Shown: one piece after another, positions 1-60,551 of the stretch | How the letters are laid out: every line of letters starts with the position of its first letter | Numbering within the stretch: position 1 is the stretch's first letter | Assembly (NCBI GenBank): GCA_020251025.1 | Contig: JADCDI010000060.1 | Coordinates: 1 to 60,551 of the forward strand | Direction of reading: 5' to 3' | DNA length: 60,551 nucleotides | Source: Rhodobacter sp. | GTDB taxonomy: Bacteria > Pseudomonadota > Alphaproteobacteria > Rhodobacterales > Rhodobacteraceae | Translations under genes and position numbers: made by a program | The notes under the pieces: model-generated | Seen by the model: the letters and a program-made list of their open reading frames with translations, nothing else | Databases searched by the model: none | Told to the model about the DNA's origin: nothing

Positions 1-106
1 GCGGGCGCTTCTCCCGCCCGCCGGGTCGGGCGCTGGCCTCTGTTGGTCCAGGACCTGCGCACCTACAGGGCACCGTCCCACGCGGGCGGGGAAACGAGGG
101 TCGCAG
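1..106 (+). repeat. Dispersed GC-rich repeat, copy A (cut by window edge)
   Basis: This stretch shares blocks with copies near 56441-56707 (same orientation) and 60282-60551 (inverted). Positions 21-39 match 56441-56459 exactly. The later block, ending in the gggcggggaaacg core near 84-96, recurs near 56690 and, inverted, near 60295 and 60515. No reading frame in it looks coding. The true left end lies outside the window. Confidence 0.75.
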
Positions 107-519
107 TTCCGTGCCCCGCCCGCAGGGGCGAAAGCCCTGCCCCCGCTTCAATCGCCCCTGCCGGAAGGCGCAAAGCGCGGGCGGGGCGCGCAAGAGTGTC
201 CCGCCTTCCGGTCGTGCAGCCGCGCCCTGCCAGCCGCCAGCTTTCTGGCCGACTTCAGGATGTGACCGGAGCGATCGGGCACCGTCCCCGGTGCCGAACC
301 TCATACCGCCCCGCATCCGCCCTGCGCCAGCGCAACCGGACCCGTCGCCTTGCGCATATCCGTTCCGATCCATGTCCGGCCCCGCATGCGGTCCTTGCCC
401 CATTCCTGACGCCCGGCACCCGCCCACAGGCCCCCCCGGACAGAAACCGCCGCAGCAGAGGCCGGGAACCCCGCCAGTTCAGAAAGCGACGATGGGGGCC
501 GAGGGCCGGGCTTGCGACA
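107..519. other. Gene-free stretch downstream of dhaL
   Basis: No recognisable protein or RNA gene. Open frames here give proline- and arginine-rich translations typical of non-coding high-GC DNA. The first part (about 107-165) continues weak similarity to the tail of the dispersed repeat, including a cgcttcaat block followed by cgcccctgcc that also occurs near 56529-56560. The rest shows nothing I can name. Confidence 0.5.
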
Positions 520-1176
520 TCAGCCGACGATGCGGCGACCTATCCCGTCTGCCAAGGCGGTAAGGATAAGGCAGCACGATGTTGCACCGGCATCAAGAAC
601 ACCGCGTGATCTTTCGCCAAGACGGCTGGAGCGGCCCATCTTCGCCACCATGTCAAGGGTGCTGTCGCGGCCGGCTTCTGCCGCCGCTTTCATCCGGCTC
701 AGGGCCTGCGGCCAGTCGTTCCCTTCCGCCAGCGCCGCCTCATAGGTTTCGACCGCCGGGACAAGGGTATCGAGCAGGGTCTTGTCCCCGACCCTGGCCG
801 ATCCGATGGCCTGAACACCTTCCAGCCCGGCCCGGATCATGCGCCCGAAGGCGGCGGCATCGATTTCGGCGGCACCGTCCAGCGCATCGGCCATATCCGA
901 AAACATCATGCCGTAGAGCGGCCCCATCGACCCGCCGATCTCGGACATCAGGATGTCCGACAGGGTGCGCATCGCGCTGTCCAGCGTCCCCGACGCCTCA
1001 TCGATCCGCTCTTTTGCGCGGCCAAAGCCCTTGGCCATGTTGAAGCCATGGTCGCCGTCGCCGATCTTGCCGTCAAGCTCGCTCAGATAGGCCTTGTTCG
1101 CCACGATCACATCGGCCACCTCCCAAAGGATATCGGCAGCCCCGGCGTTCTTCAGCCTCGTCATTCCGGCACCCAT
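520..1176 (-). CDS. dhaL: Dihydroxyacetone kinase subunit DhaL (nucleotide-binding domain)
   Basis: A protein of about 218 residues of the DhaL/Dak2 family, the all-helical ATP-binding half of dihydroxyacetone-type kinases. Near residue 37 it carries the family motif DGKIGDGDHG, whose aspartates bind the Mg ions holding the nucleotide, and later the MGPLYG segment. The ATG at 1176 overlaps the dhaK stop (TGATG), so translation is probably coupled; a GTG one codon earlier is possible. DhaK and DhaL are separate here and no PTS subunit DhaM is seen, so ATP-dependent phosphorylation is likely (inference). Last gene of the minus-strand operon. The true substrate may be a tetrulose rather than dihydroxyacetone. 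Confidence 0.92.
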   Translation of the reverse strand: MGAGMTRLKNAGAADILWEVADVIVANKAYLSELDGKIGDGDHGFNMAKGFGRAKERIDEASGTLDSAMRTLSDILMSEIGGSMGPLYGMMFSDMADALDGAAEIDAAAFGRMIRAGLEGVQAIGSARVGDKTLLDTLVPAVETYEAALAEGNDWPQALSRMKAAAEAGRDSTLDMVAKMGRSSRLGERSRGVLDAGATSCCLILTALADGIGRRIVG

Positions 1177-2168
1177 CACAAGCCCGGCACATCGGTTGGC
1201 GCATCGAGAAGCGCCTTCAGCTCCGCGTCAAGCGCCATCACGGTCAGCGTCGCCCCCACCATTTCCAGCGACGTGAAGTAGTTCCCGACAAACCCGCGAT
1301 GAATTTTCAGCCCCGCAGCCTCGATCCGGTCTGCCATGCGGTCATAAAGCACGTAAAGTTCGTTGACCGGCGTAGCCCCAAGGCCGGAGACCAGCACCGC
1401 CACCTCGGTTCCGCCCGGCAGCGCGTGGTCGGCCAGCACCAGCGCGACCATATCATCGGCCACCGCATTGGCCGAGGTCAGCGGTTCCACCCGCGTCCCG
1501 GGTTCGCCGTGGTGGCCGATGCCAACCTCCATCGTACCGGCCCTGATCTCGAAGTTCGGCTTGCCTGCGGCGGGCAGGGTGCACGGACCAAGGCCGACAC
1601 CGACCGAGCGGCAGTTGTCGATCGCCCTTTGCGCCGTGGCGATCACCTCGTCCAGGCTTGCCCCTGCGGCGGCCTTGGCACCGCCGATCTTCCACATGAA
1701 GATCTCGCCCGCGACCCCCCGGCGTTTCTCGCGCTCTGTCAGGGGGGCCGAGCAGACATCGTCGTTGGCGACGACCGTGGCGACGGTGATGCCCTGCCGG
1801 GCGGCCATGCGGGCCGCCATCTTCACGTTCATGTTGTCACCAGCATAGTTGCCGTAGAGCACCGCCACCCCTGCGCCGCCATCGGCCGCGCGGATGGCAT
1901 CGTGAAAGCTTTTCGCCGTCGGCGAGGAAAAAAGTTCCCCGACCGCAACCGCATCGACCATGGCCCGGCCGGTATAGCCGATAAAGGCCGGCTCGTGGCC
2001 GGAGCCACCGCCTGTCACGATCCCGACCTTGCCCTTGACGGGTGCCTCGCGCGCCACAACGACACGCGCGTTGCCGGGGTCGAGGCGCACCCTGCCGGCA
2101 TGCGCGCGCACAAAGCCGCGTACCGTCTCGTCAACAATGTCGTCCGGGTTGTTGATGAATCTCTGCAT
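1176..2168 (-). CDS. dhaK: Dihydroxyacetone/ketose kinase subunit DhaK
   Basis: A full-length DhaK/Dak1 domain of 330 residues, the substrate-binding half of dihydroxyacetone-type kinases. GGGSGHEPAF near residue 53 and GNYAGDNMN near 107 are family signatures. VGIGHHGEPG near residue 217 contains the histidine that in DhaK proteins forms a hemiaminal with the substrate carbonyl. A GGGGA ribosome site lies just before the ATG. It sits between an SDR gene and dhaL in one operon with a sugar ABC importer. In known threitol and erythritol pathways related kinases phosphorylate erythrulose; that role is inferred here from neighbours, and plain dihydroxyacetone remains possible. Confidence 0.92.
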   Translation of the reverse strand: MQRFINNPDDIVDETVRGFVRAHAGRVRLDPGNARVVVAREAPVKGKVGIVTGGGSGHEPAFIGYTGRAMVDAVAVGELFSSPTAKSFHDAIRAADGGAGVAVLYGNYAGDNMNVKMAARMAARQGITVATVVANDDVCSAPLTEREKRRGVAGEIFMWKIGGAKAAAGASLDEVIATAQRAIDNCRSVGVGLGPCTLPAAGKPNFEIRAGTMEVGIGHHGEPGTRVEPLTSANAVADDMVALVLADHALPGGTEVAVLVSGLGATPVNELYVLYDRMADRIEAAGLKIHRGFVGNYFTSLEMVGATLTVMALDAELKALLDAPTDVPGL

Positions 2169-2186
2169 GTCGTTCCCCTGTGCGGT

Positions 2187-2948
2187 TTATCTGACGGTAA
2201 AGCCGCCATCGACAAGAAGGTCGGCACCGTTGATCATCCTTGCGCCCGGTGAGGCAAGAAACACCGCCGCCGCTGCAATTTCCTCGGGCTCGGCAAAGCG
2301 CCCCATCGGGATCTGCGCCTTCATCGCGTCGCCCTTGGGGCCTTCCCAGGCCTTCCTGCCCAGTTCCGTCAAGACCACCGTGGGCGAGATCGAGTTTACG
2401 GTGATGCCGTGGCGGCCCCATTCAAGGGCCAGGGTCTTTGTAAGCCCGATCACCCCGAATTTCGACGCGCAATAGGCAACGTGGCCGTCAATGGCGACCG
2501 ATCCGGCCTGTGAGGCCATGTTGATGATGGCACCGCCACCCGACGCGATCATGCGCCGCCCGACCGCCTGCGCCACCAGAAAGCTGCCGGTCAGGTTGAT
2601 GTCCAGGGTCCTTTGCCAGGCCGGAAGGCTGATCTCCCCGGCCGGTGCCAGATCGACGATACCGGCGGAATTCACCAGAATGTCGATCCGCCCGAAGTCG
2701 CGCGCAACTGCGGCAACGGCCGTCCCGACGCTGGCCGGGTCCGCCACGTTGCAGGCGGCGGACATGGCGCCGGGATGCCGCGCGGCTGCGTCGGCGGCAG
2801 CCCCGGCATTCAGGTCAAGCACGGCAACGCGCACACCCTTGGCCGCGAATGCGGCGACGATGGCGGCCCCGATGCCCGATGCTCCTCCGGTCACGATGGC
2901 GGTCTTTCCGGCAATCGGAAAATCGAAATTCAGCTTTGTCCCGGTCAT
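2187..2948 (-). CDS. SDR family NAD(P)-dependent dehydrogenase, likely polyol dehydrogenase
   Basis: A classical short-chain dehydrogenase of 253 residues. It has the Rossmann TGGASGIG motif near residue 20, NSAG near 93, the catalytic serine in NMASQAG, and the Tyr-x3-Lys pair in YCASK near residue 158. The C-terminus LLVDGGFTV is typical. Its operon (ketose kinase, ribose-type importer, divergent RpiB) suggests oxidation of an acyclic polyol such as a tetritol to a ketose, as done by the threitol dehydrogenase/GolD-type SDRs. That substrate is inference, since SDR sequences alone do not fix specificity. Spacing to dhaK is 18 bp. Confidence 0.88.
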   Translation of the reverse strand: MTGTKLNFDFPIAGKTAIVTGGASGIGAAIVAAFAAKGVRVAVLDLNAGAAADAAARHPGAMSAACNVADPASVGTAVAAVARDFGRIDILVNSAGIVDLAPAGEISLPAWQRTLDINLTGSFLVAQAVGRRMIASGGGAIINMASQAGSVAIDGHVAYCASKFGVIGLTKTLALEWGRHGITVNSISPTVVLTELGRKAWEGPKGDAMKAQIPMGRFAEPEEIAAAAVFLASPGARMINGADLLVDGGFTVR

Positions 2949-3005
2949 GGCCTTGTCTGTTCCTGTTCTTTTCCGGCCAGGGCACCTGTGGCCGGTCAGT
3001 TTGGC

Positions 3006-3029
3006 GCGGGACGGCCGGGGCCGTCCCGC
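3006..3029 (-). other. Intercistronic hairpin after the substrate-binding protein gene
   Basis: GCGGGACGGCC and its exact complement form an 11 bp stem with a 2-nt loop, or 10 bp with a 4-nt loop, 19 bp after the stop of the binding-protein gene and before the SDR. On the minus strand no T-run follows, so it looks like an mRNA-stabilising or attenuating hairpin rather than a full terminator. Such a hairpin often keeps binding-protein mRNA more abundant than the rest of its operon. Confidence 0.65.
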
Positions 3030-3047
3030 TTTGCTGTCAGACCCGGA

Positions 3048-4028
3048 TCACTGGCGCAGGGCAAGCAGGGCGTCGACGTTTTCTGCCGTGACGGGCGTCC
3101 ACGGCACGCTGTATTCGGCATCTGTCCCGCCGTTCCAGGGCATGTCGGAATAGGTCGTCCAGATGTCCGACATCGGCTCGTAGTCGGGCTTCACCGACTT
3201 GATCGCGACATCCAGCGCGCCCTGGGCCTGAGCGCGCGCATCCTGCAGGATCGACGCCATGTCCCCGGCCTTCACCGCAAGAAGCGCATCGGTGATCCCG
3301 TCGATACCGGCAATCGCAAAGTCGGTCACGTTCAGGCCGGCGGCCTTGATCGCCTCGATCGCCCCCAGGGCCATCTCGTCGTTCTGGCCGATGACGCCGT
3401 CGATCATGTCGGGATGCGCGGTCAGCCAGTTCTCCATCAGGGTCTGCGCCTCGGCGCGGGACCAGTTCGCGGTCTGCTGTTCGATGACCTTGACGTCGGG
3501 GCATTCGGCAAGGGCCTTCATGTTGCCCTCAAGGCGGCTGATCTGGGCCGACTGGCCGATCGGGCCTTCGATGATGACAACCTCGCCCTTGCAGCCGATC
3601 TTGTCCAGAACGTACTTGGCCTCCATGTAGCCCGACTTGACGTCGTCGGAGCCGACATAGGACTTCAGCTTGTCGCTGTTGACGCGGGTGTTCGAACCGA
3701 CGACCGGAATCCCTGCGGCTGCGGCGGCATCGACCGCAGCGGCACCGGCCTCGATATCGATCGGCACGAAGATGATCGCATCGAAATCCTGCGCAATCAT
3801 GGTATCGAACTGCTCTTGCTGGACAAGTGCGTCGTAGCGTCCGTCGAAGATCGTCAGTTCGACAAGGCCCTCTTTCACGGCCGGGTGGTCTTCCAGGGCC
3901 GCTGACCAGATCTGCATGAACTCGGCGTTCAGGCCATAGACGGCGGCCCCGATCTTCGGCTTGTCCTGTGCCATCGCGGGCATCGTCAGCGCGGTGGTTG
4001 CCAGAATGGCATACAGGGTCTTCTTCAT
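3048..4028 (-). CDS. Sugar ABC transporter substrate-binding protein (ribose/RbsB type)
   Basis: A periplasmic binding protein of 326 residues, Peripla_BP_4/type-1 fold. The N-terminus MKKTLYAILATTALTMPAMA is a signal peptide, probably cut after AMA. PKIGAAVYGLNAEFM opens the first lobe; FDAIIFVPIDI and GIPVVGSNTRV are typical of ribose/xylose/polyol binders. A strong GGGAGGAG ribosome site precedes the ATG. First listed partner of the permease at 4088 and the two-domain ATPase at 5132. The ligand cannot be read from sequence; the enzymes downstream suggest a short polyol or ketose. Confidence 0.92.
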   Translation of the reverse strand: MKKTLYAILATTALTMPAMAQDKPKIGAAVYGLNAEFMQIWSAALEDHPAVKEGLVELTIFDGRYDALVQQEQFDTMIAQDFDAIIFVPIDIEAGAAAVDAAAAAGIPVVGSNTRVNSDKLKSYVGSDDVKSGYMEAKYVLDKIGCKGEVVIIEGPIGQSAQISRLEGNMKALAECPDVKVIEQQTANWSRAEAQTLMENWLTAHPDMIDGVIGQNDEMALGAIEAIKAAGLNVTDFAIAGIDGITDALLAVKAGDMASILQDARAQAQGALDVAIKSVKPDYEPMSDIWTTYSDMPWNGGTDAEYSVPWTPVTAENVDALLALRQ

Positions 4029-4087
4029 TATGTGCTCCTCCCTTTCATTGGTTGCACGGGTCGTTGGTGAAACGGGTCACGGCGGGG

Positions 4088-5104
4088 TCACTCGCGGCGA
4101 TGACGCGCCTGGTCAAGCATCACTGCGGCAACGATCAGCACGCCCTTGATGACCTGCTGGTAGTAGGATTCGACCCCCATCAGATCGAGGCCGTTGTTGA
4201 CGACGCTGATCAGCAGCGCACCGATCAGCGTGCCGGTCACGCGGCCGACACCGCCGGCAAGGCTGGTGCCGCCGATCACGACCGCCGCAATCGCATCAAG
4301 CTCGTAGGCGATCCCCGCCTGTGGCAGGGCGGATCCGGTCCGCGCCGCCAGCATCATGCCGGCAAGGCCCGCAAGGCCGCCCGAGATCACATAGACCAGA
4401 AACCGGATGCGGCGCACGTTGATGCCGGACACGACGGCGGCGTGGGGGTTGCCGCCTGCGGCATAGACATGCCTGCCGAAACGGGTGGCCGACAGAACCC
4501 ACCAGGCGATCAGAAAGACCACGGCAAAGATGATCACCAGAACGGGAATGCCCGCGACCTCGCCCGTACCGATGACGCGGAAACCGGGGGTCAGTTCGGG
4601 AACCGGCCTGCCGCCCCCATAAAGCAGCGTCAGACCGCGGGCAGCCGACAGCATGCCCAGGGTGGCGACGAAAGCGGGCACGGCAAAACGCGACACCACA
4701 ATACCGGAAACGGCACCGCAGGCCATGCCGACCGAAAGCCCGGCGGCAATCGCAAGCAGTGCAGGATAGGGCCCGCCCGCAACCCCCGCAGTCGACGAGG
4801 TGGTGGCCAGCGAAGCCGCGACGATACCGGCCAAAGCGACCACCGATCCCACCGACAGGTCGATGCCGCGGGTCAGGATCACAAAGGTCATCCCGACCGC
4901 CAGAATGCCGTTGATCGACGTCTGGCGCAGGACATTGGTGATGTTGCGCGCCGTCAGAAAGTATTCATTCACGACAGCCAGCACGAGGCAGACCAGAACC
5001 AAAGCAACCAGAATGCCGTATTTCTGGCCGTAGACGGCAAGACGGCGCTTCAGGCCCGCGCCGCGTCCCTCGGTGCCCGGTGCAACGGCCTGCTTTGCTT
5101 CCAT
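4088..5104 (-). CDS. Sugar ABC transporter permease (CUT2/RbsC type)
   Basis: An inner-membrane permease of about 338 residues, BPD_transp_2 family, with roughly ten hydrophobic segments. GMTFVILTRGIDLSVGSVVALAG near residue 80 and AAVVIGGTSLAGGVGRVTGT near 275 are hallmarks of ribose-type permeases. ATG at 5104 is preferred; a GTG directly before it is an alternative start, with AGAGGA serving either. It lies between the ATPase and binding-protein genes and would form a homodimeric channel for the same substrate. Confidence 0.93.
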   Translation of the reverse strand: MEAKQAVAPGTEGRGAGLKRRLAVYGQKYGILVALVLVCLVLAVVNEYFLTARNITNVLRQTSINGILAVGMTFVILTRGIDLSVGSVVALAGIVAASLATTSSTAGVAGGPYPALLAIAAGLSVGMACGAVSGIVVSRFAVPAFVATLGMLSAARGLTLLYGGGRPVPELTPGFRVIGTGEVAGIPVLVIIFAVVFLIAWWVLSATRFGRHVYAAGGNPHAAVVSGINVRRIRFLVYVISGGLAGLAGMMLAARTGSALPQAGIAYELDAIAAVVIGGTSLAGGVGRVTGTLIGALLISVVNNGLDLMGVESYYQQVIKGVLIVAAVMLDQARHRRE

Positions 5105-5131
5105 CACGTCGTTCCTCTCAACGCCCGGTTC

Positions 5132-6613
5132 TCAGGCTGCCAGATGTACCAGCCGGTCGGCCGACAGGTCGGTGCGCGACAGCTCTCCCGATACGCGCCC
5201 GTCCCGCATCACGACGGCACGGTCAGCCATACCCACGACTTCATCCGTTTCCGACGAGATCATGATCACCGCCCCGCCGGCCGAGGCGAAATCCGACATC
5301 ACGCGGTAAATCTCGCGCTTGGCGCCAACGTCGACACCCCGCGTCGGCTCGTCCAGCAACAGCACCTTCGGCGCGGTCAGGAACCATTTGCCAAGGACCA
5401 CCTTCTGCTGGTTTCCCCCCGACAATCCCGCCACTTCCAGACGGTCGCTTGCCGTCTTGATGCGGAACCTGTCGATCATCTCGCGCGCCGACTGGCTTTC
5501 GCGGCGTCCGCTCATGACCGGACCCACGCCCAGAAAGGGCAGATGGGCCATGCAGATGTTGTCACGCACGCTGGCCGACAACACGAGGCCACTGCCCTTG
5601 CGGTCTTCGGTCACGAAAGCCAGACCAAGCCTGATCGCCTCTGCGGGAGAGGAGACGGAAATCTTGCGGCCATCCAGCACCACCTCGCCCCCCCGGTCCT
5701 CGACCAGGCCGAAGAGACGTTCGAATATCTCGCTGCGCCCCGACCCCATCAGACCGAAGATCGCCAGAATTTCGCCACGGCGCACCTCGAAGCTTACGTC
5801 CCGGACATGATTGGTGGAATTGAGGCCGCGGACAGACAGCAGCGTTTCGTCACCCGGCGTATTCGTCTTGACAAATTCCTCCCTGAGCGGCCGGCCGACA
5901 ATCATCTGGATCAACTGCTCGCGGCTGACGTTCGCCATGCTGCCGCTGTCCACAAAGGCCCCGTCCCGGAACACGGTGAAGGTGTCTGCGATCTGAAAGA
6001 TTTCGGACAGCCGGTGGCTGACGTAGATGATCCCCTTGCCCTTGCGCTTCAGCGTCCGGATGGCCGCAAAAAGCTGATCCGCCTCTGCCTCGCCCAGCGC
6101 CGAGGTCGGCTCGTCCATGATGATGATCTCGGCGTCATAGCTCAGCGCCTTGGCGATTTCGACCAGTTGCAGCTTGGCGACGTTCAGGTTCATCATCAGC
6201 GTCCGCGCATCGATGTCGAAGTGCAGATCATCCAGCAGCGATTGCGCCATGCTGTTCATGCTGCGAAAGTCGATCCGGCCGAACCCGGCCAGCGGCTCGC
6301 GTCCCAGAAAGATGTTCTCGGCCACCGACATCGCCGGAACCGGGCTCAGTTCCTGCTCGATGATCGAGATGCCGGCCGCAAGCGCCTCGCGCGGGCTGCG
6401 GAAGTTCACCTCGGCCCCGTTTCGCCTTATAACGCCCGAGTCGCGGGCCTGAATGCCCATGATGATGGACAGAAGGGTGGATTTGCCGGCGCCGTTGCCG
6501 CCGCAAAGCGCATGCACTGAGCCGCGTTCAAGCGCGAAGCTGCCGTTCGACAGGGCCGCGACGCCGCCGAACGACTTGGTCACCCCCCCGACTTCCAGCA
6601 GCTTCGGCTGCAT
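5132..6613 (-). CDS. Sugar ABC transporter ATP-binding protein (two ABC domains, RbsA type)
   Basis: About 493 residues with two tandem ABC domains, as in ribose/xylose (CUT2) importers. The first domain has Walker A GGNGAGKST near residue 40 and Walker B IIIMDEPTSALGE. The second has the signature LSGGNQQKVVLGKW and LLLDEPTRGVDVGAK. Start at ATG 6613 is chosen because GGGGGA stands 7 bases ahead; a longer in-frame version would begin at 6640. First gene of the minus operon, transcribed away from rpiB. Drives import together with the permease at 4088 and the binding protein at 3048. Confidence 0.94.
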   Translation of the reverse strand: MQPKLLEVGGVTKSFGGVAALSNGSFALERGSVHALCGGNGAGKSTLLSIIMGIQARDSGVIRRNGAEVNFRSPREALAAGISIIEQELSPVPAMSVAENIFLGREPLAGFGRIDFRSMNSMAQSLLDDLHFDIDARTLMMNLNVAKLQLVEIAKALSYDAEIIIMDEPTSALGEAEADQLFAAIRTLKRKGKGIIYVSHRLSEIFQIADTFTVFRDGAFVDSGSMANVSREQLIQMIVGRPLREEFVKTNTPGDETLLSVRGLNSTNHVRDVSFEVRRGEILAIFGLMGSGRSEIFERLFGLVEDRGGEVVLDGRKISVSSPAEAIRLGLAFVTEDRKGSGLVLSASVRDNICMAHLPFLGVGPVMSGRRESQSAREMIDRFRIKTASDRLEVAGLSGGNQQKVVLGKWFLTAPKVLLLDEPTRGVDVGAKREIYRVMSDFASAGGAVIMISSETDEVVGMADRAVVMRDGRVSGELSRTDLSADRLVHLAA

Positions 6614-6632
6614 CGTTTTCCCCCATAAACTT

Positions 6633-6657
6633 TTGCACACTATCTGCGCACATGCAA
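6633..6657. promoter_or_regulatory. Candidate operator between the divergent ABC and rpiB operons
   Basis: TTGCA and TGCAA half-sites are separated by 15 bases, 20 bp upstream of the chosen ABC ATPase start, in the 237 bp divergent region. The SorC-type regulator encoded at 7324 is the obvious candidate binder. This is pattern-based only; short inverted repeats arise by chance. Confidence 0.3.
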
Positions 6658-6799
6658 GACGCTGTCAAGCGAGTCCTTCTTGCCTTTGCTGCCCTTGGCC
6701 GACGGCTGAATGTTTGGCAATGGCTTGTGATTTTGCTCTTTCGTCCGATTGGCTGCAAGGGCGCTGGCCGGCTGATCGGCGGGCAAAGGCGCAAGCCGG

Positions 6800-6827
6800 T
6801 TGACAATTGCACAGCAGGCGTTCAAAT
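6800..6827 (+). promoter_or_regulatory. Putative rpiB promoter
   Basis: A perfect TTGACA (6800-6805) followed after 16 bases by TCAAAT (6822-6827), a 4/6 match to the -10 consensus. It lies 23 bp before the start of the RpiB-family gene, whose ribosome site AAAGGAGG is strong. The predicted leader would be short. Confidence 0.45.
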
Positions 6828-6850
6828 GATCGGCAACAAAGGAGGCGCGC

Positions 6851-7306
6851 ATGCGTGTTGCGATCGGCTGTGACGAGGCAGGTTTTGACCTGAAGGAGCT
6901 GCTCAGAACGCACATCGCCGCGCTTGGTCACAGCGTGACGGATTTCGGCGTCCAAAGGGGCGAAACCGCCCTTTATCCCGACATTGCCTTTGCGGTGGCC
7001 ACGGACGTCGCGCAAGGCGGGCACGAGCGGGCAGTCCTGATCTGCGGCACGGGAATCGGCGTCTGCATCAGCGCAAACAAGGTGCGCGGCATCCGCGCGG
7101 CCCAGGCGCATGACTGCTATTCGGCCGAGCGCGCGCAGAAAAGCAACAACGCCCAGATCATATGTCTCGGTGCGCGCGTGATCGGTCCCGAACTTGCAAG
7201 AAGCGTCGTTTCATCATTCCTTGGGTCATCGTTCGAACATGGCCGGTCCGGTCCCAAGGTTGACAGGATCATTGAATACGAAAAAGCCCAAAGCCGGGCA
7301 CCCTGA
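6851..7306 (+). CDS. RpiB/LacAB-family sugar-phosphate isomerase
   Basis: A protein of 151 residues of the ribose-5-phosphate isomerase B fold. ICGTGIGVCISANK near residue 64 contains the catalytic cysteine, and SNNAQIICLGARVIG matches the family. The usual N-terminal Asp-His-Ala-Gly motif reads CDEAG (residues 8-12), with Glu in place of His, so the substrate may differ from ribose 5-phosphate. Next to a ketose kinase and polyol dehydrogenase it could interconvert a tetrulose phosphate and erythrose 4-phosphate, as RpiB-type isomerases do in known erythritol/threitol pathways (inference). It is 17 bp upstream of the SorC regulator. Confidence 0.88.
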   Translation: MRVAIGCDEAGFDLKELLRTHIAALGHSVTDFGVQRGETALYPDIAFAVATDVAQGGHERAVLICGTGIGVCISANKVRGIRAAQAHDCYSAERAQKSNNAQIICLGARVIGPELARSVVSSFLGSSFEHGRSGPKVDRIIEYEKAQSRAP

Positions 7307-7323
7307 GACAAAGGAGCCGCTGT

Positions 7324-8313
7324 TTGCCCGCGCCCGGCAGTTCAGATGCGACCCAGATGGAAACGCCGGAGTATGGCCTTCTGTCCGAGATCGCCCGGCG
7401 GTATTACATCGAAGGGGAAACGCAGGATGGCATCGCCCGGGCGCTTGACCTTTCGCGCATGAAGGTCAACCGGATGATACGGGAGGCACAGGAGGCCGGC
7501 CTTGTCGAGATCCGGGTGCGGTTTCACTCTTCGCAGACGCGCGAGCTGGAACGCGACCTGTGCGACCGTTTCGGGCTGAAGCACCTGCTGATCGCGCCAG
7601 GGTCCCAGTCCCCCGACCAGCAGCGGCGCAATGTGGCGATGACGGTCACCCACTTTCTTGAATCCAATCTGCGCGAAAACCTGATCGTCGCCGTGGGAAT
7701 GGGTCGCAATGTTGCGGCTGTGGCCGAAAATCAGGCGTCACGCACCTTTCAGTCGCTGACCTTCGTGTCCGGCAGCGGCGGTGCGGCCGAGGCCGGTTCC
7801 GAAGGCAACGCCGACCACATCTGCCGGAACCTCGCCCGCCGCTTCGGCGGCAATGCCGTCACCCTTTATGCCCCGGCCTATGTCCCCGAGGCCGACCTGC
7901 GCGAAAGCCTGATGCGCAATGCCACGGTGCGCCGCACCCTGAACCTTGCCCGCAGCGCCGATTTCGCACTGGTTGGCATCGGCGATCTGGGCCCGGACAG
8001 CCACATGGCGCGCATGGGCTGGTTCTCGCGCGAGGAACTGCAAAAGGCGCAGGACGCGAAGGTGGTCGGCGACCTGATGGGGTACGATTTTTTCGATGCG
8101 GGCGGCACCCCCTGCAACGACGCCCTTGGGGGGCGGGTCATCGGGCTGACGCGCGAGGATCTGCAGCGCATATCCACCACAATTGCAATCGCGTCCGAGC
8201 CAAGCAAGGCGATGGCGATTCTGGGTGCCCTGAGGACGGGTACGATCGACGTGCTTGCGACCTCTCTCAGCAACTGCCTGGCCATTCAAGGCATGCTGGG
8301 GGCGGGCCTTTGA
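7324..8313 (+). CDS. SorC/DeoR-type sugar-binding transcriptional regulator
   Basis: About 329 residues: an N-terminal helix-turn-helix (YYIEGETQDGIARALDLSRMKVNRMI, near 28-53) and a C-terminal sugar-phosphate-binding domain resembling GlcN6P isomerase. VGMGRNVAAV, FVSGSGGA and VGIGDLG are signatures of the SorC family, which includes EryD of erythritol catabolism. Start is TTG at 7324, supported by AAGGAG seven bases upstream; an ATG at 7357 is the fallback. Likely senses a phosphorylated intermediate and controls both this operon and the divergent ABC/dha operon. Confidence 0.9.
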   Translation: MPAPGSSDATQMETPEYGLLSEIARRYYIEGETQDGIARALDLSRMKVNRMIREAQEAGLVEIRVRFHSSQTRELERDLCDRFGLKHLLIAPGSQSPDQQRRNVAMTVTHFLESNLRENLIVAVGMGRNVAAVAENQASRTFQSLTFVSGSGGAAEAGSEGNADHICRNLARRFGGNAVTLYAPAYVPEADLRESLMRNATVRRTLNLARSADFALVGIGDLGPDSHMARMGWFSREELQKAQDAKVVGDLMGYDFFDAGGTPCNDALGGRVIGLTREDLQRISTTIAIASEPSKAMAILGALRTGTIDVLATSLSNCLAIQGMLGAGL

Positions 8314-8693
8314 CGGACGGATGATGCGCAAGACTGTGCTGCGTTTCACCCTATCCGGGCCACGGCCCTGCCGGTGGACTTCGGCCCGATCGCATGAGGT
8401 GACGCAAGCCGCAGCTTTCGGGCCGCCCGCGCGGAAGGGGCGCATGGTGGCGGCACAACAGTGAACCTGCGCAGGTTGCAGCGGGTCATGGCCCGGAAGA
8501 CGGGGGCGTGAGACCCAAGATCAGGGCTTCGGCCAAAGCCGCGCCACCGCCCATGCCGCCAAGGCCCGGGACACCATGATCGCAGCCAAGCTTGACAGCG
8601 GTGCGGTGGAAACATCCCCATAAGCTCCGGTGGTGCGGTGCAGTGGGCCTTTGGCGATAGCGTGACCGGGGCGCGGGGCGCAGTTCCCGACCT
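8314..8693. other. Intergenic stretch with one short palindrome
   Basis: No gene recognised. Minus-strand frames near 8520-8620 give a glycine- and alanine-rich stretch (GLGGMGGGAALAEAL) that could be a remnant, but I cannot assign it. The one clear motif is AACCTG-CG-CAGGTT at 8464-8477, a perfect 14 bp palindrome with the same half-sites as the operator-like palindrome at 9655-9671. Confidence 0.45.
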
Positions 8694-9590
8694 TCACGAT
8701 GTCTGTCCGAACCGGCAGGCCGGCATGCCGCAAACGCCGGGATCAACGGCGAAAAGCGCCCCTTCCTGGGGGTTGGCGGCCAGGTGTTCGGGCGTCATGG
8801 TGAACCGGGCCGAGGTGACGAAAAGCGTGGACAGGTTCGCGCCGCCAAAGCAGCAACTGGTCGGCCAGGAGCAGGGAAGCTCGATGATCGTCTCGACTGT
8901 TCCGTCCGGTCCGGTGCAGGTCAGGCAACCGCCGCCTGCCACCCGGGCCGTCCACAATCTGCCGTCGGCGTCAAGACAGGATCCGTCGGGAAGGCCGCGC
9001 GGAAACCCGGATTGCAGGGTCGTGCCCTGGTAAAGCATGCCGTCGTCGCCAATCCGGTAGGCATAGATCGTGTTGGCCAGCGTGTCGGCCGTCAACAACC
9101 CGCCAGAGCGGGGAAAGACCATCGTGTTCGTGATGCCGAACAGGTCGTCGGTCACCCGCATCACCCGTCCACCCGGCAGGCAGCGATAGATGGTGCCGGT
9201 TGCCTGCGGGATCGCGCGCGGGCTGTCATCCCCGTTGATGTTGTTGAACATGGTGCCAACCCAGTAGGCACCGTCCGGGCCGACCGCCCCTTCGTTCAGG
9301 CGGTTGTCCGGGCGGTCGGGCTCGATTTCAACCAGGGGAACAGGCTCGTCTTTCCAGTCCCACAGGCAGATGCTGCGTTCCATCCCCACGATGGCCCCGC
9401 CGTCGCTGCGCAGTCCGATCGATGTCGGCCGCCCCTTCACCGGCCAAAGCTGATGACGCCCCGTCACGGGATCAAGCGCATGAATGCGCCGGCCGATGAT
9501 ATCAACCCAGACGAGCCGCTGGCGCTGATCGTCCCACAGGGCACTTTCCCCCACGATATCGCAGGCCGCAAGCACCAGTCTGGCGTCCAT
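8694..9590 (-). CDS. SMP-30/gluconolactonase/LRE family protein
   Basis: A six-bladed beta-propeller of about 298 residues of the SMP-30 family, which hydrolyses sugar lactones to sugar acids with a divalent metal. GESALWDDQRQRLVWVDI at the N-terminus carries the metal-binding Glu. RPTSIGLRSDGG, RLNEGAVGPDGAYWVGTM (with its Asn) and LADTLANTIYAY-like segments follow; LPDGSCLDADGRLW carries the catalytic Asp. ATG 9590, preceded by GGGAAGA, is the start. It diverges from the GntR regulator and sits beside an acid-sugar dehydratase, so lactone hydrolysis would feed that enzyme (inference). Confidence 0.9.
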   Translation of the reverse strand: MDARLVLAACDIVGESALWDDQRQRLVWVDIIGRRIHALDPVTGRHQLWPVKGRPTSIGLRSDGGAIVGMERSICLWDWKDEPVPLVEIEPDRPDNRLNEGAVGPDGAYWVGTMFNNINGDDSPRAIPQATGTIYRCLPGGRVMRVTDDLFGITNTMVFPRSGGLLTADTLANTIYAYRIGDDGMLYQGTTLQSGFPRGLPDGSCLDADGRLWTARVAGGGCLTCTGPDGTVETIIELPCSWPTSCCFGGANLSTLFVTSARFTMTPEHLAANPQEGALFAVDPGVCGMPACRFGQTS

Positions 9591-9612
9591 CTGTCTTCCC
9601 CTCACGACTCCG

Positions 9613-9671
9613 TTGACAGGCAGGATGGGCAAGAGATACACACAATTCAAGCAGAACCTGTCATACAGGTT
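9613..9671 (+). promoter_or_regulatory. Putative GntR-gene promoter with adjoining operator palindrome
   Basis: TTGACA (9613-9618) is followed after 16 bases by GATACA (9635-9640, 3/6 to -10). Just downstream lies AACCTG-TCATA-CAGGTT (9655-9671), a perfect 6 bp inverted repeat of the size and symmetry used by FadR-type GntR regulators. The layout fits autorepression and control of the divergent SMP-30 gene. It also implies that translation starts downstream, at TTG 9685. Confidence 0.55.
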
Positions 9672-9684
9672 TGGGGGCGGGGAT

Positions 9685-10386
9685 TTGAAACACGTCGGCA
9701 GCCTGGGCCTGGTCGGAGATGCCATCGGGGCGATCTCGCGGCATATCCGCGAGAAAGACCTGATGCCGGGCGACAAGCTTCCGTCCGAGGCGCTGTTGTC
9801 GAAAGAGCTGAACGTGTCGCGAACCGTGGTGCGCGAGGCATTCCGGTCCCTGGCGGCCATGCGGATCATCGAACTGGCGACCGGCAAACGCGCAACCGTG
9901 GCGCAGATCGACCATGGCGCCATGTCGCTGATGATCGAGCACGGCGTTCATACCGACCAGATCAACATCCAGCAGATCTACGACGTGCGCCGCACCATCG
10001 AAACGCGGATTGTCACGCTGGCTGCGATCCGTCGCAGCGATGCCCAGGCGGCCGAGATTGTGGAACTTGCCGAAAAGATGCGGGGCAGCATTGCCGATCC
10101 GGCCGCGCTGATGGAACATGATCTGGCCTTTCACACCGCGCTGGCGCGTGCATCGCGGAACCCGGTCTATTCCCTTCTTATCGGTTCGTTTCAGGGCATC
10201 ACCCGGCAGACCTGGCCGGTCGGCTGGAAAAGCCGCCAGACCCGGGAATCGCGCGATCTGATGGTTGCAACCCATGCCGAAATTGCCCGGGCCGTCGCCG
10301 CCGGCGAACCGGAAAAGGCCACAACGGCGATGTCACTGCATTTCGATGAAAGCATCCGGGCCCTGCTGACGGCCGGGCTGTCATGA
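9685..10386 (+). CDS. GntR/FadR-family transcriptional regulator
   Basis: About 233 residues: a winged helix-turn-helix (PGDKLPSEALLSKELNVSRTVVREAFRSLAAMRII, near 28-63) and a C-terminal FCD ligand domain with metal-type residues (D in MEHDLAFHTAL, H in ATHAEI, H in SLHFDES). TTG 9685 is preferred because GGGGCGGGGA lies directly before it and the promoter and palindrome occupy 9613-9671; ATG 9625 would put them inside the gene. Stop overlaps the next start (ATGA), so it is cotranslated with the dehydratase. Sugar-acid-responsive FCD regulators commonly control adjacent catabolic operons. Confidence 0.88.
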   Translation: MKHVGSLGLVGDAIGAISRHIREKDLMPGDKLPSEALLSKELNVSRTVVREAFRSLAAMRIIELATGKRATVAQIDHGAMSLMIEHGVHTDQINIQQIYDVRRTIETRIVTLAAIRRSDAQAAEIVELAEKMRGSIADPAALMEHDLAFHTALARASRNPVYSLLIGSFQGITRQTWPVGWKSRQTRESRDLMVATHAEIARAVAAGEPEKATTAMSLHFDESIRALLTAGLS

Positions 10387-11585
10387 AGATCACCGCCATT
10401 GAAACGATCCGTATCGCCGAACGGCCCAACCTGCTGTGGTTGCGCGTTCACACGGATGAAGGGATCACGGGGCTGGGCGAAACCTTTTTCGGCGCCGCCA
10501 CGGCAGAGGCGCATGTCCATGAATACATCGCCCCCCGCGTGCTGGGCCGCGACCCGTTCGAGATTGACCGTCTGGCTGCCGATCTGGTGGGTTATCTGGG
10601 GTTCCGGTCCTCGGGGGCCGAGATGCGGGGCAATTCGGCCTTTGACATCGCTTTGTGGGACCTGTTCGGCAAGGCGATGAACCAGCCCATCGCGCAGTTG
10701 CTTGGCGGCTTCACGCGGCGCGAGATCCGCACCTACAACACCTGCGCCGGGACGGAATATGTCAAGAAGACCTCGGGGCAGGTTACGGCCAATTACGGCA
10801 TCGGTGCGGGCGCTGACTGTGATGATCTGAACGCTTTCCTGACCTGTGCCGATGAACTGGCCCATTCCCTGCTGGAAGAGGGGATCACGGCGATGAAGAT
10901 CTGGCCCTTTGACCAGATGGCCGAGGCCACGCGCGGCCAATACATTTCGGGGCCCGATCTGCGCAAAGGACTTGAACCCTTTGAAAAAATCCGGGCTGCC
11001 GTAAATGACCGGATCGACATCATGGTCGAGTTTCATTCGATGTGGCAGCTTTTGCCCGCGATGCAGATCGCCGGGGCGCTGGCGCCCTATCGGACCTTCT
11101 GGCACGAGGACCCGATCAGGATGGACAGTCTTTCCAGCCTGAAACGCTATGCCGCGCAATCGCCCGCGCCGATCTCTGCGTCCGAGACGCTGGCGACCCG
11201 CTGGGGTTTTCGCGACCTTCTGGAAACCGGGGCGGCGGGCGTTGTGATGCTTGACCTGTCCTGGTGCGGCGGACTGTCCGAGGCGCGCAAGATCGCCGCG
11301 ATGGCCGAAGCCTGGCATCTGCCGGTGGCCCCGCATGACTGCACGGGGCCGGTCGTGCTGTGCGCCAGCACGCATCTGTCGCTGAACGCCCCGAACGCGC
11401 TGGTGCAGGAAAGCGTGCGCGCCTTTTACCGTACCTGGTACCGCGATCTGGTCACGGCATTGCCAGAGGTCAGGAACGGGATGATAACGGTTCCACCCGG
11501 ACCGGGTTTGGGGATGGATCTGCATCCCGACCTTGACCGGGCCTTCACGGCGTCGAGACGGAAATCCGACGCAACCACGGTCTGA
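10383..11585 (+). CDS. Enolase-superfamily (mandelate racemase group) sugar-acid dehydratase
   Basis: A protein of 400 residues with the capping domain and TIM barrel of the mandelate racemase/muconate lactonizing group. Three metal ligands are spaced 26 residues apart: E216 (VEFHS), E242 (WHEDP) and E268 (SASET). D291 (MLDLSW) and H318 (APHDC) form the His-Asp dyad, with K172 nearby. Such enzymes dehydrate aldonates or uronates to 2-keto-3-deoxy acids; the exact substrate is not readable. The neighbouring lactonase and importer support sugar-acid metabolism. Start overlaps the GntR stop by 4 bp. Confidence 0.88.
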   Translation: MKITAIETIRIAERPNLLWLRVHTDEGITGLGETFFGAATAEAHVHEYIAPRVLGRDPFEIDRLAADLVGYLGFRSSGAEMRGNSAFDIALWDLFGKAMNQPIAQLLGGFTRREIRTYNTCAGTEYVKKTSGQVTANYGIGAGADCDDLNAFLTCADELAHSLLEEGITAMKIWPFDQMAEATRGQYISGPDLRKGLEPFEKIRAAVNDRIDIMVEFHSMWQLLPAMQIAGALAPYRTFWHEDPIRMDSLSSLKRYAAQSPAPISASETLATRWGFRDLLETGAAGVVMLDLSWCGGLSEARKIAAMAEAWHLPVAPHDCTGPVVLCASTHLSLNAPNALVQESVRAFYRTWYRDLVTALPEVRNGMITVPPGPGLGMDLHPDLDRAFTASRRKSDATTV

Positions 11586-11621
11586 CAAGGCCGCAATCTG
11601 TCACAGGGGAGGAGTAAAAGA

Positions 11622-12599
11622 ATGAAGAAGATCAAGGGACTGGCCATTGCGGCCCTGATGTCTGCCGCGTCGACCGCAGCGGTCGCACAAGACCCGCTGG
11701 ATATTGCGTTCACCGTCCATTCGGGCGCGTCGAACACCTTCTGGCAGGCAGTCCAGAAGGGTTATGAAGATGCCTGTGCAAAGATTGGCGCAAATTGCCA
11801 GATGATCTATGTGCAGACCGACGGATCGATCCCCGAGCAGGTCGCGAACATGGAAGCGGCCCTGGCACGCAGCCCGGATGCGCTGATCACCTCGATCGTC
11901 GACAACACGGCCTTTGACGATGTCATCCAGCGCGCGCGTGATGCAGGCGTGATCGTCATTGCCTCCAACGTCGACGATCTGGAAGGGGCGGCCGGCAATG
12001 CCAGGCAGGCCTTTGTCGGTCAGGGCTTTGTCCCTGCGGGCTATGGTCTGGCGCGGGCACAATGGGCCAACATGCCCGCCGAAGGCCCCTTGCACATTCT
12101 GGTCGGCGTTTCCGGCCCGGGCCAGAACTGGTCGGAATCCCGCGCGCTTGGCATCACGAACTATCTGGACGAGATGATCGCGGCCAATCCCGACCGTGCG
12201 ATCACCTACGAAAAGATCGATTCCGGCACCGACCTTGCCATCGTGGCCGACCGCGTGGGCGCCTACCTTGCAGCCCGTCCCGAAACCAACGCCTATTTCG
12301 ATACGGGCTTCTGGCATGCAGGTGTGGCAGGGGTGCTTCGCGACCGCGGGATCGAGCCGGGCAAGGTTCTTCTGGCCGGCTTCGACATCGTTCCGGTTGT
12401 TCTGGACGAAATGGATGCAGGTTACATCCAGGTCGAAGTCGATCAGCAGCCCTACATGCAGGGTTTCCTGCCTGTGATGATGACCTACCTGTCCAAGACG
12501 GTGGGCCTTTCCCCCGCTGACATCAACACCGGCGAGGCCCTGGTCTACCCGGCGGATGTGGCGGCTGTGCGCAGCCTGTCGGAACAGGGCCTGCGCTGA
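11622..12599 (+). CDS. Sugar ABC transporter substrate-binding protein (second system)
   Basis: A type-1 periplasmic binding protein of 325 residues. The signal peptide MKKIKGLAIAALMSAASTAA ends in VAQ. DIAFTVHSGASNTFWQAVQKGYEDAC and MEAALARSPDALITSIVDNTAFD are typical of ribose/inositol-type binders. A strong GGGGAGGAG ribosome site precedes the ATG. It heads a binding protein-permease-ATPase set distinct from the first one at 3048-6613. Ligand unknown; lactonase, dehydratase and oxygenase neighbours suggest a modified sugar or cyclitol. Confidence 0.91.
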   Translation: MKKIKGLAIAALMSAASTAAVAQDPLDIAFTVHSGASNTFWQAVQKGYEDACAKIGANCQMIYVQTDGSIPEQVANMEAALARSPDALITSIVDNTAFDDVIQRARDAGVIVIASNVDDLEGAAGNARQAFVGQGFVPAGYGLARAQWANMPAEGPLHILVGVSGPGQNWSESRALGITNYLDEMIAANPDRAITYEKIDSGTDLAIVADRVGAYLAARPETNAYFDTGFWHAGVAGVLRDRGIEPGKVLLAGFDIVPVVLDEMDAGYIQVEVDQQPYMQGFLPVMMTYLSKTVGLSPADINTGEALVYPADVAAVRSLSEQGLR

Positions 12600-12612
12600 T
12601 CGCTGAAAGGCC

Positions 12613-12641
12613 GGCGCGGGGCCCTGCCCGGGCCCTGCGCC
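12613..12641 (+). other. Intercistronic hairpin after the second binding-protein gene
   Basis: GGCGCGGGGCCC and GGGCCCTGCGCC form a 12 bp stem with one G-T pair and a 5-nt loop, 13 bp after the binding-protein stop. No long T-run follows before the permease. It mirrors the hairpin at 3006-3029 in the first importer operon and probably raises binding-protein mRNA relative to downstream genes. Confidence 0.65.
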
Positions 12642-12673
12642 GATGCTTTGCCCCTGAATAAGGATTCGTTCCC

Positions 12674-13660
12674 ATGCGCCGCCTTGTCAAACTTGCCATG
12701 CAAAAGCCCGAACTCGCCAGCGCGATGCTTTTGCTTGTGCTTGTCGTGCTGTTTCAGATCCGGTCAGAGGGCGTCTTTCTTTCGGTCAACAACGTCCGGG
12801 GGTTCCTGGGCCTTTTGCCCGAAACGGCGCTGGTTGCCGTGGGTGTTACGCTTTTGATGATTTCGGGGGAATTCGATCTTTCCGTTGGTTCGGTCTTTGC
12901 CCTGATGCCCATGACCATGGCGGTGCTTGTTGTGGCCGGCTGGCCGTTCTGGGCGGCCGTGGCGGTGGGACTGCTTCTGTGTGCCTTTATCGGGTTTCTG
13001 AACGGCTGGCTGACGATCCGCTTTGACATCCCGTCGTTCATCACGACCCTGGGGATGCTGTTCATGGCCCGGTCGCTGACGGTGGTCATCTCGGGCGGGT
13101 TTCCGCCACGGATCAAGCCGGGCGAAGTGCCAAGCTGGATTTTTGTGGGCTTTGTCGATGACGGCGGTCTGATCCGTGCTTCGGTTCTGTGGTTCATCGC
13201 CATCGCGATACTGATCAGCCTGCTGCTGTCGCGGACCAACTTCGGCAACTGGGTGCGGGCAACCGGGGGGTTCCTGCCCGCCGCCGCAGCCATGGGGATT
13301 CCGACCGGCAAGGTGAAGATCGCCTGTTTCATGATCTGTTCGGTTCTTGCGGGTTTTGCCGGGATGATCCAGTCACTGCGCCTGAATTCCTTTCTGCCCT
13401 CGATCGGCGAGGGTATGGAACTTCAGGCTGTGGCGGCTGCCGTGATCGGCGGCACCTCTCTTGCCGGCGGGGTCGGCTCGATCATCGGCGGGTTGATCGG
13501 TGCGATCCTGATCCGTGTGATCGACAACGGTATGGTCATGTCGCAGATCGACAGCAACTGGTTCAAGTTCGCCATCGGTGCCCTGACGATTTTTGCCGTC
13601 GTCGGCAATGCCTGGCTGCGCCGCCGCGGCCGCGCCATGAAGGTGGAGACTGACAGATGA
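12674..13660 (+). CDS. Sugar ABC transporter permease (second system)
   Basis: A permease of 328 residues, BPD_transp_2 family, with about nine or ten membrane segments. GVTLLMISGEFDLSVGSVFALMP near residue 57 and AAAVIGGTSLAGGVGSIIGG near 255 are ribose-type permease signatures. Its stop overlaps the ATPase start (ATGA). It forms the channel for the importer encoded at 11622-14388. Confidence 0.93.
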   Translation: MRRLVKLAMQKPELASAMLLLVLVVLFQIRSEGVFLSVNNVRGFLGLLPETALVAVGVTLLMISGEFDLSVGSVFALMPMTMAVLVVAGWPFWAAVAVGLLLCAFIGFLNGWLTIRFDIPSFITTLGMLFMARSLTVVISGGFPPRIKPGEVPSWIFVGFVDDGGLIRASVLWFIAIAILISLLLSRTNFGNWVRATGGFLPAAAAMGIPTGKVKIACFMICSVLAGFAGMIQSLRLNSFLPSIGEGMELQAVAAAVIGGTSLAGGVGSIIGGLIGAILIRVIDNGMVMSQIDSNWFKFAIGALTIFAVVGNAWLRRRGRAMKVETDR

Positions 13661-14388
13661 ACATGCCCATCATTGAAACCCGCGATCTGCACAAATGGTA
13701 TTCGGGCGTGCATGCGCTGAAGGGCGTAAGCCTGAAGGTTGACAGCGGCGAAGCCGTGGGTCTGGTCGGGGACAACGGCGCCGGCAAATCGACGCTGATC
13801 AACATTCTGTCCGGCCTGCACCATCAGGACAGCGGCGACATTCTGGTCGAAGGCAGGCCGGCCGATATCCGCAGCCCCAAGGACGCCATGCGGCTGGGGA
13901 TCGAGACGATCTATCAGTACAATTCGATGGTGCCGCTGATGACGATATCACGCAACGTCTTTATCGGGCGCGAACCGCTGAAATGGTCCATCGGTGGCAT
14001 CGGCATTCTGGATGAACGCAAGATGCGCGAAGAATCGGTCAGGGCGATTGCCGATGTCGATCTGCACCTGCGCTCGCCCGATGCGCTTGTGGGCGAATTG
14101 TCGGGCGGGCAACGCCAGGGCGTGGCCATTGCCCGCGCCATGCACTTCAAGTCCAAGGTCATGATCCTGGACGAGCCGACGAACCACCTTTCGGTAAAGG
14201 AAACCGCCAAGGTCATCGGCTTTGTGAAAGGGCTGAAGGCGCAAGGCGTCACCTCGATCTTCATCAGTCATAACATGCACCATGTCTTTGCCTGCTGTAA
14301 CCGGATCGTCGCGATGGCGCTGGGCAAGGTTGTGCTGGACAAGCCCGCTGCCGAAACCTCGATCGAAGAAGTCTCGGCGCTTTTGTGA
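13657..14388 (+). CDS. Sugar ABC transporter ATP-binding protein, single ABC domain
   Basis: A protein of 243 residues with one complete ABC domain: Walker A GDNGAGKST near residue 37, signature LSGGQRQGVAIARAM, Walker B VMILDEPTNHLSV and the switch His in FISHNMHH. Most ribose-type importers use a fused two-domain ATPase like the one at 5132; this is a single-domain (FrcA-like) version that would act as a homodimer. The 4 bp overlap with the permease shows tight coupling. Confidence 0.93.
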   Translation: MNMPIIETRDLHKWYSGVHALKGVSLKVDSGEAVGLVGDNGAGKSTLINILSGLHHQDSGDILVEGRPADIRSPKDAMRLGIETIYQYNSMVPLMTISRNVFIGREPLKWSIGGIGILDERKMREESVRAIADVDLHLRSPDALVGELSGGQRQGVAIARAMHFKSKVMILDEPTNHLSVKETAKVIGFVKGLKAQGVTSIFISHNMHHVFACCNRIVAMALGKVVLDKPAAETSIEEVSALL

Positions 14389-14401
14389 CAGGGCGGCCAG
14401 G

Positions 14402-15106
14402 ATGGACATGAACGCGCGCCATGCACTGATCACGGGGGGCCTTGGTTCCATCGGGGCGGCCTTTGCCCAGGCCTTTGCCGCTGCCGGTGCCAGGATCACC
14501 ATCCTGGACCGGCCCGGGGCGACACCGCCCCCCGCGCATGGCTGGCTGGGGATCGATCTGGATGACCTGTCTGCGGCGCAGGCCCGTGTTGCCGCCGCCG
14601 GGCCCTTTGACATCCTGATCAACAACGCCGCGCTGATCATCAACAAACCCTTCGAAGATTTCAGCATCGGGGAATACGAAACCCAGTTGCGCGTGAACTC
14701 GGCCTCGGCCTTTGCCCTGGCCCGCGCCTGTGCGCCGGGGATGAAGGCCAAAGGCTGGGGCCGGATCATCAACCTCACCTCGCTGACCCTGAACGGCCAG
14801 TGGCAAGGTTTCGTGCCCTATGTCGCCTCGAAAGGGGCGCTTCTGGGTCTGACCAAGGGTCTGGCGCGGGAACTGGGGCCGCATGGCATCACCGTAAACG
14901 CGATCGCGCCCGGCGCCGTGGTGTCGGACGCGGAACGCCGCGTCTTTGCCGACCGGCTGGAAGAATACAACAGCTTCATCCTGGAACGCCAATGCATCAA
15001 GGCCCGCATTGAACCCCGGGATGTTGCCAGCCTGGCGCTTTTCCTTGCATCTGATGCCGCAGGGATGATCACCGGACAGAACATCGGTATCGACGGCGGA
15101 TGGTAG
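14402..15106 (+). CDS. SDR family oxidoreductase
   Basis: About 234 residues. TGGLGSIGAAFA near the N-terminus binds NAD(P), INNAALI near residue 80 matches the family, and YVASKGALLGLTKGLAREL carries the catalytic Tyr-x3-Lys. The end GQNIGIDGGW is typical. Only 13 bp follow the ATPase stop. In lactonase/dehydratase pathways such SDRs usually oxidise the sugar to the lactone, which would place it first in the route; this assignment is inference. ATG 14402 and ATG 14408 are both possible starts. Confidence 0.88.
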   Translation: MDMNARHALITGGLGSIGAAFAQAFAAAGARITILDRPGATPPPAHGWLGIDLDDLSAAQARVAAAGPFDILINNAALIINKPFEDFSIGEYETQLRVNSASAFALARACAPGMKAKGWGRIINLTSLTLNGQWQGFVPYVASKGALLGLTKGLARELGPHGITVNAIAPGAVVSDAERRVFADRLEEYNSFILERQCIKARIEPRDVASLALFLASDAAGMITGQNIGIDGGW

Positions 15107-15144
15107 GCCATGACAGACACACAGACTTTCAGCGAGGCTTCAAG

Positions 15145-16245
15145 ATGACCGCAGCTCCCTTTCCGGTAGGACAACGCGACTACAGCCTGGTCGGCCCCGA
15201 CAGCCGCCGCGCGGTGGAAATCGGACTGGCCTCGGCGGAATGGTACCACTCTGATGTGCCCCGCGCCGTGATGAAGGACCTGATGAAGCGCACCGACGGG
15301 CCCGCGATCCGCGATACGGTGCTTTGGTTTGCACTGCTGATCGGCGGGGCCTGGGGGGGGATCTATTTCTGGGGAACCTGGGCCTGTGTGCCGTTTCTGC
15401 TTGTCTACAGCGTGATCTACGGATCATCCTGCGACAGCCGCTGGCACGAATGCGGCCATGGAACCGCGTTCCGCACGCCCTGGATGAACGACGTGATCTA
15501 CCAGATCGCCAGCTTCATGGTGATGCGCAACCCCGTGACTTGGCGCTGGAGCCATGCCCGGCACCATACGGACACCTACATCGTCGGGCGCGACGCCGAA
15601 ATCGCCTGGATGCGCCCGCCCAAAACGCTGACCAATTTCCTGGCCCTGTTCGATGTGATCGGTGCCACGAGGTCCCTGTTCATTCTGGCGCGCAACGCCA
15701 CGGGCAGGCTGACGCCCGACGAGAAGGATTTTGTTCCCGAAAGCGAATGGGGCAAACTGGTTCTTGCAGCGCGGATACATATGGCGATCTATGCGGCAAC
15801 GGTCGCCGTCGCCCTTGCCACATGGTCATGGCTGCCCTTGATGCTTGTCGGGTTGCCGCGCATCTACGGCAGTTGGCACATGGTGATGTGCGGGCATTTG
15901 CAGCATGCGGGGCTGGCCGAGAATGTTCTGGATCACCGGCTGAACACCCGTACCGTCTACATGAATCCGATCAGCCGCTACATCTACTGGAACATGAACT
16001 ACCACATCGAACACCACATGTTCCCGATGGTGCCCTACCACGCCCTGCCGCGCCTGCACGAGGTTATCAAGGCCGATCTGCCGCCGCCGAACCTGTCGAT
16101 CCTTGACGGGTACCGAGAGGTCTTCGCTTCCCTGCGCCGCCAGAAGACCGACCCCGAATACTTCTTTCGCAAGACATTGCCCCCCTCTGCCAAGCCGTAC
16201 CGGGAAGAGTTCCATACCCTGAACATCGCCCGGTCGGGCACCTGA
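15145..16245 (+). CDS. Fatty-acid-desaturase-family membrane diiron oxygenase (MocD-like)
   Basis: About 366 residues. Three histidine boxes define the non-heme diiron site: H101ECGH, H137ARHH and H287IEHH; H251 and H254 may be extra ligands. Hydrophobic segments near 57-95 and 213-238 indicate an integral membrane protein. This family includes desaturases, alkane and carotene hydroxylases, and MocD of rhizopine (O-methyl-scyllo-inosamine) catabolism. The gene for a Rieske ferredoxin of the matching MocE type lies two genes on, so a hydroxylase or O-demethylase acting on the imported compound is likely rather than lipid desaturation (inference). Start is ATG 15145. Confidence 0.82.
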   Translation: MTAAPFPVGQRDYSLVGPDSRRAVEIGLASAEWYHSDVPRAVMKDLMKRTDGPAIRDTVLWFALLIGGAWGGIYFWGTWACVPFLLVYSVIYGSSCDSRWHECGHGTAFRTPWMNDVIYQIASFMVMRNPVTWRWSHARHHTDTYIVGRDAEIAWMRPPKTLTNFLALFDVIGATRSLFILARNATGRLTPDEKDFVPESEWGKLVLAARIHMAIYAATVAVALATWSWLPLMLVGLPRIYGSWHMVMCGHLQHAGLAENVLDHRLNTRTVYMNPISRYIYWNMNYHIEHHMFPMVPYHALPRLHEVIKADLPPPNLSILDGYREVFASLRRQKTDPEYFFRKTLPPSAKPYREEFHTLNIARSGT

Positions 16246-16255
16246 GGAGGCACCA

Positions 16256-17053
16256 GTGACCCGGATCAAGCCCACCATCGCCGACCTTCGCGCCCGCAAG
16301 GGCAAGGGGCAACTGACCATGCTGCGCGTCATGTCGCTGGACGAGGCGGCGGCGGCCGAAGCGGCCGGGATCGACATTGTTTCCGTTCCTGCCGATCTGG
16401 TCACCCATCCGCGCTACCGCGAAGTGGCACCGACGCTGTTTTCCATGACGGGCCAGACCCATCTGGAGGCGGGAACCCGGGACGATTATCTGCGCTGGGC
16501 CTGCAAGGTGATGCTGGCGGGGGCTGATGCCGTCTATTGCTCGGGCGGGCTTGGCACGGTGGAACATGTCGCGCGCGAACATATCCCGGTTGTCGGGCAT
16601 GTCGGGCTGGTGCCAAGCCGCGCCACATGGACCGGCGGCATGAAAGCGGTGGCCAAGACCGCCCAGGGGGCCCTTGCGCTGCTGGAAGAGGTGCGGGCCT
16701 ATGAGTCTGCCGGTGCTTTTGCCGTGGAAATCGAGGTGGTCCCGACCGAGGTGGCCAGCGAGATCAGTCGCCGGGTGGGCCTTTTGCTGTGGTCGATGGG
16801 GGCCGGGCCGGGATGTGATGCGCAGTATCTGTTTGCCGAAGACATTCTTGGTACCAATCGCGGGCACATGCCGCGCCACTCCAAGGTCTACCGCAACTTC
16901 GCCGCCGAATATGACCGTCTCCAGTCCGAGCGCATCGCGGCCTTCCGCGAGTTCATTGCGGATGTCGCCTCTTCCGCCTACCCCGGGGACAAGCATCTGG
17001 TGAAGATGTCCCCGCAGGAACTGGCCGCCTTTCACGCCGCGCTGAACAGGTAG
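16256..17053 (+). CDS. PanB-like protein (ketopantoate hydroxymethyltransferase fold) of unknown reaction
   Basis: A protein of 265 residues aligning along the PanB family (PEP mutase/isocitrate lyase-like barrel): PVVGHVGLVP near 111-120, SAGAFAVEIEVVP near 151-163 and GAGPGCDAQ near 182-190. The usual metal-binding GDS reads PAD (45-47), and the VKLEGG motif, with its lysine and acidic residue, reads VYCSGG (93-98). E160 of the ECVP-type motif is kept. It is therefore unlikely to make ketopantoate and may be a lyase or aldolase of this operon's pathway. GTG start with GAGGAGG upstream. Confidence 0.78.
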   Translation: MTRIKPTIADLRARKGKGQLTMLRVMSLDEAAAAEAAGIDIVSVPADLVTHPRYREVAPTLFSMTGQTHLEAGTRDDYLRWACKVMLAGADAVYCSGGLGTVEHVAREHIPVVGHVGLVPSRATWTGGMKAVAKTAQGALALLEEVRAYESAGAFAVEIEVVPTEVASEISRRVGLLLWSMGAGPGCDAQYLFAEDILGTNRGHMPRHSKVYRNFAAEYDRLQSERIAAFREFIADVASSAYPGDKHLVKMSPQELAAFHAALNR

Positions 17054-17073
17054 CCAAATCAAGGAGACGACAC

Positions 17074-17388
17074 ATGCCGCAATGGATCCGCGCCTGCGCG
17101 ACCGACGACATCAATCCCGAAGACCTGATCCGCTTTGATCATGACGGGGATACTTATGCCATTTACCACGCGCCGGACGGCCGCTTTTATGCCACGGCAG
17201 GCCGCTGCACGCACGAGGATGTGCACCTGTGCGACGGTCTGGTCATGGGCCACCTGATCGAATGCCCCAAGCACAATGGCCAGTTCGATTACCGCACCGG
17301 CGAGGCCAAACGATCACCTGTCTGCATCAATCTCAAGACCTTTCCGGTCAAGGTCGAAGCCGGGGAAGTCTTTATCGGACTGAACTGA
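17074..17388 (+). CDS. Rieske-type 2Fe-2S ferredoxin (MocE-like)
   Basis: A small soluble protein of 104 residues. C45-T-H47 and C64-P-K-H67 are the four Rieske cluster ligands, and it lacks any catalytic oxygenase domain. The family contains MocE, the electron carrier for MocD in rhizopine breakdown. It is the last gene of the operon, 20 bp after the PanB-like gene, with AAGGAG upstream. It probably hands electrons to the diiron oxygenase at 15145. No ferredoxin reductase is encoded nearby, so a housekeeping reductase must serve. Confidence 0.9.
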   Translation: MPQWIRACATDDINPEDLIRFDHDGDTYAIYHAPDGRFYATAGRCTHEDVHLCDGLVMGHLIECPKHNGQFDYRTGEAKRSPVCINLKTFPVKVEAGEVFIGLN

Positions 17389-17823
17389 AGGCCCTTGCAG
17401 GCCCGGTCCGCGCCCACCACCGACGGCAGGCTTCCGGCCTGTGTCGCGGTGTCCCTGCGCGGGGGTGACGGGTTTGACCGGCGTGTTCCCGACCCTTCGC
17501 CGGTTGTGCGAGGGGCGCGCCTGCCCGCGCCGGTAACAGCACGAGGCCGTTGCCGGACGGCAGGCCGGGTTGTCGTGAAAGCCGGTGGCACCCCTGATGA
17601 CGAACATCCCGGCCCGTTCGCGATGCCCCCACTTGACGTGGGCGGCCAGCGCCTGGCGCAGGTTTCCAGCGGCATTTGCGATAAAGCCCGAACGCACGGC
17701 AGCCCGTATCCGTTCGGGGGGCCGCGATGCTGCCAAGCGCTGCGTCGCTGATGAGCCTCATGCGGCAGACACGGTCTTTGCGGCGTCAGCCTTCTGGCCC
17801 ATCCATCCCGGCATCCCGGCAGG
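17389..17823. other. Gene-free stretch after the ferredoxin gene
   Basis: Several overlapping open frames exist on both strands, but none gives a recognisable protein, and all are rich in Arg, Pro and Gly as expected for non-coding high-GC DNA. It may hold the decayed remains of a gene. No convincing terminator with a T-run was seen after 17388. Confidence 0.45.
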
Positions 17824-19005
17824 TCACACCCGGTTGCGCTGGATGAAGGCGCGCATGGCCGCCAAACCTTCATCAAGATTGCTGCGCCCGTAACCGATGC
17901 GGAAGCGGTCCGCAGGGGTCGGGTTCAGCGCAGAGCCGTAGATGGAAGAGGGCAGCAGCACGACACCGGCTTGCTCGACCATGCGTCGGCAGAAGGTCTC
18001 GACGCCCTCGGCACCCAAATAGCGCGGGAACATGACCACGCCGCCATCCGGCTTGTAGGTTTCGAACAGTTCGGGGAAATCCTTCAGCAGCGCCGCCACC
18101 TTGGCGTAGCCGTCGCTTGCCACCTTGCGCGTTCTGGCCAGCACGGCCCCGCTGTGCGTCAGAGCTATAAGGGACAGTCGCTCGGACGGCGCGCTGTTGC
18201 AGATGGAAAGGTAGTGTTTGAAGCGGACCAAGCGCTCAAGCAGGTCGCGATCCCGGCAGGCGATCCATCCAATGCGCAAGCCGGGCAGGCCATAGGCCTT
18301 GCTCATCACGTTCAACGACACCCCGCGCTCATAAACGTCCGCCGTTTGTGGCAGCCGCATCGCGGGGTCCCGCTCGATCAGGCGGTACACCTCGTCCGAG
18401 AACAGCCAGATGCCGTGGCGGCGGCAAAGTTCCACCAGCGCGTCATATCGGTCGCGCTCCAGGATCTTGCCCGTCGGGTTGTGCGGGAAATTTATGTACA
18501 GGACCCGCGTGTTGGGCCGTATGGCTGCGGCAACTTGGTCGATGTTCAGCGTCCAGCCCTGCGCCTCGTCAAGCGCAACGCCGGTTGTGGCGCAGATCGA
18601 AAGCGGTATGGTTTCGGCCGACTGGTAGTTCGGCGTTATGACGATCGCATGATCGCCGGCCGACAGCAACGTCCGGTAAAGGCAGTAGACGCCTTCCTCG
18701 GCACCGGCAAAGCACAGAATATCTTCGGCCTGACATCTGTCGTAGGTCGAGGCGATCGCGGTCCGCAGATCATGGGAACCATAGGGTTCGGTGTATGAAA
18801 GGCGTGTGTCGAGAAACGCCTCGATCGCGGCATCGCCGCCCAGCGCCAGCAGTTCGCGCACCGACAGCGTCTCGGCGTCGGACGCCGTCATGTGGTAGCG
18901 TGCCGAGAATTCCCAGCGCCCAAGGTAAGTCTCCAGCCTGAATTCGGGCAGCGCGGCCGGACCGATCATGTCGGGGGCGTTGATGGAAGCGATGGGTGCG
19001 ATCAT
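17824..19005 (-). CDS. PLP-dependent class I/II aminotransferase, substrate unknown
   Basis: About 393 residues, fold-type I. TEPYGSHDLRTAIA, INFPHNPTGKIL near 180, FSDEVYR near 212 and the PLP lysine in SLNVMSKAYGLPGLRIGW near 240 are typical. ATG 19005 is preferred because AAGGAG lies 10 bases upstream. Its start overlaps the stop of the DauR/YheO-type regulator (ATGA), so the two are one unit. It somewhat resembles the capreomycidine-synthase/VioD branch of aminotransferases, but the substrate is unknown. A link to basic or D-amino acids is only suggested by the regulator type. Confidence 0.85.
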   Translation of the reverse strand: MIAPIASINAPDMIGPAALPEFRLETYLGRWEFSARYHMTASDAETLSVRELLALGGDAAIEAFLDTRLSYTEPYGSHDLRTAIASTYDRCQAEDILCFAGAEEGVYCLYRTLLSAGDHAIVITPNYQSAETIPLSICATTGVALDEAQGWTLNIDQVAAAIRPNTRVLYINFPHNPTGKILERDRYDALVELCRRHGIWLFSDEVYRLIERDPAMRLPQTADVYERGVSLNVMSKAYGLPGLRIGWIACRDRDLLERLVRFKHYLSICNSAPSERLSLIALTHSGAVLARTRKVASDGYAKVAALLKDFPELFETYKPDGGVVMFPRYLGAEGVETFCRRMVEQAGVVLLPSSIYGSALNPTPADRFRIGYGRSNLDEGLAAMRAFIQRNRV

Positions 19006-19637
19006 GCAGGGTTTTCTCCTTTGGCCCGCGCGATGGCGAGACGCTTGTACAGGGTGGCGCGTGAGCAATTGAGCAGATCGGCGACGTAATTGGCAGCGCC
19101 GCGAACGGCGAACAAACCCCGGGCGTCGATTGCGGACACCAAGTCGGTCTGCGCCTGTGCATCAAGGCCGGTGATCGTTGCCTGCCGTTCTGCCAGGACG
19201 TCGCGTGCGGCAGCGTTCACCGCCTCGCGCCAGTCGGAAGGAAACAGCGCCCCGGCTTGCGGCAGCATGGCCGCGGCAGGCATCGTCAACAGCGCGTCCA
19301 ATGCCGCCCGGGCACCTTCGATGGCGGACACATCCAGGTTGATGCACAGCAGCCAGGCAGGGCGACCGGCCCCGTCGCGCAGCACGACACTGATCGAGCG
19401 CAACGCACGCCCGTCCCGGTTCGCCTTCGCATATGGCCCGATCAGGTCGGACGGGAACGGGTGCAGATCGCCAATCTCACCAAGAGACGGATCACCGACC
19501 CGCCGCCGCGAGAAGTTGCCGGCGATGTGGACAATCCGGTTTGTGCCCAGGTCATGCACGACCGCCTCGACATGCGGCGAAAACAATGTCGCCAGCGCGT
19601 TGGCTATTCTTGCCAGGGGAGCGTGCGAATCCAACAT
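19002..19637 (-). CDS. DauR/YheO-type transcriptional regulator (PAS-like + HTH)
   Basis: A protein of 211 residues. The N-terminal half (LFSPHVEAVVHDLGTNRIVHIAGNFS onward) matches the YheO PAS-like domain, and the C-terminus (GAANYVADLLNCSRATLYKRLA, near 180-201) is a helix-turn-helix. DauR of this family represses D-arginine catabolism. It is translationally coupled to the aminotransferase gene it probably controls. TTGACA stands only about 30 bases before the ATG, so the mRNA may be nearly leaderless; the palindrome at 19644-19657 is a candidate autoregulatory site. Confidence 0.85.
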   Translation of the reverse strand: MLDSHAPLARIANALATLFSPHVEAVVHDLGTNRIVHIAGNFSRRRVGDPSLGEIGDLHPFPSDLIGPYAKANRDGRALRSISVVLRDGAGRPAWLLCINLDVSAIEGARAALDALLTMPAAAMLPQAGALFPSDWREAVNAAARDVLAERQATITGLDAQAQTDLVSAIDARGLFAVRGAANYVADLLNCSRATLYKRLAIARAKGENPA

Positions 19638-19643
19638 TCCGGC

Positions 19644-19657
19644 AGATTGGCAAATCT
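19644..19657. promoter_or_regulatory. Palindrome in the DauR-like gene promoter region
   Basis: AGATT-GGCA-AATCT, a 5 bp inverted repeat just upstream of the ATG at 19637. On the minus strand a TTGACA occupies 19671-19666, so this palindrome would cover the -10 region. Good position for autorepression, but short. Confidence 0.35.
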
Positions 19658-19872
19658 AGACACAATGTCAAGAACAGACAAAAATTCCATACACGCTTGG
19701 CTGGCGCTGGCGTGCAAGGCAAGGGACAGGCAACTTCAGCGCGCCACCGGATACTTCCGCCGAACGCCGGACCGGCGCAGCGCGATACGTCCGCCCGGGG
19801 CAGGATGTATCCGTCCTGGGATAAACGCCTGTTCCGGAGGAAATCCCGGGACGATCCACCTTGCCTGCCGTC

Positions 19873-19886
19873 TGACCGGGCGGTCA
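19873..19886. promoter_or_regulatory. Perfect palindrome upstream of hisC
   Basis: TGACCG-GG-CGGTCA, a 14 bp perfect inverted repeat 62 bp before the hisC ATG. Such arms are common in TetR-type operators. No regulator gene of that type is in the window, so the binder is unknown. Confidence 0.35.
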
Positions 19887-19948
19887 AGATGCCGCTGGCA
19901 AACGGCCCGGCCCGCCGCTAGAACCAGCCTGGAAGCGGGAGTACGGCC

Positions 19949-21034
19949 ATGACGAACGCAATACGCCCACAGCCGGGCATCCTGGAAATCGCCCTGTATC
20001 AGGGCGGTCAGGCGCAGATTGCGGGCATGCCGAACGTGGTCAAGCTGTCGTCGAACGAAAACCCCTTCGGCCCGTCGGAACGTGCGCGGGAAGTTTTCCT
20101 GCGCAGCGTCCACCAGCTGCACCGATACCCCTCCACCGACCATGCCGCCCTGCGTCAGGCCATCGCCGAGGTGCATGGCCTTGACGCCGGTCGCGTGATC
20201 TGCGGTGCCGGTTCGGACGAGGTCATCACCTTTCTGTGCCAGGCCTATGCCGGCCCGGGGGATGAGGTGATCCATACCGAACACGGATTCCTGATGTACC
20301 GCATCTCTGCCCTTGCCGTCGGGGCGACCCCGGTCGAGGTGGCAGAGCGGGAACGCACCGCCGATGTCGATGCCATCCTTGCCGCCTGCACCAAGAAGAC
20401 AAAGCTTGTCTTCATCGCCAACCCGAACAACCCCACCGGCACGATGATCGGGGCCAAGGACATGGCCCGGCTTGCCGAAGGTCTGCCGAAACAGGCGATC
20501 CTGGTACTGGACGGGGCCTATGCCGAATATGTCGAAGGTTATGACGGCGGCAAGGCGCTGATCGAGGCGCGCGACAATGTCGTGATGACCCGCACCTTTT
20601 CCAAGGCCTACGGGCTGGGCGGGCTGCGCATCGGCTGGGGGTATGGTCCGCAGGCGATCATCGATGTGCTTAACCGCATCCGCGGGCCATTCAACCTGTC
20701 GACCGCACAGCTTGATGTTGCCGAAGCCGCCGTGCGCGATCAGGACCACGTCGCCAGATGCCGCGCGGAAAACACGCGCATGCGGGCCTGGCTGGCGGAA
20801 TCGCTGGCGGAAATGGGGGTGCCGTCCGATACCTCGACGGCCAACTTCGTGCTTGCCCGCTTTGCCGATGCCGCCGAGGCGGCGAATTGCGACGCCTACC
20901 TCAAGACCCAGGGGCTGATCGTGCGTCAGGTCGGCAGCTACAAGCTGCCGCATTGCCTGCGCATCACGGTCGGCGACGAAAGCTCGTGCCGCCGCATCGT
21001 CCACGCCGTTGCCCAGTTCAAGGGACAGCGGTGA
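19949..21034 (+). CDS. hisC: Histidinol-phosphate aminotransferase (or aromatic aminotransferase)
   Basis: A protein of 361 residues, class II aminotransferase of the HisC branch. [12 protein letters not shown] near residue 32 and [11 protein letters not shown] near 155 fit the family; the PLP lysine is in [17 protein letters not shown] near 217, and RLRITVG-like CLRITVGDE binds phosphate substrate. Normal length. Its stop overlaps the tyrC start, so it may serve tyrosine/phenylalanine synthesis as well as, or instead of, histidine synthesis; HisC-like enzymes beside tyrC often do. Confidence 0.9.
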
Positions 21035-21975
21035 TGCCGCAGATTTATGACCGCGTCGCGCTGATCGGGCTGGGGCTGATTGCCTCGTCCATGGCCCATG
21101 CGATCCGTCGGGGCGGGCTTGCCCGGGACATCACAGGCTATGCGCAAACGGCCGAAACCCGCGCCACCGCGCTTGAGATCGGCTTTGTCGACCGTGTGAC
21201 GGAGACGGCGGCACAGGCCGTGCAGGGGGCCGATCTGGTCGTGCTTGCAGTGCCGGTGGGGGCGATGGGTAACCTTGCCGCCGAAATCGGCCCGCATCTG
21301 GCCCCCGGTGCCACGGTGACGGACGTAGGCTCGGTCAAGCAGGCGGTGATTGCGGCGGTGGCACCGCATCTGCCGCCGGGTGTTGCCTTTGTTCCCGGTC
21401 ACCCGCTGGCGGGAACGGAATATTCCGGCCCGCGTTCGGGCTTTGCCACGCTGTTCCAGAACCGCTGGTGCCTGCTGACGCCAACGGAACGGTCCACGCC
21501 TGCGGCGGTCGCAAGGCTGCGCCGTCTTTGGGAAGCGATGGGGTCCAACGTGGACGAGATGGATGCCGCGCATCATGATCTGGTGCTGGCGGTGGTGTCC
21601 CATACCCCGCATCTGATCGCCTATACGATGGTGGGGGTGGCCGACCATCTGCAGCAGGTTTCAAATTCGGAAGTGATCAAGTATTCCGCCAGCGGCTTTC
21701 GCGATTTCACCCGAATCGCGGCCAGCGATCCGACGATGTGGCGGGACGTGTTTCTGACAAACAAGGAAGCCACCCTTGATATCCTGGGCCGCTTCACCGA
21801 AGAACTCTTTGCTTTGCAACGCGCTATCCGTCTGGGCGATGGTCCGCACCTGCACGAATATTTTACAAGGACTCGGGCGGTCAGACGCGGTATCATAGAG
21901 GCAGGGCAGGACACTGCCGCGCCGGATTTCGGGCGCGGGGCAGGGGTGCGGGCAGACACGAAGCCTGCGGAATAG
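21034..21975 (+). CDS. tyrC: Prephenate/arogenate (cyclohexadienyl) dehydrogenase
   Basis: About 313 residues. VALIGLGLIASSMAHAIRR is the N-terminal NAD-binding fold, VTDVGSVKQAV near 95 and GHPLAGTEYSGP near 117 carry the active-site His and neighbours, and DLVLAVVSHTPHLIAY belongs to the helical dimer domain. It oxidises prephenate or arogenate on the tyrosine route. The ATG overlaps the hisC stop by one base (TGATG). The C-terminal 25 residues are a weakly conserved tail. Confidence 0.92.
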   Translation: MPQIYDRVALIGLGLIASSMAHAIRRGGLARDITGYAQTAETRATALEIGFVDRVTETAAQAVQGADLVVLAVPVGAMGNLAAEIGPHLAPGATVTDVGSVKQAVIAAVAPHLPPGVAFVPGHPLAGTEYSGPRSGFATLFQNRWCLLTPTERSTPAAVARLRRLWEAMGSNVDEMDAAHHDLVLAVVSHTPHLIAYTMVGVADHLQQVSNSEVIKYSASGFRDFTRIAASDPTMWRDVFLTNKEATLDILGRFTEELFALQRAIRLGDGPHLHEYFTRTRAVRRGIIEAGQDTAAPDFGRGAGVRADTKPAE

Positions 21976-21982
21976 GGACGGG

Positions 21983-22960
21983 ATGCGACGCTTTGCCTGT
22001 GGTTTCGTGCTTGGCCTGTTCCTGGCCGGTTCGGCTTGGGCCAATGCGCCGGACAGGTCGCTGCGCCCGGCCCCGAACCCGCTTGGCACGCTGCAGCCTG
22101 CCGCCGCCCCGGCGCCGCAAATGACGGGTGCCGCCGGGGTTTCGCTTCAGGACCAGGCAGCGGCGCTGTTGGCCGCGCGGGGCGCGGGCACCTCGTCATC
22201 TCCCCGGCCCCGGGAACGCCCGGTTGTGCGCATCTCGGGCGCATCTGAATCGCCGCAGCCGGTCCGGCAAGCCGGTCCCGTGCCCTCTTTGGCCCCGGCG
22301 GCCCTGGCGCTGCTGTCGGTGCCGCGCCCCGAACCGCGCCCGCGCCCGTCGGCGGGCGTTTCCGCCGATCCGCAAGCGCCGGAAAAAATTCAGACCGTGG
22401 CTGCCGTTCGCATCCTGCCCGGGCAGAGCGCGATCACGGGCAAGAAGGGCTCGGTCTGCGGCGATCCGTCGATCAGGGGTGAAACCCTGGCACCGATCAC
22501 GTCCCGCGTGCGCGGATGCGGGATCAAGGAACCTGTCCGCATCACCTCGGTTGACGGTGTGGCGCTCAGCCAGGCTGCCGTCATCAACTGCGATACGGCG
22601 CGCGCCCTGAAAACCTGGGTCCGCAAGGGCCTGAAACCGGCCTTCGGCCGCAAGGATGTGGTCGGGCTTCGGGTTGCGGCCAGCTATGCCTGCCGCCCGC
22701 GCAACAATATCCGGGGCGCAAAGATCAGCGAACATGGCCGCGGCAATGCGATTGACATTTCCGCCATCATCCTTGCGGACGGAAGGGATATCGTCGTCGC
22801 CGAAGACTGGCGCAGATCGGCGGGCCGGCCGATGAGAAAAGCCTATAAAGCCGCCTGCGGCCCCTTCAGCACAACGCTGGGCCCCGAGTCTGACCGGCAT
22901 CACCGCAATCACCTGCATTTTGATATCGCCAGCCAGCGCGGCGGTTCCTATTGCCGCTGA
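21983..22960 (+). CDS. Extensin-like family protein, secreted
   Basis: A protein of 325 residues. MRRFACGFVLGLFLAGSAWA is a signal peptide, residues 20-130 are a proline- and alanine-rich low-complexity linker, and the C-terminal 190 residues are the extensin-like C domain. This domain shares the D-Ala-D-Ala carboxypeptidase-type zinc fold: ISEHGRGNAIDIS and HRNHLHFDIA supply likely His/Asp ligands. Several cysteines (SVCGDP, RGCGI, INCDTA, ASYACR, KAACG, SYCR) suggest disulfides in the periplasm. Seven bases after tyrC. Probably acts on the cell wall; substrate unproven. Confidence 0.85.
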   Translation: MRRFACGFVLGLFLAGSAWANAPDRSLRPAPNPLGTLQPAAAPAPQMTGAAGVSLQDQAAALLAARGAGTSSSPRPRERPVVRISGASESPQPVRQAGPVPSLAPAALALLSVPRPEPRPRPSAGVSADPQAPEKIQTVAAVRILPGQSAITGKKGSVCGDPSIRGETLAPITSRVRGCGIKEPVRITSVDGVALSQAAVINCDTARALKTWVRKGLKPAFGRKDVVGLRVAASYACRPRNNIRGAKISEHGRGNAIDISAIILADGRDIVVAEDWRRSAGRPMRKAYKAACGPFSTTLGPESDRHHRNHLHFDIASQRGGSYCR

Positions 22961-23944
22961 TCAGTTCATGCGGGGGGCAGGCCCCAGCGGGAATGGCCCC
23001 AGGCTCATCCGGCCTTTGGCGAAGATCAGCGGCAGATCAAGGTCTTCGGGGCTTCCCGTCTGGTCCGCAAGCAGCGCCAGCATGTTCTGCCAGGTGGGGG
23101 CCGCTTCTGCCGTGATCAGCCCGGCGGCGACCGCCAGCGGCACGGCATCGCGCCAGTCCGTCAGCCGCAGGGCAATCCGCCCTTCCGCAAGCCCGTCCGC
23201 CGCCGCCGCAAGGCTGCCCGAGCCGGACAGAACCAGCCTGCCCCAGACAAGGCGGAGCTCTTTCACGTCAACATGCGTGGCACGCGGGCGCGCCTGACCT
23301 GCCCTGCGGTCCAGCGGCACCGTCAGCGTAACAATGGCATCCAGCCGCAGCTTTTCCAGCGTTTGGGGGAAATCGGGCAAGGCACCCGTGATGCCGGGAT
23401 CGGGTGCCAGCCCCAGCATTTCCAGACCGATCTCGTGGCGTGCCCCGTCGCCGTCAACCCGTCTGGTGGCAAAGCGCAGCGTATCGACACCGGCGGTCCA
23501 GCCCAGGTCGGATGTCACGCGCATGCCGTCGCCGATCAGGGTCAGCCGGTCCAGGGCCAGGCTGGTGCCCGGCACGATCACGACACTGGCCTGCAACCTG
23601 TCGGAGGCCACCGCAAGATCCTGCAAGGGGGTGCGGACCTGCTGCTGGCTGGCGAAGGCGGCAATGATGTGCCAGGGCTTGTAGCTGAGTGACAGGACCT
23701 GCACGAAGGGGGCCGTCCAGCCATAGCCCGACGCGGGGTCTGCAAGCCGCAGGTCCGTTACGGTCAGGTCGAACCGGTTGGGAAAGCCGCGGACGGACAG
23801 CGCGCTGTGTCCCGCCACAAGCCCGGCTTCGCTTTGGGTCCGGAACCATGTCTGCGCGGCGGTTTCCAGGGCCCGGGCCCCCACGAACCAGTAGCCGCCC
23901 CAGGTGACCGCCGCTGCGACCACCACCCACACCAAAGCGCGCAT
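22961..23944 (-). CDS. DUF2125 domain-containing protein
   Basis: About 327 residues. The N-terminus MRALVWVVVAAAVTWGGYWF is a membrane anchor or signal segment, followed by ALETAAQTWFRTQ and VRGFPNRFDLTVTDL, which are typical of alphaproteobacterial DUF2125 proteins. The domain is thought to lie in the periplasm and its role is unknown. ATG 23944, preceded by AAGGGG, is preferred over an upstream TTG. It ends directly against the extensin-like gene, tail to tail. Confidence 0.82.
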   Translation of the reverse strand: MRALVWVVVAAAVTWGGYWFVGARALETAAQTWFRTQSEAGLVAGHSALSVRGFPNRFDLTVTDLRLADPASGYGWTAPFVQVLSLSYKPWHIIAAFASQQQVRTPLQDLAVASDRLQASVVIVPGTSLALDRLTLIGDGMRVTSDLGWTAGVDTLRFATRRVDGDGARHEIGLEMLGLAPDPGITGALPDFPQTLEKLRLDAIVTLTVPLDRRAGQARPRATHVDVKELRLVWGRLVLSGSGSLAAAADGLAEGRIALRLTDWRDAVPLAVAAGLITAEAAPTWQNMLALLADQTGSPEDLDLPLIFAKGRMSLGPFPLGPAPRMN

Positions 23945-24008
23945 CGCCGCCCCTTCCAATCGTTCGAAGGCTGTTGTTTACAAGCCCCGCAGCACAAGGG
24001 CCAGAGAC

Positions 24009-24563
24009 ATGAGCAAAGCGTATGGGACCGGCCGGCTGTGGATTTTCGGCTATGGCTCGCTGATCTGGAACCCCGGCTTTCCCGTGGCAGACCGCCATAT
24101 CGCCCGGCTGGACGGCTGGCATCGCAGCTTCTGCATGCGATCAATCCATCACCGCGGATCGGTCGAGGCGCCGGGCCTGGTTCTTGCGCTTGACCGCCAG
24201 GAAGGTGCCCGCTGCGACGGCGTGGCCCTTGCCGTGGAGCCGGGCCACGAAGATGCCACCATTGCCGTTCTGCGCGAACGCGAACTGGTTTCATCGGCCT
24301 ATCTGGAAGCCAGGCTTCCTGTCACCCTGCGGCAGGGCGGGCAGGTCACTGCGCTGGTCTATGTGATTGATCCCGATCACGACCAGTATTGCGGGGGCCT
24401 GCCACCGGAGGAGCAGGCCAGGATCATCGCCCGGTCTGTCGGCGGACGCGGCAGCAACCGCGATTACCTTCTCAACACGGCAGAGCATCTGTCGTCCCTG
24501 GGCATCTGCGACCCCGATCTGGTCTGGCTGGCCGCACGGGTGCGGCAGATCTGCCCGGATTGA
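24009..24563 (+). CDS. chaC: ChaC-family gamma-glutamylcyclotransferase
   Basis: A protein of 184 residues. IFGYGSLIWNPGF near residue 12 is the substrate-binding loop of gamma-glutamylcyclotransferases; RERELVSSAYLE near 95 holds the catalytic glutamate, and RGSNRDYLLNTAEHL is a conserved ChaC segment. The enzyme cleaves glutathione to 5-oxoproline and Cys-Gly. Start at ATG 24009. It diverges from DUF2125 across a 64 bp gap. Confidence 0.92.
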   Translation: MSKAYGTGRLWIFGYGSLIWNPGFPVADRHIARLDGWHRSFCMRSIHHRGSVEAPGLVLALDRQEGARCDGVALAVEPGHEDATIAVLRERELVSSAYLEARLPVTLRQGGQVTALVYVIDPDHDQYCGGLPPEEQARIIARSVGGRGSNRDYLLNTAEHLSSLGICDPDLVWLAARVRQICPD

Positions 24564-24650
24564 GCGCCTGACCTGCCCCGGCAGGATTGGGAGTTGGCAT
24601 CCCGCAGCCGCATCCGTATTCTTGCGCGAAACCACAGGACAGGACCGTTG

Positions 24651-25823
24651 ATGCAAAGACTTCAGGCAGACCTTCGCTTTACGCGTCCGATCCGCCAGGT
24701 CGTTCTGCTTGTCATGGTCACTTCGGGGGTGGCGCTGGGGCTTTATGCCACCTTCCCGATGCTGCGCGGTGTCTTTCTGGCCAAGCCCCTGCTGAACGGT
24801 TTTGTCGGGCTGGTCTTTCTTTTCGGCATCATCATCTGCTTCCTGCAGCTTGTCCAACTGCTTCAGTCCGTCCGGTGGATCGATGATTTCGTGCGCCACC
24901 GTCCGGGCCATAACCTGACGACGCCGCCGCGTCTTCTGGCCCCGCTTGCGGCGCTGCTGCGCTCGCGCGGGGCGAAGATGCAGATATCATCCTCGAATGC
25001 GCGGTCGATCCTGGATTCTGTCGGCACCCGTATTGATGAACAGCGCGACATCACCCGCTACATTGCCAATCTGCTGATCTTTCTTGGCCTGCTTGGCACC
25101 TTCTACGGTCTGGCGACGACCGTGCCCGCGATGGTGGAAACGATCCGGTCGCTGGCACCGCAGGAAAATGAAACCCGGGTTCAGGTTTTCGACAAGCTGA
25201 TGTTGGGTCTGGAAGGCCAGCTTGACGGCATGGGCACGGCCTTTTCCTCGTCTCTGCTCGGGCTGGCGGGATCGCTGGTGGTCGGCCTGCTGGAGCTGTT
25301 CGTCAGCCACGGCACCAATCGCTTTTACCGCGAGCTGGAAGAATGGCTGTCCACCATCACCCGCCTTGGCTTCACCGCCGAAGGCGAAGCCCCCGCTTCC
25401 CGTGACGGGGCGATGATTGCCGATGCGCTGAATGGCATGGCAGAGCAGATGGAAGCGCTGCAATCGCTTTACACCCAGTCCGACATTGCCAGGGCCCTGG
25501 TCGATGACCGTCTGGTGACTCTGGCGGCTTCGGTCGACCGTCTTGTGGATCGTCTGGGGCGTGATGACGGGCAGAAGGCGCTGTTGTCGCGTATTGCCGA
25601 CGGGCAGGAGCGGCTTGCAGCCGCGCTGTCCGCGCCCGAAACCGGCGCCCATGTCGATGCGGAAAGCCGGATGCGCCTGCGGTCGATCGATGTGCAGCTT
25701 TTGCGCATTCTGGAAGAGATCTCGGCCGGCCGCCAGGAAAGCATCACCGACCTGCGCGGCGATCTGACCGCCTTGACCGCGGCAGTGCGCCAGCTGTCGC
25801 GCGGTGCGGCGGGGCGGGGTTAG
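24651..25823 (+). CDS. MotA/TolQ/ExbB-like proton-channel protein
   Basis: About 390 residues. Hydrophobic segments near 18-35, 48-68, 140-160 and 197-218 include LLIFLGLLGTFYGLATTVPA and FSSSLLGLAGSLVVGLLEL, the two channel-lining segments of the TolQ/ExbB family. A cytoplasmic tail of about 160 residues, rich in charged and hydrophobic heptads, follows. Five bases later comes an OmpA-like gene, so the pair resembles MotAB or TolQR: a proton-driven stator linked to peptidoglycan. Its physiological load is unknown. Confidence 0.85.
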   Translation: MQRLQADLRFTRPIRQVVLLVMVTSGVALGLYATFPMLRGVFLAKPLLNGFVGLVFLFGIIICFLQLVQLLQSVRWIDDFVRHRPGHNLTTPPRLLAPLAALLRSRGAKMQISSSNARSILDSVGTRIDEQRDITRYIANLLIFLGLLGTFYGLATTVPAMVETIRSLAPQENETRVQVFDKLMLGLEGQLDGMGTAFSSSLLGLAGSLVVGLLELFVSHGTNRFYRELEEWLSTITRLGFTAEGEAPASRDGAMIADALNGMAEQMEALQSLYTQSDIARALVDDRLVTLAASVDRLVDRLGRDDGQKALLSRIADGQERLAAALSAPETGAHVDAESRMRLRSIDVQLLRILEEISAGRQESITDLRGDLTALTAAVRQLSRGAAGRG

Positions 25824-25828
25824 CCGGC

Positions 25829-27520
25829 ATGGCCCTGTCCCGGCGCAGTTCGCGCAGCGAAAGCCCGATCTGGCCGGGCTTTGTTGATGCGATGACCTCG
25901 CTTCTGATGGTGCTGATGTTCGTGCTGACCGTCTTCGTGCTGGTCCAGTCGGTGCTGCGCGAAACGATCACCACCCAGGATGGCGAGCTGGATGCCCTTT
26001 CCGCACAGGTGGCCGGGCTGGCCGATGCGCTGGGGTTGGAGCGCAGCCGCGCGGATGCGTTGCAGGCCGAAGTCGGCCGGCTGGGCAGCGATCTTTCGGC
26101 GGCACAGGCGCAGGGCGAAGAGCAGTCTGCCCTGATCGCCACGCTGTCCGGCCAACTGACCGCCCGCCAGGGCGAGCTTGCCGCAGCCCGGGCGCGGATC
26201 ACCAGTTTTGAACAGCAGGTCGCCACCCTTCTGTCAGAACGCGATACCGCGCGCGGACAGGCCAATGCGCTGACCGCGCAGGTCAGTGATCTCGAGGCGG
26301 CCCGCACCCGGCTGATCAGCCAGGAAGAGGCGCTGCAACTGGCACTGGCCAAGGCCCGCGAAGAAATTGATGCGGGCACAGAAGCGGCACGCCTGGCCGC
26401 AGCGCGCACCGATGCGCTGAACCTGCTGATCGAGGAGATGAAGACCAAGGCCGCCCAGCGCGACGCGCAGGTCGCGACGCTTCAGGCGGATCTTTCCAGT
26501 GCCAGGGCCGGGCTGACCGAGGCCGAGAAGGCCCGGCTGGCCGATCTTGCCGCCGCCGATGCCCTGCGCGCGCGTCTGAAAGACGCCGACGCAGAGCTGA
26601 CGGCGATGACGCTGGCGCTGGAGGAACAGCGCAAGCGGGCCGAAGAAACGCTGACCCTGCTGGCAGCGGCCAATGCGGCAAAGACCGAGACCGAACAGGA
26701 CCTGACAGAGGCGCAGAAGCGCGCGGGGCTGCTGGCGGCGGCGCAGACGGCGCTGTCGCAGGAAAAGGCCGCCTCGGCGGAAAGCGCGCGGCGGGTGGCG
26801 CTGCTGAACGAACAGATCGCACAGCTGACCGCGCAGCTGGGGGCGCTGCAGGGCTTGCTGGATGCGGCGGCGGCCAAGGATGCGGCGGCCAGGGTGCAGA
26901 TCGAGACACTGGGCGGGCAGTTGAATGCGGCGCTGGCCCAGGTCGCGGGCGAGCAGCGGCTGCGGGCGGAAATGGAAGAGGCCGAACGCAAGCGGCTGGA
27001 GGCAGAGGCGGCGCGCCTTGCCGCCGAGGCTTCAGAAGCGAAGGACGAGGCCAGGCAGCTTGAACGGTTCAGGTCGGAATTCTTCGGCCAGCTGCGCGAC
27101 CTGCTGGCAGGCCGTGAAGGCGTGCGGATCGTGGGGGACCGTTTCGTGTTTTCGTCCGAAGTGCTGTTTCAGCCGGGGTCGGCAGATCTTGCCCCGGAAG
27201 GGCAGGCCCAGATCGCGGGTGTTGCGGCGACGCTTTCCGAAATTGCGGGGAAGATTCCCCCGTCCATCGACTGGATCATCCGGGTGGATGGGCATACCGA
27301 CAACGTGCCGCTGTCAGGCGAGGGTGAGTTCAAGGACAACTGGGAACTGAGCCAGGCCCGCGCGCTGGCCGTGGTGCGCTACATGCAGGACGTGCTGGGC
27401 TTTGCGCCCGAACGCATGGCGGCCACGGGGTTCGGCGAATACCGCCCCGTGGCGGCGGGCGACAGCCCCGAAGCGCGCGCACAGAACCGGCGGATCGAGC
27501 TGAAGCTGACGGAACGGTAG
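25829..27520 (+). CDS. OmpA-family peptidoglycan-binding protein with long coiled coil (MotB-like)
   Basis: A protein of 563 residues. One membrane segment near 20-42 begins FVDAMTSLLMVLMFV, with an aspartate in the place of the MotB/TolR proton carrier. Residues about 45-410 are an almost unbroken Ala/Glu/Leu/Arg coiled coil. Residues about 425-563 form an OmpA domain: FSSEVLFQPGSADL, RVDGHTDNVPL and ARAQNRRIELKL bind peptidoglycan. Together with the channel at 24651 it forms a predicted stator. The coiled coil is far longer than in MotB and could span the periplasm. Confidence 0.87.
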   Translation: MALSRRSSRSESPIWPGFVDAMTSLLMVLMFVLTVFVLVQSVLRETITTQDGELDALSAQVAGLADALGLERSRADALQAEVGRLGSDLSAAQAQGEEQSALIATLSGQLTARQGELAAARARITSFEQQVATLLSERDTARGQANALTAQVSDLEAARTRLISQEEALQLALAKAREEIDAGTEAARLAAARTDALNLLIEEMKTKAAQRDAQVATLQADLSSARAGLTEAEKARLADLAAADALRARLKDADAELTAMTLALEEQRKRAEETLTLLAAANAAKTETEQDLTEAQKRAGLLAAAQTALSQEKAASAESARRVALLNEQIAQLTAQLGALQGLLDAAAAKDAAARVQIETLGGQLNAALAQVAGEQRLRAEMEEAERKRLEAEAARLAAEASEAKDEARQLERFRSEFFGQLRDLLAGREGVRIVGDRFVFSSEVLFQPGSADLAPEGQAQIAGVAATLSEIAGKIPPSIDWIIRVDGHTDNVPLSGEGEFKDNWELSQARALAVVRYMQDVLGFAPERMAATGFGEYRPVAAGDSPEARAQNRRIELKLTER

Positions 27521-27630
27521 GGGTACTGCACGCAGGGCGGACCTTGCATGAACCTGCAAGAAGACCGGGACGCCCCGCAGCGACAGGGCTTGATCGTCTG
27601 AACGTGCCCCAAACAATCGGGGCCGGGTCC

Positions 27631-29949
27631 CTACTCCGCCGTCAGCAGCGGCGGTTTGGCACCGGCAAGGCGGGGTTTCTGCGGCTCTTCGATTTCCAAC
27701 TCGATCCCGTCGCCCCTGGCTACGACCCTGACAACGCCCCCCTTCATCAGCTTGCCGAACAGAAGTTCCTCGGCCAGCGGCTTCTTGATGTGTTCCTGGA
27801 TCACGCGGCCCAGGGGGCGCGCGCCCATCTTGTCGTCATAGCCCTTTTCGCCCAGCCAGGCGGCGGCCTCGGGCGAAAGTTCGATATGGACGTTGCGGTC
27901 GATCAGTTGCGCCTCAAGCTGCAGCACGAATTTCTCGACCACCTGCAGGATCACCTCCTTGCCCAGCGGGGCAAAGGAAATAACGGCATCCAGACGGTTG
28001 CGGAATTCGGGTGTGAAGGTGCGCTCGATCGCCGCCGTGTCTTCGCCCGTACGCCGGTCGCGGCCAAAGCCGATGGCCGATTTCGACATTTCGGACGCGC
28101 CCGCGTTCGAGGTCATGATCAGGATCACGTTGCGGAAATCCACCTGACGGCCGTTGTGATCGGTCAGCTTGCCGTGGTCCATCACCTGCAGCAGGATGTT
28201 GTAGACATCCGGATGCGCCTTTTCGATTTCATCCAGCAGCAGCACGCAATGGGGATGCTGGTCGATCCCGTCGGTCAGCATTCCGCCCTGATCGAAGCCG
28301 ACATAGCCCGGAGGGGCACCGATCAGCCGCGAAACCGCGTGCTTTTCCATGTATTCGGACATGTCAAAGCGCAGCAGTTCCACGCCAAGCGTGTTGGCAA
28401 GCTGCTTGGCCACTTCGGTCTTGCCCACACCGGTCGGACCGGCGAACAGGTAGTTGCCGATCGGCTTTTCCGGCTCGCGCAGACCGGCGCGGGCCAGTTT
28501 GATGGCCGATGACAGCGCCTCGATCGCCTTGTCCTGACCGAAGACCACGCGCTTGAGCGTCTTTTCCAGATCACGCAACACCTCGGCATCGTCCTTGGAG
28601 ACGTTTTTCGGCGGGATGCGGGCGATCTTGGCCACGACCGCCTCGATCTCTTTCGGGCCGATGGTCTTGCGGCGCCTCGATTCGCTCACAAGGTGCTGCG
28701 CCGCCCCGGCCTCGTCTATCACGTCAATCGCCTTGTCGGGCAGCTTGCGGTCATGAATGTAGCGCGCCGAAAGCTCGACGGCGGTGCGGATCGCGTCATG
28801 GGTATAGCGCAGGTCGTGATGTTCCTCGAAATAGGGCTTCAGGCCCATCAGGATCTTGACGGTGTCTTCGACCGAAGGTTCGTTCACGTCGATCTTCTGG
28901 AAACGGCGCGACAGGGCGCGGTCCTTTTCGAAGTGCTGGCGGAATTCCTTGTAGGTGGTTGATCCCATGCAGCGCAGCTTGCCACCCTGCAGCGCGGGCT
29001 TGAGCAGGTTGGACGCGTCCATCGCCCCGCCCGATGTGGCCCCCGCCCCGATGACGGTATGGATTTCATCGATGAACAGGATGGCGTCTGGGTGATCTTC
29101 CATCTCTTTCACGACGGATTTCAGGCGTTCCTCGAAATCGCCGCGATAGCGGGTTCCTGCCAGCAGCGCGCCCATATCAAGCGAGAAGATGGTGGCATGG
29201 GCCAGAATCTCGGGCGTTTCGCCCTTGACGATCTTCCAGGCCAGACCTTCGGCGATGGCGGTCTTGCCCACGCCGGGGTCGCCCACCAGAAGCGGGTTGT
29301 TCTTGCGCCGGCGGCACAGCACCTGGATGCAGCGTTCCACCTCGGTCTCGCGGCCGATCAGCGGGTCGACATCGCCCTTGCGCGCCTTGACGTTCAGATC
29401 AACGCAGTATTTCGACAGTGCCGATTCCTTTGCCTCGCCCGCTTCGGCTTTGGGCGTTTCCTGATGTTCCTCGGCACCGGTCACAGGGCGGGGCTCACCA
29501 TAGGACGGGTCCTTGGCAACACCATGCGCGATGAAGTTGACGGCGTCATAGCGCGTCATGTCCTGTTCCTGCAGGAAATAGGCCGCGTTCGATTCCCGTT
29601 CGGCAAAGATCGCAACCAGCACGTTTGCCCCCGTCACCTCGGTGCGGCCCGAAGACTGCACATGGATGGCCGCGCGCTGGATGACGCGCTGGAAGGCGGC
29701 GGTCGGAACCGCTTCCGACCCTTCGACGTCTGTGACCAGGGTCGATAGGTCGTCGTCGATGAATTCCACAAGCGTCTTGCGCAACTCGTCCAGATCAACC
29801 GAACAGGCCTTCATCACCCGTGATGCGTCGGGTTCGTCGATCAGCGCCAGAAGCAGATGCTCCAGCGTTGCAAGTTCGTGGCGGCGTGTGTTGGCCAGCG
29901 CCAGGGCGCCGTGGATGGCCTGCTCGAGTGTGTTCGAAAAAGACGGCAC
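27631..29949 (-). CDS. clpA: ATP-dependent Clp protease ATP-binding subunit ClpA
   Basis: A protein of 772 residues: N-terminal Clp-N repeats (about 1-145), then two AAA+ modules. Walker [13 protein letters not shown] near 222 and Walker [14 protein letters not shown] mark the first; [14 protein letters not shown] near 505 and [15 protein letters not shown] mark the second. There is no ClpB-type middle domain, which separates it from ClpB. It unfolds proteins for ClpP. GTG start with AGGAG nine bases ahead. The adaptor gene clpS, often next to clpA, is not here. Confidence 0.96.
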
Positions 29950-30144
29950 GTGAAGGTGCTCCTGTTTCTCAGGGCCGGAACAGGTTTCCCGTGCCCCCGT
30001 CCTGACCGTAGCCTCTGTGGCTTAAAGTTCGGTTTTCTTTGCCGACCTTCAAGTTCTTTTTCGGCCCGGCCGACGTTTCCCCCGGCTTATATGCAAAATG
30101 TGATCGCTTTGGGGCGAAGTCCGGACCCACCGGGGAACCGCCGC

Positions 30145-30912
30145 TCAGAACCGGTCCTTGCGGGCGCGGATTTCGGTGAATGCCGCCGCGTCCGACGCAT
30201 CCGAAAGGCCAAGCCGCGCCTTCATCTGCGCAAGCCCGGCCCGCAGAAACGGGTTCGTCGCCAGTTCATCGGACAGGCGCGAGGGCACCGTCGGCTGCCC
30301 CTTCTGGCGTGCCTGCGCTATCTGCGCGACCCGCGCGACAAGCGCCGGATTGTCGGGGTCAAGCGACAGGGCAAAGCGCGCGTTCGATGCCGTGTATTCG
30401 TGGCCTGAACAGACCAGCGTTTCCGGGGGCAGCCGCGCCAGTTTCGACAGGCTGGTCCACATCTGCGGCCCGGTGCCTTCAAACAGCCGTCCGCAGCCGC
30501 AGGCCATCAGGCTGTCGGCCGTGAACACAAGGGCAGAGGCCGGAAAGTGAAAGGCGACATGCCCAATGGTGTGACCGGAGACGTCGATTACCGTTCCGGT
30601 TTCATTGCCCACCTGCACCGTCTGACCTTCGTGCAAGGCAAGGTCAAGGGGTGGCAGGCGGTGCGCATCTGCGGCGTTCCCCGCCACCCTTGCGCCGGTG
30701 GCGGCCCGCAGGTCCGCAACCCCCTGAATGTGATCGGCGTGGTGGTGGGTCAGCAGGATCTGCGACAGGGCCCAGCCCCGCTGGCGCAGGGCCGCCAGAA
30801 TCGGGGCCGCCTCGGGCACGTCGATGACGGCGGTATCGCCGCTGGCGGCATCGTGGATCAGGAAGGCGTAGTTATCCGTCAGGCAAGGGATGGTCACAAG
30901 GTCAAGCGGCAT
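30145..30912 (-). CDS. gloB: Hydroxyacylglutathione hydrolase (glyoxalase II)
   Basis: About 255 residues of the metallo-beta-lactamase fold. [10 protein letters not shown] near residue 55 holds the dinuclear metal ligands, [13 protein letters not shown] near 105 and [18 protein letters not shown] near 128 follow, and CSGHEYT and the C-terminal KDRF are glyoxalase II hallmarks. It hydrolyses S-D-lactoylglutathione to D-lactate and glutathione. ATG 30912 gives the conserved N-terminus [15 protein letters not shown]. It diverges from a methyltransferase gene by 64 bp. Confidence 0.95.
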
Positions 30913-30976
30913 GGTGTTTCGCCTTTGTCTGCCTATATCTTCGCCGCGACAATCGTCCTTGAGGGGTCTGATCGCA

Positions 30977-31756
30977 ATGCATCTTGATGTGGTCGAGTTG
31001 CGCAATTTCTACTACCGGACCCCGTTGGGGCGGGTGGCGCAGCGGGCGATCCGGGATACGGTTGCGAAAACCTGGCCCGGTGCCCAGGGTCAGACGGTGG
31101 TGGGGTTTGGCTTTGCCGTTCCGGTTCTGCGCCCCTATCTGGCCGGGGCGCGGCGCGTTGTGGGTCTGATGCCCGGCCAGCAGGGGGTGATGCCCTGGCC
31201 CGCCGGGGCGCAAAACGTATCTGTCCTGTGCGAGGAAACGCACTGGCCGGTCTCGACCGGGTTTGTCGACAGGCTGGTGGTGATGCACGGGCTGGAAACA
31301 TCCGAGCATCCGGCGGCGCTGCTGGAGGAATGCAGCCGTGTCCTGGGGCCGGGCGGCCGGGCGCTGTTTGTGGTGCCGAACCGGTCCGGCCTGTGGGCGC
31401 GGGCGGATGGCACGCCCTTTGGATTTGGCCGACCCTATTCGATGTCGCAGCTGGAAGCGCAGCTGAAACATCACGGCTTTACACCGGAACGCAGCCAGTC
31501 GGCGCTGTTTGCCCCGCCGTCCAACCGGCGCTTCTGGCTGCGCACGGCGGATTTCTGGGACGGGGCCGGGCGGCGGGTGGTGCCGTGGTTGGCGGGGGGC
31601 GTTCTGGTGGTAGAGGCATCGAGGCAAACCTATGCCCCCACGCGGCCCGGCCTGCGCGACGTGGTCCGCCGTCCGCTGCGGGTGCTGGAAGGGTTGCCCG
31701 CCCCGGTGCCGACCCCGCACCTGCCGGACGCGGGTCCAGGCACCGGGGCGGGGTGA
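30977..31756 (+). CDS. Class I SAM-dependent methyltransferase-like protein
   Basis: About 259 residues. Segments [35 protein letters not shown] (in place of the glycine motif I), [40 protein letters not shown] and [17 protein letters not shown] follow the order of UbiE/Methyltransf_11 proteins. Motif I is degenerate (GFGFAVP), so binding of SAM is not certain. It is the usual partner of gloB in related genomes as far as I recall. Substrate unknown. Confidence 0.78.
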
Positions 31757-32036
31757 TTCACGGCGTTTTGCGGATGTGGGGGCGGTCCTTGCCGCAATGC
31801 AGCGGCGCCAAAGCGTCGCATCTGCCGCAACGCCGGGCGAACCCCTGTTTTATAAGGCTCCGGCACCTCTCTTTGACGTGACCTTGACGGTTGCAGGGTT
31901 TGGGCACCTCTGCTACACCGCGCCGAAATCGAGACGCACGCGGCAGTGTGCGCCATGGACGGCCCTTTTCCTGCACAAACGTTGGTTTGCACAAACGTTC
32001 GGACAGAGACGGGGCCAGAACAGTGGAAGGGTTGAC

Positions 32037-32596
32037 GTGTCGGAACCAGCTTCGATTTCCACGGGGATTGCCGCCCGCTATGCTTCGGCCGTGTTCGAGC
32101 TTGCGATGGAGGGCAAGGCGCTGGCAGCACTGGCGGCGGATGTCGATGCGCTTGATGCGGCGCTGGCCCAAAGCGCCGATCTGCGCGGGATGATCGCCTC
32201 GCCCATGGTCTCGCGCGGGGATCAGGGCAATGCGATTTCCGCGATTGCCTCCAGGATGAAGCTTTCGGCGCTGATGGCCAATACGCTGCGCCTTATGGCC
32301 ACAAGGCGCCGCCTGTTCGTGCTGCCGCAGCTGATCAGCGAATTGCGCGCCCGCATCGCCGCCGAGAAGGGCGAGGTGACGGCAGAAGTCGTGTCGGCAA
32401 CGCCGCTGAACGCTGAGCAGACCGCGCAGCTTGCGGCCACGCTGAAGGCCCGCGCGGGCAAGGACGTGACATTGAAGACAACCGTCGATGCAAGCCTGAT
32501 TGGCGGACTCGTCGTGAAACTGGGCTCGACGATGATCGACACCTCGATCCGCGCGAAGCTCGCGGCACTCAAGAACGCAATGAAAGAGGTCGGATA

Positions 32597-32597
<1 letters not shown>
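32037..32597 (+). CDS. atpH: F1F0 ATP synthase delta subunit
   Basis: A protein of 186 residues; [20 protein letters not shown] opens the helical N-domain and [22 protein letters not shown] is the family C-terminal signature. It joins the alpha3beta3 head to the peripheral stalk. GTG start with GGAAGG five bases ahead. First gene of atpHAGDC; the stop shares one base with the atpA ATG (TAATG). F0 genes are not in the window, as in other Rhodobacterales, where they lie elsewhere. Confidence 0.95.
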
Positions 32598-34135
<1,538 letters not shown>

Positions 34136-34157
34136 GGGCGTGGCAAGGAGCAGGTAG

Positions 34158-36475
<2,318 letters not shown>

Positions 36476-36484
36476 GGGGGCATC

Positions 36485-36883
36485 ATGGCAGGCACGCTGC
36501 AATTCGACCTTGTGTCACCGGAACGCAGGCTTGCGTCCCTAGCCGTGACCGAGGTGGGCATCCCCGGAACCGCCGGCGATCTGACGGCGATGGCAGGGCA
36601 CGAGGCGACCATCACCACCTTGCGCCCGGGCCTTGTCCGGGCCGTGGGCGCAGACGGCGTGCGCGCCTTTGCCGTGACCGGCGGCTTTGCCGAGATCACC
36701 GCAGCGGGGGTTTCGGTGCTGGCCGAAAGTGCTGTCCCGGTCGAGGAACTGACGGGAACGCTGCTGGACAAGATGATCGACGAGGCGCGGTCACTGGCGG
36801 CAATGGCGCTGCCGGAAGACCGCGACACGGCGGAAAAACTGGTGCATGACATGCAGGCGTTAAAGACCGCCGCCGGGCACTGA
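36485..36883 (+). CDS. atpC: ATP synthase epsilon subunit
   Basis: A protein of 132 residues; TLQFDLVSPERRLASLAVTEVGIPGTAGDLTAMAGHEATITTLRPG is the beta-sandwich domain, with a helical C-terminus. It couples rotor to F1 and modulates ATP hydrolysis. Last gene of atpHAGDC, 9 bp after atpD, followed by a strong terminator at 36905. Confidence 0.95.
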   Translation: MAGTLQFDLVSPERRLASLAVTEVGIPGTAGDLTAMAGHEATITTLRPGLVRAVGADGVRAFAVTGGFAEITAAGVSVLAESAVPVEELTGTLLDKMIDEARSLAAMALPEDRDTAEKLVHDMQALKTAAGH

Positions 36884-36904
36884 GTTTCGCAGGACATCGA
36901 AAGG

Positions 36905-36938
36905 AAGGGCCCCGGGAAGCCGGGGCCCTTCTTGTTTT
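36905..36938 (+). terminator. Rho-independent terminator of the atp operon
   Basis: AAGGGCCCCGG (36905-36915), loop GAAG, and CCGGGGCCCTT (36920-36930) form a perfect 11 bp stem followed by CTTGTTTT. Twenty-one bases after the atpC stop. Confidence 0.93.
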
Positions 36939-37266
36939 GGGGCGTGGGGGATGTTCCGTGCCGATGGCCGGTTGGGATGAGGTGGTGGGGTCTGAAGAGG
37001 CGAGGGGCTGGGCGGCTTCGACGCATGGGTCTTGACCCTGTTCTTGCCGGATTTGACCCCAGTCAAATCCGGCCGCGCCCGACCGCCCCCCCCAAGCGGG
37101 CGCCCTGCGCCCACCCGGCGGTCAGGCGCGCCCTGAACAGACCGTCAGGCAAACCGATGGCCCCTTGCCTGCGGGCGCGGCAGCCTTCGGCAATCGGACC
37201 CGGCGAAGGTCCACTGGACGTTCGCTTCCGGGTCCTCTGGCGCTGCCTGTCTGCAGCCGCCTGCCC
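36939..37266. other. Convergent intergenic region between atpC and prs
   Basis: No gene seen; open frames are compositional. It contains an unusually strong hairpin at 37046-37073 (GCCGGATTTGAC, loop CCCA, GTCAAATCCGGC) without a T-run on either strand. Placed between converging operons, it might act as a two-way stop or processing site. Confidence 0.5.
37046..37073. repeat. Perfect 12 bp inverted repeat (hairpin)
   Basis: Arms of 12 bases with a 4-base loop, more AT-rich than the surrounding DNA. It lies about 190 bp downstream of the prs stop and 160 bp after the atpC stop. No T-run adjoins it. Confidence 0.7.
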
Positions 37267-38283
37267 CTAGCGCGAATACATCCCCTCATAGATCGGCACC
37301 AGGGTATCGGTGTCGAACAGCGACGATACGCTGGTGCCGTTCCAGATGTTCAGGATCGCCTGGGCAAACATCGGTGCGGTGGGCACGATCCGGATGTTGG
37401 GGGCATTCCGGACCAGGTCGGTGGGTTCGATGCTGTCGGTGATCACCAGGCTTTTCATCACCGAGTTCTGGATGCGCTCCACCGCCGGGCCGGACAGCAC
37501 GCCATGGGTGATATAGCTGTGCACCTCGACCGCACCGTTTTCCACCAGCACCCCGGCCGCCTTGCACAGCGTGCCGGCCGTGTCGCAGATATCATCGACG
37601 ATGATGCAGCTCTTGCCTTCAACCGAGCCGATCACGGTCATCTCGGCCACTTCGCCCGCCTTTTCGCGGCGCTTGTCCACAATGGCCAGCGGCGCATTGA
37701 TTCGCGTCGCCAGTTCGCGGGCGCGTCCCACGCCGCCGACATCGGGCGACACAACCATCAGATCGCCCATACGCCCCTTGAAATGATGCTCGATATCCAG
37801 CGCGAACACCGGGGCGGCATAAAGGTTGTCAACCGGGATGTCGAAAAAGCCCTGGATCTGCGTGGCGTGCAGGTCCAGCGTCAGGATGCGTTCGACCCCG
37901 GCTTCGGTCAGCAGGTTTGCCACAAGCTTGGCGCTGATCGGGGTCCGGGCCTTGGCGCGGCGGTCCTGCCGGGCATAGCCGAAATAGGGAATCACGGCGG
38001 TGATGCGCGCGGCCGAGGATCGGCGCAGGGCATCGGTGATGATCAAGAGCTCCATCAGGTTGTCGTTGGCCGGGTTCGATGTGGGCTGGATGATGAACAT
38101 ATCCTCGCCCCGGACGTTCTCGAACACCTCGACAAAGATTTCCTGATCGTTGAACCGTTCAACCCGTGCGTCCACCAGCTTGACCGACATGCCGCGATGC
38201 ATCGACATCCGCCGGGCTATGGATTTGGCAAGCGACAGATTGGCATTGCCGGAAATCAGCTTGGGTTCGGTCATGGCGCGCAT
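37267..38283 (-). CDS. prs: Ribose-phosphate pyrophosphokinase (PRPP synthetase)
   Basis: A protein of 338 residues. [40 protein letters not shown] near 105, [17 protein letters not shown] near 137 and the PRPP loop [14 protein letters not shown] near 232 are all present. It makes PRPP for purines, pyrimidines, histidine and NAD. ATG 38283 is chosen, with AAGGA seven bases ahead; a further ATG at 38274 is also possible. Diverges from the isomerase gene at 38389. Confidence 0.96.
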
Positions 38284-38326
38284 TTTCCGGTCCTTGAGCG
38301 CGGCGGCAGGCCGCGGATTCGTGGCG

Positions 38327-38354
38327 TTGACACCGCTTATCACCCGGTTAGGGT
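38327..38354 (+). promoter_or_regulatory. Putative promoter of the DsbA-fold isomerase/hydrolase pair
   Basis: TTGACA at 38327-38332 and TAGGGT (3/6) after 16 bases at 38349-38354, 34 bp before the TTG start at 38389, in the short gap diverging from prs. Confidence 0.4.
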
Positions 38355-38388
38355 CTTTGGAAACCGCAGCTTGGGTCAGGGGGCCGGC

Positions 38389-38985
38389 TTGGCGCAGATC
38401 ACCTACTTTTTCGCCACGGTGTCACCTTGGGTCTATATTGCCGGGCAGCGACTGGAAGCCATTGCGGCACGGCACGGCGCAGATATTGCCTACCGGCCGC
38501 TTGATCCCGCTGCTCTGTTCCAAAGGACGGGCGGGCAGGCGCTGGCCGACCGGCATGACAGCCGCAAGGCCTACCGCCTGCAGGAGATGCGGCGGCAGGC
38601 CGCAAAGGCGGGGCTGCCGATCCATCTGAAACCGCAGTTCTGGCCGGTCAACCCGGCGCCATCGTCCTATGCCATACTTGCGGCGGCAAAGGCCGGGGGC
38701 GGTGATCTTGCCGGGCTGGTGCATGGCATTGCCCGCGCGCTTTGGGCCGAAGAACGGGATATTGCGGATGCCGAAGTGATTGCAGACCTGCTGACGGCGC
38801 AGGGGTTTGACCCGAAGGTTGCCGACCGGGGCATGCTGGATGCCGCCGAAGCCTATGGTGCCAATCTGGAAGAGGCTGTGGCGCGCGGCGTCTTCGGTGT
38901 GCCGTTCTATGTGACCGGGACTGAGCTGTTCTGGGGGCAGGACCGGCTGGACGACCTTGATCTTCATCTGTCCGGAAAGCTGTGA
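38389..38985 (+). CDS. 2-hydroxychromene-2-carboxylate isomerase/DsbA-like protein
   Basis: About 198 residues with the thioredoxin-like DsbA/kappa-GST fold. [23 protein letters not shown] opens the fold, with Ser in the place of the active residue of HCCA isomerases. [19 protein letters not shown] and [26 protein letters not shown] are typical of that family. It lacks a CxxC pair, so it is not a disulfide oxidase. These proteins use glutathione in aromatic breakdown; the substrate here is unknown. TTG start with AGGGGG upstream. Coupled to the next gene by a TGATG overlap. Confidence 0.85.
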
Positions 38986-39803
38986 TGCAGGGTGATGTGG
39001 TGTCTGACCCGGCCCCGTTCAGGGTCTGGGGCGAAGGGAACGCGCGCCAGGTGCTGGCGCTGCATTGTTCGCTGGCCCATGCCGGGGCCTGGTCCGGCGT
39101 GGCCCGGGGCCTGCCGGGGGTGGCCCTGACGGCCTTTGACCAGCCGGGCCATGGCCGGTCCGGGGTTTGGGACGGGCAGGGCGACCTGCATACGCTGACG
39201 ACGCGGATCACGGCAGAGTTTGCCGAACGGCTGGGCGGCGGCGCGCCAATTGACCTGATCGGCCATTCCTTTGGCGGCACCGTGGCGCTGCGCCTGGCGC
39301 TGGAGCGGCCCGATCTGGTGCGCGGCCTGACGCTTGTGGAACCTGTGATCTTTGCCGCCGCGCGCGCGGCCGGTGCGCCCGCCTATGCCGCCTTTGCCGC
39401 CGCGCATGGCGCGTTTGAAGACCTGGTGCGGCAGGGCCGGCGGGCCGAAGGGGCGGCGGCCTTTCATGCGGCCTGGGGCGGGGGCGACAGCTTTGACAGC
39501 CTGCCAGAGGCGCAGCAAAGCTATATCCTTGACCGGATTCACATCATCGTGGCGCAGGGACCGGCGCTGAAGGACGACAGCGGCGGCCTTTTGGCCTGTC
39601 TGCGGCTGGAATCCGTCGGCGTGCCGGTTCTTCTGATCGAAGGTGCCGATTCGCCCGCCGTGATCGGTGCCATCCACACCGAACTGGCGCGGCGTCTGCC
39701 GCAGGTCACGCGCCTGTCGGTGCCCGGTGCCGGGCATATGGTGCCGATCACGCATCCGCAGACCGTGGCGGCAGCGATTGCCACGCATCTGGCGCGATGC
39801 TGA
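38985..39803 (+). CDS. Alpha/beta hydrolase
   Basis: About 272 residues. The oxyanion segment ALHCSLAHAGAW near 25, FDQPGHGRSG near 52, the nucleophile elbow IGHSFGG near 92 and the late histidine in GAGHMVPITHP near 250 make a complete serine-hydrolase triad set; the acid is probably in LLIEGADSP. Substrate unknown. Follows the isomerase with a one-base overlap and converges on the threonine aldolase gene. Confidence 0.88.
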   Translation: MQGDVVSDPAPFRVWGEGNARQVLALHCSLAHAGAWSGVARGLPGVALTAFDQPGHGRSGVWDGQGDLHTLTTRITAEFAERLGGGAPIDLIGHSFGGTVALRLALERPDLVRGLTLVEPVIFAAARAAGAPAYAAFAAAHGAFEDLVRQGRRAEGAAAFHAAWGGGDSFDSLPEAQQSYILDRIHIIVAQGPALKDDSGGLLACLRLESVGVPVLLIEGADSPAVIGAIHTELARRLPQVTRLSVPGAGHMVPITHPQTVAAAIATHLARC

Positions 39804-39804
39804 G

Positions 39805-40833
39805 TCAGCCTGCGACCAGCGCCAGAAAGCCGTCCACATCCGCCTCGGTGGTGGACCAGGAACAGACCAGGCGGACGGCCCCTTCGGGCGGGGCAGACCA
39901 GTCGTAATAGGTGGCCCCGGCGGCCCGGGCGCGGGCGTGGCCTGCGGCGGGAAACCAGGCGAACAGCATGTTGGCCTCTACGGGGTGGATCAGACCCGCC
40001 CCCGGCAGGGCGGCCAGCCCCGTGGCCAGCCGCGCACCCATGTGGTTGGCCCGGGCCGCCAGGCGCAGCCAAAGGTCATCGGCCAGATAGGCCTCCATCT
40101 GGGCGGACAGGAAGCGGTGCTTGGAAAACAGATGCCCGCCGCGCTTGCGGCGCAGCTCGAACTCCCAGGCTTTGGCGGGATCAAAGATCACCACCGCCTC
40201 GACCCCCATCAGCCCGTTCTTGGTGCCGCCGAAGGACAGGATATCGATGCCCGCTTTCCACGTCATCTCGGCCGGGGTCGCCCCGGTGGCGACCAGCGCA
40301 TTGGCAAAGCGCGCGCCATCCATGTGACAGGGCAGACCCCGGGCACGGGCAAGGGCTGTCAGTGCTGCAACCTCGGCCGGGGTATAGACGGTTCCCGCCT
40401 CGGTCACGTTGGTGATCGTCAGGCAGCCGCGCTGTACCCCATGCACGCCGCTGACACCGGTGCGCGACAGGCTGGCAGACAGGGTTTCGGGCGCCATGCG
40501 GCCATGGTCACCCTCGACCAGAACCAGCTTGGCCCCATGGGTGAAGAACTCGGGCGCACCGCATTCGTCTTCGGTGACATGGGCCGTGCGGTGACAGAAC
40601 ACGGCACCCCAGGGCGGACAGGCAATGGCCAGGGCCAGCGCATTGGCCGCAGTTCCCGTAGCCACAAGGAAGACGGCCGCTTCTGGCGCTTCGAACAGCT
40701 CGCGGATGCGGTCGCGCACCCGCGTCATCACCGGATCGCCGCCATAGGACGGCATGTAGCCTTCGTTCGCGCGGGTCAGGGCCGCCAGAACCTCGGGCGG
40801 AACGCCAGAGGTGTTGTCAGATGCAAAGAACAT
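39805..40833 (-). CDS. ltaE: Low-specificity L-threonine aldolase (beta-eliminating lyase family)
   Basis: A protein of 342 residues of PLP fold-type I. FASDNTSGVPPEVLAAL at the start, SYGGDPVMTRVRDRIRELF, LVATGTAANALAL near 58, HMDGARFANAL near 168 and the PLP lysine in SFGGTKNGLMG near 203 are typical. It splits threonine or allo-threonine to glycine and acetaldehyde. Start overlaps the ycgN-like stop (TGATG), so both are cotranscribed. Confidence 0.9.
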   Translation of the reverse strand: MFFASDNTSGVPPEVLAALTRANEGYMPSYGGDPVMTRVRDRIRELFEAPEAAVFLVATGTAANALALAIACPPWGAVFCHRTAHVTEDECGAPEFFTHGAKLVLVEGDHGRMAPETLSASLSRTGVSGVHGVQRGCLTITNVTEAGTVYTPAEVAALTALARARGLPCHMDGARFANALVATGATPAEMTWKAGIDILSFGGTKNGLMGVEAVVIFDPAKAWEFELRRKRGGHLFSKHRFLSAQMEAYLADDLWLRLAARANHMGARLATGLAALPGAGLIHPVEANMLFAWFPAAGHARARAAGATYYDWSAPPEGAVRLVCSWSTTEADVDGFLALVAG

Positions 40834-41288
40834 CAGGGGGTTTCCTCAATGATATGGTCTTCCCAGTCTTCTTCCGGGATATCGGATTCGGGCAGGGTCC
40901 AGCCGCGCACCGATGCGCCAGCCTCGTGTACCGAGGCCGGATCGCCTGACAGCAGGGGGTGCCAGTCATAAAGCGGCCTGCCTTCGTGCAGCAGGCGGTA
41001 GGCGCAGGTCCGGGGCAGCCAATAGGCGATGTCCGGCAGCGTTTTCATCGACAGATGCACGCAATCGGGAACGTAGCGGCGGCGGGCGGCGTATTGCGTG
41101 CAGCGGCAGGTTTCGCCATCCAGCAGACGGCAGGCGACACGGGTAAAGGCCACTTCCCCGGTGTCTTCGAACTCCAGCTTGTTCAGGCAGCACTTGCCGC
41201 AGCCGTCGCAGACAGCCTCCCATTCAGCGGGGGTCATGTTCTTGAGGGGGATGCGTTCCCAAAAGCGCGGGCGAAGCTTTGTCGTCAT
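40833..41288 (-). CDS. YcgN-family cysteine-cluster protein (UPF0260)
   Basis: About 151 residues. RPRFWERIPLKNMTPAEWEAVCDGCGKCCLNKLEFEDTG near the start and CRLLDGETCRCTQYAARRRYVPDCV are the conserved cysteine clusters of UPF0260/YcgN (related to the YkgJ zinc/iron-chelate family). The role is unknown, perhaps metal binding. Start ATG 41288 fits the conserved N-terminus. Confidence 0.9.
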   Translation of the reverse strand: MTTKLRPRFWERIPLKNMTPAEWEAVCDGCGKCCLNKLEFEDTGEVAFTRVACRLLDGETCRCTQYAARRRYVPDCVHLSMKTLPDIAYWLPRTCAYRLLHEGRPLYDWHPLLSGDPASVHEAGASVRGWTLPESDIPEEDWEDHIIEETP

Positions 41289-41458
41289 GGTGACAGAGTG
41301 ATGCGGGGCGCGGAAAAAGGAAAGGGGGCGGGCCTGCCGATTGCGGCGCGGCGCGCCCTGAACTTGGCAAGGGCGGGCGCAGTTGTTAAAAGCCTCGGGC
41401 AAAAGCAGCGTCGGCACCCGGTTGCAGCCACCGCCACGACCCCCCGAAGGAACGCCCC

Positions 41459-42271
41459 ATGTCCGACACTGGTCCAAGGCTTGCGTGCTATGTCATCAAC
41501 TTGCCCCGCTCTGTCAGCCGGCGCGAAAGGATGGCGGCGCAGCTTGACGCGATGGTGCTGCCCTACACGCTGTTCCCGGCGATTGACGGGCGCGCCGAAT
41601 GGGATCGGCTGGCCCCCCTGCTTGATGCGCGCGCGTTCCGCCGCAACACGGGACGCGAGGTGATGGCGGGGGAAATCGGCTGCTATCATGCCCATCTGGC
41701 GGTCTGGCGCGATTTTCTGGCCGGGCCCGCCGAAGTGGCCCTGGTGATGGAAGACGACGTGGTGTTCCATCCCGAGTTCCGCAAGGCGCTGGATGCAGCC
41801 CTTTCGGTGCGGGGGGCCTGGGATTTTCTGAAGCTGAACAGGATCCGGGCCAAGCAGCCGATCTGCCAGGGCACCGTCGGGCCGTGGCGTGTGAACGCCT
41901 ATCTGGGGCCGGCCACCGGGCTGGGGGCATACCTGATCACGCGCGATCTGGCCGCCCGCCTTCTGCCTGTGATGCTGCCGGTAACCCGGCCCATCGACCA
42001 CGAGCTTGACCGCATCCATGTGCATGATTTCCGGCATTTCGGCCTGGAACCCTTTCCCAGCCATGTCGATGACGGCCATGAAAGCACGATCACGGGAACT
42101 GCGTTTTCCGCGGTGAAGAAATTTCCCTGGTACCGCCGCCTGCCCGTGTATGGCTTGCGCTGGCGCAACCTTTTGGGAAAGCTGGCGCATCTCGCGGCAC
42201 GGGGGCGGCTGCGGGCCAGGCGCGGGCCGCTTCAGGCAACGGGCAATGTGCCGCCGTTTTCCGTCCAGTAA
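41459..42271 (+). CDS. Glycosyltransferase family 25 protein
   Basis: A protein of 270 residues. CYVINLPRSVSRRERMAAQL at the start, GEIGCYHAHLAVWRDFL near 80 and the DxD-like VMEDDVVFHPEF near 101 match GT25 enzymes of lipooligosaccharide biosynthesis. GAAGGA lies upstream of the ATG. Its last 40 bp overlap the end of the opposing gene at 42232. The donor sugar and acceptor are unknown, likely an outer-membrane or capsule glycan. Confidence 0.88.
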   Translation: MSDTGPRLACYVINLPRSVSRRERMAAQLDAMVLPYTLFPAIDGRAEWDRLAPLLDARAFRRNTGREVMAGEIGCYHAHLAVWRDFLAGPAEVALVMEDDVVFHPEFRKALDAALSVRGAWDFLKLNRIRAKQPICQGTVGPWRVNAYLGPATGLGAYLITRDLAARLLPVMLPVTRPIDHELDRIHVHDFRHFGLEPFPSHVDDGHESTITGTAFSAVKKFPWYRRLPVYGLRWRNLLGKLAHLAARGRLRARRGPLQATGNVPPFSVQ

Positions 42272-43023
42272 TCAACCATCCAGCGCACCTGACCGTGTCC
42301 CATGTGGGGCAGCCGGTCCCAAAGCGCGGTGCCCGGGCGCAACAGGTCGGCAGGGCGGGGCGCGCCATGAAAGGCGACCACCCTGGCCTCTTCCGGCGGG
42401 GGGTGCGGGGGCAGGAAAAGGTCAAGGCCGATGGGCTGGCGCAGGTGGCGCTTGAAACTGATGACCCAGCCGCGCGGCCAGAACGCCATCGAACGGGCCT
42501 GCGCGCCGACCCAGGCCTGTTCGATGGTGTATTCTGCCACGGCTTTTTCGCGGTCGGCAACAAAACGGTCGATGATCTGGCCTTCCTTGCCAAGATCGAA
42601 GGCAAACAGGCAGGTCCCCGGTTCCACCGTGCCGCGCCCCGTGGGCCGGGGGCGCCAGTCTGTGCCCATGTCGGTGGTCAGAAACGGGGCGGGATGATCA
42701 AAGAACGCATCCAGACTGCCGCAGATCACCATATCAAGATCAATGAACAAGGCCCGCCCGGTGAAACCGTAGAGATCGTGCTGAAAGACCCCGAGCTTGG
42801 CCCAGGCCCCGCTTTTCCACATGCCCTGCGTCAGGCCAAGATCGGGGATCGGCCGGGTTTCGATGCCGGGTGAAAAGCCGGTCGGGTCATCGGTCAGGCA
42901 CAGGAAGCGGAACGGGCCGGAGAGGTGGCGGCGGCAGGCCGAATAAAGGACGTTGACGTAATCCGCCCGATAAAGCGTGCCCCATTTCATGCACAGGATG
43001 ACCCGGTCGGCAGGGGGTTTCAT
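42232..43023 (-). CDS. Putative glycosyltransferase (GT8-like fold)
   Basis: A protein of 263 residues. MKWGTLYRADYVNVLYSACRRHL opens a nucleotide-sugar domain; ALFIDLDMVICGSLDAFF near 90 contains the DxD metal motif, and VAFHGAPRPADLL near 217 resembles the C-terminal His motif of GT8-like proteins. It is coupled to the upstream gene (ATGA overlap at 43020-43023) and overlaps the opposing GT25 gene by 40 bp. Acceptor unknown. Confidence 0.72.
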   Translation of the reverse strand: MKPPADRVILCMKWGTLYRADYVNVLYSACRRHLSGPFRFLCLTDDPTGFSPGIETRPIPDLGLTQGMWKSGAWAKLGVFQHDLYGFTGRALFIDLDMVICGSLDAFFDHPAPFLTTDMGTDWRPRPTGRGTVEPGTCLFAFDLGKEGQIIDRFVADREKAVAEYTIEQAWVGAQARSMAFWPRGWVISFKRHLRQPIGLDLFLPPHPPPEEARVVAFHGAPRPADLLRPGTALWDRLPHMGHGQVRWMVDYWTENGGTLPVA

Positions 43024-43847
43024 GGCCAGACTCCATATCGGCTGCGCAGATAGTCCACGGCGTAGCGATCAGATTTTTCGCGCCCGGCACCCTGTTCGAC
43101 ATGATCGCGCAGCGATGCCACCTTGTCGAAATGGCCATCGGCATAGACCGGGCGCGGCATGGCATTGACCCAGACCTTGAACCCGTTCGACCAGGCCATG
43201 CCCGACAGCCAGACATCATCCACGGTCCAGACAATTTCCGGGATGTCAAAGGCGGCTTCGGGAAAGGCATCTGCCGGAACCAGCGCGCCCAGAAAGCCCT
43301 CGAACACATCGGCGTGGCCTGATGTCCGGTAAATCTGCCGGTCGGGATGAAACAGCGTCAGCGAGGCAAGCCGTTTCAGCCGGTAGGACAGGCTGCGCCC
43401 GCCTTTCGGGGCCGGTTCGGCACGGGGCAGGTCGGGATGCGACCTGTGCAGGCCGAAGCGGTCTTCGATGTTCCAGCCGCGTTCGCACAGGATATCGTCG
43501 GGGCGCAGGCAGCGGCCTGCGACAAAGCGTTGCATCCAGTGCCGGTCCTGCAGGCGGTCGTCATCGCACAGCAGCAGGTCCGTCGGCGTGCCGCGCCACC
43601 GGCGGGCGGCGGGCAGCGCCTTGGTGGCGGGGCCCAGATCGTGATCGGTTTCGATGACATCGACCCAGTCCGGCAGGGGCGGCAGGGCCGGACGCTGCCC
43701 CGGAAACCGGCGGTAGTCCCTTGGCAGGTGCAGTTCGACCCGGTCGGGGCGCACGGTCTGCCGACCGATGGATGCCATTTTGCGCGGCAGGTTGGCAAAG
43801 CGCGGCGGGATGCTGGTCAGGGTGACAACGATCTGTCTGGGGGGCAT
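43020..43847 (-). CDS. Putative glycosyltransferase (GT-A-like)
   Basis: About 275 residues. RQIVVTLTSIPPRFANLPRKMASIGRQTVRPDRVELHLP and LLLCDDDRLQDRHWMQRFV (DxD-like, near 92) resemble small glycosyltransferase-2-like proteins of cell-surface clusters; WTVDDVWLSG near 207 is another acidic motif. ATG 43847 is used; a GTG at 43868, right after the ribF stop, is an alternative. Second of a minus-strand pair following ribF. Exact activity unknown. Confidence 0.65.
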   Translation of the reverse strand: MPPRQIVVTLTSIPPRFANLPRKMASIGRQTVRPDRVELHLPRDYRRFPGQRPALPPLPDWVDVIETDHDLGPATKALPAARRWRGTPTDLLLCDDDRLQDRHWMQRFVAGRCLRPDDILCERGWNIEDRFGLHRSHPDLPRAEPAPKGGRSLSYRLKRLASLTLFHPDRQIYRTSGHADVFEGFLGALVPADAFPEAAFDIPEIVWTVDDVWLSGMAWSNGFKVWVNAMPRPVYADGHFDKVASLRDHVEQGAGREKSDRYAVDYLRSRYGVWP

Positions 43848-43868
43848 GACCGGATGTCTTTCTTGCAC

Positions 43869-44795
43869 TCAGATCGCTGCCAGAATGCCGCGTGCGCGGT
43901 CGCAATCGGCATCCATCTGGGCGATCAGCGCGGGCAGGCCGTCAAACGTCATCTCGGGCCGCAGGAAATCGACAAAGGCGATCGACAGGTGCTGGCCGTA
44001 CAGATCGCCGGAAAAATCGAACAGGAAGGTTTCCAGATTGGGCTGGTTCACGCCGAACATCGGCCGCACGCCTAAGCTGGCCGCGCCCATGTAGCTGCCG
44101 GTCTGCGGGCCGGTCAGCACATCGGCGCGCACCGCATAGACGCCCAGCCGGGGCAGATGCAGGCCCGCGACCGACATGTTCGCGGTGGGATAGCCAAGCG
44201 CGCGCCCGCGTTTTTCGCCGTGGATGACCTCGCCTTCGATGCGGTGCCAGTGGCCCAGCATGGCGGCGGCATCGCGCGGGCGGCCCTCGGTCAGGGCCTG
44301 ACGGATGGCCGAAGACGAAATGCTTGTCCCCAAGGATTGAACCAGATCGGCAACCGTCACCCGGAACCCCAGATCGTCGCCCAGCCGCCGCAGATCGGCC
44401 GCCGTTCCGGCCCGGCCCCTGCCAAAGCAGAAATCAGCCCCGACGACGACATGGGTAACACCAAGACCCTCTGCCAGGACATGCCGGGCGAAATCCCGGG
44501 GCGGAAAGGCCGCCATGACGGCATCGAAGGGCAGTTGAAACAGGTGATCCACGCCCAGCTTGGCCAGGCGGCTGGCGCGGGCTTCGGCGTTCATCAGGCG
44601 GAAGGGCGGCGCGGCGGGCGCGAAGTATTCGCGCGGATGCGGCTCGAACGTGACAACCCCCAAGGGTGCCGGGGGGCGTCGTGCCAGATCGATCACCGCG
44701 CGGTGGCCCAGATGCACACCATCGAAATTGCCCAGCGCGACCGAAGCGCCACGGGCCTGCGGATCAAGCCCCTGCCAGTGCGGATGTATGCGCAT
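43869..44795 (-). CDS. ribF: Bifunctional riboflavin kinase/FAD synthetase
   Basis: A protein of 308 residues. N-terminal FAD synthetase domain: VALGNFDGVHLGHRAVIDLA near 20 (HxGH-type nucleotidyl site), VVGADFCFGRGRAGT near 115 and TSISSSAIRQAL near 156. C-terminal riboflavin kinase domain: GEKRGRALGYPTANM near 193 and GAASLGVRPMFG. It makes FMN and FAD. Precedes the glycosyltransferase pair on the minus strand. Confidence 0.96.
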   Translation of the reverse strand: MRIHPHWQGLDPQARGASVALGNFDGVHLGHRAVIDLARRPPAPLGVVTFEPHPREYFAPAAPPFRLMNAEARASRLAKLGVDHLFQLPFDAVMAAFPPRDFARHVLAEGLGVTHVVVGADFCFGRGRAGTAADLRRLGDDLGFRVTVADLVQSLGTSISSSAIRQALTEGRPRDAAAMLGHWHRIEGEVIHGEKRGRALGYPTANMSVAGLHLPRLGVYAVRADVLTGPQTGSYMGAASLGVRPMFGVNQPNLETFLFDFSGDLYGQHLSIAFVDFLRPEMTFDGLPALIAQMDADCDRARGILAAI

Positions 44796-44832
44796 CGTCC
44801 CCCGAGCCTGCCTGACGCGAAGGGCCCCGCCG

Positions 44833-45276
44833 TCAGTCGAACTTGCGGCTGGGTGCCAGGACCAGCGCCTCGCCCTTCAGAACCACGGTATTACCCACGG
44901 CGCAGTGGGTTTCAAGGGTCACGCGGCGGCGGGCATGATCGATGGCCGTCACCCTTACCTCGGTATAAACGCTGTCTCCGGGGCGCACGGGTGCCATGAA
45001 TTTCAGGCTTTGTCCAAGATAGACCGTGCCATGCCCGGGAAGCTGTTCGCCGATCACCGCCGAGATCAGCCCGGCCGTCAGCATTCCATGGGCGATGCGG
45101 CCCTGAAAGATGGTGTCGCGGGCATAGTCATCGTCGAGGTGAACCGGGTTCCGGTCTGTCGAGACTTCGGCAAAAAGCGTGATGTCACGGTCGGTGACGG
45201 TTTTGCGCAAATGACGGGTCATGCCGATTTCAAGGTCTTCGATACAGATGGTGCCGCGCGGCATATTGTCGAGCAT
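44833..45276 (-). CDS. MaoC-like (R)-specific enoyl-CoA hydratase
   Basis: About 147 residues with the hotdog fold. DRNPVHLDDDYARDTIFQGRIAHGMLTAGLIS near 42 is the hydratase-2 motif with the catalytic Asp and His. VYLGQSLKFMAPVRPGDSV follows. It would hydrate trans-2-enoyl-CoA to the (R)-hydroxyacyl form, as used in polyester or fatty-acid routes. Start ATG 45276 is supported by AAGGA eight bases upstream. Same strand as ribF, 37 bp apart. Confidence 0.88.
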   Translation of the reverse strand: MLDNMPRGTICIEDLEIGMTRHLRKTVTDRDITLFAEVSTDRNPVHLDDDYARDTIFQGRIAHGMLTAGLISAVIGEQLPGHGTVYLGQSLKFMAPVRPGDSVYTEVRVTAIDHARRRVTLETHCAVGNTVVLKGEALVLAPSRKFD

Positions 45277-45397
45277 CCTGCGAATCCTTGGGCTGTGGTC
45301 GGGTGACACTAGCCTGGGTGGCGCAGCGGCGCAATCGTGCGCGCAATAAAATTAGTTCAGATGGCGATTCAGGCGCAACAATATTGCCAGACGGATG

Positions 45398-46291
45398 TTA
45401 CCGCAGCCGGCCAATCCCATAGGTGGCACTCAGCCCCAGATCGGCCAGCCAGGCATCCAGCCGGTCGGGATCGGGGTTTTCAGGGTTTGGACCGAAGTTT
45501 TCGGCAGCAATGCCGCCGGTGACGAAGATCACGTCAATCCCTTCGGCCACGGCCCCCTGCACATCCGTGGTCACCCCGTCGCCGATGGCAAGAAGGCGCG
45601 GGTCATCCACGGCGCCGGGCAGGGCGGCAAGGCGGCGGCGGGCCAGATCATAGATCGGGGGATGCGGCTTGCCGAAATACAGGCTTTCGCCCCCCATCCG
45701 GTCGTACTCCTGCGCGATGGCCCCGGCGCAGAACAGGCGTTTGTCGCCAAAATCGACGATGATATCGGGGTTGGCGCAAAGCAGTTTCAGCCCTTTCGTC
45801 CTGGCGTAAAGCAGGGTCGCGCGATAATCGTCGGGTGTTTCGGTCAGGTCATCGACCAGACCGGTGCAGACGATGCCTTCGGCTTCGGTCAACGGCACCA
45901 GACTGACCGGTGGTTCGGCGGCGGCGATGGGCAACAGGTCTTCAGACAGGTCGGTGAAGAAGCTTCTGTCCTTTTCGGGGCCGATGTGATGCACCCGGCG
46001 GCCAACAGCGCCAGTGATCAGCGCGTATTGGGCGGCATCGCCGGAACTTACGATTTCGTCATAGCAGTCGCGCGGCACGCCAAGCCGGTCGAGCTGGGCC
46101 TGAACGCTGGGCCTCGGCCGAGGGGCGTTGGTCAGGAGCAGAACCTTGCCACCCTTGGCGCGGAAGGCACGCAGCGCGGCAACGGCGGCGGGAAAAGGCT
46201 GCCGCCCGTCGTGCAGGCACCCCCAGAGATCGCAGTAAAGCGCATCGTACCGGTCCGAAACCTGCGCAAGTGCGGCAAGAATGGGTGTCAT
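45398..46291 (-). CDS. HAD-superfamily class IIA hydrolase (TIGR01459-like)
   Basis: A protein of 297 residues. YDALYCDLWGCLHDGRQPFPAAVAALRAFRAKGGKVLLLTNAPRP is motif I and II of NagD-type phosphatases, with Trp-Gly following the nucleophile Asp as in the alphaproteobacterial TIGR01459 group. FGKPHPPIYDLA (lysine motif) and LAIGDGVTTDVQGA (motif IV acids) complete the site. Substrate unknown. Confidence 0.9.
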   Translation of the reverse strand: MTPILAALAQVSDRYDALYCDLWGCLHDGRQPFPAAVAALRAFRAKGGKVLLLTNAPRPRPSVQAQLDRLGVPRDCYDEIVSSGDAAQYALITGAVGRRVHHIGPEKDRSFFTDLSEDLLPIAAAEPPVSLVPLTEAEGIVCTGLVDDLTETPDDYRATLLYARTKGLKLLCANPDIIVDFGDKRLFCAGAIAQEYDRMGGESLYFGKPHPPIYDLARRRLAALPGAVDDPRLLAIGDGVTTDVQGAVAEGIDVIFVTGGIAAENFGPNPENPDPDRLDAWLADLGLSATYGIGRLR

Positions 46292-46340
46292 CTGCGGCCT
46301 TCCGGTGCAGGGTCCGGGCGACGGGTGCCCGCCCCGGGGA

Positions 46341-47258
46341 TCAAAGCTTCAGCGCGGGGATGATCTGTTTCTTGCGGCTCATGATGCCGGGCAGAACCAC
46401 GGTATCGCCCGTGACCTTGACCCCGAAGGACGCCTCGGCAAGGGCCCTGACCAGATCATTGGGTACCAGAAGGGTGGCCTCCCCGTTCAGGATGTCGACG
46501 ATGAACAGCAGCACCTGATCCGCGCCGTCTTCCCGTGCCACGCCGTCCATCGACTGCATCAGGCTGGCCTTGCGGTCAAGCAGCACCCGGGGAGCGGTCG
46601 TTTCCAGTACGGAAATGCGCAACTGCTTTCCCGCAACCTCATATTCCTTGGAATCCATCCGCAGCAGTTCGGCATCGGAAAAGCGCGACACGTCGGATTT
46701 GGCCGCGAAAAGCTGTGCCGCGTAATCGGGGATGCCGATGCCCAGATCGGCGGCCAGGCTTTCGGCAACGGCGCGGTCATGCGCGGTGGTGGTCGGGCTG
46801 CGGAATTCCAGCGTGTCCGACAGGATGCACGACAGCATGGCACCCTTGATGGCGTTCGGTGCGCGGGCCAGGTCGGCCCCGATCAGGTCGTGCAGGATGG
46901 TGGCGGTGCAGGCCAAGGGGCGCAGGGTGATGTCGATGGGCGAGCGGGTTTTCAGCCCGCCGACCAGCATGTGATGGTCGATGATGCCGATGATGTTCGC
47001 CTCGTTGATCGAGGGCGGCAGTTCCTGCGGGTTGTTCGTATCCACGATCACCACGGTATCGGCGGCGGTGACATCGGCGATGATTTCGGGCCTTGGCAGG
47101 TTCCAGCGGGTCAGCACGAAGGCGGCTTCGGTGTTCGGCTCGCCCAGCAGGAAGGGCGCGGCGGGCGTGCCCTTCACCTTGGTCAGGTACCAGGCCCAGA
47201 TGATGGGCGATGCGGTGGAATCGGTGTCGGGGGATTTGTGGCCGAAGACCTTGATCAT
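46341..47258 (-). CDS. ppaC: Manganese-dependent inorganic pyrophosphatase
   Basis: A protein of 305 residues of the DHH family. VFGHKSPDTDST at the start, VIVDTNNPQEL near 73, GIIDHHMLVGGL near 93 (DHH) and the C-terminal SRKKQIIPAL, which binds the phosphates, are all present. It hydrolyses pyrophosphate and is unrelated to the classical Ppa type. Encoded 49 bp upstream of the HAD gene on the same strand. Confidence 0.95.
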   Translation of the reverse strand: MIKVFGHKSPDTDSTASPIIWAWYLTKVKGTPAAPFLLGEPNTEAAFVLTRWNLPRPEIIADVTAADTVVIVDTNNPQELPPSINEANIIGIIDHHMLVGGLKTRSPIDITLRPLACTATILHDLIGADLARAPNAIKGAMLSCILSDTLEFRSPTTTAHDRAVAESLAADLGIGIPDYAAQLFAAKSDVSRFSDAELLRMDSKEYEVAGKQLRISVLETTAPRVLLDRKASLMQSMDGVAREDGADQVLLFIVDILNGEATLLVPNDLVRALAEASFGVKVTGDTVVLPGIMSRKKQIIPALKL

Positions 47259-47357
47259 GATGCACCTTTGGGGCGTTGGCTGGGGCTGGGCGCCTTATAG
47301 GCAGGGTGCGGGGGAATGTCATGGGGGGTATTGGGGGCGGCGGGCCGCGCCCGCCGG

Positions 47358-48350
47358 TCACAACCGCAGACGCTCCACCGCAAATCCCGCCTGCTGCAAC
47401 AGCGCCAGCACCCCGTCTTCCCCCGACAGATGCAGCGCGCCAAAGGCGGCAAGGGCGGGGCCGTCGGCCAGCGCCGCCTCGATCACCGGAATCCAGGCGC
47501 GGTTGCGGGCCGACATCATGCGGTCTTCCATCAGCGCGAAATCATCGGCCACCTGCGCTGCGTCAAGCCCCGGCAGGGTCAGCGCCTGCCAGCGCGAGAA
47601 TTCCCAGATCATCCGGCCGTCTTCGGCGAAATAGGCGTCGGTCAGGGTGGCAAAGACATCTTCGGACTGGGCATCAAGGGCCAGCGACAGTTCCAGCAAG
47701 GCGACCTGATCGGACAGGGTCATGTCCGAGAAGATGTCGAACACCACGGAAAAGGGTTCGAGCGCGCGCAGAGGGATGTCCTGCGCCCGGCTCCGGGCGA
47801 TGATGCGCCGGTCCAGGCCGTTCTGCGGCTCTGTCGCGCTTGTCAGCGCGCAGGGCGGCAGGCTCAGCAGCATCGACAGATAAGCGGGCCGCATCTTTGC
47901 CCCCAGGAACGGGGGGATTGACCGGGCGCGCAGCGCGTCCTTCAGCCGGTCCCATGTGGCGGGGGCCAGCGTCTCGGGCAGGGTCGGGCCGTTGGTCAGG
48001 AACACCAGCGACGGGTCGGCGGCCAGCGCGGCCTGCAGGGCGGCTTCCTCCGCCGGGCCGGCTTCGACAAGAACCGTCGATGCACCGTCGATCAGCGGGG
48101 CGAGGCGGGCCATGAGGGCATCGTGGCGGGGATCATCCAGATGAAAGGTGCCGATCAGGTGCAACACCTGATCGCCCCGCGTCGCCCGCCACAAATTCCC
48201 CCGCGCAAACGGGGCGGCATCGGCGGCGGCGCGCAGCCCGGCCTGCGTTTCCGCCGAAAGGGTGTCGATCAGGTTGCGGCCCCGGCACATGGCCGATGCG
48301 GGGACAGCGACAAGGACGGCGACCAGGCAGGCAAGGGCAAAGCGCAGCAT
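47358..48350 (-). CDS. TraB/GumN-family protein
   Basis: A protein of 330 residues. A signal peptide MLRFALACLVAVLVAVPASA, then LIGTFHLDDPRHDALMARLAPLIDGASTVLVEAGP (first GumN motif) and a C-terminal FGALHLSGEDGVLALLQQAGFAVERL (second motif). The family is related to erythromycin-esterase and metalloprotease-like folds, and its role in bacteria is unknown. It diverges from the groES promoter region. Confidence 0.88.
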   Translation of the reverse strand: MLRFALACLVAVLVAVPASAMCRGRNLIDTLSAETQAGLRAAADAAPFARGNLWRATRGDQVLHLIGTFHLDDPRHDALMARLAPLIDGASTVLVEAGPAEEAALQAALAADPSLVFLTNGPTLPETLAPATWDRLKDALRARSIPPFLGAKMRPAYLSMLLSLPPCALTSATEPQNGLDRRIIARSRAQDIPLRALEPFSVVFDIFSDMTLSDQVALLELSLALDAQSEDVFATLTDAYFAEDGRMIWEFSRWQALTLPGLDAAQVADDFALMEDRMMSARNRAWIPVIEAALADGPALAAFGALHLSGEDGVLALLQQAGFAVERLRL

Positions 48351-48437
48351 ACGGGATTTTCCAAAAGGCCGGAAAGAATGGCACGCCAGCGCCCCAAGGC
48401 CAAGTCACCAGATGCAAAAGTTTCACACCACAGGCCG

Positions 48438-48500
48438 TTGACAGTGCGGCGGGCGATGCCTAAGTACGCCGCGTTGGCACTCGCCTTTGCTGAGTGCCAA
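48438..48500 (+). promoter_or_regulatory. groESL promoter with CIRCE operator (HrcA site)
   Basis: TTGACA (48438-48443) and, 17 bases on, TAAGTA (48461-48466) form a promoter. The CIRCE element TTGGCACTC-N9-GAGTGCCAA at 48474-48500 is a perfect 9 bp inverted repeat, so HrcA repression of groESL is expected. hrcA itself is not in the window. CIRCE lies just after the likely transcription start. Confidence 0.93.
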
Positions 48501-48535
48501 CAGAAATTCAACCTGAACCGCAGGAGTGTTCTCAG

Positions 48536-48823
48536 ATGGCATTCAAACCGCTGCATGACCGCGTGCTTGTCCGCCGCGTCAAAAGTGACGAAAAGACCAA
48601 GGGCGGCCTGATCATTCCCGACACTGCCAAGGAAAAGCCTGCCGAGGGCGAGATCGTGTCCGTCGGTGCCGGCGCGCGCAAGGATTCGGGCGAGCTGATC
48701 GCACCGTCGGTAAAGGCCGGCGACAAGATCCTGTTCGGCAAGTGGTCGGGCACCGAAGTGACGCTGGATGGCGAAGAGCTTCTGATCATGAAGGAAAGCG
48801 ACATTCTCGGCATAATCGCCTGA
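48536..48823 (+). CDS. groES: Co-chaperonin GroES
   Basis: A protein of 95 residues. [33 protein letters not shown] includes the mobile loop; [12 protein letters not shown] and [13 protein letters not shown] are family standard. Start ATG 48536 with AGGAG upstream. Forms the heptameric lid of GroEL. A hairpin at 48839-48858 separates it from groEL. Confidence 0.98.
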
Positions 48824-48838
48824 GAACGCCGCATGCCC

Positions 48839-50539
<1,701 letters not shown>

Positions 50540-50570
50540 TCATCCGTCCCCGCCTGGGACTGTTACGGGA

Positions 50571-50604
50571 AGGGGCCCTGCGCAAGCGGGGCCCCTCTTT
50601 TCTT
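50571..50604 (+). terminator. Rho-independent terminator of groESL
   Basis: AGGGGCCC (50571-50578) pairs with GGGCCCCT (50589-50596) around a 10-base loop, followed by CTTTTCTT. Thirty-one bases after the groEL stop. Confidence 0.88.
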
Positions 50605-50947
50605 GCCGCGATCCTTGCGGTGAACATCCGTCCGGTGGCCCCCAAGGGCAGACCGGGGCATGCGCCCGGCTCTGCCGGACATGATCGCCTTTGTTGCGGC
50701 CAATCCGGTTCCGAACCGGTCGGGCCTGGCCGGGGGTATCGTGCTGCGGCGAAGTCCGCCGGGGCGCTGTTCCGGCGATCTGTGGCGATTTCCCTTGTAA
50801 CGCGGGACATCCGGCCCTATGTCCCGCTTGCTGTATTCTTTCTGTCGATCTTCTGTTTCCTCGCGGCTTCAGTTCTCGATCTTGATTGACTGAGCCAAGC
50901 CATCGCATTTCGCGGATGGCACCACGACAAGAACAGGAGACATCACG
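50605..50947 (+). other. Long region upstream of the cold-shock gene
   Basis: About 340 bases without a recognised gene. The last 150 bases (about 50790-50947) are less GC-rich and T-rich, as expected for a promoter and the long leader typical of cold-shock mRNAs. Short frames near 50800-50889 give a hydrophobic tail, but no support for coding was found. Confidence 0.4.
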
Positions 50948-51154
50948 ATGGCCAATGGCACCGTGAAATGGTTCAACGCCACCAAAGGCTTCGGCTTTAT
51001 CGCCCCGGCGGGCGGCAACCGCGACGTGTTCGTGCATGTGTCGGCGCTGGAACGCGCGGGCATCCGCCAGCTGAACGATGGTCAGGCAGTGACCTTTGAT
51101 ATCGAAACCGGTCGCGACGGCCGCGAATCGGCCATGAACCTGGCGCTGGCCTGA
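50948..51154 (+). CDS. Cold-shock protein (CspA family)
   Basis: A protein of 68 residues, a single CSD beta-barrel. GTVKWFNATKGFGFIAPAGGNRDVFVHVSAL contains both RNA-binding motifs (KGFGFI and VFVHVSAL). Ribosome site CAGGAGA lies upstream. It binds single-stranded RNA or DNA. Followed by a hairpin terminator shared with the opposing GNAT gene. Confidence 0.96.
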   Translation: MANGTVKWFNATKGFGFIAPAGGNRDVFVHVSALERAGIRQLNDGQAVTFDIETGRDGRESAMNLALA

Positions 51155-51178
51155 TCTTCAGGACAGACGGGTTCCGGG

Positions 51179-51211
51179 CGGGGGTGGCGCAGGCCGCCCC
51201 CGTTTGCATTT
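51179..51211. terminator. Terminator between csp and the GNAT gene
   Basis: CGGGGGTGGC and GCCGCCCCCG form a 10 bp stem (one G-T pair) around GCAG at 51179-51202, followed on the plus strand by TTTGCATTT. It closes the csp transcript and sits at the end of the converging GNAT gene. Confidence 0.82.
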
Positions 51212-51705
51212 CAGAGCCGCCGTTCCATGCGGTGGCGGATATGCACGCGCTGCCCCATCTGCGCGGGCGGCAATGTCAGCACCGGGACGAAGCCCTCGCG
51301 TTCCCAGAAGGCGCGGGCCCTGGGGTTGGCTTCCAGCACGGCGACGAACAGGCACAGGGCAAGGCGCGCGCGGGCCACATCGGCCATATGATCGACAAAA
51401 AGGTGGCCCAGTCCATAGCCGCGCCGGTCTGCCGCGATCAGCAGAAGGCCGATAAAGGCATCCTGCGGTTCGGGAAAGCCAAAGGCCAGGTCCGCAATGG
51501 CATCCAGCCTGCCGCCGCTGAACAGACCCGTTTTCAGGGTATCTGCGGGGCTGGCGGCAAAGGGTGCAGGCGCAAAGAAGTCGGCCACAAGGGCATCGGA
51601 CGGACCCTCGCCTGTTTCCAGATCAAGGTAATCAGCGGCACGGTCAAACAGGTGCCGCACGGCGGCGGCATCGGCAACAGGATCAAGTTCGCGGATCAGG
51701 GTCAT
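51211..51705 (-). CDS. GNAT-family N-acetyltransferase
   Basis: A protein of 164 residues. IGLLLIAADRRGYGLGHLFVDHM near 95 has the acetyl-CoA loop pattern R-x-x-G-x-G, and FVAVLEANPRARAFWEREGFVPV near 125 is the C-terminal GNAT signature. Substrate unknown. The start overlaps the GreA-like stop (ATGA), giving a three-gene coupled unit with the Nudix gene. Confidence 0.88.
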   Translation of the reverse strand: MTLIRELDPVADAAAVRHLFDRAADYLDLETGEGPSDALVADFFAPAPFAASPADTLKTGLFSGGRLDAIADLAFGFPEPQDAFIGLLLIAADRRGYGLGHLFVDHMADVARARLALCLFVAVLEANPRARAFWEREGFVPVLTLPPAQMGQRVHIRHRMERRL

Positions 51706-52202
51706 GGCGCGTCCCCATAGCGGATGGCGGTGATTTCCAGCTCCTGCTTTCCCGAGGGGCGAGTCCAAGGCACGCGCTCGCCCACCGCAGCGCCCAGAAG
51801 GGCGCGCGCCAGCGGCGATTGCGGGGCGATGCGGCCCTGTGCTGCGTCCGCTTCGTCCTCGCCGGTGATCTCGAAGACATGGGTGTGACCGGCGGCATCG
51901 GTCACGGTGACGCGGGCACCAAAGGCAACCTCATCCTGCGGCTGGCGCGCGGGATCGACCGGGATCGCGCTGCGCAGGCGCGCCTCAAGATAGCGGATGT
52001 CCCGTTCGGCCGCCGCTTCGGGCATCCGGTCCAGCCGGTCGGCGCGGGCACGCAGACGGGCGAGTCCGGCCTGCGTTTCGGCAAGGCGGGTCTGCAGTGC
52101 CGCCAGACCGCGCGGGGTGACGTAATTGGGATGCGGCGAAACCGGCAGGTCGGGCAGCGGGGTGTTGTCCGGCCCGTCTTCCCTGACAAAGGCGCGGCTC
52201 AT
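51702..52202 (-). CDS. GreA/GreB-family transcript elongation factor-like protein
   Basis: A protein of 166 residues. YVTPRGLAALQTRLAE and the long helical segment RLRARADRLDRMPEAAAERDIRYLEARLRSA form the coiled-coil arm; FGARVTVTDAAGHTHVFEITGEDEADAAQGRIAPQSPLARALLGAAVGE is the C-terminal GreA/B domain. GreA-type proteins rescue backtracked RNA polymerase. It is more divergent than the main greA, so it may be a paralogue. It overlaps both neighbours. Confidence 0.88.
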   Translation of the reverse strand: MSRAFVREDGPDNTPLPDLPVSPHPNYVTPRGLAALQTRLAETQAGLARLRARADRLDRMPEAAAERDIRYLEARLRSAIPVDPARQPQDEVAFGARVTVTDAAGHTHVFEITGEDEADAAQGRIAPQSPLARALLGAAVGERVPWTRPSGKQELEITAIRYGDAP

Positions 52203-52651
52203 CGCACGATCACCTCCAGCGGGTCATAGGCCAAGACACCATCCCATGCGGCGGCTGGCAGGCTGTCGGGCTTGAAGCGGATGCGGCCCAGGTCCAGATC
52301 GGCACGGGAAAAAAGGCGCCGCCGGGTAACCACCCGTTCGGGGTCGCGCCAACCGTCTGAAAGGCTGCCCGACGCGATGGTGCAGCGAAAGAACAGGTCC
52401 ACCTGATGAAAGCCGCTGTCGGGATCGTGGAATTCGTTGATCAGGCAGGGCGCGCCGACGGTTACGGTCAGGCCGGTTTCCTCGTGCACCTCGCGGATCA
52501 GGTTTTCGTGCAGCGACCGGCCTGACCGGACCCCGCCGCCCGGCGCGCACCACAGATCTGACCGCCCGCCCGGATAGGCGTTCACCAGCAACAGCCGGTC
52601 TTGGTGCAGGATCAGGGCGCGGGCGGCGACGCGCGGCGGGCGATTGTCCAT
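52199..52651 (-). CDS. Nudix hydrolase
   Basis: About 150 residues. The Nudix box GGGVRSGRSLHENLIREVHEETGL near 42 is complete (G-x5-E-x7-REVxEExGU pattern, with Ser in the first Glu position region). WCAPGG precedes it. Hydrolyses a nucleoside diphosphate derivative of unknown identity. ATG 52651 is preferred; a longer form to 52717 would overlap the divergent lipase gene. First gene of the coupled Nudix-GreA/B-GNAT unit. Confidence 0.87.
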   Translation of the reverse strand: MDNRPPRVAARALILHQDRLLLVNAYPGGRSDLWCAPGGGVRSGRSLHENLIREVHEETGLTVTVGAPCLINEFHDPDSGFHQVDLFFRCTIASGSLSDGWRDPERVVTRRRLFSRADLDLGRIRFKPDSLPAAAWDGVLAYDPLEVIVR

Positions 52652-52715
52652 GCCCGGTAAGCTGGCCCCGGAACGGCCGTTTGTCCATGCCCTGCAGATC
52701 GGATAGAATGCCGCC

Positions 52716-53459
52716 ATGCGGTGGCTGTTCCCTTGGCTGGTCCTGATGCTGTCTCTTGGGGGTGCGGGTTCTACCCGTGCTGAATGCGTGGTGCTGCTGC
52801 ATGGCCTGGCGCGGAGCGAAGCCTCGCTTCTGGCGATGGATGCGGCACTTTCGGCGCGGGGCTATCGCGTGATCAATGTGAAATACCCGTCAACCAGGTT
52901 GCCGGTGCGCGATCTGGCGGAAAGCTATGTCAGCCCTGCGGTGACCGCCTGCGGGACCGACCGCATCAGTTTCGTGACGCATTCCATGGGCGGGATTCTG
53001 GCCCGCATCTGGCTGGCGCAGCACCGCCCCGACAATATGGGCCGGGTTGTCATGCTGGCACCGCCGAATCAGGGGTCCGAACTTGTCGACGCGCTGGGGG
53101 CAATCGCGGCTTTCGAATGGGTGAACGGGCCGGCGGCGCTGGAACTGGGAACCGGGCCGGGTTCGGTTCCGGTCAAGCTGCCGCTGCCGGATTTCGAACT
53201 GGGGGTGATTGCGGGCGACCGGTCGCTGAACCCGATCTACTCTTCGGTCATTCCGGGGGCCGATGACGGCAAGGTGTCGGTGGCCAGCACAAGGGTGGCG
53301 GGGATGACCGACCACATCGTGCTGCCGGTGACGCATACCTTCATGATGCTGAACCCGGTGGTCATCGCACAGACGATCCGTTTCCTTGAAACCGGTGCCT
53401 TTACCCCAGACATGACGCTGACGGACGCGGTCCGGCTGCTGAGGGTCACCGCGCCTTGA
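52716..53459 (+). CDS. Secreted alpha/beta hydrolase, lipase-like
   Basis: A protein of 247 residues. Signal peptide [19 protein letters not shown]..., oxyanion segment [14 protein letters not shown] near 25, nucleophile elbow [11 protein letters not shown] near 88, and H in VTHTFMMLN near 206 with D in [10 protein letters not shown] near 187. This order resembles triacylglycerol lipases of the EstA/PGAP1-like group. Periplasmic or outer-membrane role likely. The TGA stop forms the first bases of a dispersed repeat. Confidence 0.85.
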
Positions 53460-53646
53460 CCGGCGGCTGAAGACCTGCCTGCCGCAGGGGCGGCCTGACC
53501 GCAGCGCGGGGCAACATTTGCGCCTGTGCGCGCTGTGCCCCCGCCGGGCCGGGCGCGGGCCTGCCGGTGGCGCGGGCAGCAACGGGTCTTTGCAGGTCGG
53601 TTGCGCAGGGGCGGGGGAAACGCGCTGCCTTTCCCGATCCCGCCCA
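53458..53646 (+). repeat. Dispersed repeat copy after the lipase gene
   Basis: Begins within the lipase stop codon with TGACCGGCGGCTGAAG, closely matched at 56320-56334 after the DUF1150 gene. The tail 53589-53646 (tgcaggtcgg ... gggggaaacgcgctgc) matches the inverted copy at 60488-60551. It lies between the converging lipase and purK genes. Confidence 0.65.
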
Positions 53647-53654
53647 GATCGGCG

Positions 53655-54725
53655 TCACCGCGGGACGATGCGGTTGACATGGCCCATCTTGCGGCCCGGG
53701 CGGGCCCCGGCCTTGCCGTAAAGATGCAGGGCCGCATTGCGTTCGCGGGCGATCTGGGGAATGCGGCTGATGTCATCACCGATAAGGTTTTCCATCGTCA
53801 CATCGCTGTGCCGCCCGCCGTCGCCCAGCGGCCAGCCGGTGATGGCGCGGATGTGCTGTTCGAACTGATCCACCGCGCAGCCGTTCTGCGTCCAGTGACC
53901 CGAGTTGTGGACGCGCGGCGCAATCTCGTTCACGATCAGCCCTTCGGGCGTGACGAACAGCTCAACCCCCAGCACGCCGACATAGTCCAGGGCATTCACG
54001 ATGCGGGCCGCCGCCAGGATGGCATCACTGCGCTGACCCGGGGTCAGGCGCGCAGGCACGGTGGTGGAATGCAGGATGCCGTCGCGGTGCACGTTCTCAC
54101 CCGGGTCATAGCAGGCGACGGAACCGTCCATGGCGCGGGCGGCAATCACCGAAACCTCATGGGTAAAGGGAATGAAGCCTTCCAGTACGGCAGCCGCGCC
54201 CTGCATCGCGGCAAGGGCAGCGGCGCCGTCGGCGGCGGATCTGATCCGGGCCTGGCCCTTGCCATCATATCCCAGCCGCGTCGTCTTCAGGATCGAAGGG
54301 CAGCCGATGCGGGCCAAGGCCGCCGCCAGATCCTCTGCGCCGGTCACGGGGGCATAGGGTGCCGTGGTCAGGCCGATCCCGTTGAGAAAGGCCTTTTCGG
54401 TCATCCTGTCCTGGCTGACCGCCAGGGCGCGGCGGTTGGGGCGGATGGGCCGGTGGCATTCCAGCAGATCAAGGGCAGCGGTCGGCACATTCTCGAATTC
54501 ATAGGTGACGACATCGACGGCACCGGCAAAGGCCGCAAGGGCCGCCGCATCGCCATAATCGGCAGTGGTCACGGCATGGGCGACATCGGCGGCGGGCGGG
54601 GCGGTGCCCGGTTCGTAGACATGGGTGCGATACCCAAGACGGGCGGCCGCGACCGACAGCATCCGGCCCAGTTGCCCGCCGCCCAGGATGCCGATCACCG
54701 CACCGGGGGGCAGCGGCTCAGTCAT
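53655..54725 (-). CDS. purK: N5-carboxyaminoimidazole ribonucleotide synthase
   Basis: A protein of 356 residues of the ATP-grasp fold. [21 protein letters not shown] is the N-terminal signature, [13 protein letters not shown] near 145 is the ATP-binding loop, and [19 protein letters not shown] near 265 is the family's metal/substrate loop. Makes N5-CAIR from AIR, bicarbonate and ATP in purine synthesis. Overlaps the purE end by 8 bp. Confidence 0.97.
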
Positions 54726-55203
54726 TCTGCGGTTCCTGCGGGATCGACGCCGAAAGACTGTCGCGCCAGTCTTCAAGGCGCCGGGCAAGGTCGGGGTCGG
54801 ACAGGGCAAGAATTGACGCAGCCATCAGGCCTGCATTCGCCGCGCCGGTGCCGCCGATGGCCATGGTTGCCACGGGATAGCCTTTGGGCATCTGCACGAT
54901 GGAATAAAGGCTGTCCACGCCGGACAAGGCACGGGTCAGAACCGGAACCCCGATGACGGGAAGCCGGGTCTTCGATGCCATCATGCCGGGCAGATGTGCG
55001 GCACCGCCCGCACCCGCGATGATCACCTGCAGGCCGCGTCCCGCAGCCGAGGTGCCATAGGACCATAGCCGGTCAGGCGTGCGATGCGCCGAAATGATCT
55101 TTGCTTCCCACAGGACGCCAAGATCATCCAGGATCTGCGCGGCTTCCTTCATGGTCGGCCAGTCGGACTGGCTGCCCATGACGATTCCCACCCGAACGCG
55201 CAT
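54718..55203 (-). CDS. purE: 5-(carboxyamino)imidazole ribonucleotide mutase
   Basis: A protein of about 161 residues. [20 protein letters not shown] near the start, [13 protein letters not shown] near 40 with the catalytic His, and [17 protein letters not shown] near 66 are class I PurE signatures. Converts N5-CAIR to CAIR right after PurK. ATG 55203 is preferred over an upstream TTG. Upstream gene of the purEK pair. Confidence 0.97.
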
Positions 55204-55261
55204 CCGTGCCCCCGCCAAGCCAAGGTGCGCACTATAGCCGGGCGACCCGTGGGGGCAAGGA

Positions 55262-55480
55262 TCAGGCGATGATATCGGGTATCAGCTGATCCTCGATGCG
55301 CACGATCTGATCCTTCAGCGCCAGCTTCTGCCTTTTCAGGCGCTGCAATGTCAGCGCATCCGCCCGCCCGCCGCCGGCAAGCGCGTGGATTGCATCGTCA
55401 AGATCGCGGTGTTCCCGCCGGAGAACCTCCAGCCGGATGCGAAGCATTTCTTCGGATTTGAGTTCGGACGGCGCGTTCAT
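55262..55480 (-). CDS. YdcH-family DUF465 protein
   Basis: A small helical protein of 72 residues: [24 protein letters not shown] and [19 protein letters not shown] are the conserved halves of DUF465, a short helical hairpin. Function unknown. ATG 55480 chosen for the typical start; it lies 58 bp upstream of purE on the same strand. Confidence 0.88.
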
Positions 55481-55574
55481 CTGGCTATGGCCCAATCCCC
55501 GAGTCGGTCTTTGCCCGCCGCAGCATCATAGCGGTTTCCGGGCGGTGCGGGAAGAAATCTGGGCAGGTGAAAGG

Positions 55575-55605
55575 CCTTGTGCAAGGGGCGGGCCGATCCC
55601 ATATT
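55575..55605 (+). promoter_or_regulatory. Putative heat-shock (sigma-32/RpoH) promoter of hsp20
   Basis: CCTTGTGC (55575-55582) and CCCATATT (55598-55605) are separated by 15 bases, a close match to the CCCTTGAA ... CCCCATnT pattern of RpoH promoters. Sixty-four bases before the hsp20 ATG. Confidence 0.6.
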
Positions 55606-55612
55606 CCTGATC

Positions 55613-55669
55613 GCAAGCTGCCCGTTGCGGGGGCTTTGCTGGCTGTCGCTTGATCAAAGGACACAGGGA
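55613..55669 (+). promoter_or_regulatory. Possible RNA thermometer in the hsp20 leader
   Basis: Two imperfect hairpins can be drawn. 55613-55624 pairs with 55628-55639 (10 of 12 positions, including two G-U). Then CTGT (55643-55646) and CTT pair with AAG and ACAG (to 55666), covering part of the AAAGGA ribosome site at 55656-55661. This is the layout of ROSE-type thermometers found before small heat-shock genes in alphaproteobacteria. No folding calculation was done. Confidence 0.4.
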
Positions 55670-56098
55670 ATGACGAAACTGAGCTTCGGGGCGCATCCCC
55701 ATCTTCTGGGGTTCGAACAGCTGGAACGGCTGGTCGAGCGGACGTCGAAAACCGCATCCGAAAGCTACCCTCCGTTCAATATCGAAGCTGTGGCCGACAA
55801 CGCCTATCGGATCACACTGGCCGTGGCCGGGTTCCGCGAGGACGATCTTGCGATCACCGTCGAGGACCGCCACCTGGTGATCCGCGGTCGCCAATCGGAT
55901 GACGACGCAAGCCGCGTCTTCCTGCACCGGGGTATTGCCGCACGCGCCTTCCAGCGCAGCTTCGTGCTGGCCGATGGTGTCGAGGTGGCGGGCGCGACGA
56001 TGGAAAACGGTTTGTTGCATGTCGATCTGCGGCGATCTGCGCCGGAAACGGTCGTGCAGACCATCAGGATCGGATGCGGAACAGGAGAACGCCGATGA
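55670..56098 (+). CDS. Small heat-shock protein, Hsp20/IbpA family
   Basis: A protein of 142 residues with an alpha-crystallin domain (about 32-130). PPFNIEAVADNAYRITLAVAGFREDDLAITVEDRHLVIRGRQ is the IbpA-type core and GIAARAFQRSFVLADGVEVAGATMENGLLHVDL its second half. It holds unfolded proteins for refolding. Overlaps the DUF1150 gene by ATGA. The likely RpoH promoter lies upstream. Confidence 0.94.
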   Translation: MTKLSFGAHPHLLGFEQLERLVERTSKTASESYPPFNIEAVADNAYRITLAVAGFREDDLAITVEDRHLVIRGRQSDDDASRVFLHRGIAARAFQRSFVLADGVEVAGATMENGLLHVDLRRSAPETVVQTIRIGCGTGERR

Positions 56099-56322
56099 AC
56101 ACGAAATTCAACGCCTTACCCGATGAGGGCGACCGGATCGTCTACATTCTTCCCGTCGCGGTTGCGGACCTGCCGGACGATATCCGCGAGCAGGCCGAAG
56201 GCATAGAGACGCTGTATTCCGTCCATCTGCCCAATGGCGAACGGGTCGCCCTGGTGCGTGACCGCTGGATGGCCTTTGCGCTGGCGCGTCAGAACGATCT
56301 GGCTCCGGTCAACGCGCATTGA
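56095..56322 (+). CDS. DUF1150 family protein
   Basis: A protein of 75 residues: IVYILPVAVADLPDDIREQAEGIETLYSVHLPNGERVALVRDRWMAFALARQNDLAPV covers the whole DUF1150 domain, a family found beside Hsp20 in alphaproteobacteria. Function unknown. Its TGA stop is the first codon of a dispersed repeat copy. Confidence 0.9.
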   Translation: MNTKFNALPDEGDRIVYILPVAVADLPDDIREQAEGIETLYSVHLPNGERVALVRDRWMAFALARQNDLAPVNAH

Positions 56323-56730
56323 CCGGCTGCTGAAGGCGTGCCTGTCGCCCGGGCTGCCTGAGCGCAAGGCGGCAAACACCTCTGCCTGCGCGCGCCTTGC
56401 GCATCCCGGCAGGGGCCATCGCCCTAGGCCCGGCGCTGCGCCGGGTCGGGCGCTGGCCTTTCGTTGGTTCAAGACCTGCCGGTCTGCAGGGCAATTTCCC
56501 CCGCCCGCACTGACGACAGCACCCGCACCGCTTCAATTGCAGGGGCCATCGCCCCTGCCACAGTACCACGCCGGGCTCAGGACCGGCCGGGGGCCAAAGC
56601 CCCCGGCCAGCGCCCGCCCGCCCCTGGCGGGCGCTGACCCCTGCTCCTCCCGGACTTGCAGGTCTACAAGGCACTGTCCCAAGCGGGCGGGGGAAACGCG
56701 GGTCGCTTTTGCGGTTCCCGCCTGAAAGGG
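56321..56730 (+). repeat. Composite dispersed repeat between DUF1150 and the sulfate gene
   Basis: Head 56321-56412 matches the copy at 53458. Then 56441-56459 equals positions 21-39. 56541-56707 matches, inverted, 60282-60450. A perfect hairpin GGCCGGGGGC-CAAA-GCCCCCGGCC sits at 56585-56608. The sequence contains no convincing gene and fills most of the 570-base gap up to the sulfate activation gene; 56731-56893 shows nothing recognisable. Confidence 0.75.
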
Positions 56731-56893
56731 CAATTGGGCAGGTCTGCCCCTGCGGCGGAGCAAGATGCTGATCCGGGTACCAACCTGGGCGCAGGCGGGC
56801 AGATTTTCACGACGCGCAACACCGATCGCCGCCCTCGCCAAATGCAGGACCCGACGGGCACCGCCCGACTGCGGAGGCCGCAGGCTGTGCCCG

Positions 56894-58594
56894 TCAGGCG
56901 GTGATCAGACCCATCTGTTCCAGCTTCAGAATCACCTGATGCGCGCAATGATCCACCTCGACACTTTCGGTGTCCAGGCGCAGCTCGGGTGCGACGGGTG
57001 CCTCATAGGGGTCTGAGATTCCGGTGAATTCCTTGATCTTGCCTTCGCGGGCCAGCTTATAGAGCCCCTTGCGGTCGCGCCGTTCGCATTCTTCGATCGC
57101 GGTGGCGACGTGAACCTCGATGAAGGCGCCATACTGTTCGATCATCTCGCGCACGGCGCGGCGGGTGGCGGCATAGGGCGCGATGGGCGCGCAGATGGCG
57201 ATGCCGCCGTTCTTGGTGATCTCGGATGCGACATAGCCGATGCGCTTGATGTTGATGTCGCGGTGTTCCCTGGAAAAGCCAAGTTCTGACGACAGGTGTT
57301 TGCGCACGACATCGCCGTCCAGCAGCGTCACCGGGCGGCCGCCCATTTCCATCAGCTTGATCATCAGCGCATTGGCGATGGTGGATTTTCCCGATCCGGA
57401 CAGGCCGGTGAAGAACACGGTAAAGCCCTGCCGCGACCGCGCGGGCGAGGTGCGGCGCAGTTCCGTGACCACCTGGGGAAAACTGAACCAGTCAGGAATC
57501 TCCAGACCCTCGCGCAGACGGCGCCGCAGTTCGGTCCCCGAGATATCCAGCACAGTGGACCCTGCGGGAACTTCATCTGCGGGATAATACTGTGCCTTTT
57601 CCTGCACATAGACCATCTGCTTGAAATCGACCATCTCGATCCCGATTTCCGCCTGATGGGCCGCCACCAGCGCCTGCGCGTCATAGGGGCCGTAGAAATC
57701 CTGGCCCTGGCTGTTCTTGCCCGGACCGGCATGATCGCGACCGACGATGAAATGGGTCAGGCCGTGATTGCGCCGGATGATGGCATGCCACAGCGCTTCG
57801 CGCGGGCCGGCCATGCGCATGGCCAGGTTCAGCAGCGACAGGTGGGTGGTCGAGGCCGGGTATTGATCCAGCACCGCCTCATAGCAGCGCACGCGGGTGA
57901 AATGATCGACGTCGCCCGGCCTTGTCATGCCGACAACGGGGTGGATCAGCAGGTTCGCCTGCGCCTCGCGGGCGGCGCGGAACGTCAGTTCCTGATGCGC
58001 GCGGTGCAGGGGATTGCGTGTCTGGAACGCCACGACGCGCCGCCAGCCCAGCTTGCGGAAATAGGCGCGCAGTTCATTGGGCGTGTCGCGGCGCGCCTTG
58101 AAATCATAATGCACCGGCTGCTGGATGCCGGTCACGGGGCCACCCAGATAGACCGGGCCTGCGACATTGTGCAGATAATTCACCGCCGGATGGGCCGGAT
58201 CATCGGCCCCGAAGACCTTGAGGGCTTCGTTCGCCTTGTTCGGCACCCATTTGTCGGTAACCGACAGGATCGCCAGGATCACCCCTTCCTGGTCGCGCAG
58301 GGCAATGTCCTGGCCGGGTTCAACCCCGGCGGCGAATTTCCCGGACACGTCCAGCGTGATCGGGATGGGCCACAGGGTGCCGTCGCTTGTGCGCATGGTT
58401 TCCACGGTGCCGGCATAATCGGCCTCAGACTGAAAGCCCTTGAGCGGGTGGAAGCCGCCGTTCATCAGCAATTCCAGGTCGCACACCTGCCGCGCCGTCA
58501 GATCCCAGGACGGCAGGCTGCCCGCCGCGACCTTCAGCTTGGCGGCGGACTCGGACGAGACATAAAGTTCGGGGATGGGGGCATGGAGGGACAT
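56894..58594 (-). CDS. Bifunctional sulfate adenylyltransferase/adenylylsulfate kinase
   Basis: A protein of about 566 residues. N-terminal ATP sulfurylase (residues about 1-385): QTRNPLHRAHQEL near 195 is the HxxH active site and VGRDHAGPG near 290 is conserved. C-terminal APS kinase from about 390: P-loop FFTGLSGSGKST and DGDVVRKHLSSELGFSREHR. The single-chain fusion makes PAPS from sulfate and two ATP. ATG 58594 with AAAGG six bases upstream. No other sulfate-assimilation gene lies beside it. Confidence 0.95.
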   Translation of the reverse strand: MSLHAPIPELYVSSESAAKLKVAAGSLPSWDLTARQVCDLELLMNGGFHPLKGFQSEADYAGTVETMRTSDGTLWPIPITLDVSGKFAAGVEPGQDIALRDQEGVILAILSVTDKWVPNKANEALKVFGADDPAHPAVNYLHNVAGPVYLGGPVTGIQQPVHYDFKARRDTPNELRAYFRKLGWRRVVAFQTRNPLHRAHQELTFRAAREAQANLLIHPVVGMTRPGDVDHFTRVRCYEAVLDQYPASTTHLSLLNLAMRMAGPREALWHAIIRRNHGLTHFIVGRDHAGPGKNSQGQDFYGPYDAQALVAAHQAEIGIEMVDFKQMVYVQEKAQYYPADEVPAGSTVLDISGTELRRRLREGLEIPDWFSFPQVVTELRRTSPARSRQGFTVFFTGLSGSGKSTIANALMIKLMEMGGRPVTLLDGDVVRKHLSSELGFSREHRDINIKRIGYVASEITKNGGIAICAPIAPYAATRRAVREMIEQYGAFIEVHVATAIEECERRDRKGLYKLAREGKIKEFTGISDPYEAPVAPELRLDTESVEVDHCAHQVILKLEQMGLITA

Positions 58595-58838
58595 GGGCGG
58601 CCTTTGCACGGGAACGGGTGGCAGCGCGTCAGGCCGCCGGGATGGCGCGCATTAGCCTGCGGGGGCGCGGAACATCAAGCGGGCACGGCAGGGGGCGGCA
58701 AAATGAGGCGCAAATTTCAAAGCCGGTCTGCGGGCCGCGACAGCCGTCCCGAACGGCGGGGGCAGGCGGGCTGAAATTCCGTCATTCAACCAAAAGCGCG
58801 GAAACCTGTTTTGTGCATGACGCGAGGACTGGCGGTTT

Positions 58839-60281
<1,443 letters not shown>

Positions 60282-60450
60282 GCGACCCGCGTTTCCCCGC
60301 CCGCGCGGGACGGTGCCCTGTAGACCGGTCGGTCCAGGAAGGACAGAGGCCAGCGCCCGCCGGGGGCGGGGCGGGCGCTGGCCGGGGGCTTTGGCCCCCG
60401 GCCGGTCCTGATCCTTGCGTGGTACTGTGGCAGGTGCTATTGCTCCTGCC
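60282..60450 (-). repeat. Dispersed repeat copy, inverted
   Basis: Inverted relative to 56541-56707 over about 165 bases, including the perfect hairpin GGCCGGGGGC-TTTG-GCCCCCGGCC at 60380-60403 and the end hairpin GGCAGG...CCTGCC at 60429-60450. Confidence 0.8.
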
Positions 60451-60487
60451 AAAGAGACTGGACATCGCGCGATACATAGGAACGCCC

Positions 60488-60551
60488 TTCCGGGCGGGAT
60501 CAGGAAACGCAGCGCGTTTCCCCGCCCGCGCGGGACGGTGCCCTGTAGACC
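60488..60551 (-). repeat. Dispersed repeat, second inverted copy, cut by window end
   Basis: Matches, inverted, the cagggcaccgtcccgcgcgg core seen at 60282-60450 and the tail at 53589-53646. It continues past the window end. Confidence 0.75.

Follow-up and report, generated by a model that had tools for sequence, protein, structure and literature searches.

Gene content and layout of the operon

This locus raises the question of what a MocD/MocE-type oxygenase and a relative of PanB (here called PanL) are doing among the genes of a sugar-acid operon. In the window (i.e. the whole 60,551-nucleotide stretch of Rhodobacter sp. DNA that was analysed) the plus strand carries a run composed of an FCD-GntR regulator, a dehydratase (DHT), a binding protein, a permease, an ATPase, an SDR, MocD, PanL and MocE, and all the named genes are open reading frames with matching Pfam domains:

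8694..9590 (about), minus: SMP-30/gluconolactonase-type lactonase (SGL), divergent from the operon; Pfam SGL 6.7e-62
9613..10386, plus: FCD-type GntR regulator, first in the run; FCD 4.6e-25, GntR 1.4e-14
10383..11585, plus: DHT, enolase-superfamily acid-sugar dehydratase; MR_MLE_N and MR_MLE_C (MR_MLE_C 5.8e-59)
11622..12599, plus: periplasmic sugar-binding protein; Peripla_BP_4 1.1e-35
12674..13660, plus: CUT2-type sugar ABC permease; BPD_transp_2 2.4e-44
13657..14388, plus: sugar ABC ATPase, 243 aa; ABC_tran 7.8e-32
14402..15106, plus: SDR dehydrogenase, possible aldose 1-dehydrogenase; adh_short_C2 1.5e-45
15145..16245, plus: MocD-like membrane diiron oxygenase; FA_desaturase 1.3e-36
16256..17053, plus: PanL, PanB-like protein lacking most PanB active-site residues; Pantoate_transf 5.4e-38
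17074..17388, plus: MocE-family Rieske 2Fe-2S ferredoxin; Rieske 3.2e-17, TIGR02377

With overlaps of 4 bp or spacings of 10-74 bp between plus-strand neighbours (gaps, in order: -4, 36, 74, -4, 13, 38, 10 and 20 bp), the run has the layout of a single operon. The gene set is real, and consists of two joined modules: a sugar-acid module and a MocD/MocE/PanL add-on. The first-pass annotation had placed the dehydratase, importer, SDR, diiron protein, PanB-like protein and Rieske protein in one plus-strand run, which the open frames, the Pfam domains and the short gaps bear out; the divergent lactonase and the FCD-GntR regulator that it had added are likewise present, but both fall outside the interval (10383-17388) within which it had drawn the operon. 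The lactonase start was set (by trimming) at the ATG at 9590, and the real start of the regulator possibly lies slightly downstream of 9613. A scan of positions 9400-17700 returned no promoter-like sites, and four terminator-like ones against 6.2 expected. A ferredoxin reductase (MocF) is absent from the operon, and neither an aldolase nor a kinase for 2-keto-3-deoxy acids was found among the scanned operon genes.

The sugar-acid module

Among the matches listed, MocE was the sole operon protein to score above a curated NCBIfam cut-off. The best NCBIfam match of DHT is galactonate dehydratase (198.8 bits, cut-off 311; its 13 other matches are also below their cut-offs), and its nearest solved chains are 4dx3/4dxk (775.7 bits) and 2pod, for which the depositors' names give the superfamily only. 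The SDR is nearest to FabG-type and D-xylose 1-dehydrogenase models, the latter being its second-best NCBIfam match (159.2 bits, cut-off 400). The ATPase is about half the length of the RbsA-type model, and matches the first half of the YtfR, xylose and RbsA models. For the binding protein the nearest NCBIfam model is a rhizopine-binding protein (NF052284, 118.9 bits, below the cut-off of 420), and a comparison with solved structures returned general sugar-binding proteins (best 3rot, 1.8e-20) and no named substrate. Together with an aldose 1-epimerase gene that lies between the SDR and MocD in two relatives (L059 and L060), the nearest models of the SDR and DHT and the likeness of DHT to solved chains suggest a route from free aldose through lactone and aldonate to 2-keto-3-deoxy acid, as had been proposed from the letters alone and as the gene set fits.

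The sugar module can also exist by itself. DHT has matches at E<=1e-120 in 36 genomes of a 385-genome class sample, and among the 20 dehydratase neighbourhoods fetched, one (L169, genome G051) contains the lactonase, dehydratase, binding protein, permease, ATPase and SDR (and a second enolase-superfamily gene) with MocD, PanL and MocE all absent; at the cut-offs used, neither PanL nor MocD was found elsewhere in the G051 genome. The remaining 19 neighbourhoods are without this gene set; translations read by eye place TRAP-type transporters and LacI regulators in several of them.

The oxygenase and its electron donors

MocD combines an FA_desaturase domain with the three His boxes already noted in the first reading (HECGH, HARHH and HIEHH), the histidines of which are invariant across 20 aligned sequences, and it thereby qualifies as a MocD-type diiron oxygenase. 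The fold of its predicted model is consistent with a membrane diiron oxygenase, and a comparison with the sequences of solved structures gave no match at E<=1. MocE lies above the MocE-family cut-off (TIGR02377, 162.4 bits vs 136.15) and is the single match in its own genome, in which a MocF-like reductase (43% match) is encoded on another contig (C57).

PanL keeps the fold and loses the active site of PanB

In the predicted structure PanL has the fold of PanB. The residues D45, D84, K112 and E114 (E. coli numbering), which we take to be active-site residues of PanB, are kept in 20 of 20 PanB proteins; among 117 PanL proteins D45 is kept in 10, D84 in one, and K112 and E114 in none, and S46 also belongs to the PanB active-site positions that are largely or wholly replaced. 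H136 and E181 are retained in all 117 PanL and all 20 PanB sequences, PanL has gained a new invariant glutamate (E158), and 108 of the 117 carry a cysteine at position 95. Presumably, the residues missing from PanL are those that bind Mg and the keto acid in PanB, while the retained histidine and glutamate sit near the hydroxymethyl group there, E181 being, as we assume, the general base. (The residue table covers neither copies of other loci (L038, L039, L050-L053), identical proteins, the short L046/L047 fragments nor loci numbered below L016, and the in-between protein G010 was set apart from the PanL counts.) In a tree of 105 rows (84 PanL, 20 PanB and one in between; many near-copies omitted), to which a long-branch warning applies, PanL forms a clade of its own, separate from PanB. 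Judged from its sequence, PanL is a protein of PanB fold without the PanB active site and a PanB paralogue, and its reaction is one that we infer rather than demonstrate.

Linkage of PanL, MocD and MocE

Searching the genome collection with PanL as query yielded 234 relatives, from which the best 80 were kept by likeness to the window; genes in the fetched loci were called by a heuristic, so that small genes missing there are not evidence of absence. Among these best 80 of 234 loci, 77 have MocD no more than 5 kb away, 55 have MocE (a match of 60 bits or more) and 54 have both. The dehydratase is found in only 10 of the 80, and these 10 (all Rhodobacteraceae-type) each contain the GntR regulator, dehydratase, binding protein, permease, ATPase and SDR, accompanied by the SMP-30 lactonase in five, by MocD within 5 kb of PanL in nine and by MocE in six. 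Since the GntR/dehydratase/importer/SDR set occurs together in 10 of the 80 loci kept, the operon represents more than a chance neighbourhood, and the linkage of the oxygenase and PanB-like genes to sugar genes in relatives, on which the first-pass annotation had staked its reading, holds in those 10.

Because these 80 loci had been selected for resembling the window, counts were also made in broader samples. The 385 class genomes contain 26 PanL places (in 21 genomes) and 39 MocD places (in 25 genomes), with MocD within 5 kb at 11 of the PanL places and PanL at 11 of the MocD places; in 299 phylum genomes 16 of 23 PanL places have MocD, and 15 of 32 MocD places have PanL. With both samples united and the window's own genome excluded, MocD accompanies 20 of 40 PanL places. 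Its presence in 10 of 20 PanL genomes, compared with 24 of 384, is far above chance expectation (1.5e-8, genomes treated as independent). The link between PanL and MocD is strong and obligatory in neither direction. That PanL always needs MocD, or that MocD always comes with PanL, is ruled out by the class and phylum counts.

Other genomic settings of the trio

In many other PanL loci the genes that precede the trio encode MalK-like ATPases, a MocA-type dehydrogenase, a TIM-barrel isomerase, a ribose-type importer and a DUF4432 protein. The plasmids pSymB of S. meliloti and pRL11 of R. leguminosarum both carry a LacI gene and, after it on the opposite strand, genes for MocD, MocE, an FAD reductase and PanL, with no sugar enzymes alongside; these four enzymes stand in identical order in R. 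grahamii. The window's own genome holds a second locus, in which two PanL genes and MocD adjoin a sugar importer. Inositol-type surroundings are seen in L190 (MocE and PanL set among genes of MocA and TIM-barrel type, followed by PfkB-DUF2090 and KduI/IolB), and KduI/IolB recurs in L208 (LacI, MocD, MocE and PanL with IlvD, a TIM barrel and MocA), while L226 joins LacI, MocD, MocE, MocF and PanL to MocA, a class II aldolase and a PfkB kinase. L201 (importer, MocD, MocF, MocE, PanL, second MocD, FA_hydroxylase, SMP-30 lactonase and IlvD dehydratase) has the logic of the window with a different dehydratase family. Further arrangements include MocD, GH4 and PanL (L203), MocD, MocE, MocF and PanL with a glycine betaine-type binding protein (OpuAC, L204), and PanL adjoining MocD in a GC-poor genome (L205). 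The initial claim of a MocD/MocE/PanB-like trio in a sugar operon thus survives insofar as the trio is a recurrent unit, but not as one tied to this sugar route; exclusivity to this operon is ruled out by the inositol, other-importer and rhizobial plasmid loci.

Where MocD is absent within 5 kb of PanL (n=18, place G469 left out), six loci have an iron oxygenase of another kind at a distance of 9-459 bp, and 12 have none of those types within 5 kb; the search seeds were taken from these same loci. The partners are FA_hydroxylase in L229 and L232 (the latter also with MocE), PhyH in L191 (with TauD), L193 and L202, and a Rieske oxygenase in L195. The 20 dehydratase loci, used as a control, gave two weaker PhyH matches 2.5-3.1 kb off. 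In L193 the neighbouring dehydratase is 51% like that of the window.

A candidate demethylation route and its rivals

Plants and algae commonly contain O-methylated sugars and inositols, and we know of little description of their demethylation in bacteria by non-P450 enzymes. We consider it plausible, though somewhat short of probable, that an O-methylated aldose enters through the operon's importer, loses its methyl group through hydroxylation by MocD and MocE, and leaves a one-carbon product for PanL to handle. The binding protein, permease and ATPase would import a reducing aldose, which the SDR would oxidise to a lactone; the SMP-30 protein would open the lactone and DHT would dehydrate the aldonate to a 2-keto-3-deoxy acid, with the FCD-GntR regulator presumably controlling this module. 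MocD, as a membrane diiron hydroxylase working with MocE (and with a MocF-like reductase encoded on another contig), would most likely attack the methyl group of the O-methylated sugar, and the hydroxylated product would split into free sugar and formaldehyde. The hydroxymethyl or formaldehyde unit would most likely go to PanL, which may pass it on to tetrahydrofolate. The substrate, the demethylation, the PanL reaction and the order of these steps are what we infer from the gene set, and the support for an O-methylated substrate is indirect.

The main rival, in our view unlikely but to be taken seriously, leaves the methyl group out: MocD would oxidise a carbon of the sugar ring or chain (e.g. 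to a keto sugar), and PanL would be a lyase or isomerase of the skeleton. In its favour, four operons outside the class (L209-L212) have in PanL's usual place a protein of 280-300 residues, weakly xylose-isomerase-like in the one scanned. Less probable still is that the trio constitutes a separate pathway merely co-transcribed with the sugar genes and acting on another compound (lipid, betaine or cyclitol): the LacI and MocD-MocE-MocF-PanL units of pSymB and pRL11, the sugar module of L169 without the trio and the OpuAC neighbour in L204 would agree with this, whereas trio-type genes and the sugar module are kept together in ten loci, and several unrelated arrangements place the trio by sugar or cyclitol genes. 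That PanL is an ordinary ketopantoate hydroxymethyltransferase of vitamin B5 synthesis, as its Pfam Pantoate_transf match and the annotation in the plasmid records would have it, is highly improbable, given the loss of D84, K112 and E114, the clade of its own and a further, more distant PanB-like protein of the same genome (contig C66; 71 bits, 37%) that falls in the PanB score range; the active-site residue table rules out that PanL is PanB.

Extending the demethylation proposal, we regard as speculative and rather doubtful the broader idea that PanL is a new enzyme family, a general one-carbon partner of oxidative demethylases, which would serve MocD, FA_hydroxylase, PhyH and Rieske enzymes alike and move hydroxymethyl or formaldehyde into a bound one-carbon pool, the rhizobial MocDEF-PanL units then acting in pinitol/ononitol demethylation. 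If so, cells would release the sugar, cyclitol or betaine from its methylated form and also conserve the methyl group.

Relation to known systems

Each of the enzyme classes is known. The open-access full texts searched gave no description of their combination, in which a MocD/MocE-type oxygenase module and a PanB paralogue are joined to a sugar-acid operon, or of the PanL family. Non-phosphorylative aldose oxidation proceeds by a dehydrogenase, a lactonase and an acid dehydratase, and the operon shares with it the SDR, the SMP-30 lactonase and the enolase-superfamily dehydratase; it differs in the attached oxygenase trio and in that the scanned operon genes include no 2-keto-3-deoxy acid aldolase or kinase. 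Marine bacteria reportedly O-demethylate 6-O-methyl-galactose with a P450: if our reading is right, an oxygenase, a ferredoxin and a reductase would remove a sugar methyl group here too, but with a membrane diiron enzyme in place of the P450 and with PanL in addition. The AlkB alkane monooxygenase is also among the closest known systems, as is PanB, in which D45, S46, D84, K112 and E114 are present that PanL has largely or wholly replaced (with E158 new).

The rhizopine mocDEF system (with mocB and mocR; S. meliloti and R. leguminosarum) is said, after work by Bahar in 1998, to demethylate rhizopine. The operon has in common with it the MocD-type oxygenase and the MocE-family ferredoxin, its binding protein has a rhizopine-binding model nearest, and a MocF-like reductase lies elsewhere in the genome; in contrast, it has an FCD-GntR regulator instead of MocR, a lactonase/acid-dehydratase route and PanL. 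By the curated models two marks of a rhizopine locus are absent, the binding protein reaching 118.9 bits (cut-off 420) and the rhizopine_MocR match 24.9 bits (cut-off 650).

If the demethylation reading is true, the name "3-methyl-2-oxobutanoate hydroxymethyltransferase" would be wrong for many genes of Rhizobium, Sinorhizobium, Mesorhizobium and Rhodobacteraceae, which would belong to a family of different function, and rhizopine-named genes may have methyl-cyclitols and sugars common in plants as their substrates, which would offer a testable reason for their presence in strains and settings without the remaining rhizopine genes (cf. PMC5132102 on P. syringae). SM_b20817-20820 of S. meliloti 1021 are LacI, mocD, mocE and mocF (PMC11387232), mocDEF of P. 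syringae adjoins xylA2 with the other moc genes missing (PMC5132102), and the mocDEF homologues of R. mesoamericanum are up 1.53-2.11-fold with a pinitol-rich exudate, which its authors read as rhizopine use (PMC5789663). All three fit the demethylation reading; in that exudate pinitol ranks top at 145 uM, with gluconic acid (114 uM) and fructose (110 uM) close (PMC5789663).

PanL loci elsewhere

Loci at which PanL (the PanB-like protein that lacks most PanB active-site residues) is associated with iron oxygenases also include:

L036 (contig C114 of the window's own genome), 10220-12846: two tandem PanL genes and a MocD gene (59%), beside a sugar importer
L205, 8204-9972: adjacent PanL and MocD-like genes
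L193 (GC-poor genome G227), 5046-7254: PanL adjoining a PhyH dioxygenase gene and a dehydratase gene whose product is 51% like that of the window
L202, 8231-11558: two PanL genes in tandem, next to two PhyH dioxygenase genes

The layout of L036 recurs in L037, a locus from a genome of the same genus. The PanL-MocD pair of L205 lies in a genome of 1.4 Mb (GC 32% in the stretch with the pair), close to a ring-hydroxylating Rieske gene, and is also found in two further genomes of that genus. L193, with an FAA-hydrolase gene near the group, shows the link between dehydratase and PanL observed in the window and combines it with another oxygenase (PhyH). Furthermore, we observed that one PanB-like protein (L016/L054, contig C400 of genome G010), which the tree places on the side of PanB, keeps D45 and K112, carries S in place of D84 and Q in place of E114, and has gained E158; with its active site half-changed, it may represent an in-between form.

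Genes flanking the operon

The operon is bordered in the window by:

520-8313, divergent cluster: DhaL, DhaK-like protein, GolD/DthD-family dehydrogenase, ribose-type ABC importer, RpiB/erythrulose-4-phosphate isomerase-like protein and SorC/DeoR-type regulator
17824-19637, minus strand, directly after the operon: aminotransferase and small gene

The upstream cluster resembles those for D-threitol/tetritol use; the DhaL, GolD/DthD and RpiB models passed their curated cut-offs in it, and others fell below theirs. The aminotransferase is related to the PRK07324, GntC and VioD models, scoring under the cut-off of each; the small gene matched no NCBIfam model, and the stretch formed by these two genes is also kept in loci L055 and L056.
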